From Pseudomonas sp. MM223 (lineage in GTDB: Bacteria; Pseudomonadota; Gammaproteobacteria; Pseudomonadales; Pseudomonadaceae): a stretch of DNA of 64,000 nucleotides. The position numbers and the translations under genes were made by a program. The stretch covers positions 3,331,501 to 3,395,500 of the forward strand of contig OX352322.1 of NCBI GenBank assembly GCA_947090765.1, in the 5' to 3' direction. The notes beneath the pieces are model-generated. The model did no database searches. It saw only the letters and a list, made by a program, of their open reading frames with translations, and was not told the origin of the DNA. This document shows, piece after piece, positions 1-64,000 of the stretch (within the stretch, counting starts at the first letter, position 1; each line of letters opens with the position of its first letter).

Positions 1-125
1 ATGCCCGCATCGCAACTTGCCCAATGCCAGGCCTCGGCATTGTCCAGGCGTTCCAGGCGAATGATGAAACTGCGCGGTTGGCCATGCAGTTGGTAATCGA
101 TGATGTAAAGCTGTGGGCTAGGCAT
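1..125 (-). CDS. Small conserved Pseudomonas protein, DUF6555-like, C-terminus outside window
   Basis: The first 41 codons are present; the gene runs off the left edge. The start is the ATG whose complement lies at 123-125, preceded about 12 bases upstream by an AGGAGG ribosome site. The peptide begins MPSPQLYIIDYQLHGQPRSF and contains a Trp-His-Trp-Ala-Ser-Cys-Asp stretch. This resembles, from memory, the short Pseudomonas proteins grouped as DUF6555 (about 75-80 residues, function unknown). No signal peptide or membrane segment is visible. The 130 bases between it and the ClpP-like gene hold nothing I recognise. Confidence 0.6.
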   Translation of the reverse strand, partial: MPSPQLYIIDYQLHGQPRSFIIRLERLDNAEAWHWASCDAG

Positions 126-255
126 CGCAGGGGGCCTCCTCTTCTCCATGGATGACACCCTGATTGATCGGGTCATGGCCAGAAGATTCAAAATTTTGTC
201 GAACAATTGGAACAAGTGGCCCTTTACGCCTCTTTACCCAATGATTTCGCCGGCG

Positions 256-807
256 CTAGGCATGCACACTCCACTGCACGGCCTCGGCTTCAATCGGCAT
301 TTCATCAATGGCATGGATCATCCCGTTCTCCAGTGCCTCGCGGGGCCCCAGTATCCGCGGGTAAGCCATCAAGTACCTTGGCACATCCAGCACCTCTGCA
401 GCCCCCTGAGTCCGCTCCGCCACGATCTGTGCATATAACCGCAAATCGTAATCCAGGCTCATCGCATATTCGGCCATCCGTGCATGGTCCACCGAACCGT
501 GCAAGGTCCAGTGAAACGGATGGAACAGGAACTTGCTGAAACTGCACGCCGTGCGCCGCTCGCCGGCCAGGAACAGGATGTTGCCCATGGACTCCACCGT
601 GCCCAGGTTGTGGGTGTGTACCTCGACCGGCAACGCCCGCAGGAAGTTGTACAAGGTAAAACCATAACTGCACTCGCCGCCCATGGTAGCGATGTTCAGT
701 TGCAGGGTACCGGCGCCTTGTTGCAACGCCCGCGAGCAGGTGTTGATCAGGTTGCCACAGGTCGACGAATTGATCGGCCCGGTGAAGTGAATGATATGTC
801 TGGCCAT
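256..807 (-). CDS. ClpP-like serine protease family protein, probably atypical
   Basis: This 183-residue protein has the ClpP/crotonase-type fold signature. Ser73 sits in an ESMG motif that matches the ClpP nucleophile, and His96 in LFHPFHW matches the ClpP catalytic His. Aligned on the conserved EALENG segment, the position of the ClpP catalytic Asp is Pro150; the nearest Asp is 141, out of register. It may therefore be a weak or non-canonical peptidase. The start at 807 is chosen because GGAGG lies 7 bases upstream; an upstream in-frame start at 849 has no comparable site. It is a stand-alone gene with no clpX or clpA nearby, and is not the housekeeping ClpP. It is divergent from the adaptor gene at 938. 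Confidence 0.75.
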   Translation of the reverse strand: MARHIIHFTGPINSSTCGNLINTCSRALQQGAGTLQLNIATMGGECSYGFTLYNFLRALPVEVHTHNLGTVESMGNILFLAGERRTACSFSKFLFHPFHWTLHGSVDHARMAEYAMSLDYDLRLYAQIVAERTQGAAEVLDVPRYLMAYPRILGPREALENGMIHAIDEMPIEAEAVQWSVHA

Positions 808-937
808 GCTTGCCTCCGGGTTATGCGGTGGAATCGTCTGCGGCCACAAAGTTCAATCCGGGTTGGGCAAAGTACAAAATCCTTTCTAATCTGAGTGCGT
901 TGCAGCGTTTATGAAACCTCTCAGCAAGGAATTGAGA

Positions 938-1690
938 ATGCCCATGCCCGTTGTTGTACACCGTTGCCTGCCCTGGTTGCTGGCGTTGACGAGCCTGACT
1001 GCATATGCCGAACAGGAAACTCTCGGCGAAACGCCACAACCGATCCGTGTTTTGCTTGCTGCAGAGCTGGAAACCACCCTGTCCAGCCAGATGAACGGCA
1101 CGCTGGGCGAACTCAAGACAACCTTTGGCTCGCATGTGGCCAAGGGTGCCACACTGGCGCGCTTCAACTGCAACGAGGCCCAGGCGCGTGGCAAAGTGGC
1201 CGTGGCCGAACTGGCAATGGCCCGGCAGAACCTGGAAGCCAAGAAGCAGTTGCGCAAGCTCGATGCAGTGGGTGATATCGAGGTAGCGGCAGCCAACACC
1301 GAAGTTCAAAAGGCCGATGGTGCCCGTGCCATGGGCGAGGCGCAGATGAGCTACTGCCAGGTGCTGGCACCGTTCTCAGGGCATGTTGCCAAGGTGTATG
1401 TAAAACCGTATCAAACCGTCAGCGCGGGCACGCCGTTGTTCGACCTGGTCAGCGACGGCGCCTTGAAAGTGCGACTGAACGTGCCTTCAAGCCAGTTGAA
1501 AGGCCTCAGTACCGGCCAGCCATTGGAGGTGGAGGTACACGAGACTGGCAAGACCTACCCGGCCAAGGTCAGCGTGATCAACGCCCGGGTCGACGCCGTG
1601 GCGCAGACCGTGGAACTGGAGACGCGCTTCGACCAGCCATTCCCTGAACTGATGGCGGGCATGAGTGGCACGGCGCGGTTTGCACCATGA
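938..1690 (+). CDS. HlyD-family periplasmic adaptor (membrane fusion protein)
   Basis: A 250-residue adaptor starting at the ATG at 938, which has AAGGA 7 bases upstream; an in-frame ATG at 911 lacks a good site. A Sec signal peptide (MPMPVVVHRC to AYA) is followed by a split lipoyl-like domain: the first half around GTLGELKTTFGSHVAKG, a short helical hairpin, and the second half around VLAPFSGHVAKV, then a beta-barrel domain ending PELMAGMSG. It is shorter than RND adaptors such as AcrA (about 400 residues) and contains four Cys residues after the signal, unusual for the family. The stop overlaps the next start as ATGA at 1687-1690, so it is translationally coupled to the next gene. It is the first gene of the five-gene export cluster and presumably bridges inner-membrane partners to the TolC-like protein at 15762. 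Confidence 0.85.
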   Translation: MPMPVVVHRCLPWLLALTSLTAYAEQETLGETPQPIRVLLAAELETTLSSQMNGTLGELKTTFGSHVAKGATLARFNCNEAQARGKVAVAELAMARQNLEAKKQLRKLDAVGDIEVAAANTEVQKADGARAMGEAQMSYCQVLAPFSGHVAKVYVKPYQTVSAGTPLFDLVSDGALKVRLNVPSSQLKGLSTGQPLEVEVHETGKTYPAKVSVINARVDAVAQTVELETRFDQPFPELMAGMSGTARFAP

Positions 1691-3033
1691 CCATGAACCA
1701 GCCGCTGCCGCACCCGCAATTGCTGCTGCAACTGGACGGCCTGCGCGACAAGGCGATGGCCGCCGAGTCGCTGAACGCCCTGGCCTTCAGCATGGCCAAC
1801 GACCTCTATCCGCTGCTGCCCTTTCATCAGGCGCTGGTGTTCAGCCAGGTCAAAGGGGCGCTCGAACTGCTGTGCGTGTCGGGGCTGGCGCGCCCTACCG
1901 AAGATTCGCCTTACCTGGTGTGGCTGAGGCGGGCCAGCCGCTGGCTGGGTGAGCAGGTAAACGGTGAGCAACCCGTGTGGCTGACCGTGGCCGAAACGTC
2001 GCCCCCAGCCGATATCGCCGAGGGCTGGGCCGAGTGGTGGCCCGCAGGGCTCTGGTGCATCCCGCTGCATGCGCCAACCGGCGCGCGTTTGGGCTTGTTG
2101 GTATTGCTCCTCGAAGAAGCGCCACCTGCGGCGCTGCCCCAACACCTCAACGGTCTGACCCGCACCTGGGCCTATTGCTGGAATGCGCTCACTCGCCGCC
2201 AGCGCCTGAGCCGCTGGCGACCGAGCCGCCGCCAGGTGCTGCTTACCCTGTTGCTGCTCGGCGGCTTGCTGCTGGTGCCCGTACGCCAGACGGCGCTGGC
2301 CCCCGCACAAATCGTTTCGCGCCAGGCGCAAATCGTCACCTCGCCCATCGACGGCGTGATCGCTCAAGTGCTGGTACGCCCCAATCAGCCGGTCGTGGTT
2401 GGCACTCCCCTGTTCACCCTGGACGAAACCACCCTGCGCAGCCGGGCCGATGTGCTGGGCAAAGAAGTGGCGGTGGCCGATGCCGAACTGCTCGCCGCCA
2501 GCCAGCGGGCCTTCGACAACCCGCAAAGCAAAGGCGAGCTGACCCTGCTGCAAGGCCGGGTGGAGCAACGCCGTGCCGAGCTCGCCGCCGTACAGGCGCA
2601 GCTCAAGCGCACCCAGGTGCTGGCACCGCGGGCAGGCGTGGCGGTGTTCAGTGACCCCAATGACTGGCTGGGCAAGCCCGTGTCCACCGGCGAGCGCATC
2701 ATGCAGGTGGCCGACCCTGCGCAGCCAGCAATGCAGATCCAGCTGGCGGTGGCCGATGCCATCGCACTGGAGCCCGGTGCAGAGGTCACGCTGTTTCTCA
2801 CTGCCTACCCGCTCAGCCCGCTCAAGGGCACGATCCTGGAAACCAGCTACCAGGCCAAGCCAAGCGATGACGGCGTGGTGGCCTATCGCCTGCTGGCCAG
2901 CATCGACGCCCAGCCCGAGCATGCTCGCCTGGGCCTGCATGGCACGGCCAAGCTGTATGGTGGCCGGGTGATGCTCGGGTATTACCTGCTGCGGCGGCCA
3001 CTGGCCACCTTGCGCGCCTGGAGTGGCTGGTGA
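1687..3033 (+). CDS. Inner-membrane HlyD-like protein with N-terminal GAF-like domain
   Basis: A 448-residue protein. Residues 1 to about 175 form a soluble region resembling a GAF domain (a short alpha/beta domain containing WCIPLHAPTGARLGLLVLLL, with its core strands). A single transmembrane helix follows (about residues 183-202, QVLLTLLLLGGLLLVPV). The rest is HlyD-like: a lipoyl half at SPIDGVIAQVLVRPNQPV, a coiled-coil hairpin (about 255-315), a second half at VLAPRAGVAVF, and a barrel. The predicted topology is a cytoplasmic GAF-like domain with a periplasmic adaptor. GAF domains often bind small ligands, so it might gate export, but this is inference. It starts in an ATGA overlap and ends in a TGATG overlap with the M50 gene, so the three genes are tightly coupled. 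Confidence 0.8.
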   Translation: MTMNQPLPHPQLLLQLDGLRDKAMAAESLNALAFSMANDLYPLLPFHQALVFSQVKGALELLCVSGLARPTEDSPYLVWLRRASRWLGEQVNGEQPVWLTVAETSPPADIAEGWAEWWPAGLWCIPLHAPTGARLGLLVLLLEEAPPAALPQHLNGLTRTWAYCWNALTRRQRLSRWRPSRRQVLLTLLLLGGLLLVPVRQTALAPAQIVSRQAQIVTSPIDGVIAQVLVRPNQPVVVGTPLFTLDETTLRSRADVLGKEVAVADAELLAASQRAFDNPQSKGELTLLQGRVEQRRAELAAVQAQLKRTQVLAPRAGVAVFSDPNDWLGKPVSTGERIMQVADPAQPAMQIQLAVADAIALEPGAEVTLFLTAYPLSPLKGTILETSYQAKPSDDGVVAYRLLASIDAQPEHARLGLHGTAKLYGGRVMLGYYLLRRPLATLRAWSGW

Positions 3034-5123
3034 TGCTCGACCCTGCCGACCTGCCCCTGCCACCCCTGCGCGAAGACTTGCGCCTGTGCGATGCCGCCGA
3101 CAACCGCGACGGCGAGCCGGGGTGGATGATCCACGACACGGTGGTCAACCGCTTCTACCGCATCGGCTGGCTGGAATTCGAATGCCTGTTGCGCTGGGGT
3201 CAATCACCCCGGCAGATCAGCCAGCAGGTAGCACGCGACAGTGCGCTGAAGCCCGATGTGGACCAGGTGCTGGAGCTGCGGGCGTTTCTTGAACACCATC
3301 ACCTGCTGCGTGCCGGGCCCGAGCAACTGGGCAAGCTGCAGGCGCAGAGCGAGGCGCGAACCTGGTCAAGCTGGCGTTGGTGGCTGCACCACTACCTGTT
3401 TTTCCGCGTTCCTCTGCTGCGCCCGCAAGTGGGCTTGCAGCGCCTGGCCGCCGCCCTGGGCTGGCTGTTCCATCCGCTGACCGGCCTGCTGGTGATTGGC
3501 CTGAGCCTGCTGGGTATCCTGCTGGTTATCCAGCAGTGGGACAGTTTTACCCATGCCGTGGTGGAATCGTTCTCTACCGAAGGCCTGCTCAGCTTTGCCC
3601 TCGCACTGATCGTGGCAAAAACGTTGCATGAGCTGGGCCATGCCTTGGTCGCCACACGCCTGGGCTTGCGTGTGGGGCACATGGGGGTCGCCTTCCTGGT
3701 GCTGTGGCCAATGCTGTACACCGACACCGGCGAAAGCTGGAAGCTCAAGCATTCGCGCCAGCGGTTGGCGATTGCCTCGGCGGGCATCGCCACCGAGTTG
3801 TCCCTTGCGGGGCTGGCGACCCTGGGCTGGGCCCTGTGCGACGACGGCGCGTTACGCAATGCGCTGTTGTACCTGGCCACCACCAGCTGGGTGCTGTCCC
3901 TGGCCCTGAACGCCAGCCCCTTCATGCGCTTCGATGGCTATTTCATACTCAGCGACCTGCTGGACTTCCCCAACCTGCATGAACGCGCCTCGGCACTGGC
4001 GCGGGTGGCCCTGCGACGCAACCTGCTGGGGCTGCAGGAACCCTGGCCAGAGCATTTCCCCAGCAGCCAGCGGCGCATGCTGGTGGCCTTTGCCTTTGCC
4101 ACCTGGTTGTACCGGCTGGTGTTGTTCCTCGGGATCGCCGTGGCGGTGTACCTGTTCTTCTTCAAGCTGTTGGGGATCGTACTGTTCATGGTCGAAATCG
4201 CCTGGTTTATCGCCCTGCCGGTCAAACGCGAGCTGAGCCACTGGTGGCAACGCCGTAAACACATACCGGGCCGGCGCAAACAGCTGCTCTTGCTGTGCCT
4301 GGGCTTGGCTGTGCTTGCGTTGGCCATCCCGTGGCACAGCCAGGTGGATGCCGTTGGCGTGGCCCGTGCCGAACACCAACTGCGGGTGTACACGCCTTAC
4401 CCGGCGCGCCTGCAAAGCCTGCGTGAGCAAGGCCAGGTCAAGGCCGGCGAGGTATTGGCGACACTGGACGAGCCGGACCTGGACTCACGCCTGCGCAGCA
4501 GCGAGGCCACCGCCCGCAGCTACCAGGCGCGCCTGTCGGGCCTGCTGGCCGACCCGGCCGGGCTGAGCGTTGATGCCGCCACCCAGCAACGCCTGAACGT
4601 GCAGAACGAAGAAGCCCGCTCGGCGCGTGTAGAGATCGCCCGCCTGAACCTTCAGGCCCCCTTTGCTGGCACCTGGCTGGACAGCGACCCGGACTGGCGC
4701 CCCGGCCAGTGGGTCAACCGCCAGGAGTTGCTGGGCATCCTCATCGACCCCAGCCGCTGGCAGGTCGACGCCTATGTGGCCCAGGACCAGGTACACCACC
4801 TGGCCGTGGGCAACACCGTTCGCTTCTACCCTGACGGCCAGGTAACAGCGTTACAAGGCAAAGTGCTGGCCATCGGCAGTACCCGCGCCAATCAATTGGC
4901 CCACCGCATGCTGTCGTCTCACTTTGGCGGGCCGGTACCCACGGGGAACCAGCCCTTGGTGCCAACCCAGCCGGTGTTCCAGGTGCTGATAGCACTGGAC
5001 GCGCCGCTGGTCAGCGTGCACGAGACACGCGGCAGGCTGAAGATCAATGGCGAGCGGCGCAGCGTGCTGGGCGAAATGAGCCGCTGGTTGGTGGGGGTAG
5101 CGTTGTGTGAGAGTGGATTCTGA
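3033..5123 (+). CDS. M50 (site-2) metalloprotease with PqqD-like N-terminus and C-terminal HlyD domain
   Basis: A 696-residue multi-domain membrane protein. Residues about 25-95 resemble a PqqD-type winged-helix peptide-binding domain (WMIHDTVVNRFYRIG). A polytopic M50 domain follows: HELGH at about 199-203 supplies the zinc ligands and catalytic Glu, and NASPFMRFDGYF with Asp at about 301 matches the S2P Asn-x-x-Pro...Asp-Gly motif, so the active site looks intact. After the last transmembrane helix (about 410-430), residues about 440-690 form a HlyD-like adaptor (two lipoyl halves, coiled coil, barrel). The start is the ATG in a TGATG overlap with the previous gene; a GTG sits 3 bases earlier. 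M50 enzymes normally cut within membranes, but with PqqD and HlyD parts this one may process or translocate the giant protein encoded next. That role is inference. Confidence 0.88.
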   Translation: MLDPADLPLPPLREDLRLCDAADNRDGEPGWMIHDTVVNRFYRIGWLEFECLLRWGQSPRQISQQVARDSALKPDVDQVLELRAFLEHHHLLRAGPEQLGKLQAQSEARTWSSWRWWLHHYLFFRVPLLRPQVGLQRLAAALGWLFHPLTGLLVIGLSLLGILLVIQQWDSFTHAVVESFSTEGLLSFALALIVAKTLHELGHALVATRLGLRVGHMGVAFLVLWPMLYTDTGESWKLKHSRQRLAIASAGIATELSLAGLATLGWALCDDGALRNALLYLATTSWVLSLALNASPFMRFDGYFILSDLLDFPNLHERASALARVALRRNLLGLQEPWPEHFPSSQRRMLVAFAFATWLYRLVLFLGIAVAVYLFFFKLLGIVLFMVEIAWFIALPVKRELSHWWQRRKHIPGRRKQLLLLCLGLAVLALAIPWHSQVDAVGVARAEHQLRVYTPYPARLQSLREQGQVKAGEVLATLDEPDLDSRLRSSEATARSYQARLSGLLADPAGLSVDAATQQRLNVQNEEARSARVEIARLNLQAPFAGTWLDSDPDWRPGQWVNRQELLGILIDPSRWQVDAYVAQDQVHHLAVGNTVRFYPDGQVTALQGKVLAIGSTRANQLAHRMLSSHFGGPVPTGNQPLVPTQPVFQVLIALDAPLVSVHETRGRLKINGERRSVLGEMSRWLVGVALCESGF

Positions 5124-5219
5124 GTTTTAGCGCTGCTTCTCATTGCACCAAAATGGAAATCCGGGACTACGCTTGCTCTACTTCGAAAGTGCATCGTTTT
5201 TCCGAGTAGGTGGGCATAT

Positions 5220-8200
5220 ATGGATATGAAGAGCTTCGCCGCAGCATTGCGCCCTCGGTCGCAGACCCTGGCCCTTGAGCAACGCATCCTGTTCGACGGT
5301 GCCGCCGCTGCGGCCGTCGACCAGCAACACAGCGACCCCAGCCACGTCGAGGCCAAGGATACGGCCCACCCTGCCCCAACCGCCAGCGAGGCGCAGACTG
5401 CCGCCGCACCGGCTGGCCAGCCACGCAACCTGGTGGTGATTGACGCCCGTGTGGAAAACCGCGACCAATTGGCCGCCAACCTGCCTGCGGGTACTACTGC
5501 GTTGGTGGTCGACGCCGGGCAGGACGCCATCGCTGCCATCAGCAACACCCTCGCGCAGCTGGGCAAGGTCGATTCCATCCAGGTGTTCTCCCACGGTGCC
5601 GCTGGCCAGTTCACCTTGGGTAACCAGGTGTTCACCCAGCAGACTGTCGAGCAGTTGGGGGACCGCCTCAGCGCCTGGCGCAGCGAGCTCAACCAGGGGG
5701 CCGACATCCAGCTGTATGGCTGCGACGTGGGCGCCGGCAGCAGTGGCCAGGCACTGGTCAACGAGCTGGCACGCTGGACGGGGGCCGACGTCGGCGCCTC
5801 CAGCAACGCCACCGGCAGCCAACTGGCCGGCGGAGACTGGCGCCTGGAGGTCAGCAATGGCGACGTGGACAAATCCATCGCCCTTGCAGCCTCCACCCTG
5901 GCCAGTTTCCAGGGCCTGCTGGCCGATGCCAGCCCCACTGCCGGCCTGAGCGGTGGCGCCGAGGTGCAGCTGGGCGAGCAGTTCACCTTCACCGTCAGTT
6001 TCACCAACCCCTCGACCCAGGAAGGCTACGCGCCGTACATCGACTTGTTCATGCCTGCCACCGGGCGCGACGGCGATGACGGCGCCAGCTTCGTCTCCGC
6101 CACTTACCTGGGGCGGGCGGTGAACAGTTTTGTGATCACCTTCGACGCCAGCGGCAACGCCACGCACCCCCTGGCCAAGGACGCCAGCGGCAATGCCCTG
6201 GTGATCAATGCCGCCAGCGTGGGCATGAAACCGGGCGACCAGATGGTGGTGCTGCAATTGCCCTACGCCAGTGTTACCAACGGGCAGCCCAGCATCGACA
6301 TCCAGATCACCGGCCTGCTCAGCAACCTGGCCGATACCACCTATTCCGACGGTGCGCCCAACCTCACCATCAACGCCCGCGCCGGCTTCGAATACGGTAA
6401 CGACTCACTGAACAACCCGGTGCAGGACCCAAGCCTGGTGGAAGCTTCGCTGCACAGCTTCATCATCACCCCGACCCTGCTCAAGGTTACGCAAACGGTC
6501 AACATGCCTGAAGGCGAGACCGTAACCGGCCCCAATTATACCCGTACCCAGACCGTTACCGTGACCCCGGCACCCGGGCAGACCCTGACCAACGTCACCG
6601 TCACCCAGACCGTGCCGGACCAGGTGCACGTCAGCGCCATCACCCCGGGCCCAGGCGGCACCCTCACCTCTGTGACCCTGCACGATGGCCGGGTACTCAC
6701 CAACCCTGCCGCCATCGCGGCGGCGCTGGCCAACCCCAACGTGTTCGTGGACAGCTACAGCATTCACTACGACACCCTCAGCGGCGCCAGCGAAACCCAG
6801 GTCAGCTTCTACGTGCCGGAAATTGACGCCAACGGCTCCCCCGTACTCGACCCGGCTACCGGTAACCCGGTCACCATCAATTTCGGCACCGCCAGCGTCA
6901 CCGGCGACTGGAACCCGCTGGACCCTCGCGACCGCCCCACCGATCCGGACGGTTACCCGTTCAGCGAAACCGGCAATGGCCAGGGCGTCACGTTTGTGGC
7001 CAAGTCCATTACCCTGCTGAAGGCGGTAAACCTGCAGAACGATGTCGGTACCCCCGGCCTTACCCCCGGCGACACCCTGCGCTACACCATGGACGTGGCC
7101 ATTTCCGACTTCTTCGCCTTTGGCGAGAACATCCTCGAGCAAGGCCAGTTCACCGTGACCGACCTGCTCAGCGACGGCCAGACATTCAGCGCAGGCGTTG
7201 CCCCGACCCTGCTGCTGCAGGGCAATGGTACTTCGCTGAGCATTGCCCTGATCTTCACCCAGGCCGTCAACGCCAATGGCAGCACCACACTGGTGTTCGA
7301 CATTGCCGAATCCATCCGCCGGGCAGTGGCTGGCCCAGGCGTGGCCGCGCTGTTTGGCGACCTGTACGACGACACCGAGCAAAATGGCGCCACCGGCCTG
7401 CGCATCGTCTACGACGCCACGGTCGACACCACCTACACCACCGATCACCCGCCCCACGACCAACTCAACGAAGGCGACAGTGTGGGCAACAACGCCACGG
7501 TGGCCGCCACCGTGCTGCGCGATGCGCTCAACATCGGTGGCACCCAGACTGACGGCTCCAGCACCACCAGCACTATCCAGACCTCCAACGTGGATATCGA
7601 GCTGACCGAGGTGAACAATGGCGCACCGCCGAGCAATGGCGAACTGCGCCCGGGCGACGTGGTGACGTTCACCATCACCTACGACCTGCTGGTGGCCGAC
7701 TACGAAAACTTCAAGCTCATCGCCTACCTGCCGCTGCCATTGCTTAACACCGCCGGCATCACCTGGAGTGTCGGTGATGGTGTGGGCCAGTGGAGCTTCG
7801 GCAGCGGCAACAACATTCTCGATACACCTGACAGTGTCACCACCGGCCCTGGCAACTCCATCGTCTTCGACTTCGGCAACTTCGTTTCTGGTGGCTTGAA
7901 CGGTGGCACCGTGCAGGTGCAGTTCACCATGGTGGTGGGCGACCAGCCATTTGCCGACCAGCGTGAACTGGACGTGCTGGCACAATCGAGCCAGACCACC
8001 ACGGTGGACAAGGACGTGCTGGTGTCCTCCGATGTGGCGGTGATCGAATCGGTCGCCGAACCGGTGCTGGACATCAAGCATGGCGTGGTATCCAGCAGTA
8101 ATGGCACCGTCACCGGCACCACCGGTAGCTGGAACGCCCCCGGCACCACTGGTGTGCCGTTCAACGGCAGTGTCACCAGCCTGGCGGCGGTTGATGGCAA

Positions 8201-11200
8201 CGTCAGCGGTATTGATGGCGCCGACACCCTGCGCCTGGCCACGGCCATCAAAAACACCGGTGGCGGCGGTGCCTACGACGTCAGCACCAGCGTTACCCTG
8301 CCCAATGGCCTGGCTTTCGTCGGCGGTAGCCTGGCTGCCGCCAACCTGCAGATCTTCCGCGGCGATGGCACGCAACTGGTGCTGGGCACCGACTATAGCG
8401 TCAGCGGCAATACCATCACCTTCCTCGACGCCAATGGCCAGGCCACCCTGCTGGCCGGCCGCGCGGGTACTGCCAGCGACCTGTCTGGCGCCAACGTGGT
8501 GGTGATCGCCTACGACGTCACCGTGAACGACGCGATTCTCGCCTCAAGCACGCTGCAAAGCAGCGCGGCACTGACCAACTACGCCAGCGTCAACGGTGGC
8601 CAGGACTTTACCCCCACCGACCTGGTGGAAGTTGCCAACCAGCAAGTGGCAGCACCGACCATCACCAAAACCTACCAGAACGGTAGCCTCAGCGACGACG
8701 ACTCAAGTGCCACGCACACCACCGGCAGCAATCTGGTGATTGGCGAAAGCATGACGTACGACATCGTGGTCAACCTGCCCGAAGGCTTCACCGGCAGCCT
8801 GCGCATCAACGACCTGATCCCGCCCGGCTTGCGCCTGGACCCGCGCTTCAATGGCAATCAGGGCTTCCAGATCATCACCACGTTGGCTGGCAGCGCGGCG
8901 TTGGGCGCGGACTTCAACGGCACCCTGAACGTCAACCCGGTGACCCTGGACGGCAGCGACGGTGCCGACCTGATGCTGGTGTTCAGCACCGCAGGTTCGA
9001 CCGCCGACAACATCACCGACAACAACAGTTTCGTCATTCGCCTGGTGCTGGTGGCCAGCAACGTGCCCGGCAACCAGCAAGGCACCACCCTTAGCAACCG
9101 CGCGCAACTGGTGTACAGCGACCCCGATGGCGACACGCCCAATGGCAGCGCGCCGGTCGAACGTAGCGTGGTCAGTGCCCAGCAGCCAGCGGTGACCATC
9201 GTCGAGCCGACCCTGACCGTTACCCAGCAAATCACCTCGACGCCAGTATTCGGCGGTTACGAAGACGGCGATGTGGTTGAATTCGAGATCGTCATCAGCA
9301 ATACCTCCGGCGTCAATGCGTTCGACATCAGCCTGCTCGACGGGCTGCCAACCGAACTGAGCAACATCACCCTGACCGGCGTGATTTACAGCGGCGGCGC
9401 CAGCAACAACGGTGTGGCGGATTTCGTCATCCAGGGCGGCCAACTGATCAGCGTGAGCGGGGCCAACATCGACATCGCCAACGGTGGCAGCATCACTCTG
9501 CGCCTCACCGGCACGGTGAATGCCACCGCCGCTGGCGAGGCAGCCTTCCCCAACACGGTGGATGTACGCTGGACCAGCCTGAATGGCACCAACAACACGG
9601 TGGACACCACCAACGGCGAGCGCAGCGGCGAAGACGGCGTGCTCAATGGCGGCGCGCTGAACGATTACCGGGTCACTTCATTGCTGGTGTTCCCGGTCAG
9701 CAACGGCATCCGCATCAGCCGCGTGGGCGGCGTAGCCGACACCGCGCCGGCCACCAACATCAGCGGTGCCACCGACACCAGTGGCGTCAGCGAGAACGTG
9801 GTGGTCGGCGAAATCGTGCGTTACCGCGTGGCGGTGCTGGTGCCCACTGGCGATAACCCCGACTATCAAATCCGCATCGAGCTGGCCGCTGGCCTCGAAT
9901 TCATCCCGGCCAGCCTGAATGACATCCTGCTTGCATTCGTGTCCAACACGCCCTCCGGGCTTATCAGCGATGCCACCAACCTGATCAGTAGTGGCACCCT
10001 GAGCATGCCAGGTAACGAGCTGAGCGATGTGACCCAAGGCATCCGCCCCGACCTGTCCGGCGCAGTGCCCACTGGCGTGTTCGACATCAACAATGGCCGG
10101 CTGGTGATCGTTACCAACGCCAACGGCAGCCAGACGGTGACCTTCAGCCTGGGCAACCTGATCAACAACGAAACCAACGACCCCGATGTCGAAGGTGTGG
10201 TGCTGGAGTTCAACGTGCGGGTCAGCAACGTGGCCAGCAACCAGTCTGGCGCCAACCTCGGGGTGACCGCCCACGAGCACGTCGGCATCAACGGCGGTGT
10301 TGACCGGGGCGTGAGCGACACGGTGTTCGAGCGCGTGGTCGAGCCCAGCTTCACCAACATGGACAAGACCGTGATCGATGTGGCGCCGGGCAGTGGCACC
10401 ACCACCGCTACCGTGTCGGTCAGCTTCACCCAGAATGGCGAGGTACCCGCCTACAACACCCACCTTGCCGACCAGTTCCCCAATGGCAGCAACTACCAGG
10501 TGCAGAGCATACTGCTCAACGGTGTGGCCCTGGACATGGCCAACCTGCCCGCCGGCGTGAGCTTCAGCGATGGCACGAACATTACGGTGGACTTCGACCG
10601 CCTTGCACCGAATGACAATGTACAGGTGGTCTACACCGTCACCCTGCCCAACCAGACTATCGCCGACAACGCCGCCAGCGCTGCGGTGTTGACCTGGACC
10701 AGCCTGCCCACCGACTTTGAAACCAACGGCTGGGGCGGCTCGCTGCCCGGCACGGCGGGTGGTGCCGGCGGCGAGCGTACCGGCCAGGACGGCGCCGTCG
10801 GGCTGAACAACTACATCCTCAGTGACGGCGCCGGCATGGGCGTGATCCAGGGCACGCTGTGGGACGACACCCGTAGCGCTACCAACAGTGTCACCCCCGA
10901 CGGCCCGGGCCTGGACGGCATTGCCGTCACCCTCACCTGGGCAGGCGACGACGGCCAGTTCGGTACCGCCGACGACCGCACATTCAATACCGTTACCGCC
11001 AACGGCGGCCTGTACCAGTTCGCCCTGCTGCCCTCCGGCAGCTATCTGGTGGCCGTGGCACAGAGCCACCAGGCAGGTGCCGACAACAACTTCCGCGTAC
11101 GGGTCGACACCGACACTGCGGCTGCTCTTGCAGGGCTGGGCAGCATCAACCTGAGCCTGGGCGAAGGCAGCACCGGCACCGCCGATGCCGGTTACGTGCA

Positions 11201-14200
11201 CCTGAACGAAGCACCGGTCAACACCATTGTCGACCAGCACGGCCAGGAAGACACCGTGCTGCACCTGACCGGTCTGGCCATCAACGACGTTGACGTCAAC
11301 GCGGGCAATGCCAATGGCGTGATGACCATTACCCTGTCTGTGGTGCACGGGGTGCTTTGGCAAAGCGCCACGCCGCCAGCTGCCAATGCCACCCCGCCAG
11401 CCGGCGCAGGACGCAGCCTGGTGCTTACCGGCACACTGGCCGAACTGAATGCGGCACTGGCGCAGCTTTATTACAAAGGGGATCAGGACTTCAACACCTT
11501 CCGTCAGGCAGAAACCCTGACCATGGTCACCAACGACCAGGGCAACTTCGGTGATCATCCCACCAGCGGCAACGGTATCCCCGGGCAGAACCCAGCTGAC
11601 GCGCTGAGCGACACAGACGTCGTCAACATTGTGATTGACCCGGTGAACGATGCGCCGATTGCCGTAAACGACCAGTACGTCGCCGTGGAAGCCGGTGGCC
11701 TGAACAACGCCGAACCGGGCACCAACCCCACGGGCAATGTGCTGGCCAATGACACCGACGTGGACATCCAGACCAACGACGACGTCCTCACCGTGACGCG
11801 GATCGCCAACGTCAACAACCCGGGCGGCATTGCCGTAGGCGGGACGGTTGTCACCACCATCGACGGGCTTTACGGCACCCTGTTCATTACCGCAACCGGC
11901 GGCTTCCAGTACGTCGTCAACAATGACAACCCCGCCGTGCAAGCGCTGCGTACCTCGGGCGACTTTCTCAGCGAAGTGTTTGCCTACGACATCGTTGACA
12001 GCGGCGGCCTGGGCAGCCGTGCGCAATTGCTGATCAACGTGCATGGTGCCAACGACACGCCCATTGCCCATGGCGATGTGGGCACGGCCATCGAGGCTGG
12101 CGGTACCAATAACGGCACCGCCGGGCAGGACGCCACCGGCAATGTGCTGGACAACGATACCGACGTGGACGCCGTGGCACTGGGTGAGACCAAACAGGTC
12201 AGCGCGGTACGTTACGACGGCCCCGGCGGCGGCAGGATCATCCCGCTCGACACAGGCACAACCAACATACCCACTGCGTTCGGTACCCTCACCCTCAACG
12301 CTGACGGCAGCTACCGTTATGTCATCGACAACAGTAACGCCGCGGTCCAGGCGCTGTCCCCTGGCGATACGCTGGTAGAACAGTTCACCTACCAGATGGT
12401 CGATGCTGGCGGCTTGAGTTCGGTGAGCGTGCTTGTCATCACCATCCAGGGGGCTAACGATGCGCCCGTGGCCGTCGACGACCACAACACTGCCACGGCA
12501 GGTGCCAGCGACGGCAGCCCGGCCCCGACCAACGCCAACGGCAACGTGATCACCGGCAACAATGGCATAGGCGCCGACACCGACGTCGATCGTGCAGACC
12601 AGCCCACCGCCACCCAGCTCAAGGTCGACGGTGTACGCAGTGGCCTTGAAAGCGCAGGCGGTGCGCTCAGTGCAGTCGCCACCGGCGCCCCGGCATCCAT
12701 TGCCGGCACCGTCGCCCGCTTGCCCGACAACAGCCTGATCAGTGGCAACTTCGGCCAGTTGATACTCAACCAAGACGGCACCTACAGCTTCACCGTCAAC
12801 AGCGCCGACCCGACCATTCGTGCCTTGAGTGCCGGGCAGAGTATTGACGTGATCTTCACCTACCAGATTCACGACAGCGGCGGGCTGACAGACCAGGCCC
12901 AGTTGGTAATCACTGTCACCGGTGTAAACGACCCACCCGTGGTGAACCCGGTCACGGTCAATGCGATCGAAGCCGGCGGCCTGAACAACGCCACCCCGGG
13001 CCTAAACCCCAGCGGCAACATCCGTGGTGCCTACAGCGACCCCGAAGGCGACGCCCTGACCATCACCGGCGTCATCAACCCCAGCGGTACCAGCGGTACG
13101 GTGGGCCAGAGCCTGGCCGGCAATTACGGCAGCCTGGTACTCGATGCCCAAGGCAACTACCGCTATGTGGTGGACAACAGCAACAGCGCCGTGCAAGCCC
13201 TGCGCACCGACGCCGACCGGCTCACCGAGGTGTTCCGGTACAGCGTCAGCGATGGCAACGGCAAAACCGTGACTGCCACCTTCACGGTGGTCATCCACGG
13301 CCGCAACGATACCCCGGTTGCCGCCAACGATAGCGCCATCGCCATCGAAGCGGGCGGCACCAACAACGGTACGCCGGGCCAGGCCGGCAGCGGTAACGCC
13401 CTGGCCAATGACCAGGATGTTGACGCTGGCGACAGCAAGACCCTGGACGGTATCTACCTGGGCACCCTCGCGGCGGGCGGCACCTTTGTGCAGGTCAGTG
13501 CTGGCGCCACGGTGATTGCTGGCAACTACGGTACCCTGAGAGTCGATGCCAACGGCAACTACGTGTACACCATCAACGACAGCCTGGCCGCCGTGCAGGC
13601 ACTGAAGGCCGGCGAAAGCCTGACCGAAACCTTCAGCTACCGCATGCACGACACCGTCGGGGCCAGCCACAAGCGCAGATCAACATCACCATCGAAGGCC
13701 GTTACGATGCGCCAGTGGCGCACGACGACCTGGCGTATGCCGTTGCCACCGATGACGATGGCAATGGCGGCCGCAACCCCACCGGCAACGTGCTGAACAA
13801 CGATACCGACGTGGATGCCGGCGACACCAAGACCGTCACTGCCGTGGGCGTGGGCGCCGAGAGCAGCAACCCGAGGCTGGACCCGCTCACCGGCACGTCC
13901 ACTGTCACCACCAACTACGGCACATTGACGCTGAACGCCAACGGCACCTACCAGTTCGTGGTCAACTCCAGCGACCCCGACATCATCGCCCTGGGGCCAT
14001 TGGGCTTTGTCATCCAGCACTTCACCTACCAGGTGACTGACGCCGGCGGCCTGAGCGACACCGCCACCCTGTTCGTGCTGATCCGCGGCGAAAACCAGCC
14101 ACCGGTGGCTGGCCCGGACCAGGGCTTGGCCATCGAGGCCGGTGGCCTGGGCAACAACATTCCCGGCAGCAACCCGTCCGGCAATGTGATGGACAACGAC

Positions 14201-15724
14201 AGCGACCCGGACAGCATCAATATCCTGGTGCCAGAAACCCTTGAGGTGCTGGCCTTCTGGAGCGGCGACGGCCCGCTACCCACGAGCCCGACCCTGACCG
14301 GGCAAACCCTGCGCGGCCAGTATGGCGACCTGACCCTGAACGCCGACGGCACCTGGAGCTACACGCTGGATAACAGCCTCGAAGCCGTGCAGGCCCTGCG
14401 CGTAAGCGGCCAGACCCTGACCGACAACTTCACCTACCTGCTGACCGACCTGTGGGGTGCCACTGCCAATGGCCTGCTGACCATTACCATTGACGGGCGC
14501 AATGATTTCCCCGTGGCCAACGACGACACTGCCAGCGCGGTGGAAGCCGGTGGCGTCAACAATGGCACTGCCGGGGTCGATCCGCGCGGCAACGTGCTGG
14601 ACAACGACACCGATGTGGACGGCACGCAGTACGGCGAAACCAAGACCGTGGTGCAATACACCGGCGAGAACGGCCAGACCGCCAGCGCAGGCCAGATACT
14701 GCAAGGGCTTTACGGCACATTGCTGATCAACGCCGACGGCAGCTACCAGTACGTGGTCGACAACAGCAACCCGACCGTGCAGGCCATGCGCACTGCCGGT
14801 GAAGCGCTGCGCGAGGTGTTCACCTACCGCATGCGCGATACCGCTGGTGTAACCGCCGACGCTCGCCTGACCGTGACCATCCAGGGTGCTAACGACAACC
14901 CGGTTGCCCGCGATGACAGCAATACGGCCAGCGATCAGGTGCAGGCCCCGCAGACCACTGGCAACGTGCTGCCCAACGACAGCGACATAGACGCAGGCGA
15001 CAGCCTGACCGTTACCGGCATTCGCGCCGGACAGGAAGGCGGTACTGGTACCGCAGGCGTGATTGGCCAACCCATCGCCGGCCGCTACGGCACGCTGGTG
15101 CTCAATGCCGATGGCAGCTACACCTACACCATCGACCTCACCAACCCCGAAGTGCTGGCCGCTGCCGGGCTTGGCCAGGTGCTACAGGACTACTTCACCT
15201 ACACGATCAGCGATCTGGCCGGGGCCACTGACCAGGCACAACTGACCATCACCCTGGACATTTCCAGCCCGTACATTCCACCAGGCCCTTACCTTGACCG
15301 CGACAGCCGTGGTGTCCTGGGTTTGCCGGATGTGTCCCCGGCGATCTACGTGGCACCCGTGGTAGAACGGGCCGACCAGGCCTTGACGCTGTCTGCCTGG
15401 GATGCCGACGGCAGTAATGTGCAGCTGTTCGCCACACCCGAAATCGAAAGTGGGTCAGTGGGGGCCGGGCTTGGCCAGGTACATGGCCAGTACGTGGCCC
15501 AGGCGGTGGCCAGCAGCCGCCAGGCCAGCGCCGAAGACAAGAACTGGGTCGATGGCCGCCAGGGGGTCACCAGCCTGACTGCCGACGGTTTGCTGCCAGA
15601 CCCCTCCCTGTGGGCGCCGCTGCCACGCGACATGGTGCCCGCAGAGAAGAACGAACAACCTGCCAAGGGCTTTCGCGCACAACTGCGCGATGCCGCCCAA
15701 CGGCGAGGCAGCAACGCACCATGA
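5220..15724 (+). CDS. Giant DUF4347/VCBS-repeat surface protein with LEPR-XLL-like motif; frame broken near 13660
   Basis: With one base restored this encodes about 3501 residues. Frame 1 is open from 5220 to past 13660, and the homologous continuation is in another frame up to 15724. There is no Sec signal peptide; residues 17-29 (LALEQRILFDGAA) match the LEPR-XLL motif of giant exported proteins. DUF4347 spans about 70-230. Conserved-repeat (DUF11-like) beta domains fill about 235-1870, an SdrD-B-like domain lies at about 1874-1970, a cadherin-like domain at about 1995-2145, then nine VCBS-type repeats of about 130 residues carrying GNVLxNDTDVD. The C-terminus is a basic, non-repetitive tail. 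I see no RTX nonapeptides and no LPXTG. It is probably a surface adhesin or matrix protein and the likely cargo of the flanking HlyD/M50/TolC genes. It lies 96 bases after the M50 gene, with AGGTGGG before the ATG. Confidence 0.85.
11685..15265 (+). repeat. Nine tandem VCBS/Ig-like repeat units in the giant protein
   Basis: Coding repeats with a period of about 380-480 bases begin near 11690, 12090, 12480, 12960, 13345, 13735, 14135, 14540 and 14920. Each unit carries an EAGGxNN stretch, GNVLxNDTDVD, a Gly-Thr-Leu strand with NADGSYxY, a VDNSNxAVQAL helix-like segment, an FTYxMxDxGG segment and an ITIxGxND linker. Units 3, 4 and 9 deviate most. The Asp-rich loops look suited to binding calcium. 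The repeats diverge at DNA level, so slippage between copies is less likely than in identical arrays. Confidence 0.85.
13659..13670 (+). other. Apparent one-base deletion in the giant gene
   Basis: Upstream repeats are read in the frame of 5220. From about 13670 the clear homology (AQINITIEGRYDAPVAHDD) is in the frame of 15724. A run of four G at 13659-13662 is the likeliest site: one more G would give Val-Gly-Gly-Gln-Pro-Gln and rejoin both frames. Read as written, translation leaves the repeat and stops at 13796. Confidence 0.75.
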
Positions 15725-15761
15725 TGCCGATACCTGATCACGGATTGAACAAGGACAGCTT

Positions 15762-17270
15762 ATGCCTGTATCCACGATGAAAAGCCTTAGCACCCTGACT
15801 GCCTTCGGCCTGCTGCTCGGCGCCTGTTCGGCTTTCGAGCCCAAGCCTTACACCGAAGATGAAATGCGCCAGCGGGTGATCGAAGACCAGGCGCGAATGT
15901 ACAAGGAACAGGAGCCGATCAACGGGCCGATCACGTTCTACGAGGCCTCGGCGCGCGCCCTGAAATACAACCTCGACTACCGCCTGAAATTGCTGGAAAG
16001 CGCGCTGGCTTCGGATTTGCGCGACGTGTCCAGCCACGAGATGCTGCCGCGCCTGGTCGCCTCTGCCGGTTATGCCGGGCGCAACAACGACTCCGGTGGT
16101 ACCTCCATCGGTATCGAGGACCGCCAGGTCAGCTTGCGCCCTTCCACCTCCGAAGAGCGCTACCGCACCCTGTACAGCCTGGGCCTGTCCTGGAGCCTGT
16201 TGGACTTTGGCGTTGCCTACTTCCGCACCCAGCAGAAGAACGACCAGATGCTGATGGCCGAAGAACGCCGAGAAAAAGTGGCCCAGAACGTACTGCAGGA
16301 CGTGCGTAACGCCTATTGGCGGGCCCTGGGTGCCCAGCGCCTGCTTCCGGAGGTTGATGGCCTGCTGATGCGCACCCACCGGGCCCTGACCTCTGCCCGT
16401 GAGGCCGAGGGCAAGGGCCTGCTGCCACGGCAGGACATCCTGGCCTACCAGCGCGCCCTGCTCGACTCGGTGTACATGCTCACGGTGCGCCGTCAGGACC
16501 TGGAGTTTGCTCGCGCCGAGTTGGCTGCACTGATGTCACTACCGCCGAACACGCGCATGGTGCTGGCCGACAGCAACGAGCAGCCGTTGCCCCTGCTGAA
16601 CGGCAACCTGGAAAAACTCGAGCGCCTGTCGCTGGAGCACCGCCCGGAAATCATGGAAGAGTGGTACCGCAAGCGCGTAAGCATGAATGACCTGAAAATC
16701 GCCAAGGCCCAATTGTGGCCGAACGTGAGTTTCAACTACGGCTATGAGTACGACTCCAACAAGTACCTGTACAACAGCGACTGGAACCAGACCGGCATCA
16801 ATGTCTCGATGAACCTGCTGCGGTTGTTGCAATACCCGGACATCACCGCCGCCGAACAAAGCCAGGCCAAGACGGACGACATGCGTCGCACGGCGTTGTC
16901 GATGGCCATCCTGACCCAGGTGCGTGTGGGCCTGTTGCGTTACCAGCTTGCCCGCCAGGAAGTGGACTTTGCCGACGAAAGCCTGCGTGTGGACCAGAGC
17001 CTGCTGGACTATGCGCGCTCATCGCGCAGTGTGGCGCTGGGCAGCGAACTTGAACTGATCCGCGCCGAAGGCCGCTTGCTGCTGTCGCGCTACCAGCGAG
17101 AAGCTGCCTACTCCGATGCCCAGGCCGCCTGGGGGCGGTTGTACAACTCGGTCGGGTTCGCGGTGATGCCCAAGGAAATTGAACACCATGATGTAAAAAC
17201 GCTAGCGGGAGAAATTCAGAGAGTGGTCGAGCAGCAGACCCAGAACAACCTCGTGAGCACTACCAAATAA
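15762..17270 (+). CDS. TolC-family outer-membrane lipoprotein
   Basis: A 502-residue outer-membrane factor. The N-terminus has a lipoprotein signal with lipobox LLGAC (Cys at about residue 22). Two long repeats of coiled-coil helices separated by short beta segments follow, as in the TolC fold: SLGLSWSLLDFGVAYF and NVSFNYGYEYDSNKY mark the strands, and paired helices precede each. AAGGA lies 7 bases before the ATG. It follows the giant gene by 37 bases, completing the cluster as the probable exit duct. TolC itself is not a lipoprotein, whereas OprM/NodT-type factors are. The last part (HHDVKTLAGEIQRVVEQQ) is a short helical extension. No pump ATPase gene follows; the next gene is convergent. 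Confidence 0.88.
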   Translation: MPVSTMKSLSTLTAFGLLLGACSAFEPKPYTEDEMRQRVIEDQARMYKEQEPINGPITFYEASARALKYNLDYRLKLLESALASDLRDVSSHEMLPRLVASAGYAGRNNDSGGTSIGIEDRQVSLRPSTSEERYRTLYSLGLSWSLLDFGVAYFRTQQKNDQMLMAEERREKVAQNVLQDVRNAYWRALGAQRLLPEVDGLLMRTHRALTSAREAEGKGLLPRQDILAYQRALLDSVYMLTVRRQDLEFARAELAALMSLPPNTRMVLADSNEQPLPLLNGNLEKLERLSLEHRPEIMEEWYRKRVSMNDLKIAKAQLWPNVSFNYGYEYDSNKYLYNSDWNQTGINVSMNLLRLLQYPDITAAEQSQAKTDDMRRTALSMAILTQVRVGLLRYQLARQEVDFADESLRVDQSLLDYARSSRSVALGSELELIRAEGRLLLSRYQREAAYSDAQAAWGRLYNSVGFAVMPKEIEHHDVKTLAGEIQRVVEQQTQNNLVSTTK

Positions 17271-17284
17271 GCAACTGACCACTG

Positions 17285-17872
17285 TTACACCTGGCTGAAG
17301 AGCACCCGCTTGAACGCTTCGGCAGCCAGGTGTACCTGGACAGACCAATCCTGCGCCGCATCGCTGCCGGCATCATCGGAAATGTACTTCAGGCATACGA
17401 ACGGGATGCCTTCGCTGCGCGCGATCAGCGCCAGTACATAGGCTTCCATGTCGACCACGTCATAAGGCGCATCGCCATGGTTGATTTCGAAGCTGTCGCC
17501 GCTGCCACAGGCTTCCAGGGCCAGGCCGGGGATTGCCGCCCCGTGCTCCAAGACTACCGGGATATCTGACAAGGGCGTTTCGTAGCGGGCGAAGCCGAGC
17601 GGGGTCACATCCATGTCTCGCTGCACAAAGCGCGTGCAACACACCACCTCCCCTTTGCCATGCCGCTGGCTGCCGGCCGATCCAAGGTTGACGATCAGCT
17701 TTGGCCGGCGTGCGGCAATAGCCTTGGTCAGGGCAATGGCGGCATTGACCTTGCCAATACCGGTGAACACCGTGTTCAGCTCGGTGAACACCTCACCCGC
17801 CTCGGCTTCGAGGGCGAAGACAAACAGCGTGTCGTCCAGGGAAATGTCGGGAAATTGCGAGATCAGCATCAT
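17285..17872 (-). CDS. Nucleoside phosphorylase-fold protein, MTA/SAH nucleosidase-like
   Basis: About 195 residues of the PNP/UDP phosphorylase superfamily. VNLGSAGS gives the phosphate/ribose loop, VDMEAY matches the nucleosidase Val-Asp-Met-Glu ribose-binding motif, and KYISDDAGSDAA matches the segment carrying the catalytic Asp of MTA/SAH nucleosidase. It is shorter than Pfs (about 230). Two adjacent ATG codons (17872 and 17869) are possible starts and neither has a strong ribosome site, so the start is uncertain; an upstream in-frame start near 17938 is less convincing. It could cleave S-adenosylhomocysteine or methylthioadenosine, or act on another nucleoside. It is convergent with the TolC-like gene. 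Confidence 0.7.
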   Translation of the reverse strand: MMLISQFPDISLDDTLFVFALEAEAGEVFTELNTVFTGIGKVNAAIALTKAIAARRPKLIVNLGSAGSQRHGKGEVVCCTRFVQRDMDVTPLGFARYETPLSDIPVVLEHGAAIPGLALEACGSGDSFEINHGDAPYDVVDMEAYVLALIARSEGIPFVCLKYISDDAGSDAAQDWSVQVHLAAEAFKRVLFSQV

Positions 17873-18025
17873 GGAGCAGGTGTTTCCGAATGGCTGCAGG
17901 GGGCGCGGCCATTTTCGACCAACCCCGGCTAATTGCAAGCCCTTGCGGCCACGTCAGCCGAGTGGGTGCAACGTTGCTGCAACCTGTTGCAGTGCCAGGT
18001 TGCCCCGGCACTGCACGTCAGTCAT

Positions 18026-18208
18026 CTACGAACGGCCGCCTTTACGGCCCGACTCGCGATCATGCGGCATATTGCTGCCCGAAGACTGGCCGCCCTTGCG
18101 TCCGGCTTCGGAAGCTTTTTCACGGTCATTGGCGAAGTTGCCTGGGTTTTTGTTACCGCCCTGGCTGCCTTGCTGATTGCCGGTACGGCTGTTGTCTTTG
18201 TTGGCCAT
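18026..18208 (-). CDS. KGG-repeat stress protein
   Basis: A 60-residue, very hydrophilic Gly/Asn/Lys/Arg-rich protein with two copies of a Gly-Arg-Lys-Gly-Gly motif (EAGRKGGQSSG and ESGRKGGRS). This is typical of the KGG (GsiB/Con-10-like) stress proteins, which in other bacteria rise under general stress or stationary phase and are thought to be disordered. The start is the ATG at 18208 with GAGG about 10 bases upstream; a TTG three codons earlier is in frame. No partner gene is coupled to it. The 147 bases upstream hold its presumed promoter and an inverted repeat, TGGCGTT with AACGCCA, at about 18315-18341. Confidence 0.85.
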   Translation of the reverse strand: MANKDNSRTGNQQGSQGGNKNPGNFANDREKASEAGRKGGQSSGSNMPHDRESGRKGGRS

Positions 18209-18355
18209 GGTGAACAAACCTCATATGACTTCGGAGTGCACGGCACGCTGCCGTACACAGGTTGAGAGTTCAGCGATATGGGGGGATTCGTTTGATCGCG
18301 AAAGGTTCGGACCGGTGGCGTTAAATAAGCGGCAACGCCATATTTGGTGCAGCTG

Positions 18356-19639
18356 TCAGTCGTGCGGCGGGTTATCCAGGTGGGCCTGGCGGCGGCCCAG
18401 CCAGCCCCCGGTGGCAGCCCAGCCAAGCGCAATCAGCGCGCCAATCAGCATCGCCAATTGCGGGTGCTCACCCATCACGTCCAGCGCACGCTTGACCCAG
18501 CCGCTCAGGGCGTCGCCGCCTCGGTAGACCACGGTGTCTATGAAGTTCTTGGCCTTGTACTTGTCCTCGGCGGGCAGCACGGTGAACAGCATCTCCCGCC
18601 CCGGCCGCACCAACGCGTACTCGCCGGCCCGGCGCACCACCATCACCACCACGAATACCGCAAACACCGGGGCCAGTGCCAGCCACAGCAAACCAGCGGC
18701 CATTACCAGCGGCACAGCCACCAGCAACACCCCAACCCCCAAGCGCCGGGCCAGGCGCCCGGTGAGAAATACCTGAGTAAGAATGGCCAAGGCCTGCACC
18801 ACCGCATCGATCAGGCCGAACACCTGGGTTTGCCGAGTGCGATCAGTGAAGGTTTCGCTGACGATGCGTGCCTGCTCGAAATACAGGAACGTGCTGACGC
18901 TGGCCAGTAACACCACGAACAGGGCAATGCCCAGCAGATACGGGGAACGCAGCACCGCGGTGGCGCCGGCAAACGGATTACCGCCTAACGGCCGCGAACC
19001 CGCGCGCTCGGCCTGTTCTGGCAGTGGGTGGATCACTCGCCAGCGTTGCAGGAACAGGCTGGCACCCATACTGCCCAGCAGAAATGCCCCCGCCAGCATC
19101 AGCAGCCCGGCATGGCCCAGCGGTGCAACAAGCAATGTGCCAAGAATAGGGCCGCTAAGCCCGCCCAGGCTAGCCCCGGCTGCCAGCAGGCCGAACAGCC
19201 GCTTGCCTTGCTCGGTGGAAAACAGGTCGGCGAGCACGCTCCAGGCCAGCGAGATCGTCAGCAAATTGAATACCGACAGCCAGATATAAAAGGCCCTGGC
19301 GGCCCAAAGATCGTCCGGTTTACCGGCAAACAGTGCCGCGAACAGCACCAGGTTGCTGGCAAAGAAGCCGTAGGCCCAAGGTAGGATATGCCTGCGTTGT
19401 ACCTTGGAGGCCAGCAAGCCGAACAACGGCAGGCACGCCAGGGTGGCGATGAAGGTGCCGGTGAACAGCCATTGCAAGTTGTCTACGCCGCCTGCAACCC
19501 CCATGGTTTCACGCACCGGGCGCAGCATGAAGTAACCGGTGAACAGCAGGTAGAACAACAGCAAGCCGGCGATCACTGCCGGCCCCTCGCCGGGCCGAAT
19601 GTTCAGCCCTTGGTCCAGACGCCGCCGCCAGCCTTGCAT
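18356..19639 (-). CDS. MFS-type permease related to NTT/ADP-ATP translocases
   Basis: About 427 residues with 11-12 predicted membrane helices. It carries YFMLRPVRETMG near the first helix and KAKNFIDTVVYRGGDALSGW near the C-terminus, two segments characteristic of the bacterial relatives of the nucleotide transporter (TlcC/NTT) family within the major facilitator fold. The substrate is unknown; free-living bacterial homologues are not known to import ATP. The ATG at 19639 lies only 4 bases after the stop of the aldo/keto reductase, so the two genes are probably cotranscribed. A TTG start at 19651 would overlap it. Confidence 0.75.
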   Translation of the reverse strand: MQGWRRRLDQGLNIRPGEGPAVIAGLLLFYLLFTGYFMLRPVRETMGVAGGVDNLQWLFTGTFIATLACLPLFGLLASKVQRRHILPWAYGFFASNLVLFAALFAGKPDDLWAARAFYIWLSVFNLLTISLAWSVLADLFSTEQGKRLFGLLAAGASLGGLSGPILGTLLVAPLGHAGLLMLAGAFLLGSMGASLFLQRWRVIHPLPEQAERAGSRPLGGNPFAGATAVLRSPYLLGIALFVVLLASVSTFLYFEQARIVSETFTDRTRQTQVFGLIDAVVQALAILTQVFLTGRLARRLGVGVLLVAVPLVMAAGLLWLALAPVFAVFVVVMVVRRAGEYALVRPGREMLFTVLPAEDKYKAKNFIDTVVYRGGDALSGWVKRALDVMGEHPQLAMLIGALIALGWAATGGWLGRRQAHLDNPPHD

Positions 19640-19643
19640 GGTG

Positions 19644-20555
19644 TCAGGCAAACTGCTTGATCAGCGCCTGTTGCTGCGCCTGGGTAAGCATGGGCTCATG
19701 CCCGGCCTTGAGCTGGTCGAGCTGGCGATCGGGCCGACCGGTGGCGGGGATGACGGTGGTCACTGCCGGGTGGCTGATGGCGAACTTGAGAAACAGCTGC
19801 GCCCAGCTGCCAATACCCGCTTCGGCAGCCCAGCTTGGCAAAGCCTGGTCCTTGACCTTGGCGAACAGTCGGCCATCGTCGAAGGCCCGATTGATCAGCA
19901 CCGCAACGCCCTTGTCCTGGCACAGCGGCAGCAGTTCGCGGGCAGCGTCGGGGGCATTGACCGAGTAGTTGATCTGGATGAAGTCCAGCGGCTCACTGCG
20001 CACGATACGGGCAACTTCGTCCTGGCCGCTGTTCAGGTAGTGAGTGATGCCGACATAACGTGTCTTGCCCTGCTGCTTCAGCTCGCGGGCATAGGGCAAT
20101 TGGGTCTGCCAGTCGCGCAGGTTGTGGATCTGCAGCAAATCGACCTTGTCGGTGCGCAGGCTCTTCAGGCTGCCGGCCCATTGCGCTTCGGCGTCGGCCC
20201 GGCTGTTGGCGGCGATCTTGGTGGCAATGAAGCACTGCCGATGCCAGCCACCCTCCTCCAGCAACTGGCCAAGAATGCTGTCGGCACCGCCGTAGTTGGG
20301 CGAGGTGTCGATCACCCGGCCGCCCCCTTCAAAAAACGCCTTGAGCACCGCTTTCAACTGCTGGTACTGGGCCGAGTCGGCTTCTACTTCAAAACTGCCG
20401 GAAGTACCGGCACCGATCACCGGCAATGCTTCACCGGTGGACGGTACCTTGCGTGCCAGCAAACCCGCCGGAGCGGCGGCGTGCAGCCAGGGGCTGGCGG
20501 CAGCCAGCATTCCCAGTGTGGCACCTGCGCGTAGGACGTCACGACGTGCGTACAT
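19644..20555 (-). CDS. Aldo/keto reductase with twin-arginine-like signal
   Basis: A 303-residue protein of the AKR fold. The N-terminus (MYARRDVLRAGATLGMLAAA) has Arg-Arg followed by a hydrophobic stretch ending LHAAA, which resembles a Tat signal and suggests a periplasmic enzyme. Family residues are visible: Asp and Tyr in VIDTSPNYGGAD, Lys in FIATKIAAN, His in LLQIHNLRD, and the phosphate-binding segment VIPATGRPD. GGGAG lies before the ATG. The downstream permease gene is coupled. The substrate cannot be told from the sequence. Periplasmic placement would be odd for an NADPH enzyme unless the cofactor is bound before export. Confidence 0.8.
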   Translation of the reverse strand: MYARRDVLRAGATLGMLAAASPWLHAAAPAGLLARKVPSTGEALPVIGAGTSGSFEVEADSAQYQQLKAVLKAFFEGGGRVIDTSPNYGGADSILGQLLEEGGWHRQCFIATKIAANSRADAEAQWAGSLKSLRTDKVDLLQIHNLRDWQTQLPYARELKQQGKTRYVGITHYLNSGQDEVARIVRSEPLDFIQINYSVNAPDAARELLPLCQDKGVAVLINRAFDDGRLFAKVKDQALPSWAAEAGIGSWAQLFLKFAISHPAVTTVIPATGRPDRQLDQLKAGHEPMLTQAQQQALIKQFA

Positions 20556-20644
20556 GGAAAAGCTCCCGTCATGAATCGGAAACTTTCAAGGCTAGCCGCT
20601 CAATCCTCTGCCGGCAGGCGTTTCTGTATCTGGATGTTTAGTGA

Positions 20645-21508
20645 TCAGCCCCGCAGCAGCGGGCTCAGGTCCACACCTGACTCATCCATCGGCGGGCACC
20701 AGTAATAGCCGCCGGTTAGTGGCCGGCTGAAGCGGTACAAACCGTCGATGATGCCGTCCTCCAGGCCGCTCATGCGCCGCAGCTGCACTTCGAATGCATC
20801 GAAGCTGTGGCCCAGGGCAACGAAGGCCAGGCCCGCGCCACGCTGGTCAGCCCAAGCTACGGAGCGACGGACCATGAATGCCTCCGGTTCAAAGCTTTCC
20901 TGGGCGGTGCGCTTGACGTGTGCCGACTCGGGCGCATCGTCCAGCTCTTCGTTGTCGCTCAGGCGGCGGCCGATGATGTTGTCCTGGTCAGCCTGCGGCA
21001 ATGACTTGAAATACTCCAGGTCATGCTTCCACAGCTGGAACGCGGCAAAGCTGGAGCCATCGCTAGCAATGGCCGCCTGTACGGCGTCTTCGTCCACCGG
21101 GTTTTCGGTGCCGTCTTCGTAGCCCGTCAGGTCATGGCCGCCACGGTGCAGGAAGCCATCGACACTGTCGGCCAGACGCAAGGCCGGTGCCAGCGCCTGT
21201 TCCAGGGCCTGGGCACGCAGCAGCAAGTCGCCGCGCTCGTTACCGCGCAGCCACAGCCACAACGCGTGCTGGGTGCTCGGGTTCTCTACGGCGGCGTCCA
21301 GCAGCGGGAAAGCTCGCAGGCCTGGCACTGCGCGGCCCAGGGCCTTGGCTAGCGGGGCGCCGACACCCAAAATCAGCTGGTCGCCATCGACCTGTGGCAG
21401 CAAGGCATCCAGGGCGGCAGGCAGCGCCTCGGGCGACTGCAGGGAGAAAAACAGGTGACGGGCATGGGCCGGCACCGGGGTGGCAAGCAAGCCTTTCTGG
21501 AACGGCAT
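20645..21508 (-). CDS. DyP-type heme peroxidase
   Basis: A 287-residue dye-decolorising peroxidase, close in length to the YfeX/class B group. The distal Asp motif is present as GYEDGTENP, the proximal heme His is in ESAHVKRT, and the distal Arg is probably the one in FMVRRSVAW or nearby. It has no signal peptide, so it is cytoplasmic or carried as encapsulin cargo. The C-terminus (DESGVDLSPLLRG) does not clearly carry an encapsulin-targeting tag, and no encapsulin gene is adjacent. AGGA lies upstream of the ATG. It is transcribed away from the divergent symporter gene at 21693. Confidence 0.9.
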   Translation of the reverse strand: MPFQKGLLATPVPAHARHLFFSLQSPEALPAALDALLPQVDGDQLILGVGAPLAKALGRAVPGLRAFPLLDAAVENPSTQHALWLWLRGNERGDLLLRAQALEQALAPALRLADSVDGFLHRGGHDLTGYEDGTENPVDEDAVQAAIASDGSSFAAFQLWKHDLEYFKSLPQADQDNIIGRRLSDNEELDDAPESAHVKRTAQESFEPEAFMVRRSVAWADQRGAGLAFVALGHSFDAFEVQLRRMSGLEDGIIDGLYRFSRPLTGGYYWCPPMDESGVDLSPLLRG

Positions 21509-21692
21509 GGCAGGCTAATCCTCGGTAAAAACCGGAATGCTACTGTGCCTGCAGCCCTACTGCAACGCGGCATACAGCCTCGCCAGTTGCTGCGCTTGGT
21601 AACAAACGGTTACCAAGAGCTGGCCCTTTGCGATTAGCTATCAATCCGTGTCGACCTACACTCCTCGAGATCCTTCGCCCGAGAGACTGCCC

Positions 21693-22587
21693 ATGACCGC
21701 CTCGCCCCTGCTAACCGCCTTCCTGCCGCTCGCCTTGGGCATCATCATGCTAGGCCTTGGGCTGTCGCTGACGCTGGCCGATTTTGCTCGCGTGGTGAAA
21801 TACCCCAAACCGGTGGTGGTGGGCCTGGCCTGCCAGATCCTGCTGTTGCCGCTGGTGTGCTTCCTGATTGCCAACGGGTTTGGCCTGGAATCGGCCTTGG
21901 CAGTGGGCCTGATGCTGCTGGCTGCCTCGCCGGGCGGCACCACGGCCAACCTGTTCAGCCATCTGGCCCATGGCGATGTAGCGTTGAACATCACCCTCAC
22001 CGCCGTCAACTCGCTGATTGCGATCCTGACCATGCCATTGCTGGTGAACCTGTCACTGAGCCTGGTTCATGGCCTCCGACCAGGCCATACCGTTGCAGTT
22101 TGCCAAGGTCTTGCAGGTATTTGCCATTGTCCTGCTGCCGGTCGCACTGGGTATGCTGATTCGCCGTTACGCCCCGGTGTTTGCCGCGCGCATGCAAAAG
22201 CCGATGAAACTGGTGGCCGCGTTATTCCTGGCCTTTACCATTGTCTTGGCACTGGCCAAGGACTGGCAGACCGTGGTCGAGTACGCACCGGTGGTGGGCC
22301 TGGCTGCGCTGTTGTTCAACCTGCTTAGCCTGGCTGTGGGCTACTGGGTGCCGCGCTTGTTGAACATCCCCAAACGTCAGGCAATTGCCATCGGCATGGA
22401 GATCGGCATTCACAACGGCACGCTGGCGATTGCCCTGGCGCTGAGCCCGTCGCTATTGAACAACGCGACCATGGCGGTGCCGGCGGCGCTTTACAGCCTG
22501 ATCATGTTTTTCACGGCGGCAGGGTTTGGCTGGTGGGTGAGCCGCGGGTATGTTGCAGCGCAGCCAGAGGGCGAAACGGTGAATTGA
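21693..22587 (+). pseudogene. Bile acid:sodium symporter (BASS) family permease, frame broken by one base
   Basis: With one base removed this would encode about 297 residues with 9-10 membrane helices. The N-terminal part carries AASPGGTTANLFSHLAHGD and LTAVNSLIA; the C-terminal part, in another frame, carries GMEIGIHNGTLAIALAL. These match the two sodium-binding crossover regions of the family. The break is in CTGGTTCATG near 22064: deleting one G gives Leu-Phe-Met-Ala-Ser-Asp-Gln and rejoins the frames. Both halves are otherwise uncorrupted, so an indel error or a very recent mutation is likely. Substrates of such bacterial proteins range over organic anions and keto acids; none can be assigned. 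Confidence 0.8.
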
Positions 22588-22594
22588 GGCCTTA

Positions 22595-23053
22595 TCAGCG
22601 TTTGCTGCGCAGTTGCTGCTTCAACACCTTCAACGGCGGCGCATAGAAAAACCCGAACGAAACACTCCCCGTGCGCCCTTTCACCGCGTGGTGCAACTGG
22701 TGCGCACGGTGCAGGCGCTTGAGGTAGCGGTTGACCGGCCGTGGCGCGCGCGGCCAATGCCGGTGAAAGAACCCGTCGTGGGCCACCACATACAGCAGGC
22801 CGTACCCTGCCACGCCGCCGCCCACCCACTGCAAAGGTGCATAACCACTCTTACCCAAGGCGACCAGCCCTGCGGCGATCAGCCCCAGAGCCAGCAAGTA
22901 CAGGTCGTTGGTTTCGAGCATGCCCAGTTGTGGCTCATGGTGCGAGCGGTGCAGCCACCAGCCCCAGCCATGCATGATGTACTTGTGAGCCAGCGTGCCA
23001 ACGCCCTCCATGGCCACCAGGGTGCCGAACAACACGGCGAGATTGAACAGCAT
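22595..23053 (-). CDS. crtZ: CrtZ-like beta-carotene hydroxylase / fatty acid hydroxylase superfamily
   Basis: About 152 residues with four predicted membrane helices and the His-box pattern of di-iron membrane hydroxylases: HKYIMHG, HRSHHEP, HDGFFHRHW and HRAHQLHH. The length and spacing match CrtZ, which adds 3-hydroxyl groups to the rings of beta-carotene. No other carotenoid gene lies in the window, so its substrate here is open. The start at 23053 is chosen because it begins the first membrane helix (MLFNLAVLFG); the ribosome site is weak. It is convergent with the symporter gene, 7 bases apart. Confidence 0.8.
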   Translation of the reverse strand: MLFNLAVLFGTLVAMEGVGTLAHKYIMHGWGWWLHRSHHEPQLGMLETNDLYLLALGLIAAGLVALGKSGYAPLQWVGGGVAGYGLLYVVAHDGFFHRHWPRAPRPVNRYLKRLHRAHQLHHAVKGRTGSVSFGFFYAPPLKVLKQQLRSKR

Positions 23054-23450
23054 GGAACGGTCCGGTGGATGGCAAAGAGAGGCGCAAGGGTACCGATTAC
23101 CCAGGTTTTTTTCCATGTGGGCGTGACCGGCTGCAGGCCATTCACCCATGAAGCCATTGTCATGTTTTTACCCTTGACCTGCCCTGCCACGCGGCGTAAG
23201 GTCCGCGACGCAATTTTGCCGTCCTCTACAGGAGACCCGCCTTGGACAGTAGCCCCAGTCGCTTGCGACAGGCCCACGTGGCGCGCTAGCCCGGCAGTGT
23301 CCTGCACTGTCTGGCCGCTCTGGCAAGACGGTGGTTTCCCGTAACCCCCGCTTCTCCTTCCCTCCTCGTGGTCCTGCGCACTTTTCTGGTTTTTCAGCCG
23401 CGCCAACTGATGGCGTTCATGCAGGCGCGTGCCTGCGGAAGAGGTTTGCT
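23054..23450. other. 397-base intergenic stretch upstream of crtZ and mgtC-like genes
   Basis: No convincing gene lies here. It must hold the divergent promoters. The part nearest the MgtC-like gene is GC-rich with several short inverted repeats, for example CAGTGTCCTGCACTG at about 23296 and a GTCGC/GCGAC hairpin at about 23258. Because mgtC genes elsewhere have long regulatory leaders, a structured 5' leader is possible, but I could not match it to a known riboswitch. Confidence 0.4.
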
Positions 23451-24164
23451 ATGGATTGGAAAGTATTTCTGCTGCGCGTCAGCATTGCCCTGCTGCTGGG
23501 GGCGCTAATCGGTGCCGAAAGGCAACTGCGCCAACGCCTGACCGGGCTGCGCACCAATGCGCTGGTCAGTACCGGGGCCTGTCTGTTCGTGCTGATGACC
23601 CAGGCAGTGCCAGGCATGGCACCTGCCGATGCGTCGCGCGTCGCCGCCTATGTCGTGTCGGGCATCGGCTTTCTGGGCGGTGGCGTAATCATGCGTGACG
23701 GTTTCAACGTGCGTGGCCTGAATACCGCAGCGACCTTGTGGTGCACGGCTGCGGTCGGCGTGCTGTGCAGCCTCGGGCTACTGCTGGAAGCCGCACTGGG
23801 TAGCCTGGTGGTGCTGTGCGCCAATATCCTGTTGCGTGACATCGCCCAGCGCCTGGACCGTCAGGACGTGGTGCCGGCCAGCGAGGTGGAGCAGCACTTT
23901 GAAGTGCGCATCGTCTGCCGCGCCGAGGACGAGATCCAGGTGCGCAGCCTGATGCTGCATAGCCTGGGCGATCCGCAGCTGCGGTTGCAGTCACTGCAAA
24001 GCGAAGACCTGGACAGCCCGGCGCGCCTGGAGGTGCGCGCCGAACTGCTGGGCACCGCGCAGGCACCGGCTCAACTGGAGCGGCTGGTCAGCCGGGTCAG
24101 CCTGGAAAAAGGCGTAAGCTCGGTACGTTGGCAATTACGGCCGCAGGTGTTGGCGGCGGACTAA
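23451..24164 (+). CDS. MgtC/SapB-family membrane protein
   Basis: A 237-residue protein. Five N-terminal membrane helices carry the family signatures GALIGAERQLRQRLTGLRTN, GIGFLGGGVIMRDG and GLNTAATLWCTAAVG. A soluble C-terminal ACT-like domain follows (about 150-237). MgtC in Salmonella and mycobacteria inhibits the F-type ATP synthase and supports growth at low magnesium; SapB-type homologues are common in pseudomonads. The ATG at 23451 follows GAAGAGG. The C-terminal domain makes it resemble true MgtC more than short SapB proteins, which helps the regulatory rather than transport assignment, though this is inference. Confidence 0.85.
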   Translation: MDWKVFLLRVSIALLLGALIGAERQLRQRLTGLRTNALVSTGACLFVLMTQAVPGMAPADASRVAAYVVSGIGFLGGGVIMRDGFNVRGLNTAATLWCTAAVGVLCSLGLLLEAALGSLVVLCANILLRDIAQRLDRQDVVPASEVEQHFEVRIVCRAEDEIQVRSLMLHSLGDPQLRLQSLQSEDLDSPARLEVRAELLGTAQAPAQLERLVSRVSLEKGVSSVRWQLRPQVLAAD

Positions 24165-24181
24165 CACGACAGGAGTGATTC

Positions 24182-24692
<511 letters not shown>

Positions 24693-24725
24693 CGCTCGGT
24701 CGAAAATTTGCCCTAATGCCGGTCA

Positions 24726-24840
24726 GTTAAGCAATTTGGGGCTGCTACGCAGCCCATCGCCGGCAAGCCAGGCTCCCACAGGTACGGTGCTCCCCTCAAA
24801 CATTGCGCTGTACCTGTGGGAACTCGGCTAATTGCTTAAC
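24726..24840. repeat. REP pair with outer inverted repeat
   Basis: An REP-like core (CATCGCCGGCAAGCC then GGCTCCCACAGG) at about 24750-24782 faces a partial copy (CCTGTGGGAACTCGGC) at 24813-24828. The pair is enclosed by a perfect 11-base inverted repeat, GTTAAGCAATT at 24726-24736 and AATTGCTTAAC at 24830-24840. It separates two convergent genes and may act as a bidirectional terminator. Confidence 0.7.
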
Positions 24841-24842
24841 TA

Positions 24843-25829
24843 TTACGGCTTGGCCTCAGGCAGCTTCGACCGACACTGTTCCAACGCTTCTTCACGTTCC
24901 TTGAGCTGCTCCTCAAGCCGCAGCAACTGCCGCGCCTGTTCAGCGCACACGTCGCGCCTGTCTTCCAGGTTCTGCGCTTGCACGTCCAGCTGCCGGCGCA
25001 TTTCCTCGCTGGCGCCCTGGGCCTGGGCCAGGATCGTGCGCAACCCCTGGATCTGGGCGTCGCGTTGCTCCAGCAGCTCGTCCTGCGCCCGGCACTCGTT
25101 GGCGGCTTGGCGGTGCTCACCCAGCAAGCGCTCGTTATCGCGGTGCAGGCGGGTCAGTTCGTCCTGCTTGACGATCATGCCCTGCTGCAACTGGCGTACT
25201 TCAACTTGCATCTGCTGCAACTGCGCTTCGTGGCGGCGCTGTTCCTGCTCGCGTTGTTCACGGCTGGCATTGCGGTAGTGCTCCAGGGCGTCACGGGCAT
25301 GGCGGTGCTTGTCTTCCAGTGACTTGACCTGTTCGTCCTTGTCGGCCAGGCGTACCTGCAATTCTCCCAGCGACTGGTTGAGGCTGGCGCTGCGCAGCTG
25401 TTCGGCCTGCAGTGTGCTTTGTGTGGACAGCAGTTTTTCTGTTTCGGCGGCCAATGCCGCTGCATCGATCTTGTGCTGCTGATGCGCCGCAGCCAGTGCC
25501 TGCTGGGCGATTTCCAGCTGCGCCTGCAACGTCTCCCGCTGTTGAGTGAAGGTGCTCTCGGCCTGCTCGATCTTGAGGTCAGCCTCGTCCTGCAGTTGGG
25601 TTGCCAGTTGCCCGACCAGGCGGCTCAGCACATCGCTCAGCGCGGCGCCGCCTTCGGAAGCCACCGGCTGCTGGCCGTTCAATTCCTTCAGGTAGCGGTG
25701 AATCGTGGTCTTGGAGCCGGTATTGCCCAGCTCGATACGTATGGCATCGATGCTGGGGTTCTCGCCCCGGGCAATCAGCGCCTGACGCGCCTGCTGCACT
25801 ACCACCTTGTTGATACCGCCCCGGGCCAT
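24843..25829 (-). CDS. KfrA-like DNA-binding coiled-coil protein
   Basis: A 328-residue protein. Residues 1 to about 60 form a KfrA_N helix-turn-helix domain (VVVQQARQALIARGENPSID, GSKTTIHRYLKEL). From about 75 to the end it is one long Gln/Glu/Ala-rich coiled coil. Plasmid KfrA and the Tn4651 resolution protein TnpT share this plan. No partner recombinase or res site is visible nearby, so a chromosomal nucleoid or regulatory role is more likely than transposon resolution. AGGAG precedes the ATG. Two AT-rich palindromes lie just upstream and may be its own operator, as KfrA is known to self-repress. Confidence 0.8.
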   Translation of the reverse strand: MARGGINKVVVQQARQALIARGENPSIDAIRIELGNTGSKTTIHRYLKELNGQQPVASEGGAALSDVLSRLVGQLATQLQDEADLKIEQAESTFTQQRETLQAQLEIAQQALAAAHQQHKIDAAALAAETEKLLSTQSTLQAEQLRSASLNQSLGELQVRLADKDEQVKSLEDKHRHARDALEHYRNASREQREQEQRRHEAQLQQMQVEVRQLQQGMIVKQDELTRLHRDNERLLGEHRQAANECRAQDELLEQRDAQIQGLRTILAQAQGASEEMRRQLDVQAQNLEDRRDVCAEQARQLLRLEEQLKEREEALEQCRSKLPEAKP

Positions 25830-25853
25830 GCTTGCTCCTACGATTTTGTACTG

Positions 25854-25874
25854 TGTTATGTAACATGTAATTAC
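25854..25874. promoter_or_regulatory. Paired palindromes upstream of the KfrA-like gene
   Basis: TGTTA-TG-TAACA at 25854-25865 is followed at once by the perfect 8-base palindrome GTAATTAC at 25867-25874. Both lie 25-45 bases upstream of the KfrA-like start in a locally AT-rich patch. They are plausible binding sites for an autoregulating KfrA-type dimer. Confidence 0.4.
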
Positions 25875-26068
25875 GTACTAATTATGGCGATAACATGGCA
25901 CCCCTGCAAACATTTCCTCAGGTGGAATAATCACGGCTTATCGCATGTGATGGGCAAAATGCTGCTGTTTTCGACGTTGGCAACCGTACACACGCTGCAA
26001 GTGCAAGACCTTGTGCCGGTTACGCTTTGCCGCCACCATGGGCGTCCAGCACTGATCACCGACCGAAA

Positions 26069-26674
26069 ATGACCCTGGAAAACTACAAGGCAATCGCCGA
26101 CAGCATCGCCCTGCTGCTGTATCCGCACGCTGAAGTTATCGTCCACGAACTGCGCAGCCAGACAGTCGTGCACATCGCCAACAACTTCTCCCAGCGCAAG
26201 CTGGGCGATGATTCGGCGATCGATCACGAATTGGGCGATGTGCTTGACGGTGCCAACCTGGGCCCGTACGAGAAGCTCAACTGGAACGGCCAGAAGGTCC
26301 GGTCCATCAGTACCGTGCTGCGCAACGCACAGGGCGAAGCCGAACACCTGATGTGCATCAATTTGAACGTGTCGGTACTGGAACAAGCCCGTGTGGCGCT
26401 TGATGCGTTCTTCCAGATGGGCCGGCTGGTACCGCAACCTGACGCGTTGTTCCGCAACGACTGGCAGGAACGTATCAACACCTTTCTGCATGCATGGCTG
26501 CAAGCGCGCAACTTGTCGCTGCAGACACTACAGATGAAGGACAAGCGCAGCCTGGTGCAGGCCCTGCACGCCGAAGGCGCGTTCGAAGGCCGAAGTGGTG
26601 CTGATTATGTCGCCAACGTGCTGAGCATGGGCCGGGCCACCGTGTACAAGTACCTGAAAGAGCTGAAGGCCTAG
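26069..26674 (+). CDS. YheO/DauR-type transcriptional regulator
   Basis: A 201-residue protein with an N-terminal YheO-like PAS domain (YPHAEVIVHELRSQTVVHIAN, then CINLNVSVLEQA) and a C-terminal helix-turn-helix (GRSGADYVANVLSMGRATVY). DauR, a family member, represses D-arginine use in P. aeruginosa. Here the regulator sits directly upstream of a PLP dehydratase and an ornithine cyclodeaminase-like gene, which suggests control of their amino-acid pathway. The ATG at 26069 begins the PAS domain; an in-frame upstream start at 26027 would add 14 residues of no evident domain. Confidence 0.8.
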   Translation: MTLENYKAIADSIALLLYPHAEVIVHELRSQTVVHIANNFSQRKLGDDSAIDHELGDVLDGANLGPYEKLNWNGQKVRSISTVLRNAQGEAEHLMCINLNVSVLEQARVALDAFFQMGRLVPQPDALFRNDWQERINTFLHAWLQARNLSLQTLQMKDKRSLVQALHAEGAFEGRSGADYVANVLSMGRATVYKYLKELKA

Positions 26675-26778
26675 CGGCGCGCCCTTGACCGAAAGGAGTC
26701 GCCAGCGGCTGTGCTCGGGTACTTGCCTGTCGTGGATAACTATTCTACCGTAGACAAATATTCCATACGGAGCACAGC

Positions 26779-27780
26779 ATGTCAGCCTCTACAGCCTCCC
26801 CGATCGTTGCCGACAGCCTCTACCTCGATGCACTGTACAAATCCATCAAGGAAGCCCACAGCGCACTGCGCCCCGCCGTCAGCATCACGCCGCTCACCCA
26901 CAGCGCCCGGTTGTCGGCATTGACCGGCTGCGAAGTCCTGCTCAAATGCGAACACCTGCAGCACACGGGGTCGTTCAAGTTCCGCGGCGCCAGCAACAAG
27001 ATCCGCCTGCTGCCGACCGAAGCACGCAAGCATGGGGTAATCGCTGCCTCTTCCGGCAACCATGGGCAGGCACTTGCACTGGCCGGTAAAACGGCTGGCG
27101 TGCCAGTGACTGTCTACACCGCCACTTCCGCCTCGCCGTACAAACTGGAGGCGATGCGTGCGCTGGGCGCCGAAGTGCTTTGCCTGCCCACGGACCCGCT
27201 GAGTGCAGAGCTGGAAGCCGCCAGGCAAGCCAAGGCTCAGGGTCTGCCGTTCGTGTCCCCCTACAACGACCTGCAAGTCATTGCCGGCCAGGGCACCATC
27301 GGCATGGAGTTGTTCGAGCAAGCACCAGACCTGGACGCGGTGTTTGTCGCCGTGGGCGGTGGCGGGATGATCGCGGGCATCGGCGCCGCCCTGCGTGTGC
27401 TCAAGCCGGGCACCGAGATCATCGGTTGCTGGCCGGCAAATGACCCTGCATTGGCGCAATCACTCAAGGCCGGCGAAATTGTCGAGGTCGACGCCCAAGA
27501 AACACTCTCGGACGGCACTGCTGGCGGCGTCGAGCCCGGCGCCATCACCTTGCCGCTGTGCCAGGCACTGCTCACCGATACCGTGCTGGTCAGCGAAGAT
27601 GAAATACGCGCCGCCATGCGTGATATCGCCAGCAGTGAACGCTGGATCATCGAAGGCGCTGCCGCAGTTGCGGTCGCTGGCATGCAAAAGCTCGCCGACC
27701 GCTACCGGGGCAAACGTGTAGCAGTGATCCTGTGCGGCCGCAACATCCTGCTGGACAAGTTCCTCGAGGCTGTTCAATGA
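26779..27780 (+). CDS. Threonine/serine dehydratase-like PLP enzyme
   Basis: A 333-residue fold-type II PLP enzyme. The PLP lysine is in HTGSFKFRGASNK, the Ser/Asn loop is SSGNHGQALA, the phosphate-binding glycine loop is VAVGGGGMIAG, and the C-terminal CGRN takes the place of the pyridine-nitrogen Ser/Cys segment. There is no C-terminal ACT domain, so it is of the short catabolic type. It overlaps the next gene by ATGA. Pairing with an ornithine cyclodeaminase-like gene recalls the eutB-eutC pair of ectoine breakdown, but no ectoine hydrolase genes are present, so the substrate is unproven. An upstream stretch around CTACCGTAG (26745-26753) may hold an operator. Confidence 0.85.
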   Translation: MSASTASPIVADSLYLDALYKSIKEAHSALRPAVSITPLTHSARLSALTGCEVLLKCEHLQHTGSFKFRGASNKIRLLPTEARKHGVIAASSGNHGQALALAGKTAGVPVTVYTATSASPYKLEAMRALGAEVLCLPTDPLSAELEAARQAKAQGLPFVSPYNDLQVIAGQGTIGMELFEQAPDLDAVFVAVGGGGMIAGIGAALRVLKPGTEIIGCWPANDPALAQSLKAGEIVEVDAQETLSDGTAGGVEPGAITLPLCQALLTDTVLVSEDEIRAAMRDIASSERWIIEGAAAVAVAGMQKLADRYRGKRVAVILCGRNILLDKFLEAVQ

Positions 27781-28724
27781 AGGTCTTCAGCAAAGCGCAG
27801 ATCGTCGCCAGCTTCAACCCGGAGCTGGCGGTAAGCCGGCTTGAAGAAGGCTTTATCGCCTACTCCGAAGGCAAGGCACAGGTGCCGCCCGTGCAGGGCT
27901 TCGCATTTCAAGGGGCGAACGGTGACTGCTGCGTGAAATCAGCCTACATCGAAGGCAGCCCTACCTTCACCGTCAAGCTTTCCACCGGTTTTTATGACAA
28001 CCCTGCCAAGGGCTTGCCGAGCAACGATGGCCTGATGCTGGTGCTGTCGGCGCTCACCGGGCAGCCGCTGGCGCTGCTGCAGGACCAGGGCTGGCTGACC
28101 GCTATGCGCACCGCGCTGGCCGGGCGTATCGCTGCCCGGCTGCTGGCACCGGCCCAGGTCAAGGCCATTGGCATCCTCGGCACCGGCATGCAGGCGCAGA
28201 TGCAGCTTGAACAGTTGCGCGCCATTACCGATTGCCGCCAGGTCATTGTCTGGGGCCGGAATGAAAGCGGGCTTGCGGCCTATGCAACATTTGCCCGTGA
28301 ACTGGGTTTCGAGGTTCGCAGCACGCAGGATGCGGCAGAGGTCGCGGGCGCGGCAAACCTGATTGTCTGCACCACCCCTTCCCGCCAGGCTCTGCTGCAC
28401 AGCGAGTGGGTCCAGCCGGGCACGCATATCACGGCCGTCGGTGCCGATGCCCCCGGCAAGCAGGAGCTGGACCCGGCACTGGTGGCCAGGGCAGACCGCA
28501 TCATCGTTGACTCGGTCGCCCAGTGCAGCCAGTACGGCGAAGTGGCTCACGCGCTCGGCAGTGGCCGGATAACCGCGAACCAGCTGGTCGAACTGGGGTG
28601 GCTGCTTGCCGGCCGCGCCAGGGGGCGCGAGCACGACGGCCAGATCACCCTGGCCGACCTGACCGGCGTGGCAGTACAGGATGCGCAAGTCGCACGCTGC
28701 GCCCTGGCGGCACTAAGCACCTGA
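27777..28724 (+). CDS. Ornithine cyclodeaminase / mu-crystallin family enzyme
   Basis: A 315-residue NAD(P)-binding enzyme. The Rossmann motif is GILGTGMQAQMQLEQL; KSAYIEGSPTFTVKLSTGF and TAMRTALAG are the substrate-side signatures. Family members interconvert imino and amino acids (ornithine to proline, ketimine reduction, alanine dehydrogenation, EutC). GADAPGKQELDP is also conserved. The start ATG at 27777 overlaps the stop of the dehydratase gene (ATGA), so both are made together. A likely scheme is that the dehydratase yields a keto or imino acid and this enzyme acts on a related intermediate; the true substrates cannot be read from sequence. Confidence 0.85.
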   Translation: MKVFSKAQIVASFNPELAVSRLEEGFIAYSEGKAQVPPVQGFAFQGANGDCCVKSAYIEGSPTFTVKLSTGFYDNPAKGLPSNDGLMLVLSALTGQPLALLQDQGWLTAMRTALAGRIAARLLAPAQVKAIGILGTGMQAQMQLEQLRAITDCRQVIVWGRNESGLAAYATFARELGFEVRSTQDAAEVAGAANLIVCTTPSRQALLHSEWVQPGTHITAVGADAPGKQELDPALVARADRIIVDSVAQCSQYGEVAHALGSGRITANQLVELGWLLAGRARGREHDGQITLADLTGVAVQDAQVARCALAALST

Positions 28725-28737
28725 AGCCATCGCAAAG

Positions 28738-29979
28738 TCACAGCAAGCGCTGCACCTGCGCCGGCGTACGCTGCATCAACACCTTGCCATTGCGTACCGA
28801 CACCAGCGCATGCCCCTGGCTGCGCACCATCTCGTAATCGTCCGGTGCCGACAACAGCAACAGGTTTGCCGGCCGTCCTACCTCGATGCCGTAGCGCTCG
28901 CCCAGGTTCAAGGTGCGGGCGCTGTTATCGGTGATCAGGTCAAGGCAACGCTGAAGGTCTTCGTAGCCGAGCATATGGCAGATGTGCAGGCCGGCTTCAA
29001 GAATGCGCAGGATGTTGCCATTGCCCAGCGGGTACCACGGGTCGACGATGGAGTCCTGGCCAAAGCACACGTTCATGCCGGCACGGTCAATCTCGGCCAC
29101 GCGGGTAACGCCACGGCGTTTGGGGTAGTTGTCGAAGCGCCCCTGCAGGTGAATGCTCTCGGTCGGGCACGACACGAAGTTGATGCCCGACAGCTTCAGC
29201 AGGCGGAACAGCTTGTAACAGTAGGCGTTGTCATACGAGCCCATGGCCACGGTATGGCTGGCCGTCACCCGGGCACCCATGCCGCGTACCCGGGCCTCCT
29301 CGGCCAGCACTTCAAGGAAGCGGGATTGCGGGTCGTCGGTCTCGTCGCAGTGCACGTCCACCAGGCAGCCGGTACGTTCGGCCAGGTCCATCAGGAACTT
29401 CACCGACGATACGCCCTGGTCGCGAGTGTTCTCGAAGTGCGGAATGCCGCCGACCACATCGGCACCGATGGCCACCGCTTCGGTCATCAATGCCCGGCCG
29501 TTGGCGTAAGACTCGATACCCTCCTGCGGGAAGGCAACAATCTGCAAGTCGACCAGCTCGCGCACTTCGTCACGCACCTCGACCATGGCCTTGAGTGCGG
29601 TGAGTTTCGGGTCGGTCACATCGACGTGGGTGCGCACATGCTGGATGCCGTGGTCCACCAGCATGCCAATGGTTTTCTTTGCGCGGGTCTTGATGTCGTC
29701 GTGGGTGGTGACTTCCTTGCGCTCGGCCCAGCACTCGATGCCTTCGAACAGGGTGCCGCTCATGTTCCACCGGGGTTCGCCGGCAGTTAGCGTCGCGTCA
29801 AGATGGATATGCGGCTCGACAAAAGGTGCCACCACCAGGTTTTGCCCTGCGTCCAGGACATCGCCAGCACCAGGCGCTTGTACCTGGCCCTGGGGCAGGA
29901 TGGCGGCAATGCGCTCGCCGTTCAGTTCGATGCGAAACAGGCCAGGCTTGCCGCGCAGGCGTGCGTTGATGATGTTCAT
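28738..29979 (-). CDS. codA: Cytosine deaminase
   Basis: A 413-residue amidohydrolase closely matching CodA, which converts cytosine to uracil and ammonia. Metal-binding and catalytic motifs are present: PHIHLDATLTAGEP (His-x-His), HCDETDDPQ (metal His plus the catalytic Glu region), TASHTVAM (His), and FGQDSIVDPWYPLG (Asp ligand). AAGGAG lies 7 bases before the ATG. It is the third gene of codB-pucR-codA, starting 4 bases after the regulator's stop. It ends near the convergent ornithine cyclodeaminase-like gene. Confidence 0.92.
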   Translation of the reverse strand: MNIINARLRGKPGLFRIELNGERIAAILPQGQVQAPGAGDVLDAGQNLVVAPFVEPHIHLDATLTAGEPRWNMSGTLFEGIECWAERKEVTTHDDIKTRAKKTIGMLVDHGIQHVRTHVDVTDPKLTALKAMVEVRDEVRELVDLQIVAFPQEGIESYANGRALMTEAVAIGADVVGGIPHFENTRDQGVSSVKFLMDLAERTGCLVDVHCDETDDPQSRFLEVLAEEARVRGMGARVTASHTVAMGSYDNAYCYKLFRLLKLSGINFVSCPTESIHLQGRFDNYPKRRGVTRVAEIDRAGMNVCFGQDSIVDPWYPLGNGNILRILEAGLHICHMLGYEDLQRCLDLITDNSARTLNLGERYGIEVGRPANLLLLSAPDDYEMVRSQGHALVSVRNGKVLMQRTPAQVQRLL

Positions 29980-29983
29980 GCTG

Positions 29984-31202
29984 TTACTCCTTGCCGTGGG
30001 CTTCGCTCATGCGCCATATCAGCATGGCGACCGAAGCATTCATGCGAAAAAGCGGGTCGTCGATGGGCTGCCCGCTCAGTTGTTCGATGCGCTGGATGCG
30101 CTGATTGATGGTGTTGCGGTGTAGCCCCAGGCGCTGTGCGGCCTTGAGCCCGTTGCCGTTTTCGATGAGCAAGGCGTCGAGGGTGTGCACCAGGGCATTG
30201 GCCTGCTTGCGCCCGGGGGCGATCAACGGGCCGAGTGTGCGGCTGACGAAGTCGTCGATCAGCGAGCGGTCGACGATGCCTTGCAGCAGGCGCAGTACGC
30301 CCAGTTCATTGAAGCTGCAATAACCGTTGGCCGGGCGCAGGTGCTGGGCCACGTCCAGGGCCTGGCGTGCCTCGTTGAGGGCCTGGCGATAGTGCGCACA
30401 ATCCTCGGCCAGGCTCGACAAGCCCATGTGCAAACTCAGCTTCACCCGTCACGGCCTGCAACTGCCGGTAAAGCGCAGCCAACGTATCGGGCAAGTCGTG
30501 CGTATCGGCCATCAATACCACGAACAGGTCACCCGGTAGCTGCGCCATCACACTGCCTGGCCGTTGGCGGCACCAGGCTTCGAGCTGGTCTTCCAAGGCC
30601 TGGCGGGTAGCTTGCCAGGTACGCTCGCCGTGGGCCAGCCCGTGGCGCTCGAACAGGCCATCCACGCCCGACAGGCGCAGAGCCAGCAAGCGCCGCGGCG
30701 CGTCCAGTGCCAGTTGCAGGTGCGTTGCCCGTTGCCGGGCAATGGCCAGGCTTGGGTAGTCGCCAGTCAGCAGTTGGCCAAGAATATCGTGGCGCGAGCG
30801 GCGTACCTGGCTCATCTGTACCAACGCCGTACCGATCAGGTGGGTGACCACCACCATCTTCAGCGCGTAGGGCTGCTCGATCAGCGGCAGGCCCAGTTGC
30901 TCGGCGCGCGCGATCACAGAGGCCGGAACGCTCTGGATAAAGCTGCCGCCAGTGAGGATCACCATGCCGGCGATGCCCACTGCTTCGCCATCTTCCACCA
31001 GGCTCAGCAAGTTCGCCTCGCCGCGTGGGTGGTTGATGCCGGTGACAAACACCAACTCACCGCCCATTACCCATTCAACGATGCCTTCGTTTTCTGCCAC
31101 ATACGGCCAGCGCACCCGCCGCTGAAGGTTGCGTGCCCCGGCCAGCACACGCATCTCGTGCAGGCCGGGCAAATGCAGGATCTCGTCCAGCGCCAGGCTC
31201 AC
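29984..31202 (-). pseudogene. PucR-family transcriptional regulator, frame broken by one base
   Basis: With one base removed this would encode about 405 residues. The N-terminal purine-catabolism regulatory (PucR) domain carries LDEILHLPGLHEMRVLAGA and GELVFVTG. The C-terminal PucR helix-turn-helix (LIENGNGLKAAQRLGLHRNT) is in another frame. The break is in a run of three G (plus-strand CCC at 30445-30447): removing one restores Ala-Val-Thr-Val-Lys-Leu. The start is a GTG at 31202 whose last bases overlap the stop of codB (GTGA), so it is coupled to the permease. Sitting between codB and codA, it probably senses a pyrimidine or related ligand and controls this operon. Confidence 0.85.
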
Positions 31203-32464
31203 GGCTTGACACCCGCCTGGCCAGGCGCACGGCGGCGAGCGCCCAGTTCGAGCATGACGATGTAGCACAGGGCCGAGGCGCCGATACCCACCAGCGGGGC
31301 GACCCACGGCGAGGCGTACGCCAACACCGCACCCACGGCATAGGCACACAGCCCGGTGAGGTTGTAGCGTGGCAGCCTTGCCGTATCCAGTGCCGGGTAC
31401 TTACCGCGGTGGTGATACCAGAAATCAGCCATGATCACCCCACCCACCGGTGGAATGATCGAGCCCAGCAGCACCAGGAACGGGATCAGCATTTCGTACA
31501 TGCCACCAATAGCCAGCACGATGCCGACCCCGGCCGCCACCAGGGTTGCCGTGCGCCGGCGCTCGCTGCGCAACAAATGGCAGGCAGCCGCCGACACGTT
31601 GTAGATGGTCGGCCCCTGGATGGTCCACAGGTTCAGGCACAGCATCACCACCGCCGCAAACGACAAGCCCTGCAGCATCATCACCTCGACGATATCGGCC
31701 TGTTGGTAAACCATCGCGCACCAGGCACCGGCCACCACCATCAGGCCGTTGCCAAGCAAAAATGCTACCACGCTGGCGATCACCGCCACCCGGCCGCTAC
31801 GCGACAGCCGTGTCCAGTTGGTGGCCTGCGTGGCGCCACTGGCGAAGGTGCCGAACACCATAGTCACTGCCGCCGAAAAGGTCATGGCTTCGTGCGGTAC
31901 TACTGCGGCCAGGCCGGCAAAGCCACCGGCATCGCGGGTGGCGATGTACATCGACACCAACAGCAGCACGAACATCAATGGCACTGAGACCCGCGACAGC
32001 ACATCCAGCCCCTTGAAGCCGATGATGGCGGTAATGCTGAAACCCAGGCCAAACAACACCATCAACGGCACGCCGAAACCTTCTGCCAACCCCAGCAGTT
32101 TGACCAGCACGATAGCCACGGTGGCCGTGCCCCAGGCGTACCAGCCCAGTTCCGCGAACCCCAGCAGAAAGTCCGAAAGCCGGCTGCCAGCTTCGCCGAA
32201 ACAAAAACGCCCCATCAACACGGTGTTCAGCCCACTGCGCGAGGCGATGAATGCCAGCGCTGCGGCATACAAGGCCAGCAGGCTGTTGCCGAGGGTGGCC
32301 ACCCACAACATGTCGACAAAATTGAAGGCCATGCCCAGCTTGCCGCCAGCGAACATCGTGCCGGTGAAAAAGGTGAAGCTGAACAGGACCATTGCAATTG
32401 GCAGCAGGCCCTTGCGGGCGGACTGCGGGGCTTCGCTGAGGGGGAATTCGCTGGGTGAGCTCAT
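31199..32464 (-). CDS. codB: Cytosine permease, NCS1 family
   Basis: About 421 residues and 12 predicted membrane helices, as in CodB. NCS1 features are visible: a first helix with FTGTMFAGGKLG, the later GRFCFGEAGSRL loop, and a central Asn-Trp-Thr-Arg-Leu-Ser-Arg. The start at 32464 begins MSSPSEFPLSEAPQ, with GGAG upstream. It is the first gene of the codB-pucR-codA operon, importing cytosine for deamination. A related NCS1 protein, CytX, carries the thiamine pyrimidine, and the thiamine-linked tenA pair lies upstream on the same strand, so a pyrimidine-salvage link is conceivable but no TPP riboswitch precedes codB. Confidence 0.88.
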   Translation of the reverse strand: MSSPSEFPLSEAPQSARKGLLPIAMVLFSFTFFTGTMFAGGKLGMAFNFVDMLWVATLGNSLLALYAAALAFIASRSGLNTVLMGRFCFGEAGSRLSDFLLGFAELGWYAWGTATVAIVLVKLLGLAEGFGVPLMVLFGLGFSITAIIGFKGLDVLSRVSVPLMFVLLLVSMYIATRDAGGFAGLAAVVPHEAMTFSAAVTMVFGTFASGATQATNWTRLSRSGRVAVIASVVAFLLGNGLMVVAGAWCAMVYQQADIVEVMMLQGLSFAAVVMLCLNLWTIQGPTIYNVSAAACHLLRSERRRTATLVAAGVGIVLAIGGMYEMLIPFLVLLGSIIPPVGGVIMADFWYHHRGKYPALDTARLPRYNLTGLCAYAVGAVLAYASPWVAPLVGIGASALCYIVMLELGARRRAPGQAGVKP

Positions 32465-32716
32465 TGCACGGGGCTCCGGGTTGTGGTTGGGAGCTGGAAG
32501 AGCAATATGCGGGCCGCTTTTGCGAGGGCCAAAACCTGGGATCAAATCGGGCAGGCAGCCCAGATAGCGATGTGCACTGTGAACATTAAAGTCGCATTTT
32601 GGCGTTATGAAGGTGTGCTGAACGACTTATTTTGAGGCATTCATGCACCAAAGCGGGCTTGGGCTGGGTAGGATTCACCCAGCAGCGCTTGCGCGATCAC
32701 TCGGCCTACCGCATGA

Positions 32717-32815
32717 CCCTGTAGGAGCAGCCTTGTGCTGCGAAGAGGCCATTAGGGCTAAAGATTATCTTTGCCTGCAATGACCTCTTCGCAGCACAAG
32801 GCTGCTCCTACAGGG
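32717..32815. repeat. Facing REP pair
   Basis: Two nearly perfect inverted copies of a 33-base element: CCCTGTAGGAGCAGCCTTG (reading into TGCTGCGAAGAGG) at 32717-32750 and its complement ending CAAGGCTGCTCCTACAGGG at 32783-32815. It is the P. putida type REP and lies in the 391-base gap between the tenA pair and codB. The rest of that gap (32465-32716) holds the codB promoter region and no gene that I can support. Confidence 0.85.
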
Positions 32816-32855
32816 CTGTATTTACCTTGAAATCGACGCGGGCCAGGTGGGCCAC

Positions 32856-33518
32856 TTACACCCCGTCCAGGCCCATCTGCCAGAAGTCTGCCTCCAGGCT
32901 GGACGCCTGGCCGAAAATCCCGACCAGCTCGGCAAACCGCTGCTCGGTCATGCTCCGCGCTGCCAGCTCATCCAGGTGCTTGCGCGCTGCCGCCGCCACA
33001 CTTTGATAGCCCTCCCCCGCATACTCGCCAATCCACTCGCGGTACGGGTGGTTGCTCAAATCGCCAATCCGCTCGGCCAAGGTCCGGCCGATCTCGGCAT
33101 AGCCGATCACGCAGGGTGCCAGTGCCACGTGCAGCTCCAGCAAGTCACCGGCAGCACCGCAGTCCAGCACGTAGCGGGTGTATGCCACCGTGGCCTGGTG
33201 CTCTGGCGCGGCCTCGATATCGGCCTGGGTCAGTCCCCAGCGTGCGCACAGCCGCAAGTGCAGCTCGGTTTCATCCAGAATTGCCGCCAGCCCAGCCTGC
33301 GCGGCGCGGATGTCGGCTGGGCGGCGGCTTTTGTAGGCGGCCAGTGCCCAGGCGCGGGCGAACTGGATCAGGAACAGGTAATCCTGCACCAGGTAGGTCC
33401 GAAACGCTTCCTCGCTCAGCGTGCCCTCGCCCATCTGCCGCACAAAGTCATGGTCTACATAGCGGGCCCACTGTTGCGTGGCTGCGGCCTTGAGGCGTTC
33501 GAAGATATCCATGCTCAT
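32856..33518 (-). CDS. tenA: TenA thiaminase II, cysteine type
   Basis: A 220-residue TenA-fold protein. The catalytic Cys is in LAPCVIGYAEIG, the active-site Glu and Tyr are in EYAGEGY, and YLVQDYLFLIQFARAWA matches the substrate pocket helix. Cys-type TenA hydrolyses aminomethyl-pyrimidine to HMP in thiamine salvage. The ATG overlaps the stop of the upstream TenA gene (ATGA), so the pair is coupled and both fall under the TPP riboswitch at 34256-34353. The length matches the family (215-235). Confidence 0.88.
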   Translation of the reverse strand: MSMDIFERLKAAATQQWARYVDHDFVRQMGEGTLSEEAFRTYLVQDYLFLIQFARAWALAAYKSRRPADIRAAQAGLAAILDETELHLRLCARWGLTQADIEAAPEHQATVAYTRYVLDCGAAGDLLELHVALAPCVIGYAEIGRTLAERIGDLSNHPYREWIGEYAGEGYQSVAAAARKHLDELAARSMTEQRFAELVGIFGQASSLEADFWQMGLDGV

Positions 33519-34162
33519 TTGCCCTCCGGGTAGACGGCATCGAAGAAGGCCAGCTCCAACGCAACGGTGCGCTGGTAGAAGTCACGTGCCAGTGCGGCTT
33601 CCTGCGGGCCGACGCGGTCCAGCTCTGCCTGCAGGAAGGCAACGAAGGCCTGGAATGCCGGGTTGTCGTGCAAGGTGATCCACTCGGCATGAACGAAGTT
33701 GTCCGGCATCGGTTTCGGTGCCTTGAGCGCCCAATCGAGGTACAGCCCTTCGGCAACGTTGAGCACTGCCAGCGCGGCTGCATAGGAGCGGGTCGCTGCC
33801 GCTTCGCGCATGATCGCCTTGAAGCCTGCGGTTGGCACGGTATCGGCCGGTGCGCTGCGTTGTGCGGGGCTAACGTCCAGTGCCTCGAAGGCCCGCAGGA
33901 AGTAGGTGTTTTCGTCGCTGGAAATCATCCCGGCAAAGCGGCCGAAGCGCAGGCGCGCCTCGAACGTATCGGCAGTGGCGATGGCCGCGCCCAGCAAGGT
34001 CAGGAAGCTGTCGAGAAAGCGGTGATCCTGCACCAGGTAGTCGACCATGATCGGGTCCGGCAGGCTGCCGTCGCACAATTGGGTTACGAAACGGTGGCCA
34101 ACGGCCGCCGACCAGGTTGGCTCGCTTTGGCGGCGCAGAGACTGGCTGAAACGTTCGGTCAT
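33515..34162 (-). CDS. TenA family protein, TenA_E type without the catalytic cysteine
   Basis: A 215-residue TenA-fold protein. The position of the TenA_C Cys is not Cys here; the segment reads VAEGLYLDWA, with a Glu as in the TenA_E subgroup. DYLVQDHRFLDSFLTLLG is the pocket helix. TenA_E proteins have been linked to thiamine-pyrimidine salvage, acting on formylaminopyrimidine-type products. The ATG at 34162 has AAGGA about 8 bases upstream and follows the riboswitch by about 90 bases. Tandem E-type and C-type genes suggest two consecutive salvage steps. Confidence 0.85.
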   Translation of the reverse strand: MTERFSQSLRRQSEPTWSAAVGHRFVTQLCDGSLPDPIMVDYLVQDHRFLDSFLTLLGAAIATADTFEARLRFGRFAGMISSDENTYFLRAFEALDVSPAQRSAPADTVPTAGFKAIMREAAATRSYAAALAVLNVAEGLYLDWALKAPKPMPDNFVHAEWITLHDNPAFQAFVAFLQAELDRVGPQEAALARDFYQRTVALELAFFDAVYPEGK

Positions 34163-34255
34163 GTTGCTGTCCTTGATGGGGGTGACAGCGAGACCTTGGC
34201 AGTTGGCATGGACAGGCCTCGCAGTGAGGCCGGCAAAAAGGCAGGTGACTAGCCC

Positions 34256-34353
34256 CATCCCTTCGCCGGCATGATCCGGATCAGGTTCGAAGGGTCACCG
34301 CGCTGCAGCGCTCAGCGGTTTCTCAGCCCGTTGCCGGGCTCCCCTTGGTGGGC
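34256..34353 (-). promoter_or_regulatory. TPP riboswitch (THI element)
   Basis: Read on the minus strand the element starts in CCACCAAGGGGAGCCCGGC, has the conserved CTGAGA core, and ends with ACCCTTCGAACCTGATCCGG and ATGCCGGCGAAGGGA. These are the two hallmark blocks of the thiamine pyrophosphate aptamer. It lies 5' of the tenA pair and should lower their expression when TPP is plentiful, by sequestering translation start or by termination. The 250 bases between it and the multicopper oxidase gene hold only promoter-like AT-rich sequence. Confidence 0.95.
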
Positions 34354-34605
34354 TCAGGTATACCCCAGGGCGGGGGTGCTGTCACTAAGCAAATCACCCA
34401 AACCATGGGCAATGGGTGACCCGCTACCGGGGACTTATCCCCATTCTTGACGCGCCATTATTTAGCGCACCCTAGGCGCCACAAGGATTTGTTTAACAAA
34501 GCATTACTGAAATACTTGTTGGCATAGCCGTTGCTCAAGGCCCTTTACCGGGCAAAACGCCATTGATGGCTTTAAGCCATACAGCCGCGAGCGAGGCATC
34601 AGGCA

Positions 34606-38001
<3,396 letters not shown>

Positions 38002-38022
38002 GCGGTTCGTGAAACGGGGGCT

Positions 38023-38067
38023 GCCTTGCAGCCCTTCGCGGCGGCTCAGCGCGAAGGGCTGCAAGGC
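38023..38067 (+). terminator. Long stem-loop between the oxidase and Sco genes
   Basis: GCCTTGCAGCCCTTCGCG at 38023-38040 and its exact complement CGCGAAGGGCTGCAAGGC at 38050-38067 form an 18-bp stem with a 9-base loop. There is no U run, so it may be an attenuator, an mRNA-stabilising structure or an REP-like element rather than a classic terminator. It lies between the oxidase stop and the next start. Confidence 0.5.
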
Positions 38068-38100
38068 GGCCACAATCAGCCAACCGACGAGGACTGCATC

Positions 38101-39084
38101 ATGCCCGGCTCATGGCGTTTCCTGCTGGTACTTGCGGTATTTGCCGCCAGCCTCCCGTACTGGCCACTGCAGCCGCAGCAACCGGTGGCCGAGAAAACCG
38201 AAAGCCCTTGGGGCGCCGACTACTTCCCCAATATCCCCCTGCTTACCCAGGACGGCCAGAAGGTGCATTTCTTCGACGACCTGATCAAGGACAAGGTGGT
38301 CGCCATCAACTTCATCTTTACCGGCTGCTCCGACTCCTGCCCGGTGGAAACCGCACGCTTGCGCCAGGTGCAGAAGATTCTGGGTGACCGGGTCGGCAAG
38401 GACATTTTCCTCTACTCCATCAGCATCGACCCCTACAACGACACCCCCGCTACCCTGAAACGCTACGCCGAAAAGTTCGGTATCGGCCCCGGCTGGACGC
38501 TGCTCACCGGCGAGCCCGACGACATCGAGCAATTGCGCCGCAGCCTGGGGCTGTGGATCGAAGGCCTGGAAAACGGTCGCTCCAAAGACCACAACCTGAG
38601 CCTTATCATTGGCAACCAGGCCACCGGGCGCTGGATGAAGGCCTCGCCCTTCGAAAGCCCGTACATCCTCGCGGACCGGTTGGGCAACAGCCTGCACAAC
38701 TGGAAGCAGGCCAGCGCCAATAGCAATGACTATGCCCAGGCCCCCGAGATACGTTCGCCCAGCAGTGGTGAGCAGATCTTCCGCACCCGCTGCTCGTCCT
38801 GCCACACCTTGGGCAACACCGAGCCAGGCCAACCGGGTATCGGCCCCGACCTGCTGGGTGTAACCCGTCAGCGCGACGCCAACTGGCTGACCCGCTGGCT
38901 GAAGGAGCCCGACCAGATGCTGGCCGAAAAAGACCCATTGGCCATGCTGCTGTATGAGCAATACAACCGCCTGGCCATGCCCAACATGCGTCTGGGCGAT
39001 GCCGAAGTCAGCGCACTGATGAGCTACATCGAAGAAGAAACCGCACGCCTGCAAACACCCGTCGCGAATAGGGAAACCCCCTAA
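38101..39084 (+). CDS. SCO1/SenC domain fused to cytochrome c
   Basis: A 327-residue protein. An N-terminal signal or membrane anchor (WRFLLVLAVFAASLP) precedes a thioredoxin-like Sco domain with the copper-binding CSDSC pair (FTGCSDSCP) and a later His in SKDHNLSLII. A C-terminal class I cytochrome c domain carries CSSCH and a likely distal Met in AMPNMRLGD. Sco proteins deliver copper or reduce cysteines in copper enzymes. The fusion to cytochrome c suggests redox supply at the oxidase encoded immediately upstream. The start at 38101 is the first ATG before the hydrophobic segment. Confidence 0.88.
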   Translation: MPGSWRFLLVLAVFAASLPYWPLQPQQPVAEKTESPWGADYFPNIPLLTQDGQKVHFFDDLIKDKVVAINFIFTGCSDSCPVETARLRQVQKILGDRVGKDIFLYSISIDPYNDTPATLKRYAEKFGIGPGWTLLTGEPDDIEQLRRSLGLWIEGLENGRSKDHNLSLIIGNQATGRWMKASPFESPYILADRLGNSLHNWKQASANSNDYAQAPEIRSPSSGEQIFRTRCSSCHTLGNTEPGQPGIGPDLLGVTRQRDANWLTRWLKEPDQMLAEKDPLAMLLYEQYNRLAMPNMRLGDAEVSALMSYIEEETARLQTPVANRETP

Positions 39085-39165
39085 AGGCGATTGGCCATCA
39101 GTCATCAGCCTGTCATCTCATTGTCGTATTTTTTGAGCATCACCCAGGGTCGGGAACTGTCAGCA

Positions 39166-41493
39166 GTGATACGCCGTTCGCTTTCATCCGCCAGCCTTTT
39201 GCGGCTGCTGATACTGATGCTGTGTGCAGCCACCCTGGCGTTTCTCTGGGGGCTGCACTTCACACAAAAAGCCGCCGCCCGGCAAGATGCGCTCTCGGCC
39301 AAGGCCGCCGAACATCTGAACCTGGCCAGCATCGTCGGTGAAAGCCTGCGCCAACTGGTCGACCGCGCCCAGGCCGTTGGCCGGGTCACCCAGGACGACA
39401 TGAAGGTGCTGCGCCAGGGCAACTTCAGCCTGGCGCGGATACTGGCCGAAGACCCGGTGTTCAAACGCATGAGCCTGTACGACCGGCAAGGCCGGTTGTT
39501 GTCAGCCAGCCATACCGACGAGGCCACCGCACTGCCCGAAGACTGGTTACGCCAGCTGCAAAGGCACGTTGCCCGCTATGGTTTCAAGCCCTTTCTGCCC
39601 AGCATGCAGGCGCCTGACCAGCAGGCCACCCTGCCCAACTGGCGCCTGCCCTTTCTGCTGCCGTTGACCGACCTGCCAGGCCGCGAAATTGAAAACATCC
39701 TGGTGGTGCAACTGGACATCGGCTACCTGGCGGTGCTGTTTCAACATATCGACCTGGGCAGCAGCGGGTTGGTGCGCCTGCTGCAGGATGACGGCCTGGA
39801 ACGGCTGCGCATAGACACCAGCGGCGTGGTGGTGGCCGGCGATGCGTTGCAGCCAGAACTGCCGGATACCGGCAGCGACGCAGGCATGCTGACCCAGTAC
39901 GTAGCTGGCGACGCGTACCAGAGCCTTTACCGCCATGTGCCAGAGCGCGGGTTCAGCGTAGTGGTCAGCCAGCGCCAGGACGAAATCCTCGCCCCTTCGG
40001 CCCTGGCCTATTCCCGGCAATTCTGGTTGAACCTGAGCATGACGCTGATGATCATCGCCAGCCTGCTGTGGACCTTGCGCCTGCTGCGCAAGCGACAGGA
40101 GGCCTTCTGCGCACTTGAACATGCCCAACAGGTAAACCAGCAGCTTATCGGCCGCCTTGAAGATGAACACCGGCGTAGCAGCCATGCGGCCGCCACCGAC
40201 CACCTCAGCGGGCTGCACAACCGCCGCCAGTTCGTCGAGGTCGCCGGCCAGGCGCTGACCCGCCAGCGTGGCAAGCGTCGTTTGATGGCGATTCTGTTCA
40301 TCGACATGGACCGCTTCAAGTCGATCAACGATTCGCTCGGGCACAAGATCGGTGACTTGCTGCTGCAGGCCGTGGCGGGGCGCATCCAGCGTTTGCTGGA
40401 GCCCGGTGACGAGGCTTCGCGCTTTGGTGGCGACGAATTCGTGGTGCTGCTGGCGGGCGAGCGCAGCGAAGACCAGATCAATGCCTGGGTCCGTGAATTG
40501 GTCCAGCGGTTGTCGGCCACCTATGCCCTTGACGGCCAGGAGGTCAACACCAGCCCCAGTGTGGGCGTGAGCATCTGCCCTCGCGATGGCCAGGATATCG
40601 ACAGCCTGATCCGCAGTGCCGATGCTGCGATGTATTCGGCCAAGCAGGCCGGCCGGGCCCAGTACCGCTTCTTCGACCCCTCGCTGAACCTGGCCGATAT
40701 CCAGGCCTTTACCCTCGAGCAGGCGTTTGGCAGCGCCTTGGCCGAGCGCCAGTTCGTGCTGCACTACCAGCCGCAGATCCGTCTAGACACGCAACAAGTA
40801 CTGGGTTACGAAGCACTGGTGCGTTGGGACCACCCTGAGTTCGGCCTGCTGTACCCGGACCGTTTCATCGCCCTGGCAGAGCGCAGCGGCTTTATTGTCG
40901 ATTTGGGCTGGGAGGTGCTGCGCCTGGCCTGTGAGGCCTTGGCGGACTGGGACGCGCAGGGCCGGGGCACGCGGCTGGCCGTCAATGTATCCGCCCTGCA
41001 GTTGCGCCAAGGCGACTTTGCCACGCGGCTGCTGAGCGAACTGCAACGGTATGCCATAGCCCCGCAGCAGCTGGAGCTGGAAATTACCGAAACCACCATC
41101 CTCGACCCCGAAGGTACGGCCGTGGAGCACCTGCATACCTTGCGCGGCGCCGGCCTGGGCATCAGCCTGGATGATTTCGGCCGCGGTTACGCTGGCTTCG
41201 CCCACCTGCATTCGTTGCCATTGAGCAAGCTTAAGATCGACCGCTCGCTGATCGCGCCCCTGTCCAACAGCCCTGATGACAGCCCGATCGTGTCCTCCAC
41301 CATCATCCTGGCCAAGCGCCTGGGCCTGGAAGTGGTTGCCGAAGGCGTGGAAACCCGTGAACAGGTGGTGTGCCTGAAGCTCGCCGGCTGTGACATCGCC
41401 CAGGGTTATCACTTCAGCCGGCCACTTTCGCCCGCGCAGTTGCGCGACTATCCGCCCTTCAATGGCGCAGAGGAAAAGGCATGCGTGTACTGA
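39166..41493 (+). CDS. Membrane GGDEF-EAL protein (cyclic di-GMP turnover)
   Basis: About 775 residues. Two membrane helices (about 10-32 and 283-303) flank a periplasmic sensor of about 250 residues with no domain I recognise. A GGDEF domain has the intact motif at 421-425 (RFGGDEFVV), but the Arg-x-x-Asp inhibitory site is absent (EPGD instead). The EAL domain is intact: YEALVRW at 548, ETTI, DDFGRGY and EGVE. It may make, degrade, or do both to cyclic di-GMP. The start is uncertain: GTG at 39166 is used; a TTG at 39091, 6 bases after the Sco stop, is possible. The PhnD-like gene overlaps its end. Confidence 0.88.
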   Translation: MIRRSLSSASLLRLLILMLCAATLAFLWGLHFTQKAAARQDALSAKAAEHLNLASIVGESLRQLVDRAQAVGRVTQDDMKVLRQGNFSLARILAEDPVFKRMSLYDRQGRLLSASHTDEATALPEDWLRQLQRHVARYGFKPFLPSMQAPDQQATLPNWRLPFLLPLTDLPGREIENILVVQLDIGYLAVLFQHIDLGSSGLVRLLQDDGLERLRIDTSGVVVAGDALQPELPDTGSDAGMLTQYVAGDAYQSLYRHVPERGFSVVVSQRQDEILAPSALAYSRQFWLNLSMTLMIIASLLWTLRLLRKRQEAFCALEHAQQVNQQLIGRLEDEHRRSSHAAATDHLSGLHNRRQFVEVAGQALTRQRGKRRLMAILFIDMDRFKSINDSLGHKIGDLLLQAVAGRIQRLLEPGDEASRFGGDEFVVLLAGERSEDQINAWVRELVQRLSATYALDGQEVNTSPSVGVSICPRDGQDIDSLIRSADAAMYSAKQAGRAQYRFFDPSLNLADIQAFTLEQAFGSALAERQFVLHYQPQIRLDTQQVLGYEALVRWDHPEFGLLYPDRFIALAERSGFIVDLGWEVLRLACEALADWDAQGRGTRLAVNVSALQLRQGDFATRLLSELQRYAIAPQQLELEITETTILDPEGTAVEHLHTLRGAGLGISLDDFGRGYAGFAHLHSLPLSKLKIDRSLIAPLSNSPDDSPIVSSTIILAKRLGLEVVAEGVETREQVVCLKLAGCDIAQGYHFSRPLSPAQLRDYPPFNGAEEKACVY

Positions 41494-42353
41494 AGACACT
41501 GGCATGGCTGATGGCCGCCAGCATGCCCGTCAACGTCGCACTGGCCGATTGCACGCCACATAGCTTGCGCCTGGCGGTGATCCCGATCAAAAGCGCCATT
41601 GACATGGCCCGTGAACACCAACCGCTGCTGCAACGCCTGAGCCAGGCCGCCGGGGTACCGGTGGAGCTGGTGATTGCGACTTCTTACGAAGGCGTGGTGG
41701 ACGCGATTGTTTCCGGTGGCGCGGACATCGCCCGCCTTGGCCCCGCCTCGTATGTACTCGCCCATCGTCGCGACCCACGTATCGAGCCGTTTGCCACCTT
41801 TACATTGAGTGCTGGCCCCTACACACCGGCAGGCAATCATTACCAGGCGCTGCTGCTGACCCGCGGCGACAACCCTGACGACATCGCAGCCCTGCGTGGC
41901 CGGCGCGTGGCCCTTACCGACCCTGCCAGCACGTCGGGCAGCCTGGTGCCCAGTGTCGAATTTGCCGCCCGGGTGGGCATGCCGCTGGCGCAGTTCTTTG
42001 GTGCGCTGGTGTATGCCGGCAACCACGACAAGGCGCTGGAGGCGTTGCTGGAGGGGCGGGTCGATGCCGCGTTCGTCGCCAGTGAGCGCACCGATGCCTA
42101 CTTGGCCCAACATGCCATCGCGCCGACGCGGCTCAAGGTGCAGTGGCGCTCACAGCCGATCTACTACGACCCGTATGTGTTCAGTGCCAGCCTGTGCCCG
42201 GCGCTGAAAAGCCGTATTCGCAAAGCCATGCTCGATGACCCGCAGGCACTGGCGGCATTCGTTGCCTCACAGGATGCCAGCGGGCTGGTGCCGGTCAGCC
42301 AGGCTGACTATGAGCCACTGCAGCAGATGATGAATGCGGCGTTGCCCCACTGA
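41481..42353 (+). CDS. PhnD-like periplasmic binding protein
   Basis: A 290-residue protein with a Sec signal peptide ending near ALAD and a PhnD/phosphate-phosphonate-type solute-binding fold: AIPI-like strand RLAVIPIKSAIDMAREHQPL, GADIARLGPASYVLAHR, RGRRVALTDPASTSGSLVPS and a C-terminal lobe ending near QMMNAALPH. It starts within the last 13 bases of the GGDEF-EAL gene, so the two are coupled. There is no phosphonate ABC permease or ATPase nearby. This points to a ligand-sensing role, perhaps docking on the periplasmic part of the GGDEF-EAL protein; that is inference. Confidence 0.82.
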   Translation: MRVLKTLAWLMAASMPVNVALADCTPHSLRLAVIPIKSAIDMAREHQPLLQRLSQAAGVPVELVIATSYEGVVDAIVSGGADIARLGPASYVLAHRRDPRIEPFATFTLSAGPYTPAGNHYQALLLTRGDNPDDIAALRGRRVALTDPASTSGSLVPSVEFAARVGMPLAQFFGALVYAGNHDKALEALLEGRVDAAFVASERTDAYLAQHAIAPTRLKVQWRSQPIYYDPYVFSASLCPALKSRIRKAMLDDPQALAAFVASQDASGLVPVSQADYEPLQQMMNAALPH

Positions 42354-42371
42354 CCCCAGCTGATGCGTTAC

Positions 42372-42492
42372 CCCTGTAGGAGCGGCCTTGTGTCGCGATG
42401 GCGCGCGAAGCGGGCCCGACGATATCTGCAGCGGAGCTGACAATCTGGGCCCGCTTCGCGCGCCATCGCGACACAAGGCCGCTCCTACAGGG
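42372..42492. repeat. REP-derived perfect inverted repeat with 46-base arms
   Basis: Arm one (42372-42417) begins CCCTGTAGGAGCGGCCTTGT and ends GAAGCGGGCCC; arm two (42447-42492) is its exact complement over 46 bases, separated by 29 bases. It is the P. putida REP core extended far beyond its usual length. It lies between the PhnD-like gene and the recombinase gene and could form a very stable cruciform or RNA hairpin. Confidence 0.9.
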
Positions 42493-42560
42493 ACCGCGCT
42501 GGCATGCAATATCCCTTGATTCGGTTTATCGTGTACCCATCACCCGCCGACACCCGCCCC

Positions 42561-43511
42561 ATGACCGATATCGAGCGCTACCTTCGCGCCGCCACCCGTG
42601 ACAACACCCGGCGCAGCTACCAGGCTGCCATCGAACACTTTGAAACCCACTGGGGCGGATTTCTCCCGGCCACCGCCGAGAGTATTGCCCGCTACCTGGC
42701 CGACCACGCCAACCAGCATGCAGTCAGCACGCTACGCCAACGCCTGGCTGCGCTCAGCCAATGGCACATCGCCCAGGGCTTCCCCGACCCGACCAAGGCG
42801 CCGCTGGTACGCCAGGTACTACGCGGTATCCGCACCTTGCACCCGACGCCGCCGAAGCAAGCTGCCCCGCTGTTGCTACAGCACCTGCAAACTGCGGTGA
42901 CCTGCTTCGAAGAAGAAGCCCGCCAGGCACGTGAACACCACGACCTGGCCGCCCTGCGCCGGGCTCGTCGCGACAGTGCGCTGCTGTTGCTGGGTTTCTG
43001 GCGTGGTTTTCGCGGTGATGAACTGGCACGCCTGCGCATCGAGCATATCCAGGCCGAAGCCGGTGTCGGCATCACGCTGTTCTTGCCGCGCAGCAAGGGC
43101 GACCGGGAAGCCCTGGGCGTGCAGCATCGCACCCCTGCCCTCAAGGCTTTGTGCCCCGTCACGGCCTACCTGCAATGGTTGGAGGTGGCCGGTATTGCCC
43201 ATGGGCCGGTGTTCCGCAAGCTCGACCGCTGGGGCAACCTCAGTGACAGTGCGCTCAACAGCAATAGCCTGGTCGGCCTGCTGCGGCGCATGCTGGAACG
43301 TGCCGGGGTACCGGCGGCGCTGTATACCGGCCACTCGCTACGGCGTGGCTTCGCCACCTGGGCAACCGCCAATGGTTGGGAACTGAAGTCGCTGATGAGC
43401 TATGTGGGCTGGAAGGACGCCAAGTCGGCGTTGCGCTACATTGACTCGGCGCAGCGCTTTGGCGAATTGGCCGTGTTACCGGCCAGCCAGGCTCAACTGC
43501 TTATTCCTTGA
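42561..43511 (+). CDS. Tyrosine-type site-specific recombinase
   Basis: About 316 residues. An N-terminal SAM-like core-binding domain (about 1-105) precedes the catalytic domain with FWRGFRGDELARLR (first Arg), RSKGD (Lys), HSLRRGFAT (His-x-x-Arg), VGWKD (Trp in the second His position) and LRYIDSAQRF (nucleophile Tyr). All catalytic positions appear intact. There are no phage, plasmid or integron genes around it, so the target site is unknown. The start is uncertain: ATG at 42561 begins the domain; an in-frame ATG at 42504 lies just past the large inverted repeat. Its 3' end overlaps the convergent SDR-SMP30 gene by 11 bases. Confidence 0.85.
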   Translation: MTDIERYLRAATRDNTRRSYQAAIEHFETHWGGFLPATAESIARYLADHANQHAVSTLRQRLAALSQWHIAQGFPDPTKAPLVRQVLRGIRTLHPTPPKQAAPLLLQHLQTAVTCFEEEARQAREHHDLAALRRARRDSALLLLGFWRGFRGDELARLRIEHIQAEAGVGITLFLPRSKGDREALGVQHRTPALKALCPVTAYLQWLEVAGIAHGPVFRKLDRWGNLSDSALNSNSLVGLLRRMLERAGVPAALYTGHSLRRGFATWATANGWELKSLMSYVGWKDAKSALRYIDSAQRFGELAVLPASQAQLLIP

Positions 43512-45225
43512 AGCTGTACCGGGCCACGCCGCCAGTTTCCGGGCGTATGGCATACAGGTCACCCGCATCGGGGTAATGGTGCAGCTCTTCGGGGTTCATG
43601 TCGTAACGCGCGGTGCTGATGTACAAGGTGTTCAAGCCCGGCCCGCCAAAACAGCAACTGGTGGGGCACGGTACCGGCATCAAGACCTGGTCGGTCAGAT
43701 GGCCGTGGCGGTCGTAGCGCAGCAGGCAACTGCCATGGTACTGGCACACCCACAGCCCGCCTTCGCGGTCCAGCGCCAGGCCATCCGGCCGCCCCAGTTC
43801 AGCGGGGGTTTCGGCAAACAGCGTGACCGCGCCTAGCCGGCCTTCGACAAGGTACTCGGCGCGGTAGATGGCACGCGCCGCAGAATCGACGAAGTACACT
43901 GTATGGCCGTCCTGCGACCAGGCAAGGCCCGTGGGCAAGGCCATGTCGTCGTGGATCACCTGGTCGTTCAACTGCCCATCGAAGCGGAACAGCGCCCCGG
44001 TATTGCCGCTGAAGACTTCGTCCATCAACCCGGTAACGAAGCGGCCTTGTGGGTCACAGGCACCGTCATTGAAACGGTAGGTCGAGCGCGGATGGACCGA
44101 TGCCGAATGCTGGCGCACCTTGCGCGCGGGCACGTCGAAGATGGCCACGCTGTCATCCTCGGTGAAAATCAGGTTGCCCCGTTCGGTCAGCGCCAGGGCG
44201 CCAATGCGCGCGGCCGACTCGTAAAGGCTGTGGACCTCGCCATCGGGTGTCAGGCAGTTGATGCGCCCGCCAGAAATATCGACGAAGTACAATGCGCCGC
44301 TGCGCTCATCCCAGACCAGGCTTTCACCCAGGTCCGCGCGCGTGTTGGCGACTTTGACTGGCACGTAGTTGCATTCCTTGATGCGGTTCCAGCGTTCGGC
44401 CACTTCGGCCAGGTCGGCGGCCTGCACACGGCCCAGGTCCCGGGGGTAGCTGACGCCGCTGTTTTCGTTGAAGCGTGTGGCAGTGAACTGGCCGTTGCTG
44501 GCGCGCAAGATGTAGCCGGTGTCATGGCACAGTGCACTGGCGAGGTACAGCACACCGGGCGTAACCCACTCGGGCTTCAGCTCTTCTGGCGGTTGGCTGA
44601 TGCCCCACATGCGGGTCTTGGCCACCGGCGAAATGGCATTGACCAGGATGCCATGCTCCTGGCCCTCCATGCTCAGGGCGTTCATGATGCCGACCTGGGC
44701 CATCTTGCCGGCGGCGTAGGCCACCAGGCCAGGTTGCGCATAGCGCTGGTACATGGCGCGGTCCGAGGTGGTCAGCACTACCCGTGGTGCTGCAGAGCGC
44801 TTGAGGTGGGGCCAGGCATGCTTGGCCAGCCACAGGGGCGCCTGCACGTTAATGCCCAGCGCGCGTTGCAGGAAGGCCGCTTCATGGTCCTCGATACGCT
44901 GGTAATCGACCCAGCCGGCATTGTGGATGAGGATATCCAGCGCACCGAAATGTTCGATAGCCAACTCGACCAGTTGCTTGCAGGCGTCCTCGTTCTCCAA
45001 TTGGCCGGCGTGCCCAACCACAGCAAGGCCTTTGGCACGCATGGCCGCCAGTGCGTGTTCGAGCGCCGAGGCGTCCTGCCCTTGCCCCGATCGGTCGGTG
45101 CCCAGATCACTGATGACGACCCGCGCGCCACGTTCTGCCAACGCCATGGCATAGGCCAGGCCAAGGCCCTGCGCGGCACCGGTGATGACCGCAACTTTGT
45201 TGTGAAAGGGGTTTGTAACGGGCAT
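43501..45225 (-). CDS. Fusion of short-chain dehydrogenase and SMP-30/gluconolactonase
   Basis: A 574-residue two-domain enzyme. Residues about 8-260 are a classical SDR: GAAQGLGLAYA for NAD(P) binding, NAGWVDY, and YAAGK for Tyr-x-x-x-Lys with upstream Ser. Residues about 290-574 are an SMP-30 beta-propeller lactonase: ESLVWDERSGALYFVDI, the Asn-Asp pair in YRFNDGACDPQGRF, and PTGLAWSQDGHTVYFVD, with metal-binding Glu, Asn and Asp. A dehydrogenase joined to a lactonase would oxidise a sugar to its lactone and open the ring to the acid. GAAGG precedes the ATG. It is divergent from the LysR gene at 45352, its likely regulator. Confidence 0.88.
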   Translation of the reverse strand: MPVTNPFHNKVAVITGAAQGLGLAYAMALAERGARVVISDLGTDRSGQGQDASALEHALAAMRAKGLAVVGHAGQLENEDACKQLVELAIEHFGALDILIHNAGWVDYQRIEDHEAAFLQRALGINVQAPLWLAKHAWPHLKRSAAPRVVLTTSDRAMYQRYAQPGLVAYAAGKMAQVGIMNALSMEGQEHGILVNAISPVAKTRMWGISQPPEELKPEWVTPGVLYLASALCHDTGYILRASNGQFTATRFNENSGVSYPRDLGRVQAADLAEVAERWNRIKECNYVPVKVANTRADLGESLVWDERSGALYFVDISGGRINCLTPDGEVHSLYESAARIGALALTERGNLIFTEDDSVAIFDVPARKVRQHSASVHPRSTYRFNDGACDPQGRFVTGLMDEVFSGNTGALFRFDGQLNDQVIHDDMALPTGLAWSQDGHTVYFVDSAARAIYRAEYLVEGRLGAVTLFAETPAELGRPDGLALDREGGLWVCQYHGSCLLRYDRHGHLTDQVLMPVPCPTSCCFGGPGLNTLYISTARYDMNPEELHHYPDAGDLYAIRPETGGVARYSFKE

Positions 45226-45301
45226 TTCTGACTACCTTCAATTCTCCTTTTTACGATATCAACAAACAAATCTATAACTTAATATTAAAAGCATGCACCT
45301 T

Positions 45302-45320
45302 TGATACCTGATGGATATCA
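45302..45320. promoter_or_regulatory. Candidate LysR operator
   Basis: TGATA (45302-45306) and TATCA (45316-45320) form a dyad with a 9-base spacer, in the AT-rich gap between the divergent SDR-SMP30 and LysR genes. LysR proteins bind dyads of this kind (T-N11-A core). The position, 32 bases upstream of the LysR start, suits autoregulation and control of the divergent gene. Confidence 0.45.
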
Positions 45321-45351
45321 CTGCCGAATCGCTACACTGCAGGAATGCTGG

Positions 45352-46263
45352 ATGATCGAAACACGTTTGCTCAGGCAGTTCATTGCCGTGGCCGAAGAAT
45401 TGCACTTTCACAAAGCCGCCGAGCGCCTGCACATGGCGCAACCACCGCTGAGCCAGGCGATCAACCGCCTTGAAGAAAAGCTGGGCTTCAGCCTGCTGCT
45501 GCGTAACAAGCGCGGGGTGCGCTTGACCGCAGCGGGTGCGGCGTTTCTCGACACCGCCTACCGCACACTGGCTGAGCTGGAACAGGGCATCGAGTATGCC
45601 CGCAATGTGTCTGCGGGGGTCAGCGGCAAGCTGACCATCACGGCCATTTCCATCGCCTATTACGACGCGCTGCTCAGCAGCTTGCGCCGTTTTCGCGAGA
45701 CGTACCCGAACGTGCAGTTGACCATCCGCGAGATGCCATCCGCCTCGCAGGCCAAGGCTTTACTGGCCGGTGAGGCAGACATCGGTTTCATGCGCAGGTT
45801 GCCGCTGCCGGCCGGCACCCTTGAAGCACGGCTGTTGCTTGATGAGCAGATCGTCATGGCCCTGCCCGCCAGCCACCCGAAGGCGCAACAGGGGGAAGTC
45901 GACCTGCGCGAGTTTGCCGATGAGGACTTCGTATTCACCCCACAGGCCTTGGGCGGTGGCTATCACGCACAGCTGGTGGCGCTGTGCGAATCGGCGGGTT
46001 TCTACCCCAAGGTGGTGCAGGAAGCGGCGCAAATCCATACCCTGCTTGGCCTGGTTGCCTGCGGTTTTGGCGTGGCCCTTGTGCCGGAGTCGTTCGTTGG
46101 CTCAACCCCGCGCGAACGCGTACAGTTCTGCCCGATTCGCCCGGTTGACAAGCAACCCACGCCTGGGATCGGCCTGTACATGAAATGGAACGCCCAGAAC
46201 GCTTCGCCAGCGCTGGCCAACTTCATTGCCATGTTCGAAAACCAAGGGATCACTGGCGACTAG
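45352..46263 (+). CDS. LysR-family transcriptional regulator
   Basis: A 303-residue LysR protein. The winged helix-turn-helix spans about 1-60 (LLRQFIAVAEELHFHKAAER, QPPLSQAINRLEEKLG) and the periplasmic-binding-like effector domain about 90-295. AGGAA precedes the ATG at 45352. It is divergent from the SDR-SMP30 gene and probably activates it in response to the sugar or a derived acid. The N-terminal sequence is of the BenM/CatM/CbnR-like subgroup, but no aromatic genes are adjacent. Confidence 0.88.
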   Translation: MIETRLLRQFIAVAEELHFHKAAERLHMAQPPLSQAINRLEEKLGFSLLLRNKRGVRLTAAGAAFLDTAYRTLAELEQGIEYARNVSAGVSGKLTITAISIAYYDALLSSLRRFRETYPNVQLTIREMPSASQAKALLAGEADIGFMRRLPLPAGTLEARLLLDEQIVMALPASHPKAQQGEVDLREFADEDFVFTPQALGGGYHAQLVALCESAGFYPKVVQEAAQIHTLLGLVACGFGVALVPESFVGSTPRERVQFCPIRPVDKQPTPGIGLYMKWNAQNASPALANFIAMFENQGITGD

Positions 46264-46312
46264 CAACACTGTCCATCAAGTGCTTTGAATTACCCTGTGG
46301 GAGCGATCTTGT

Positions 46313-47452
46313 TCAAAACTGCTTGGCGCAGCGCCACAGGCGACCTATGTCACAAGCCCGCGCCTGCAGCAGCTGCGCAGCATTGGCACACGCCTGCTCA
46401 AGGCTCATCGGGCCGCTGGCCAACGCAAATGCAGCATCGACCCCGTGGGCATACAGCTGCTGATAACCCTCACCCAAGGTCCCGGCCAGCACCACCACCG
46501 GCACGCCATGACGCTTGGCTACCCGGGCCACACCCATTGGTGTCTTGCCGCGCAGTGTCTGGGCATCGAAACGGCCTTCGCCCGTCACCACCAGATCTGC
46601 CCCCTGCACCAGTGCATCGAGGCCGGCCAGCTCGGCCACTACCTCCACCCCAGGGCGGAACTGTGCACCCATGAATGCACGGGCAGCGAAGCCCATGCCA
46701 CCGGCAGCGCCACAACCTGGGTAGTCGCGAACATCCTCACCCAGCAACTGCGCACAGAGATCGGCAAAATGCCCCAGCGCCTGGTCCAGCGCCTGCACCT
46801 GCTGAGGGTTGGCACCTTTCTGCGGGCCGAAGATCGCCGAAGCACCATTGGCGCCGCACAGCGGGTTGTCGACGTCGGCCGCCACTTCGAATTGCACTTC
46901 GGCAAGCCGTGGGTCGAGGTCACTGGCGTCGATGCGGGCAAGCTTGGCCAGTGCCAGGCCGCCCTCTTCCAGCGCTTGCCCGTCAGCGTCCAGCAGGCGC
47001 AGGCCAAGTGCGCGCAACATGCCGCTGCCAGCGTCGTTGGTGGCGCTTCCGCCGATGGCCAGCACCACCCGCTGCGCGCCGGTGGCCAAGGCGGCGGCGA
47101 TCAGCTCGCCGGTGCCCCAGGTGCTGCTGCGGCAGGCGTCGCGCTGGCCGGTCGGCACCAGTTGCAGGCCACTGGCCTGGGCCATTTCGATGATTGCGGT
47201 ACGGCTTTGCGGCAACCAGCCCCATCCCGCCTCTACCCGTTGCCCCAGCGGCCCGCGCACGGTCTGGCGGCGCAGTTCGCCGTGGCTGGCAGCAAGGATC
47301 GCCTCCATGGTGCCTTCGCCGCCGTCGGCCATCGGGCATTCGACCAGTTCCGCTTCTGGCCACGCCTCGCCCAGGCCCGCGGCGATGGCGCGAGCGACAC
47401 CGGCAGCGTCGAGGCTGTCCTTGAACGAGTCGGGGGCAATGACGATCTTCAT
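46313..47452 (-). CDS. garK: Glycerate kinase
   Basis: A 379-residue protein of the GarK/GlxK family, phosphorylating D-glycerate to 2-phosphoglycerate. The N-terminus MKIVIAPDSFKDSLDA is a family hallmark, and CPMADGGEGT, AIGGSATNDAGSG and VVTGEGRFDAQTLRGK are the substrate and ATP motifs. AGGAG lies 7 bases before the ATG at 47452. It lies downstream of the CdaR regulator on the same strand, separated by an REP pair, and matches the glycerate end of glucarate, galactarate or glyoxylate use. Confidence 0.92.
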   Translation of the reverse strand: MKIVIAPDSFKDSLDAAGVARAIAAGLGEAWPEAELVECPMADGGEGTMEAILAASHGELRRQTVRGPLGQRVEAGWGWLPQSRTAIIEMAQASGLQLVPTGQRDACRSSTWGTGELIAAALATGAQRVVLAIGGSATNDAGSGMLRALGLRLLDADGQALEEGGLALAKLARIDASDLDPRLAEVQFEVAADVDNPLCGANGASAIFGPQKGANPQQVQALDQALGHFADLCAQLLGEDVRDYPGCGAAGGMGFAARAFMGAQFRPGVEVVAELAGLDALVQGADLVVTGEGRFDAQTLRGKTPMGVARVAKRHGVPVVVLAGTLGEGYQQLYAHGVDAAFALASGPMSLEQACANAAQLLQARACDIGRLWRCAKQF

Positions 47453-47559
47453 GGGGGTTCTCCTGTCCTGATGAGCGGCATGCTGACAGTTGTTCGCCAA
47501 GGGGGCCTCGGTCAAATGCACAAAACACCGGGCGGGTTGTTTGGGCGGATGCCTTTTTG

Positions 47560-47669
47560 CCTGCACTGGCCCTATCGCCGGCAAGCCAGCTCCCACAGGA
47601 TGCATGTTGCCCTCAGGGCTGTATCAAACCTGTGGGAGGCTGGCTTGCCGGCGATAGGGCCAGTGCAGG
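47560..47669. repeat. Facing REP pair
   Basis: CCTGCACTGGCCCTATCGCC (continuing into GGCAAGCC and CTCCCACAGG) at 47560-47598 faces its complement at 47629-47669; the arms are about 40 bases and differ only by one or two bases. It lies between cdaR and garK and may stabilise or end the cdaR transcript. Confidence 0.85.
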
Positions 47670-47677
47670 TGAATACT

Positions 47678-48775
47678 TCAGGCCGCAGGCAACAGCTGCA
47701 ACCCCAGATACAAACTGAGCATCCCTTCCATGCGCAGCGGGTCGACCTCGCCCAGTTCGGCAATCCGCTCCAGGCGATAGCGCAGGCTGTTGCGGTGGAT
47801 GCCCAAGGCATCGGCGCAGGCCTGGCTCTGGCCGTCATGGGCGCACCAGGCGCGCAGGGTGGTGAGCAACTGGCCGCTGTTGTCCCTGGTGCGAATGCGC
47901 TGCAGCGGCTCCAGCAGCTCATCCAGGGCGTCATCGTTGCGGTGGCGCCACAGCAGCGCCGGCAGCCGGTAACGCTGCAGGCTAAGCAAGCGTTCGGAGG
48001 GCAGTACTTCGCGGCCGTAGGCCAGCAAGTCACGTACCCGGCGGTAACCCCGGCGCAACTGCTCCAGGCTCTGCGCGGCACTGCCCAAGGCCAGCCGCTC
48101 CACGTCCCAGCCGTGACGTTGCAGGCGCTCCAGCAGACGTGGCTCATCCAGTGCCACACTGGCCGGCCGGCACCACAGCAATGACTGACGGGCCGGGCTG
48201 ACACACCAGCTGTCCGGGTAACGGCTCATCAACCATGCCGACAACGCCTCGGCGGGTGGCCCCGAGGCCAGTTCGAACAGGCAGGGTACCCGCGGTAGCT
48301 GAGGCTTCAGGCCCAACTGCCGGGCTTCGTCGAGCAGCCGGGGTGAATCACCGCTGCCGCCCAGCAACAATGCCAGCAAATCATCACAGCGCTGCCGCCG
48401 CCATTGCTGGTCGGCCTGCAGATGGCGCTGGGCCAACAGCATCTCGGCGGTCATGCGTACCAGCTCGCCAAAGGTGCGCACCTGCTGCGGGTCGCCGGTC
48501 AGGCCCAGTACGCCCATCAACCGGCCGTCAAGCATCAGTGGCAGGTTCACCCCGGGCTGCACACCCTTCAGGCACTTGGCCGCGTCAGTATCCAGTTCGA
48601 CGATCCGGCCGTTGGCCAAAACCAGTTGCGCCCCCTCGTGACGGGTATTGATGCGCTCTGGCTCGCCGCTGCCCAGGATCAAGCCCTGGCTGTCCATGAC
48701 ATTGACGTTGCACGGCAGAATGGCCATTGCCCGGTCAACGATATCCTGTGCCAGGTCATGGTCGAGTTCGAACAT
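47678..48775 (-). CDS. cdaR: CdaR-family sugar diacid regulator
   Basis: A 365-residue regulator. The N-terminal diacid-recognition domain (about 5-135) contains RAMAILPCNVNVMDSQGLIL and LPLMLDGRLMGVLGLTGD. A central region and a C-terminal PucR-type helix-turn-helix (QACADALGIHRNSLRYRLER) follow. In E. coli the homologue CdaR/SdaR activates gud, gar and garK genes in response to glycerate or diacids. AAGGA precedes the ATG. It is divergent from the MFS permease gene and upstream of garK, so it probably controls both through the dyad at 48835-48848. Confidence 0.9.
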   Translation of the reverse strand: MFELDHDLAQDIVDRAMAILPCNVNVMDSQGLILGSGEPERINTRHEGAQLVLANGRIVELDTDAAKCLKGVQPGVNLPLMLDGRLMGVLGLTGDPQQVRTFGELVRMTAEMLLAQRHLQADQQWRRQRCDDLLALLLGGSGDSPRLLDEARQLGLKPQLPRVPCLFELASGPPAEALSAWLMSRYPDSWCVSPARQSLLWCRPASVALDEPRLLERLQRHGWDVERLALGSAAQSLEQLRRGYRRVRDLLAYGREVLPSERLLSLQRYRLPALLWRHRNDDALDELLEPLQRIRTRDNSGQLLTTLRAWCAHDGQSQACADALGIHRNSLRYRLERIAELGEVDPLRMEGMLSLYLGLQLLPAA

Positions 48776-48834
48776 TGCGTGGTCCTTTAGGTGTTAGGCT
48801 TTTGGGCTCGGGCACAGCACCCTGGGCCGAGCGC

Positions 48835-48848
48835 TGTGCAAAAGCACA
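48835..48848. promoter_or_regulatory. Candidate CdaR operator
   Basis: TGTGC-AAAA-GCACA is a perfect 14-base dyad in the 163-base gap between the divergent cdaR and MFS genes, 60 bases from cdaR and 90 bases from the permease start. Its position fits a site shared by both promoters. Confidence 0.5.
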
Positions 48849-48938
48849 AAGACAGGCTAGCCGCGGTCCCCGAGACTCGTCAGGGCGAGCGCCGGAACAG
48901 GCGACGCGGCAAAAACCATAACAACAGAGAACCCGATC

Positions 48939-50267
48939 ATGGCACACAGCCCCGCCCCTGACCAAGGCACGGACACCACCCGCAACGCGCTGTACCGGCG
49001 TATCACCCTGCGGCTGATTCCGTTCATTTTCATCTGCTACCTGTTCAACTACCTGGACCGCGTCAACGTCGGCTTTGCCAAGCTGCAGATGCTCGACGCC
49101 CTGAAATTCAGTGAAACGGTGTACGGCCTCGGTGCCGGCATCTTCTTCATCGGTTACGTGCTCTGCGGCCTGCCGAGCAACCTGGCACTCAACCGCTTCG
49201 GTCCACGGCGCTGGATTGCGCTGATGATGATTGCCTGGGGCAGCTTGTCCACCTGCCTGCTGTTCGTCACCACCCCCACCGAATTCTACGCCCTGCGTCT
49301 GCTTACCGGCGCTGCCGAGGCAGGCTTCTTCCCTGGTGTGGTGCTGTACCTTTCGCGCTGGTTCCCGGCCGCCCGTCGCGGGCGCATCATGGCCCTGTTC
49401 ATGTCGGCGATCCCGGTGTCGGGCCTGCTCGGCGGGCCGTTCTCTGGCTGGATCCTCCAGCACTTCGCAGCCGGCCAGCACGGCCTGGCCGGCTGGCAAT
49501 GGATGTTCCTGATCCAGGGCCTGCCCACTGTTGCCCTGGGTGTAATGGCGGTGTTCCTGCTGAGCGACGGCTACCAGAAAGCCGCCTGGCTGAGCCCGGC
49601 GGAACGCCAGCTGATTGCCACCGACCTTGAAGCTGACGCTGCAAGCAAGCCGAACACCACCGGTGACGGTGTGCTCGCCGTGTTGACCAACCCGCTGATC
49701 TGGACCTTTGGTTTCGTCTACTTCTGCATCCAGAGTGGTGTGTATGCGATCAACTTCTGGCTGCCGTCGATCATCAAGAGCATGGGCTTCGACAACCCGC
49801 TGCTGATCGGCTGGCTCAGCGCCATCCCGTACCTGCTGGCCGGTGTGTTCATGATCCTGTGCGGGCGCTCGGCAGACCTTCGCAACGAACGCCGCTGGCA
49901 CTTGGTGGTGCCGATGTTGATGGGCGCCGTTGGCCTGCTGATTGCGGTGAACTTCGCCGGCAACCCAGCTATCGCCATTCTGGGCTTGTCTATCGCCACC
50001 ATGGGCGCGCTGACCGGTTTGCCGATGTTCTGGCCAATGCCCACCGCACTGCTCAGTGCCGGTGCCGCTGTGGCAGGTCTGGCGATCATCAACTCGGTAG
50101 GCCAGATGGCTGGGTTCCTCAGCCCATACCTGGTGGGGTTCATCAAGGACCAGACCGGGTCTACTGACGCTGCGCTGTATTCGCTGGCGGCGCTGATCGT
50201 GCTGGGAAGCCTGGTGGCCCTGCGCGTAACGCGGGCTGGCGCGCTGAGTTCTGCACGGGCCAATTGA
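48939..50267 (+). CDS. MFS permease, anion:cation symporter type, probably for sugar acid or glycerate
   Basis: A 442-residue, 12-helix major facilitator of the ACS branch (GudP/GarP/phthalate permease relatives). YLFNYLDRVNVGFAKLQM in helix 1 and GAAEAGFFPGVVLYLSRWFP in helix 4 are signatures of that branch. It is divergent from cdaR and near garK, so a glycerate or aldarate substrate is likely; this rests on context. The ATG at 48939 gives the usual length. Confidence 0.88.
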   Translation: MAHSPAPDQGTDTTRNALYRRITLRLIPFIFICYLFNYLDRVNVGFAKLQMLDALKFSETVYGLGAGIFFIGYVLCGLPSNLALNRFGPRRWIALMMIAWGSLSTCLLFVTTPTEFYALRLLTGAAEAGFFPGVVLYLSRWFPAARRGRIMALFMSAIPVSGLLGGPFSGWILQHFAAGQHGLAGWQWMFLIQGLPTVALGVMAVFLLSDGYQKAAWLSPAERQLIATDLEADAASKPNTTGDGVLAVLTNPLIWTFGFVYFCIQSGVYAINFWLPSIIKSMGFDNPLLIGWLSAIPYLLAGVFMILCGRSADLRNERRWHLVVPMLMGAVGLLIAVNFAGNPAIAILGLSIATMGALTGLPMFWPMPTALLSAGAAVAGLAIINSVGQMAGFLSPYLVGFIKDQTGSTDAALYSLAALIVLGSLVALRVTRAGALSSARAN

Positions 50268-50270
50268 GCC

Positions 50271-50359
50271 TGTTTGCGGGTGAACCCGCTCCCACAGGGA
50301 TACCACAGCGTTCGCGTTTGTGGTGATCCTGCGGGAGCGGGTTTACCCGCGAAGAGGCC
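50271..50359. repeat. Facing REP pair
   Basis: GCGGGTGAACCCGCTCCCAC at about 50276-50295 faces GGGAGCGGGTTTACCCGCGA at about 50333-50352, flanked by CAGGGAT/ATCCTG and ending GAAGAGGCC. It lies just after the MFS stop and may act as its transcript end. Confidence 0.85.
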
Positions 50360-50465
50360 CGCCCAGGCCACACAAAATCCCCCTCCTCCACCGATCGTCA
50401 GTTCAACGCATCCCCTCTGCACCCCAGGCGTCAAATGGTTCCAAAGGCCCCTTTGGAGAAGTCCC

Positions 50466-51986
50466 ATGACCCAGCACGCCGTGGCCCGCCTGGCCCAACT
50501 CGACGAACACCGCCCCTTGCGTGTCCAGGCCGGCAATGAAGAGCTCATCCTCATTCGCCAGGGAAATCAGGTACATGCCTACCAGGGCAACTGCCCCCAC
50601 GCCGGTGCCCCGCTCGATGAAGGCGTGGTCTGCGGTGGCCTGCTGGTCTGCCCCTGGCACAAGGCTGCATTCGCCGTTGATGACGGGGTGGTCTGCGAAC
50701 CCCCTGCGCTGGCTGACCTGCGCCGCTACAAGGCCTGGGTGAAGGACGATGAAGTCTGGGTCGACGACCAGCCACTGCCAATCATCGACCCACCCAGGCA
50801 CAGCGATGCCCGCTGTTTCGTGGTGGTCGGCGCCGGTGCCGCCGGCAGCGCTGCGGTTGCCACCCTGCTGGCCCATGGCTTCGCTGGCCGGTTGGTGTGG
50901 ATCGACCAGGAACGCCAGCCGGCCTACGATCGTACCGCGTTGAGCAAATTCGTGATTGCCGGGCAGATGGCGCCCGATGAAGTTCCGGCGTTGCTCGAAG
51001 CCGACGCCCTGCGCAAGGGCCACCTGGAGCGCAAGCACGGCAAGGTTCGTAGCTTGAACACCCAAAAACGCCAACTTAACCTCACCGATGGCCAGCAAAT
51101 CGATTACGACGCCTGCCTGCTGGCCAGCGGCGGCAAAGCACTACGCCCAGACATCCCCGGCGCCCATTTGCCCGGCGTGTTCACCTTGCGCTCGCGGGAA
51201 GATGCAGCACAGTTGCTCGACGCAGCCGAGCCCGGCCAGCCGGCGGTGATTGTGGGTGACGGCTTCATCGGCCTGGAGGCAGCCTCGGCGCTGAGCAAGT
51301 ACGGCAATCAGGTGCACGTGGTGACCCGCCATGAAGTCCCGCTTGCCAGGCTGCTGGGTGAGCGCATAGGGCGCAGCATTCGCGAACTGCATGAGCGCAA
51401 AGGGGTCACCTTCCATGGCCCTACGGAAGTCCAGCGCTTCGAAGGCCACGACAAAGTCGAAGCGGTGCTGCTGGCCAACGGGGAACGCCTGCAGACGCCA
51501 CTGGTAGTGCTTGGCATCGGGGTAAAACCGGCCACTGCCTTCCTCCAGGGCGTGCAGTTGACCGAGGACCAGTCGCTGCGGGTCGATGCTGAGCTGCGTG
51601 CCGCTGACGGTTTGTGGGCAGCAGGCGACATTGCCACCTTCCCGCTCTTGGGGCACCCAGTACGTATCGAGCACTGGCGCCTGGCCCAGCAACACGGGGT
51701 GATTGCCGCCGCCAACATGCTTGGCGAGCAACGCCGCTACGCCGACGTGCCATTTTTCTGGACCTATCAGCACGGCCGTACGTATGAAGTGCTAGGCCAT
51801 GCGCAGGAGTGGGACCGGATCGAGTTCGTCGGTGAGCCGGAAAAAGGCGATTTCATTGCGCTTCAGTGTGTGGGCGAGCGGGTGGAGGCCGTTATCGCCA
51901 AGGGTTATTCCGATGCCATGGCCACCCTATCGCAGCGCCTGAAGCGCCCATTGAGCCTGCAGGAGGCGATCGCGCTGATTGGCTGA
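50466..51986 (+). CDS. Rieske-type ferredoxin reductase (AIF-like flavoprotein)
   Basis: A 506-residue fusion. Residues about 5-100 are a Rieske domain with CPHAGAP and CPWHKAAF binding the 2Fe-2S cluster. Residues about 115-420 are a two-dinucleotide-domain flavoprotein: VVVGAGAAGSAA for FAD, VIVGDGFIGLEAASAL for NAD(P)H, and GLWAAGDIATFP near the FAD tail. A reductase C-terminal domain ends the protein. Vertebrate AIFL has the same plan. It probably passes electrons to an unknown oxygenase or acceptor. GGAG precedes the ATG at 50466, which begins at the Rieske domain. Confidence 0.88.
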   Translation: MTQHAVARLAQLDEHRPLRVQAGNEELILIRQGNQVHAYQGNCPHAGAPLDEGVVCGGLLVCPWHKAAFAVDDGVVCEPPALADLRRYKAWVKDDEVWVDDQPLPIIDPPRHSDARCFVVVGAGAAGSAAVATLLAHGFAGRLVWIDQERQPAYDRTALSKFVIAGQMAPDEVPALLEADALRKGHLERKHGKVRSLNTQKRQLNLTDGQQIDYDACLLASGGKALRPDIPGAHLPGVFTLRSREDAAQLLDAAEPGQPAVIVGDGFIGLEAASALSKYGNQVHVVTRHEVPLARLLGERIGRSIRELHERKGVTFHGPTEVQRFEGHDKVEAVLLANGERLQTPLVVLGIGVKPATAFLQGVQLTEDQSLRVDAELRAADGLWAAGDIATFPLLGHPVRIEHWRLAQQHGVIAAANMLGEQRRYADVPFFWTYQHGRTYEVLGHAQEWDRIEFVGEPEKGDFIALQCVGERVEAVIAKGYSDAMATLSQRLKRPLSLQEAIALIG

Positions 51987-52058
51987 AGGCCGCCTTTCAA
52001 TGCGCCCCGGTTGTGTGTAAAACAGGGGGTTCAGCCGACTGTAAAAGGACCCACGCGC

Positions 52059-53069
52059 ATGATCTACCGCCCCCTCGGCCACAGTGGCCTGCAGGTTTCC
52101 GCCCTAACCCTGGGCAGCATGATGTTCGGCGAGCAGACCAGCACCGAGGACGCCCTGCGCATCATCGACAAGGCCTGGGACCAGGGCATCAACTTCATCG
52201 ACACCGCTGACGTTTACAACGTCGGGCGCTCGGAAGAAATCGTCGGGGAAGCAGTGGCGCGTCATCGTCAGGACTGGATCGTCGCCAGCAAGGTCGGTTT
52301 CGGCCCGGCCGACGGCCTGCCAAACCGCAGCGGGCTGTCGCGCAAGCACATCTTCAACGCCCTGGAAGCCACGCTGACGCGCATGGGCATGGACTACCTG
52401 GATATCTACTACCTGCACCGCGAAGACCACAAGGTGCCGCTGGAAGAGACCGTGCAGGCCATTGGCGACCTGCTGCGCCAAGGCAAGATCCGTTACTGGG
52501 GCGTGTCCAATTTCCGTGGCTGGCGTATTGCCGAGGTGTGCCACATTGCCGAACGCGTCGGCGTGCCCAAGCCGGTTGTCAGCCAGCCGTTGTACAACAT
52601 CGTCAACCGTCAGGCCGAGCCGGAGCAGCTCACCGCAGCCGCTGCACACGGGCTGGGCGTGGTGCCATTCAGCCCATTGGCCCGGGGTGTGCTCAGCGGC
52701 AAGTATGCACCGGGTGCCGTGCCCGATGCCGGCAGCCGCGCGGGGCGCCAGGACAAGCGCATCCTGGAGGTGGAGTGGCGCCAGGAGTCGCTGGCCATCG
52801 GCCGGCAGATCCAGGCTTACGTAGAGGCCAAGGGTGTGGGAATTGTCGAGTTCGCCATTGCCTGGGTGCTGAACAACCAATGCGTGAGCTCGGCGATTGT
52901 CGGGCCGCGCACCGAGGAACAATGGGATACCTATGGTGGTGCCTTGGCGGTGAAGATCACGGCGGAGGATGAAGCGTTCATCGATTCGCTGGTGTCGCCG
53001 GGGCATGCGTCTACGCCGGGGTTCAATGATGTTGCGCATTATGTGAGCGGGCGGTTGGCGCGTAGCTGA
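52059..53069 (+). CDS. Aldo/keto reductase
   Basis: A 336-residue AKR of the NAD(P)-dependent group. Active-site positions are visible: Asp and Tyr in FIDTADVYNVGRSEE, Lys in IVASKVGFG, His in YLHREDHK, and the cofactor phosphate loop in AIVGPRTEEQ. AAAAGGA lies 9 bases before the ATG at 52059. It has no signal peptide, unlike the AKR at 19644. It lies between a flavoprotein and an old yellow enzyme gene, forming a loose cluster of redox enzymes; the substrate is unknown. Confidence 0.9.
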   Translation: MIYRPLGHSGLQVSALTLGSMMFGEQTSTEDALRIIDKAWDQGINFIDTADVYNVGRSEEIVGEAVARHRQDWIVASKVGFGPADGLPNRSGLSRKHIFNALEATLTRMGMDYLDIYYLHREDHKVPLEETVQAIGDLLRQGKIRYWGVSNFRGWRIAEVCHIAERVGVPKPVVSQPLYNIVNRQAEPEQLTAAAAHGLGVVPFSPLARGVLSGKYAPGAVPDAGSRAGRQDKRILEVEWRQESLAIGRQIQAYVEAKGVGIVEFAIAWVLNNQCVSSAIVGPRTEEQWDTYGGALAVKITAEDEAFIDSLVSPGHASTPGFNDVAHYVSGRLARS

Positions 53070-53082
53070 TCGGCTTCCTGTA

Positions 53083-53115
53083 CCGGCCTCTTCGCGGGTA
53101 AACCCGCCCCCACAG
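53083..53115. repeat. Single REP element
   Basis: CCGGCCTCTTCGCGGGTAAA (ending CCCGCCCCCACAG) is the canonical P. putida REP, here as one copy between the aldo/keto reductase and old yellow enzyme genes. Confidence 0.85.
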
Positions 53116-53207
53116 TGATTGGGGAGCCCTGTGCCGGGCTCCCGGTCCCCCCTTTCCCCAATCATCTCGGTATCGTGCGCACCATTGGTTTTCACCTCTG
53201 GGCTGCA

Positions 53208-54308
53208 ATGAAACTCTTCCAACCCTTGCAAATCGGCCCGCTCACCTTGGCTAACCGTGTGTTCATGGCACCCCTCACCCGCCTGCGCAGCCTTGAGCCC
53301 GGGGATGTGCCAACCGCCATGATGGCCGAATATTACCGCCAGCGTGCCAGCGCCGGGCTGATCATCACCGAAGCCACACAGATCTCTTTCCAGGCCAAGG
53401 GCTATTCCGGCTCGCCCGGCATTCATAGCACCGAGCAGATCGCCGCATGGCGGCACATCAACGAAGGCATTCACGCCGAAGGTGGCCACAGCGCGGTTCA
53501 GGTGTGGCACACCGGTCGGGTGTCGCACACCTCGTTGCAACCCGATGGCGCAGCGCCCGTGGCACCCTCGGCGCTGGCGGCCGGCGCACGTACTACCCTG
53601 CGTGACGAACACGGCAACCTGGTACGCGTAGAGACCTCCGCGCCGCGCGCACTGAGCGAGGACGAAATCGCAGGCATCGTCGCCGACTTCGGCCAGGCCG
53701 CGGTAAACGCCCGCGATGCTGGCTTCGACTTCATCGAACTGCACGCTGCCCACGGCTACTTGTTGCACCAGTTCCTTACCCCAAGCGCCAACCAGCGTGA
53801 GGACCGTTACGGCGGCAGCGTCGAAAACAGGGCGCGCATTGTGCTTGAAGCGGTGGACGCAGCCATCGCCAGCTGGAGTGCCGAGCGCGTGGGTATCCGC
53901 GTGTTCCCGCTGGGTGGGTTCAATGGCGTGGACAATGGCGAAGACCAGGAAGCCGCAGGCCTTTACCTGATCCGCGAACTGGCAAAGCGCAACCTCGCCT
54001 ACCTGCACTTGTCCGAACCGGACTGGGCCGGTGGCAAGCCGCTGCGTGACGAGTTCCGCCAGGCAATCCGCGCTGCTTATCCGGGGGTGATCATTGCTGC
54101 GGGTGCCTACACCGCCGAGAAAGGCGAAGACTTGATCGGCCGTGGCTTGATCGATGCCGTAGCGTTCGGGCGCAGCTACATCGCCAACCCTGACCTGGTC
54201 GAGCGGCTGCGGTTGCAGGCGCCGCTGAACGAGCACCGGGCGCAGTTCGATTATGCCAATGGGCCTGAAGGTTACACGGACTATCCGTGCTTGCAGCAGG
54301 CGTCCTAG
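53208..54308 (+). CDS. Old yellow enzyme (alkene reductase, NemA/XenB-like)
   Basis: A 366-residue FMN barrel enzyme. [12 protein letters not shown] carries the paired histidines that bind the substrate carbonyl or nitro group; [29 protein letters not shown] and [11 protein letters not shown] are FMN-site signatures. Such enzymes reduce activated double bonds, nitroesters and nitroaromatics with NADPH. The ATG at 53208 begins the usual [10 protein letters not shown]. The next feature is a strong terminator shared with the convergent cold-shock gene. Confidence 0.92.
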
Positions 54309-54330
54309 TCAGCACGTCAGTGAGTGAAAC

Positions 54331-54365
54331 AAAAAAAACGGAGCCTTCAATGGGCTCCGTTTTTT
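54331..54365. terminator. Bidirectional rho-independent terminator
   Basis: ACGGAGCC and GGCTCCGT form an 8-bp stem with a 6-base loop, preceded by eight A and followed by TTTTTT, so it can end transcription from both sides: the old yellow enzyme gene on plus and the cold-shock gene on minus. Confidence 0.92.
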
Positions 54366-54403
54366 AGCTGCCGTGCACGCTTTGGATCAGGCGTGCAGTC
54401 GGA

Positions 54404-54616
54404 TCACTCCGGACGGACCTGCGCCGCCTGCATACCCTTCTGGCCTTTTTCGGCAACAAAGGAAACCTTCTGGCCTTCTTTCAGCGACTTGAAGCCGTCC
54501 GATTCAATGGCTTTGAAGTGGACGAAAAGGTCGTCACCACCGTTCTCCGGGGTGATGAAACCGAAACCTTTTTCATCGTTGAACCATTTGACGGTACCGG
54601 TTTGTCTGTTTGACAT
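54404..54616 (-). CDS. Cold-shock protein, CspA family
   Basis: A 70-residue single cold-shock domain. RNP1 is KGFGFI and RNP2 is DLFVHF, the RNA-binding strands; [20 protein letters not shown] is the typical start. GAGGA precedes the ATG at 54616. CSPs melt RNA structure and prevent transcription termination. A long A/T-rich leader (54617-54780) is expected, as in cspA mRNAs, and is not coding. Confidence 0.95.
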
Positions 54617-54854
54617 GCTCTGAATCCTCGAATGCTGATTGGTGCGTTTACGGTGAATCTTTAAACGGCCCTGTCGACTGACCGGCCTCCGCACGTTACA
54701 TCTTGAGTGATTTTAACTAATCAAGATACTGCCACTTGTATCAGAAGGCATAAAAAAAGCTGAATACGGCTATTTACTTCGCTAAATCAACCATCACCCT
54801 TGCAAAAAACCTTTGAGCGTTGAGGCTGTAGCTGCGGGCTACGGTATCAGCCAA

Positions 54855-55767
54855 TCAGTCCTCCCAGGGTACGCCTGGCTCCCAACGGGCCACCAACAGA
54901 TCGATGAACCCGCGAACCCGTGGCGACAAGTGGCGCTTGCTTGGATACACGACGCGGATCGGGTCTGCCGGTGGCCGGTAGGCCTGCAGCACCTCCACCA
55001 GGGTGCCTTCGCGCAGGGCATCGCCGGTGATGTAGGTAGGCAGGTGGATCAGCCCGAAGCCAGCCTGGGCGCTATCGAGCATTGCCTCCGAGCTCGTCGA
55101 TGTTCAGCCGCCCGGGGTCTTCACACAGGTGCAGCCCTGCTTCGGTACGGAAGCGCCACGGCATGGCTTTTTCACCCGCCAGGAAGGCGATTTTGTCATG
55201 GCCGTAAAGGTCTGCAGGCACTTGGGGTACACCGCGCCCTTGAAGGTATGCGGGCGATGCACAGGTGACAAACTGTTGCCAGGCGACGGTGCGGGTCAAC
55301 AGTTGCGAGTCTTCCTTGGGGGCGCCAATACGCACGGCAACGTCCACGCCCTCCTCGACCAGGTCGACGAAGCGGTCGGTGAAGCGGATGTCTGCACGCA
55401 GCTCAGGCCACTGTTTGAGGTACAGGTCCAGTATCGGCAGCACATGGCGCTGGCCGAACGACAGCGGCGCAGTCAGGCGCAAGGTGCCGGTGGGCTTGCC
55501 GCGGCGCTGGGCCATGGTGCTTTCCACCTCGTCCAGGTCATCCAGAATCTGCCGCCAGCGCTCATAGGCCACCAAGCCCTCGTCGGTGAGGCTCAACTTG
55601 CGTGTGGTGCGGTTGAGCAGGCGCACAGCCATGCGCGCTTCCAGGCGGGCGATACTTTTGCCCACCGCCGAACGTGTCAGGCCCAGGCCGGCGGCGGCAG
55701 CGGTAAAGCTGCCCGCCTTGGCGGCACTGACGAAAGCGGCGATGTCGCCGAAGCGGTTGGGTTCCAT
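54855..55767 (-). pseudogene. LysR-family regulator, frame broken by one base
   Basis: With one base removed this would encode about 303 residues. The helix-turn-helix (AAAAGLGLTRSAVGKSIARL) and most of the effector domain are in frame from 55767, but the last 75 residues (SAQAGFGLIHLPTYI) are in another frame. The break is near 55087, in the GGAGG of GAGCTCGGAGGC: removing one G gives Glu-Leu-Glu-Ala-Met-Leu. It belongs to the CrgA/DsdC-like group of LysR proteins. The neighbouring YdjM-like gene is on the same strand upstream. Confidence 0.85.
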
Positions 55768-55833
55768 GGTGTTTTCCTGGGGGAGTCAGACCGGCTTAGA
55801 TGGGTGCGCTTCCAGGTAATACAAGGTGCCGGC

Positions 55834-56904
55834 TCATTCCAGCCCTTTGTCTGCCCTCAGGTAGCGGTCGGTCCAAACGGCCAACGGCAGTGGTGGTTGT
55901 TGTTCGACGATGCGCCGCCAGATCAGCAACAGGTCGTTACCGTTGAACATCGAGCCAGGCCCGCTGCCTTGCCACTGTGAAGGTACATGGGCAACCCAGT
56001 GCCCTTGGCTGTCGCGGTGGGCCATGTTGAAGCGGAACGTGTAATTGCCGGGGATGCCCATGCGCAGGTCGGTGACCACCAGCGCATCCCCCACCTGGTC
56101 GTAGCGCAGCCAGTCATCGGTAAACCAGCGCAAGCGCTGGTGCAAAGGGTCACCTGCCAGCGCTTTGGCCAGTTCCAGGTTGCGCGGCAAGCGCTGCATT
56201 TCTGGCGCTTGCCGGTCGAAACTGCTGCTGATGCCTTCGTAGTAATCGCCGTCCGGGGTCTTGGCCAGTACCCGCCAGACCAGGCTGTTGAACGCAATGG
56301 GCACGGCGCGTACGTCGCTGGCGACGATGCCTTGCTGGTCGAGCGCCGCCTGAAAGCGCTGCTCGGCCGCCATGCGCCCGGCCAAGCCAAAACCCAGGTA
56401 GCAAGTGCTGAACACCAGGGCCATGGTCAGCAGGCGGGTAGCCCTGCCGGTTATGCCTTTGATGATGGCGTAGATCACCGCAGCCAGCAGCGGCAAGGTG
56501 TAGACCGGGTCGATGATGAACACTGCGGCCCAGCTTTGCGGGGTAGCCTGCAAAGGCCAGAGCAACTGCGTGCCGTAGACCGTAAACGCGTCGAGCACCG
56601 GGTGGGTTACCAATACCAGCCAGAACGCCACAAAAAGCCTGGGCAAGGTATAGCCCTTGCCGGGCCAGTATCTGTTGACCAGCCAGGCAAGTAACAAGGC
56701 CAACCCGGTGAGCACGAACAGCGAGTGGGAGAAGCCGCGGTGGTACGTCATCTGCGACACCGGGTCGGCGTAGCGGATAATCACGTCCAGGTCCGGCAGC
56801 GTGCCCAGTGCTGCGCCATATAGCAGCGAGCGACGGCCCTGGATGCGCCCCAGCACGGTCCCTTGCAGGGCCGCGCCGAGTACAGCTTGGGTGATGGAGT
56901 CCAA
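55834..56904 (-). CDS. YdjM/DUF457-like membrane metal-dependent hydrolase
   Basis: A 356-residue protein with four to five N-terminal membrane helices and a soluble C-terminal part. The DUF457 motifs are visible: MDSITQAVLGAAL at the start (if TTG at 56904 initiates), LPDLD, HRGFSHSLF and VTHPVLDAF, giving a His/Asp metal site. The E. coli relative YdjM is an SOS-induced membrane protein. An in-frame ATG at 56913 has its ribosome site only a few bases away, whereas the TTG has AGGA about 9 bases upstream and restores the family N-terminus, so I prefer 56904. It lies beside benF but is separated by a hairpin and probably not in the ben operon. Confidence 0.8.
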   Translation of the reverse strand: MDSITQAVLGAALQGTVLGRIQGRRSLLYGAALGTLPDLDVIIRYADPVSQMTYHRGFSHSLFVLTGLALLLAWLVNRYWPGKGYTLPRLFVAFWLVLVTHPVLDAFTVYGTQLLWPLQATPQSWAAVFIIDPVYTLPLLAAVIYAIIKGITGRATRLLTMALVFSTCYLGFGLAGRMAAEQRFQAALDQQGIVASDVRAVPIAFNSLVWRVLAKTPDGDYYEGISSSFDRQAPEMQRLPRNLELAKALAGDPLHQRLRWFTDDWLRYDQVGDALVVTDLRMGIPGNYTFRFNMAHRDSQGHWVAHVPSQWQGSGPGSMFNGNDLLLIWRRIVEQQPPLPLAVWTDRYLRADKGLE

Positions 56905-56912
56905 GGGTGGCA

Positions 56913-56936
56913 TTCCTGAAAGAGTCGTTTCAGGAA
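56913..56936. repeat. Perfect inverted repeat at the YdjM-like start
   Basis: TTCCTGAAA and TTTCAGGAA are exact complements (9 bases) around a GAGTCG loop, ending at the ATG at 56913. A transcript could fold here and hide the ribosome site, or the dyad could bind a regulator. It does not match the LexA box (CTG-N10-CAG). Confidence 0.5.
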
Positions 56937-56978
56937 GCTACCTTCATACACCCCTGCTGCGCAATTCCCTTGGATGGC

Positions 56979-58229
56979 TTAGAACAGCTGCCATGTGTAC
57001 ACCAACGTCAAACGGTTTTCGTCGATGTCGCTGCGGTAATTGGACCGCGCCATGGCATTGCGTACCCTGATCCCTAGCCCCTTCAGCGCCCCACTCTGCA
57101 CCGCATAGCCAATATCCAGGTCTCGCTCCCGGTCACGCCCTTCGTAACCCAGCCCGGTATCGACATTGTTACCCGTGATGTAACGCACGGTCGCTGTCAG
57201 CCCCGGCACCCCCATGGCTGCGAAGTTGTAGTCGTAACGCACCTGGTACGAGCGCTCGTCGGTGTAGGCAAACTCATAGGTCGGCACCTCGTTGCCCAAC
57301 GGCGAGATGTTGGCAAATACCCGTGGGAACGGGCTGTCGCCGTAGATGCCCTGGTAGCCCACATGGAAGCTGTGCCCACCCTGCCGGGCGGTGAACATCG
57401 AGAAGAACGCCTGGTTGTCGATGTTGCCGAGCAGCGCGTCGCCGTCCTCGCGCGCAGTGAAATAACCCAGGTTGGCGCTAAGTACCCAGTCCCCCACGGG
57501 TTTGCTGTGCTTCAGGCCGACAAAGCCCTGCTCGTAGATATCCTCCAATTGCCCATACCACAGGCTGACGCTGCTTTGGTTGGCATTGAACGCATAGTCC
57601 CCGCCCACGTAGTTGAAGGCATCGCTTTCGGCCTGACGCATCGGCACATGGCCAAGCATCGCGTTCATCTTGCCGTCGCCGCCTTCGTTGCGCAGGTGGG
57701 TGCTTTTCAAATGCCCGGCCTGCACGGTCAGCCCGTCAATTTCCGACGAACTTACACTGGTGCCCTGGTAGGTCGGCGGCAGCAGGCGGATGTCGCTGAA
57801 TGTCAGCACCGGCAGGTTGGGTTGCAGCTCACCGATACGCAGCTCGGTCTTCGACACGCGGGCTTTGAAGGTGGGCGCCAGGCGGCTGTACTCGTCGGCA
57901 GCACGGCCGTCGCCATGCACCGGCAGCAGGCCGGTGTTGGCGCGATCAGGGCTGCTGTCGAGCTTGATGCCCAACAGGCCCAGGGCATCCACGCCAAAGC
58001 CCACCGTACCGGGGGTGTAGCCGGATTTGAAGTCGAGGATAAACCCCTGGGCCCACTCCTCGGCCTTGGACTGCTTGTTGGCCCCGACAATGTCGGAGAA
58101 ATCGCGGCTGAAGTAGTAGTTGCGGGCACTCAGGGTGGCCTTCGAATCCTCGAAGAAACCGCTCTCGGCGGCCAGCAATGGTTGGCTGAGCAAAGTCAGG
58201 CCCAGGGCGACGCAAGGGGTGTGGTTCAT
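56979..58229 (-). CDS. benF: Benzoate-specific OprD-family porin
   Basis: A 416-residue outer-membrane 18-strand porin of the OprD family. A Sec signal peptide ([20 protein letters not shown]) precedes [20 protein letters not shown], the conserved first strands, and VYTWQLF ends with a terminal Phe typical of barrels. As the last gene of the ben operon it should pass benzoate across the outer membrane. It starts 54 bases after benE. Confidence 0.9.
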
Positions 58230-58283
58230 TCCGAAGCTCTCTTGATCTTGTTTTTATGGGTAAAGCGTTGGGAACACGGCAGT

Positions 58284-59483
58284 TCATGGGGTACGGCGCA
58301 GCACCTCCCGGGTTCGTGGCTGGCGCAACCTGAGCAGCGTGTGGGCCAGCAGGCCGAACAACAGCCCCCAGAACGCCGCCGACAAGCCAAGGAAGGCCAC
58401 CCCCGAAGCAGTGACCAGGAACGTGAACAGCCCTGCATCGCGCTCGGCGGGCTCTGCCAGGCTGCGGGCCAAGGCTTCGCTGATCGCGCCATACAAGGCC
58501 AACCCGGCCAGGGCAGCGATCAGCGCGGTGGGAAAGGCTGCAAACAGCGACATCAACGTGGCACCGGCAATGCCCAGCAGCAGGTACAGCGTGCTGCCAG
58601 CCACCGCTGCCACATAGCGCCGCCGTGGGTTTTCATGGGCCTCCGGGCCAGTGCACAGGCTGGCGGTAACCGCCGCCAGGTTCAGCCCGTGGCAGCCGAA
58701 TGGCGCCAGCGCGGCACCGGCCAAGGCACTGGCGCTGATCAACGGGCTGGCTGGCGTGGGGTAACCCGCATTGCGCAGCACCGCCATGCCCGGCATGAAC
58801 TGCCCGGTCAGCGCCACCAGCACCATCGGCAGCGCCAGGCTGAACACCGCTGGCAGGCTGAACTGCGGGGTGATCCATTGCGGTGAAGCCAGTTCCAGCA
58901 CCAGTGCTTCGCTGCGGAACGCACCGCTGGCTACGGTCACCAGGGTGCCTACGCACAGCACCGCAGCCACTGCATAACGGGGCTGTACCCGGCGCATTAG
59001 CACGTAGGTGACAAACATCGCCAGTACCAGCAACGGCTGCACGGGCAAGGCGCGGAACACTTCGATACCGAAACTGAACAGGATGCCGGCCTGCATGCCA
59101 GCAGCGATGGACCCCGGCAGGCGTGCGATGATGCGGTCGAAGGCCCCGCTGATGCCGATCAGCAGCAGGACCAGGTTGGCCACCAGGTAGGCACCCACGG
59201 CTTGTTCCAGGCCGAGTTGCGGCAAGGCGGTGACCAGCAGCGCAGACCCTGGGATCGACCAGGCGATCACTACCGGCACGCGATAGCGCAGGCTAAGCAG
59301 CGCACCAAGCACGGCACTGCCCATGGACACGGCCCAGACCCAGGATGACAACTGCTGGTGAGACAGCCCGGCCGCTTCGGCGGCATGGAAAATGATCACC
59401 AGCGGGCCGGCGTAGGAGATCATCGTTGCAATGCAGCCAGCGACGATGGCGGACAGCGAACTGTCCTTGATCAGGGTTTTCAT
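58284..59483 (-). CDS. benE: Benzoate:H+ symporter, BenE family
   Basis: A 399-residue inner-membrane permease with about 11-12 helices, matching BenE. The conserved GCIATMISYAGPLVIIF in helix 1 and LAPFGCHGLNLAAVTASLCT later are family signatures. It works beside BenK for benzoate uptake. The start at 59483 follows the catA2 gene by 98 bases that carry an REP-like hairpin. Confidence 0.92.
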   Translation of the reverse strand: MKTLIKDSSLSAIVAGCIATMISYAGPLVIIFHAAEAAGLSHQQLSSWVWAVSMGSAVLGALLSLRYRVPVVIAWSIPGSALLVTALPQLGLEQAVGAYLVANLVLLLIGISGAFDRIIARLPGSIAAGMQAGILFSFGIEVFRALPVQPLLVLAMFVTYVLMRRVQPRYAVAAVLCVGTLVTVASGAFRSEALVLELASPQWITPQFSLPAVFSLALPMVLVALTGQFMPGMAVLRNAGYPTPASPLISASALAGAALAPFGCHGLNLAAVTASLCTGPEAHENPRRRYVAAVAGSTLYLLLGIAGATLMSLFAAFPTALIAALAGLALYGAISEALARSLAEPAERDAGLFTFLVTASGVAFLGLSAAFWGLLFGLLAHTLLRLRQPRTREVLRRTP

Positions 59484-59538
59484 GAAGCATCTCGCAAGGC
59501 ATCGGCCGGCCTTGGTGGCTGGCTCTTGTTCTGGTGTT

Positions 59539-59570
59539 GGCTTCTGCGCGGGCTTGCCCGCGAAGAAGCC
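59539..59570. repeat. REP-like hairpin between catA2 and benE
   Basis: GGCTTCTGCGCGGGC and GCCCGCGAAGAAGCC pair over 15 bases with one mismatch and a two-base loop. It may fine-tune relative transcript levels inside the operon. Confidence 0.7.
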
Positions 59571-59581
59571 AACTCGGTGTA

Positions 59582-60496
59582 TCAGGCCTCCTGCAAAGCC
59601 CGAGGCCGGCCGCTGCGTTGCTCATCCGCGCTGCCCTGGGCCTGCTGCAACTGGAAGTCGAACTTCAGCTCGGCATGCCGCCCCGCTTCGCCCTCGACAA
59701 ACACCACCTCCCCCACCAGCCCATCCCGCGTGGCATAGGCAAAGTCATCCCACAGGTACTTGTCCCCTGACAGGTTGATCTGCGTGGTCAGGTGCCGATG
59801 CCCCGGTGCCGAGATGAAAAAGTGCACGTGCGCCGGGCGTTGGCCATGGCGGCCCAGCAGGTCCAGGCATTCCTGGGTTGGCCCCTGCGGGTCGCAGCCG
59901 TAGCCCGACGGTACGATGGAGCGCGCACGGTAGCGGCCTTCGGCATCGGTGACGATGCGACGGCGCAGGTTGTAGGCGGACTGGCTCTGGTCAAAGAACG
60001 AATAGGTGCCACGGGTATTGGCGTGCCAAAGGTCGACCGTGGCACCTGCCAGCGGCTGGCCTTGCGGGTCGAACACCTGCCCTTGCAGATACATCGGTGT
60101 GGCCACGCCATCTTCGCTGCCATCGTCCATGCGCACCTCACCTTGGGCGATAGGCGCGCCCGCCACATACAGCGGGCCTTCGATGGTGCGTGGCGTTCCA
60201 CCTGCAAGCCCTGCCTGCTGGTCCTTGGCGTCCTGCAACAGGTCGAGGAAGTGCTCGATGCCCAGGCCCGCCACCAGCAGCCCGGCCTCACCGCGCCCAC
60301 CCAGGCGGTTGAGGTAGTCGACGGCATGCCAGAACTCGTCTTCGCTAACCTGCAGGTCTTCGATCAGCCGCGCGGTGTCTTGCAGCACGCGTTGCACAAT
60401 GCGTTTCAGGCGCGGGCTGCCTTCATCGTTGCCAAAGCCTGCGGCCTCTTCGAAAAACTGCTGTACCTCGGCAGTGTGGGAAATGTTCACGGTCAT
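59582..60496 (-). CDS. catA2: Catechol 1,2-dioxygenase, second copy type
   Basis: A 304-residue intradiol dioxygenase. The N-terminal helical dimer domain (about 1-95) precedes the catalytic beta-domain: GPLYVAGAP gives the first iron Tyr, SIVPSGYGCDP the second Tyr, and RPAHVHFFISAPGH the two His ligands. It cleaves catechol to cis,cis-muconate in the ortho pathway. Placement inside the ben operon rather than with catBC matches the CatA2 of P. putida. ATG preceded by GAGGTAACC. Confidence 0.92.
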   Translation of the reverse strand: MTVNISHTAEVQQFFEEAAGFGNDEGSPRLKRIVQRVLQDTARLIEDLQVSEDEFWHAVDYLNRLGGRGEAGLLVAGLGIEHFLDLLQDAKDQQAGLAGGTPRTIEGPLYVAGAPIAQGEVRMDDGSEDGVATPMYLQGQVFDPQGQPLAGATVDLWHANTRGTYSFFDQSQSAYNLRRRIVTDAEGRYRARSIVPSGYGCDPQGPTQECLDLLGRHGQRPAHVHFFISAPGHRHLTTQINLSGDKYLWDDFAYATRDGLVGEVVFVEGEAGRHAELKFDFQLQQAQGSADEQRSGRPRALQEA

Positions 60497-60526
60497 GTGG
60501 GGTTACCTCATCTTGTTCTTTTCGGG

Positions 60527-61854
60527 TTATGCCTGCGCTGCCACGGCCTGGGCTTGCCGACGGCCGCTGGCCAGGTGCACGGCCATGGCCAGGGCAGCGA
60601 TTGCGCCAGGGATGGCGAAGGCGATGAAGTTGAGTTGCAGCGGCAGGTTGATGCCCATCAGTGCGCCGCCCAGCAAGGGGCCGACGATGGCGCCGTTGCG
60701 GCCGATGCCCGAGGCCCAGCCAAGCCCGGTGGACCGCACCGACAGCCCATACATTTGCGCGGCGCCTGCATACAGCAGGATCTGTGTACCAATGGTGGTG
60801 GCGCCGGCAATGAAGATCAGCAGGTACAGCACCGGCATCGGGCTGTTGACGCCCAACAGGCTGATCGACAGCGCGGCAGCAATGAAGAACGCCACCTTGA
60901 CCTTGACCAGGTTGTAGCGGTCGCCCAGCCAGCCGCCGAGAATCGCCCCGGCCATGCCGCCAAAGTTCAACGCCAGCAGGAACGACAGGCTGGAGCCCAG
61001 GCTGTAGCCAGCGTTGGCCATCAGTTTCGGCAGCCACGAGCGAGTGCGTAAACCATCAGCAGGCAGCAGAAAAACGCCAGCCACAGCGCCAGGGTGCGAA
61101 TGGCCAGGCCGTTGCGGAACAGTTCCAGCACCGACGCACCGCCGGCTTTACGGTCAGCCGCCTGCAACACATCATCGGCCTGCACGTCGCATTGCGGGTC
61201 CAGCCGTTTGAGCAGCTTGCGCGCTTCTTCGCTACGGCCCTGGCGCACCAGAAAACCGATGGACTCCGGCAGGTAATAGAGGATCACCGGCAACAGCAAC
61301 AGTGGCACCGCAGCAGCGAAGAACATCGACTCCCAACCGAAGCGCGGCAACATGAAGATGCCGACGCCCGCCGACAGCATGCCGCCCAGCGAATAGCCGC
61401 TGAACATGATTGCCACCAGCGTGCTGCGCAGGCGCTTGGGTGCGTACTCGTTCATCAGGGCCACGGCGTTGGGCATCAGGCCGCCACAGCCCAGGCCTGC
61501 GATGAATCGATAGATGCCAAACTCACTCGGGCTACTGGCAAAACCGTTGAGAATGGTCGCCCCCGAGAACAAGGCAAAACAGATGGCAATGCCCTTCTTG
61601 CGCCCGATGCGGTCAGCCAGGCTGCCAAATGCAAGGGCGCCGAACATCATGCCGAACAGCGCGTAACTGCCCAGCGCACCGGCCTGCAAAGGGGTCAGGC
61701 CCCACTCTTTCATGATGACCGGCAGTACCACGCCGTAGATGAACAGGTCATAGCCGTCGAAGATCAACAGCAGGCCGCACCAGGCCATGACCATCCAGTG
61801 GAAGGGGGTAAAGCGCGCATTATCGATGATCGGGTGTACGTCAAGGGTTCGCAT
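60527..61854 (-). pseudogene. benK: Benzoate MFS transporter BenK, frame broken by one base
   Basis: With one base added this would encode about 442 residues, the expected BenK length. The aromatic-acid:H+ symporter motifs are FDGYDLFIYG in helix 1, the GSLADRIGRK loop, and LPESIGF after helix 6. The second half (GGWLGDRYNLVKVKV) is in another frame. The break is near 61040: GCACTCGCTCGTGG should read GCACTCGGCTCGTGG (Ala-Leu-Gly-Ser-Trp), so one G was lost. BenK imports benzoate across the inner membrane. It sits between benD and catA2. Confidence 0.9.
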
Positions 61855-61910
61855 GGCATCTGTCGCTCTTGTTTTTGTTGTGATGGAAAGCTGTTGCCTT
61901 GGGTTATTGC

Positions 61911-62672
61911 TCAGCCGAGGTCGCCGCCCCCGACCGGCAGGGTCACGCCGGTGATGTACGAGGCCTCGTCGGAAGCGAGGAACAGAATCGCCCCCACCTG
62001 CTCGTCGATGCTGCCGTAGCGGTGCATCAGGCTGCTGTCGAGGGTTTGGTCGACAATCTGCTGGTACCAGTGTTTTTCCTGTTCGCTTTGCTCGGCGCTG
62101 TTGCGTAGTACGCGCCGGGGTGGCGCTTCGGTGCCGCCGGGTGCCGTGGCGTTGACACGAATGCCACGGCCAGCCGTTTCAAAGGCCAGGCACGCGGTAA
62201 GCGCATTGACACCGCCTTTGGCCGCGCCATAGGGCACACGGTTGACGCCCCGGGTGGCAATGGACGAGACGTTGACGATGGCGCCGCTGCCGCGTTCAAG
62301 CATGTATGGCAGTGCGGCGTGGCAGCACCACAGGGTGGGGAACAGCGAACGGCGCACTTCAGCCTCGATCTGCTCGACTTCGTAGTGCTCGAAAGGCTTG
62401 GCCCAGATGGTGCCGCCGACGTTGTTGACCAGGATGTCGAGGCGGCCGAAGGTTTCCACCGCGCTGGCCATGACCCGGGCGCAATCGGTGTGTTGTTCCA
62501 GGTCGGCAGTGAGGGTGAGCATGCCCTCGCCGGCCAGTTCGTGGACCAGTTCGGAACGGTCTACCGCTACCACTTGCGCACCTTCGGCCTTGAGCCGCCA
62601 GCACACGCCCCGGCCAATGCCTTGAGCGGCACCGGTGACCAGGGCGACCTTGCCTTGGAATCTGTTGTTCAT
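61911..62672 (-). CDS. benD: Benzoate cis-diol dehydrogenase
   Basis: A 253-residue SDR (BenD). GAAQGIGRGVC binds NAD, NNVGGT and YGAAKGGVN (Tyr-x-x-x-Lys) are catalytic. It oxidises 1,2-dihydroxycyclohexa-3,5-diene-1-carboxylate to catechol with loss of carbon dioxide. It follows benC by 145 bases containing an REP pair. Length and position match the ben operon. Confidence 0.93.
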   Translation of the reverse strand: MNNRFQGKVALVTGAAQGIGRGVCWRLKAEGAQVVAVDRSELVHELAGEGMLTLTADLEQHTDCARVMASAVETFGRLDILVNNVGGTIWAKPFEHYEVEQIEAEVRRSLFPTLWCCHAALPYMLERGSGAIVNVSSIATRGVNRVPYGAAKGGVNALTACLAFETAGRGIRVNATAPGGTEAPPRRVLRNSAEQSEQEKHWYQQIVDQTLDSSLMHRYGSIDEQVGAILFLASDEASYITGVTLPVGGGDLG

Positions 62673-62721
62673 GTGTGTCTCCTGCTTGATCCGGATAAGG
62701 GCAATTGGGAGGGCTGCGCCC

Positions 62722-62793
62722 TCCTTCGCGGCACAAGGCCGCTCCTACAGGGGGACGCAGTACATGTAGGAGCAGCCTTGTGCCGCGAATGGG
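62722..62793. repeat. Facing REP pair between benC and benD
   Basis: TTCGCGGCACAAGGCCGCTC (ending CTACAGG) at about 62723-62751 faces TGTAGGAGCAGCCTTGTGCC at 62765-62784. An REP pair inside an operon could reduce distal expression or protect the upstream mRNA. Confidence 0.8.
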
Positions 62794-62817
62794 CCGCACA
62801 GCGGCCCCGGCGATTTG

Positions 62818-63828
62818 TCAGGCTGCTGCCGCGAACTTTTCGTAGTAGAAGTTGGCCGGGGTAATGCCCTGCTCGCGCACGTACTGGCTGACCGCCTCGA
62901 CCATCGGTGGTGGCCCGCACAGGTACACGTCTACATCACCGTCATTGAGGTGGCGTGGCTCGATGTGCTGGGTCACGTAGCCCTTTTGCGGGTACTGGCT
63001 GTCCGGGTTGGCCACGCAGGCGCTGTAGGTGAAGTTGGGGATGCGTGCCGCCAGCGCTTGCAGGCGGTCGAGTTCCACCAGGTCGAAGTCGTTGGTCACG
63101 CCATAAATCAGGTGCAGCGGATGTTCACTGCCCTGCTCGGCGATCTTCTCAAGCATCGCGGTGAACGGCGCCAAGCCGGTACCACCCGCCAACAGCAACA
63201 GCGGGCGCTGGATCGGCCGCAGGTAGAAGCTGCCCAGCGGCCCGGCCAGGCTCATGCTGTCGCCGGCTTTGGCCAGGTTGGTCAGGAAGCTGCTCATCAG
63301 CCCGCCCGGTACGTTGCGGATCAGGAAGCTGACTTCGCCGTCCCTCTGCAGCGAACTGAACGAGTAGGCGCGGCTCTGCTCGCTGCCTGGCACCTTGAGG
63401 TTGACGTACTGCCCCGGCAGGAACGCCAGGCGGCCAAGGGACTCGCCCTTGATCGACAGGGCAATGGTGCTGGCCGACAACTGGCGCACGTCGCTGATGG
63501 CCGCCTCGAAACTGGCCTGCTCGGTCTTGCACAGCTGCGACGAGGCCGGAATGCGGATGACGCAGTCGCTCTCGGCGCGCATCTGGCACGTCAGTACGTA
63601 ACCTTCGGCAATTTCGTCTTCGTTAAGGGCATCTTCGATGAAGTTGTCGCCCAGGTCGTAGCGGCCGGACTCGGCCTTGCACTTGCAAGTACCGCAGGCG
63701 CCGTCGCGGCAGTCCAGCGGGATGTTGATGCCCTGGCGGTAGGCGGCGTCAGCCACGGTTTCATGGCCAGTGGCTTCGATGAAACGGGTAACGCCGTCTT
63801 CAAAATTGAGTGCGATCTGGAAGCTCAT
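62818..63828 (-). CDS. benC: Benzoate 1,2-dioxygenase reductase
   Basis: A 336-residue reductase. An N-terminal plant-type 2Fe-2S domain has the C-x4-C-x2-C pattern in LDCRDGACGTCKC and a distant Cys in VLTCQ. The FAD domain carries RAYSFSS, and the NADH domain carries LLAGGTGLAPF and CGPPPMVEAV. It passes electrons from NADH to the BenAB oxygenase. The start at 63828 has GAGGTG upstream; an upstream in-frame start at 63891 is unlikely. It follows benB by 72 bases. Confidence 0.95.
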   Translation of the reverse strand: MSFQIALNFEDGVTRFIEATGHETVADAAYRQGINIPLDCRDGACGTCKCKAESGRYDLGDNFIEDALNEDEIAEGYVLTCQMRAESDCVIRIPASSQLCKTEQASFEAAISDVRQLSASTIALSIKGESLGRLAFLPGQYVNLKVPGSEQSRAYSFSSLQRDGEVSFLIRNVPGGLMSSFLTNLAKAGDSMSLAGPLGSFYLRPIQRPLLLLAGGTGLAPFTAMLEKIAEQGSEHPLHLIYGVTNDFDLVELDRLQALAARIPNFTYSACVANPDSQYPQKGYVTQHIEPRHLNDGDVDVYLCGPPPMVEAVSQYVREQGITPANFYYEKFAAAA

Positions 63829-63900
63829 GTTGCACCTCGCGGGCGAGCCAGCCCACGGCGCGTCGCAGGACGCACCGGGCAATGCTCGCAAAACCCTGTA

Positions 63901-64000
63901 TCAGATGTGGTAGATGTCGATGACCTGGCGCACGTAGTCGTTCTTCAGCACCACTTTCTTGGCCTTGATCAACGGCTGCTCGCCGCGCAGGTCGAGGGTG
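63901..64000 (-). CDS. benB: Benzoate 1,2-dioxygenase small subunit, C-terminus only
   Basis: Only the last 32 codons are inside the window. They read TLDLRGEQPLIKAKKVVLKN and end DIYHI before a TGA at 63901-63903, which matches the C-terminus of aromatic-ring dioxygenase beta subunits of the BenB type. The rest of benB, and benA, should lie beyond the right edge. Confidence 0.9.
   Translation of the reverse strand, partial: TLDLRGEQPLIKAKKVVLKNDYVRQVIDIYHI

Follow-up and report, generated by a model that had tools for sequence, protein, structure and literature searches.

In type I secretion (HlyBD-TolC, LapBCE/LapA), an ABC exporter works with an HlyD-type adaptor and a TolC-type duct. The accessory Sec system, SecA2/SecY2, serves serine-rich repeat adhesins. 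M50 (site-2) proteases, whose signature is an HExxH motif with a distal Asp zinc ligand, typically cut membrane segments, and the C80 cysteine peptidase is the autoprocessing domain of some large toxins. According to PMC8277102, pumps of the MacB type act downstream of a Sec step; such a two-step route is described for MacAB with heat-stable toxins.

We analysed a stretch of 64,000 nucleotides from Pseudomonas sp. MM223 (hereafter the window), in which genes for HlyD-type adaptors and a TolC-type duct lie with the gene for a giant repeat protein. An earlier note on this DNA had described a candidate export system built on an M50 protease instead of an ABC pump; its observation was partly confirmed and its interpretation partly supported. 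On balance, we think it probable that the cassette is a dedicated, ABC-free export and surface-display machine for giant Ig-repeat proteins with a LEPR-type leader.

Layout of the cassette and its M50 fusion protein

Comparison of loci shows that the cassette consists of a conserved set of four putative machine parts plus a cargo (Table 1). The set looks like a previously undescribed, widespread exporter of giant sticky proteins, and an M50-HlyD homologue (E <= 1e-60) was found in 51 of the 99 genomes sampled from Pseudomonas species. The window's clade is called clade A here; in its sister, clade B, the M50 gene comes with a coupled SecA paralogue. P0001 matched TIGR01730 (122 bits, over the cut-off) and HlyD_3. 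P0002 has a GAF domain (aa ~5-175) whose fold agrees with that family, a single TM-like segment (aa 181-205) and then its HlyD-type part; its gene overlaps those of P0001 and P0003 by four bases each. The lipobox of P0006 is visible in the sequence. Adaptor and duct are thus both present, and neither an ABC exporter nor MacB nor any other pump was found in the window's cassette. A promoter scan found none, and a terminator scan gave matches at chance level only.

Table 1. Genes of the cassette in the window
Gene	Coordinates	Strand	Product	Remarks
P0001	911..1690	+	HlyD/RND-type periplasmic adaptor, 259 aa	alternative start 938
P0002	1687..3033	+	GAF + TM-like segment + HlyD-type periplasmic part, 448 aa	
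P0003	3030..5123	+	RRE(PqqD-like)-M50 intramembrane protease-HlyD fusion, 697 aa	
P0004	5220..13796	+	giant cargo, 5' part; leader, DUF4347, repeats	
P0005	13715..15724	+	giant cargo, 3' part	different frame (open from 13424)
P0006	15762..17270	+	TolC-type outer-membrane lipoprotein, 502 aa	PF02321, 133 bits

The zinc-ligand motifs of the M50 domain are intact in P0003 and its relatives; in P0003 the HELGH motif lies at aa 200-204 and the third ligand is presumably D302. In the predicted structure, the N-terminal domain is a beta3-alpha3 winged helix that matches the RRE/PqqD-type fold. Sequence profiles were less responsive: P0003 had no Pfam match to PqqD (PF05402), PqqD did not appear in the family lists of 19 A1 members, one clade-B protein matched PF05402 below the family cut-off (E = 0.031), and profile matches were weak (E = 0.11 and 0.28). 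The M50 protein is thus predicted to carry a leader-binding type of domain, with weak sequence support; together with the intact zinc-ligand motifs, this agrees with the recognition role proposed for it in the earlier note. By structure match, the HlyD parts of the cassette, including the adaptor part of P0003, are most like MacA, and the M50 core drew no match among those listed in the fold search, a result that says nothing about the fold of the core. The nearest NCBIfam model to P0003 is that of the daptide M50 protease (NF041824; 167.9 bits, below the cut-off of 300).

Ends and distribution of the giant cargo

The leader of P0004, ALEQRILFDGAAAAAV, is followed by a C80-like DUF4347 domain (aa 71-234) and by isopeptide, VCBS and cadherin repeats; P0005 has cadherin and VCBS repeats and ends in the C-terminal motif FRAQLRDAAQRR, the F of which lies 17 aa before the stop. 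The cargo frame changes near the 3' end of P0004, and therefore this strain itself may not display the cargo. Against the LEPR-XLL model (NF012209, cut-off 17) the window leader, an FDGA variant, scored just below the cut-off (15.8 bits) and four relatives scored 20.7-30.8 bits. Hydropathy and a TM scan of cargo N-termini led us to reject the leader as a classical signal peptide: only eight of the 47 leaders contain any 12-residue stretch with hydropathy >1.8, and no TM-like segment lies within residues 1-300 of the cargo in the window.

Comparison shows that the putative cargos possess conserved ends, an N-terminal leader and a C-terminal motif. The consensus of the 47 leaders is partly circular because leaders were picked by regular expression, and the LEPR-pattern and cargo-end comparisons are more independent of that choice. 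The C-terminal motif was judged in clade A, where 64 of 79 loci have a usable cargo end; clade-B ends are few. No RTX families were among the Pfam matches of P0004 and P0005 at E <= 0.01. Against NF045619 (BapA/Bap/LapF large adhesin, cut-off 180), the known members of which are type I cargos, P0005 scored over the cut-off (214.4 bits) and P0004 under it (150.4 bits).

Pfam C80 was matched by eight of 21 DUF4347 domains at E <= 1 (best 2.5e-4), the window's domain reaching 15.3 bits (cut-off 23.8); the His is kept in 27 of 28 sequences and the Cys in all 28. DUF4347 was rejected as the defining mark of a cargo, as the leader occurs without it at five loci (L136, L137, L144, L155 and L200). Some DUF4347 proteins from genomes without detected M50-HlyD look different from cassette cargos: the start of one (L190) resembles a classical signal peptide, and for another (L195) a LapB-type ABC lies in the adjoining stretch, L196.

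The earlier note had proposed a genome co-occurrence check. Across 274 genomes DUF4347 and M50-HlyD co-occur; in seven of the 30 genomes with DUF4347, M50-HlyD was not detected. In this class set, 43 of 274 genomes were counted as M50-positive (E < 1e-7, with the match overlapping residues 1-420; matches confined to the HlyD part were left out). The strict LEPR-FD pattern is missing in 38 of these 43, and in G245, one of the six genomes with the pattern, M50-HlyD was not detected. Of the neighbours that are not machine parts, none is nearly as conserved as the giant cargos (64 of 112 loci), and the conserved cargo ends track the presence of the cassette. Genome G284 holds a cassette (L091) and an orphan cargo (L247) that bears both motifs, with no cassette gene within the 20 kb read.

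SecA, ABC exporters and alternative readings

Among the neighbour clusters listed, SecA is the sole conserved extra family in clade-B loci, with no SecY paralogue noticed alongside. PF07517 did not separate SecA copies among the matches listed for the class set, and a paralogue profile was therefore used, with up to four candidates scored per genome and sorted matches reaching far below the score gap. We found 16 of the 17 clade-B-type matches listed to be adjacent to M50-HlyD. Four of the 21 rows for clade B have no SecA next to M50, and a divergent SecA beside M50 in G060 (L069) falls outside the 17. The window genome has one SecA, the housekeeping copy, and no dedicated paralogue. The 'Sec-independent' targeting suggested earlier is not supported, given the SecA paralogue coupled to the M50 gene in the sister clade. 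That the cassette has no ABC stands; that M50 acts instead of a pump is too strong a statement, because SecA is coupled to M50 in clade B (the window genome having housekeeping SecA only), and a Sec-type motor is likely alongside. From these comparisons, M50 is more likely to be a receptor and processing protease beside such a motor than a replacement for a pump.

The coupled SecA paralogues would also fit a route in which general Sec takes the cargo across the inner membrane and the M50, HlyD and TolC parts then move or release the periplasmic chain, as would the MacA likeness of the HlyD parts and the post-Sec action of MacB-type pumps (PMC8277102). We regard this route as unlikely: the window's cassette has no MacB or other pump, no ABC exporter is regularly found in the cassette, no classical signal peptide is evident at the cargo N-termini, and the RRE and M50 domains suggest that the leader is recognised on the cytoplasmic or membrane side. 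Alternatively, M50 might regulate or release an inner-membrane-anchored cargo, as in a LapA/LapG-like retention-release switch, and have no role in translocation. The usual cleavage of membrane segments by M50 proteases, the sensing suggested by the GAF domain and a C-terminal motif that could be a retention element agree with a switch; it is nevertheless a decidedly unlikely reading, as no other translocator stood out among the conserved neighbours and SecA is coupled to the clade-B genes.

Ordinary type I secretion, with an ABC such as LapB acting in trans and M50 as an accessory protease only, has in its favour the T1SS-like HlyD and TolC-type parts, the resemblance of the cargo repeats to T1SS adhesins, and two LapB-type ABCs in the window genome (at 183 kb and 1118 kb). 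Each of these adjoins its own adaptor genes and large repeat-like ORFs, however, and the cargo has no RTX match. In a survey of 57 genomes (16 candidates scored per genome), some T1SS-like ABC was found at E <= 1e-120 in 36, but LapB-type ABCs were over the cut-off in just 23, and 21 had no match at E <= 1e-120, including G224, G162 and G119, which have full cassettes. No LapB-type ABC was found in 113 M50 loci. Locus comparison shows, as far as gene sequences tell, that no T1SS-type ABC regularly accompanies the cassette. An ABC directly 3' of M50 in L054 was rejected as an exporter on its ABC-F make-up (two ABC_tran stretches, ABC_tran_Xtn and CTD in Pfam), and the ABC neighbour in L063 belongs to the same BLAST cluster. 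In a second Pseudomonas subtype, L250 has a LapB-type ABC 13.8 kb upstream of the cassette, a further point for secretion in trans, and L251 has an EmrAB/NodT-type MFS efflux operon directly upstream; matching HlyD and TolC-type genes lie directly upstream in L250, L252 and L253 (the L253 stretch ends at the matching adaptor gene), and the 20 kb read at L254 and L257 shows neither efflux-type genes nor a LapB-type ABC. Export by an ABC in trans is highly unlikely. A need for a dedicated ABC ATPase elsewhere, which the earlier note had named as counting against its proposal, appears disfavoured by the cassette genomes that have no LapB-type ABC, and locus and genome comparisons support its ABC-free cassette accompanying giant LEPR proteins.

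A signalling or RiPP-type peptide module with the giant gene as a frequent neighbour, not a substrate, is very improbable: the daptide model and the RRE fold typical of RiPP enzymes speak for it, and the co-occurrence across 274 genomes, the rank of giant cargos among neighbours, the cargo ends that accompany the cassette and the orphan cargo of G284 speak against it.

Proposed machine and comparison with known systems

For the dedicated machine that we favour, the RRE domain would bind the N-terminal LEPR leader, as RiPP leader-binding domains do, and a SecA-type motor, dedicated in clade B and housekeeping in clade A, would drive the unfolded cargo through the inner membrane. M50 would release the leader by cutting within the small-residue stretch that follows FDG, or beside it, and the three HlyD-type proteins would connect the TolC lipoprotein with the inner-membrane side. 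The GAF domain may gate or sense, the C-terminal FSxQLxxAA motif may be a second recognition or retention signal, and autoprocessing of the cargo may be the task of the C80-like DUF4347 domain. Points against this machine are the single housekeeping SecA of the window genome, the clade-B rows with no SecA beside M50, the efflux-type and LapB-type genes upstream of the cassette in the second subtype, the NF045619 score of P0005, the M50-HlyD genomes without the strict LEPR-FD pattern, the genomes in which that pattern or DUF4347 occurs with M50-HlyD undetected, and the frame change in the window's cargo. More tentatively, and with somewhat less than even confidence, we suggest a new Gram-negative secretion class, in which RRE-M50-HlyD selects the giant protein, SecA pushes it through an inner-membrane channel and HlyD/TolC delivers it to the surface in a single unbroken passage, with no ABC, RND or MFS pump at any point. 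If right, this would add a secretion route uniting a Sec motor, RiPP-style leader recognition and an HlyD/TolC conduit, normally treated as separate worlds, and would account for the exit of giant LEPR-XLL/DUF4347 surface proteins from cells with no T1SS-type ABC. The system offers clear tests, as leader, C-terminal motif, active site and motor gene are all defined. Our literature search returned no description of such a system, nor do the available parts of PMC3482391 and PMC8277102 describe one.

The cassette shares HlyD-type adaptors, a TolC-type duct and a giant repeat adhesin cargo with type I secretion, but has no ABC exporter, adds the RRE-M50 fusion and a GAF-bearing adaptor, and has a cargo that carries a conserved leader at its N-terminus and a new motif at its C-terminus, with no RTX match. 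It differs from MacAB-TolC in having no MacB. The dedicated SecA paralogue beside the giant-repeat-protein cassette in clade B recalls accessory Sec; unlike that system, the cassette is found in Gram-negative hosts with HlyD/TolC-type parts and an M50-RRE fusion, and clade A is without a dedicated SecA. An RRE-type fold on an M50 protease is shared with RiPP systems (daptide HExxH, YydH/LiaK), whereas here M50 is fused to an HlyD adaptor, has giant-protein neighbours and scores below NCBIfam cut-offs. C80 matches among DUF4347 domains, with conserved His and Cys, recall the C80 peptidase; the window's putative domain differs in sitting just after an export-type leader and scores below the C80 cut-off. 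LEPR-XLL and DUF4347 proteins have the same kind of leader, with DUF4347 present; in the literature searched they have so far been sequence labels only, and here they are tied to an export-type cassette.

Conservation of the cassette and its giant cargo

In the window, whose host genome measures 6.73 Mb, the cargo gene lies between the genes for the M50-HlyD fusion and the TolC-type lipoprotein. The cargo reading frame changes once, near 13.7 kb; its 5' half keeps the conserved N-terminal features and its 3' half the conserved C-terminal ones. Either a real mutation or an error in sequencing would explain the change; in the first case the window strain may make a truncated cargo without the C-terminal motif. 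The genes at 18356-25829 (MFS transporter, aldo/keto reductase, Dyp-type peroxidase, MgtC-family protein and KfrA-type DNA-binding protein) are apparently unrelated to the cassette.

Cassette and cargo features in the window
Feature	Position	Strand
HlyD-type adaptor	911-1690	+
GAF/HlyD protein	1687-3033	+
RRE/M50/HlyD fusion	3030-5123	+
Giant cargo	5220-13796, goes on in another frame at 13715-15724 (frame open 13424-15724)	+
DUF4347 domain of cargo	5427-5924	
TolC-type lipoprotein	15762-17270	+

The loci compared (L numbers) were the best 80 of a larger number of matches from a scan of named genomes, plus loci from further genomes (genomes carry G numbers). TolC and HlyD genes are also present in 66 of the 79 loci that hold a short GAF/HlyD protein and M50-HlyD, and 62 of the 79 have the order TolC-HlyD-GAF-M50. 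A cargo-type ORF in between, or a nearby contig end, is found in 11 of the 13 incomplete cassettes; neither accounts for L048 and L138. When ORFs were clustered over 112 M50 loci of both clades (A, that of the window, and its sister B), the giant cargo was by far the largest other family (64 loci). The remaining families among the clusters listed were mostly antisense frames of the cargo, the SecA of clade B, and scattered neighbours, the next largest of which occurs in 16 loci at mixed positions and on mixed strands. We are highly confident that the cassette is dedicated to giant LEPR-type cargos. In L251, of a Pseudomonas subtype, a PMT_2-type mannosyltransferase gene (16713-18320) lies between M50-HlyD and cargo, which suggests cargo glycosylation.

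Leader, tail and DUF4347 domain of the cargo

A LEPR-type motif occurs within the first 150 residues of 16 of 19 clade-A giant ORFs that were picked by composition and whose 5' end falls within the locus; as one of the 16 (L246) was originally chosen for its motif, 15/18 is the cleaner figure. The three ORFs without it are one on the far side of the L084 cassette from its cargo, one without a start (L159) and the 3' half of the window cargo. A search with a degenerate DNA pattern of the motif covered the 49 genomes to which 50 of the 80 named loci belong, most loci that already showed the motif having been set aside; the pattern matched in 39 of 49 genomes, against 1 of 49 for the reversed control. 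In the class set of 274 genomes it matched in six (control, two), five of which have M50-HlyD; in the sixth, G245, M50-HlyD was not detected.

At the other end, 56 of 64 clade-A cargos have [FL]xxQ[LVIM] within their final 80 residues (expected: 6.5 by shuffling, 4.1 from internal windows); once similar tails are removed the figure is 46 of 52 vs 4.9. The motif most often reads SFSEQLRxAAxRL, and its median distance from the stop is 27 residues. A small orphan cargo in genome G284 (L247:4917-7915), in two overlapping frames, keeps both the LEPR leader and an FSEQLRRAA tail; no cassette gene was seen in the 20 kb read there, and the cassette of G284 is at L091.

DUF4347 exceeded the cut-off in 30 of the 274 genomes, and M50-HlyD is present in 23 of these vs 20 of the 244 others (P = 6e-16 by Fisher's exact test). 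No LEPR leader was found in the seven DUF4347 genomes without M50-HlyD, except G245; one of the seven (G249) has a LapB-type ABC, the type I exporter ATPase, in the neighbouring stretch L196, and the DUF4347 protein of L190, also from a genome without M50-HlyD, has a start resembling a classical signal peptide. The domain conserves a His (27/28) and a Cys (28/28), and 8 of 21 members show weak similarity to peptidase C80 (E<=1; best 2.5e-4). It is therefore probably a caspase-like cysteine protease just behind the leader, and may process itself. PDB entry 9qpe includes a protein named for DUF4347.

The earlier note proposed checking whether these cargos co-occur with M50-HlyD in the absence of ABC genes. 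They do so in part: DUF4347 and LEPR cargos accompany M50-HlyD, and a LapB-type exporter was found in none of 113 M50 loci; however, the strict LEPR DNA pattern is absent from 38 of the 43 M50-HlyD genomes of the class set, and M50-HlyD was not detected in seven of the 30 DUF4347 genomes.

A SecA paralogue beside the clade-B fusion

In clade B the gene directly after M50-HlyD encodes a SecA paralogue, mostly overlapping M50-HlyD on stop-to-stop frames. That of L056 matches PF07517 (6e-99), P-loop_SecA and SecA_PP_bind, and its matches to solved structures of SecA reach E = 2e-124. The DEAD box does not vary among 16 aligned paralogues, which also keep MAGRGTDI; their Walker A reads GEGK in 14 and GSGK in two. 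When the 274 genomes were searched with a profile of the paralogue, 17 hits in 16 genomes scored 794 bits or more; the next best score, 631 bits, belonged to housekeeping-length frames. M50-HlyD is present in each of the 16 (P = 9e-15), and 16 of the 17 hits adjoin it; the other (G081:C8, L242) is situated 1.8 kb from the end of its contig. A further SecA match, in G044 (C1:2262362), falls within an open frame given as 24,580 aa long, a peculiarity of the genome or of the record.

In a tree of 70 M50 domains the clades separate with support of 100/100, and SecA is confined to clade B (17 of 21 rows); two genomes, G292 (Achromobacter pestifer) and G296, hold both clades. A dedicated SecA was not found in clade-A loci, and no energy source of the clade's own is visible there. 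Apart from the housekeeping secA at 5.60 Mb, the window genome yielded only a weak match below the cut-off.

ABC exporters and likeness to known systems

With four ABC proteins as queries, of which two were LapB-type exporters, any ABC ORF was found in 12 of the 113 M50 loci (14 ORFs, best 105 bits). In the window genome, LapB-type ABCs occur at two sites, 183 and 1118 kb, each adjoining adaptor genes and large repeat-like ORFs. Among 57 genomes with window-like M50-HlyD, four of which (G116, G123, G194 and G235) show M50-HlyD alone and not the whole cassette, such an ABC exceeded the cut-off in 23, and 21 had no ABC match at E<=1e-120. Full machine sets with no such match occur in G224 (one contig, 100% complete) and in the 100% complete drafts G162 and G119. 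This genomic evidence argues that a LapB-type ABC would not be generally needed.

Several results, besides the absence of a visible energy source in clade A, speak against an ABC-free export machine. The 3' half of the cargo in the window exceeds the cut-off of an NCBIfam large-adhesin model. In a second Pseudomonas subtype, the L251 cassette stands immediately after a LysR/EmrB/EmrA/NodT-type efflux operon, and L250, L252 and L253 have matching HlyD and TolC-type genes directly upstream; pump and regulator were typed in L251 only. In this subtype, too, a LapB-type ABC lies 13.8 kb upstream of the L250 cassette, and L253 ends at an adaptor gene matching that ABC's surroundings. L254 and L257 show neither efflux genes nor a LapB-type ABC within the stretch read. 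In the related loci L054 and L063, with LExRVVLDAA-type cargos upstream, an ABC ATPase gene follows M50-HlyD after 78 and 48 bases; its make-up, typed in L054, is ABC-F.

A literature search, which covered few subscription papers and no bioRxiv preprints, found no published description of such a system. Type I secretion is defined by its ABC exporter, and the window cluster has none, as the earlier note had observed; accessory Sec systems are expected to have their own SecA, which is absent from the window's clade. We regard it as doubtful, though far from implausible, that all components form one continuous pump-free export route. On balance we lean slightly towards a hybrid as the closest likeness, in which the RRE domain would recognize the cargo leader, M50 would process the cargo, a Sec-type motor would drive it and HlyD and TolC would serve as its conduit.
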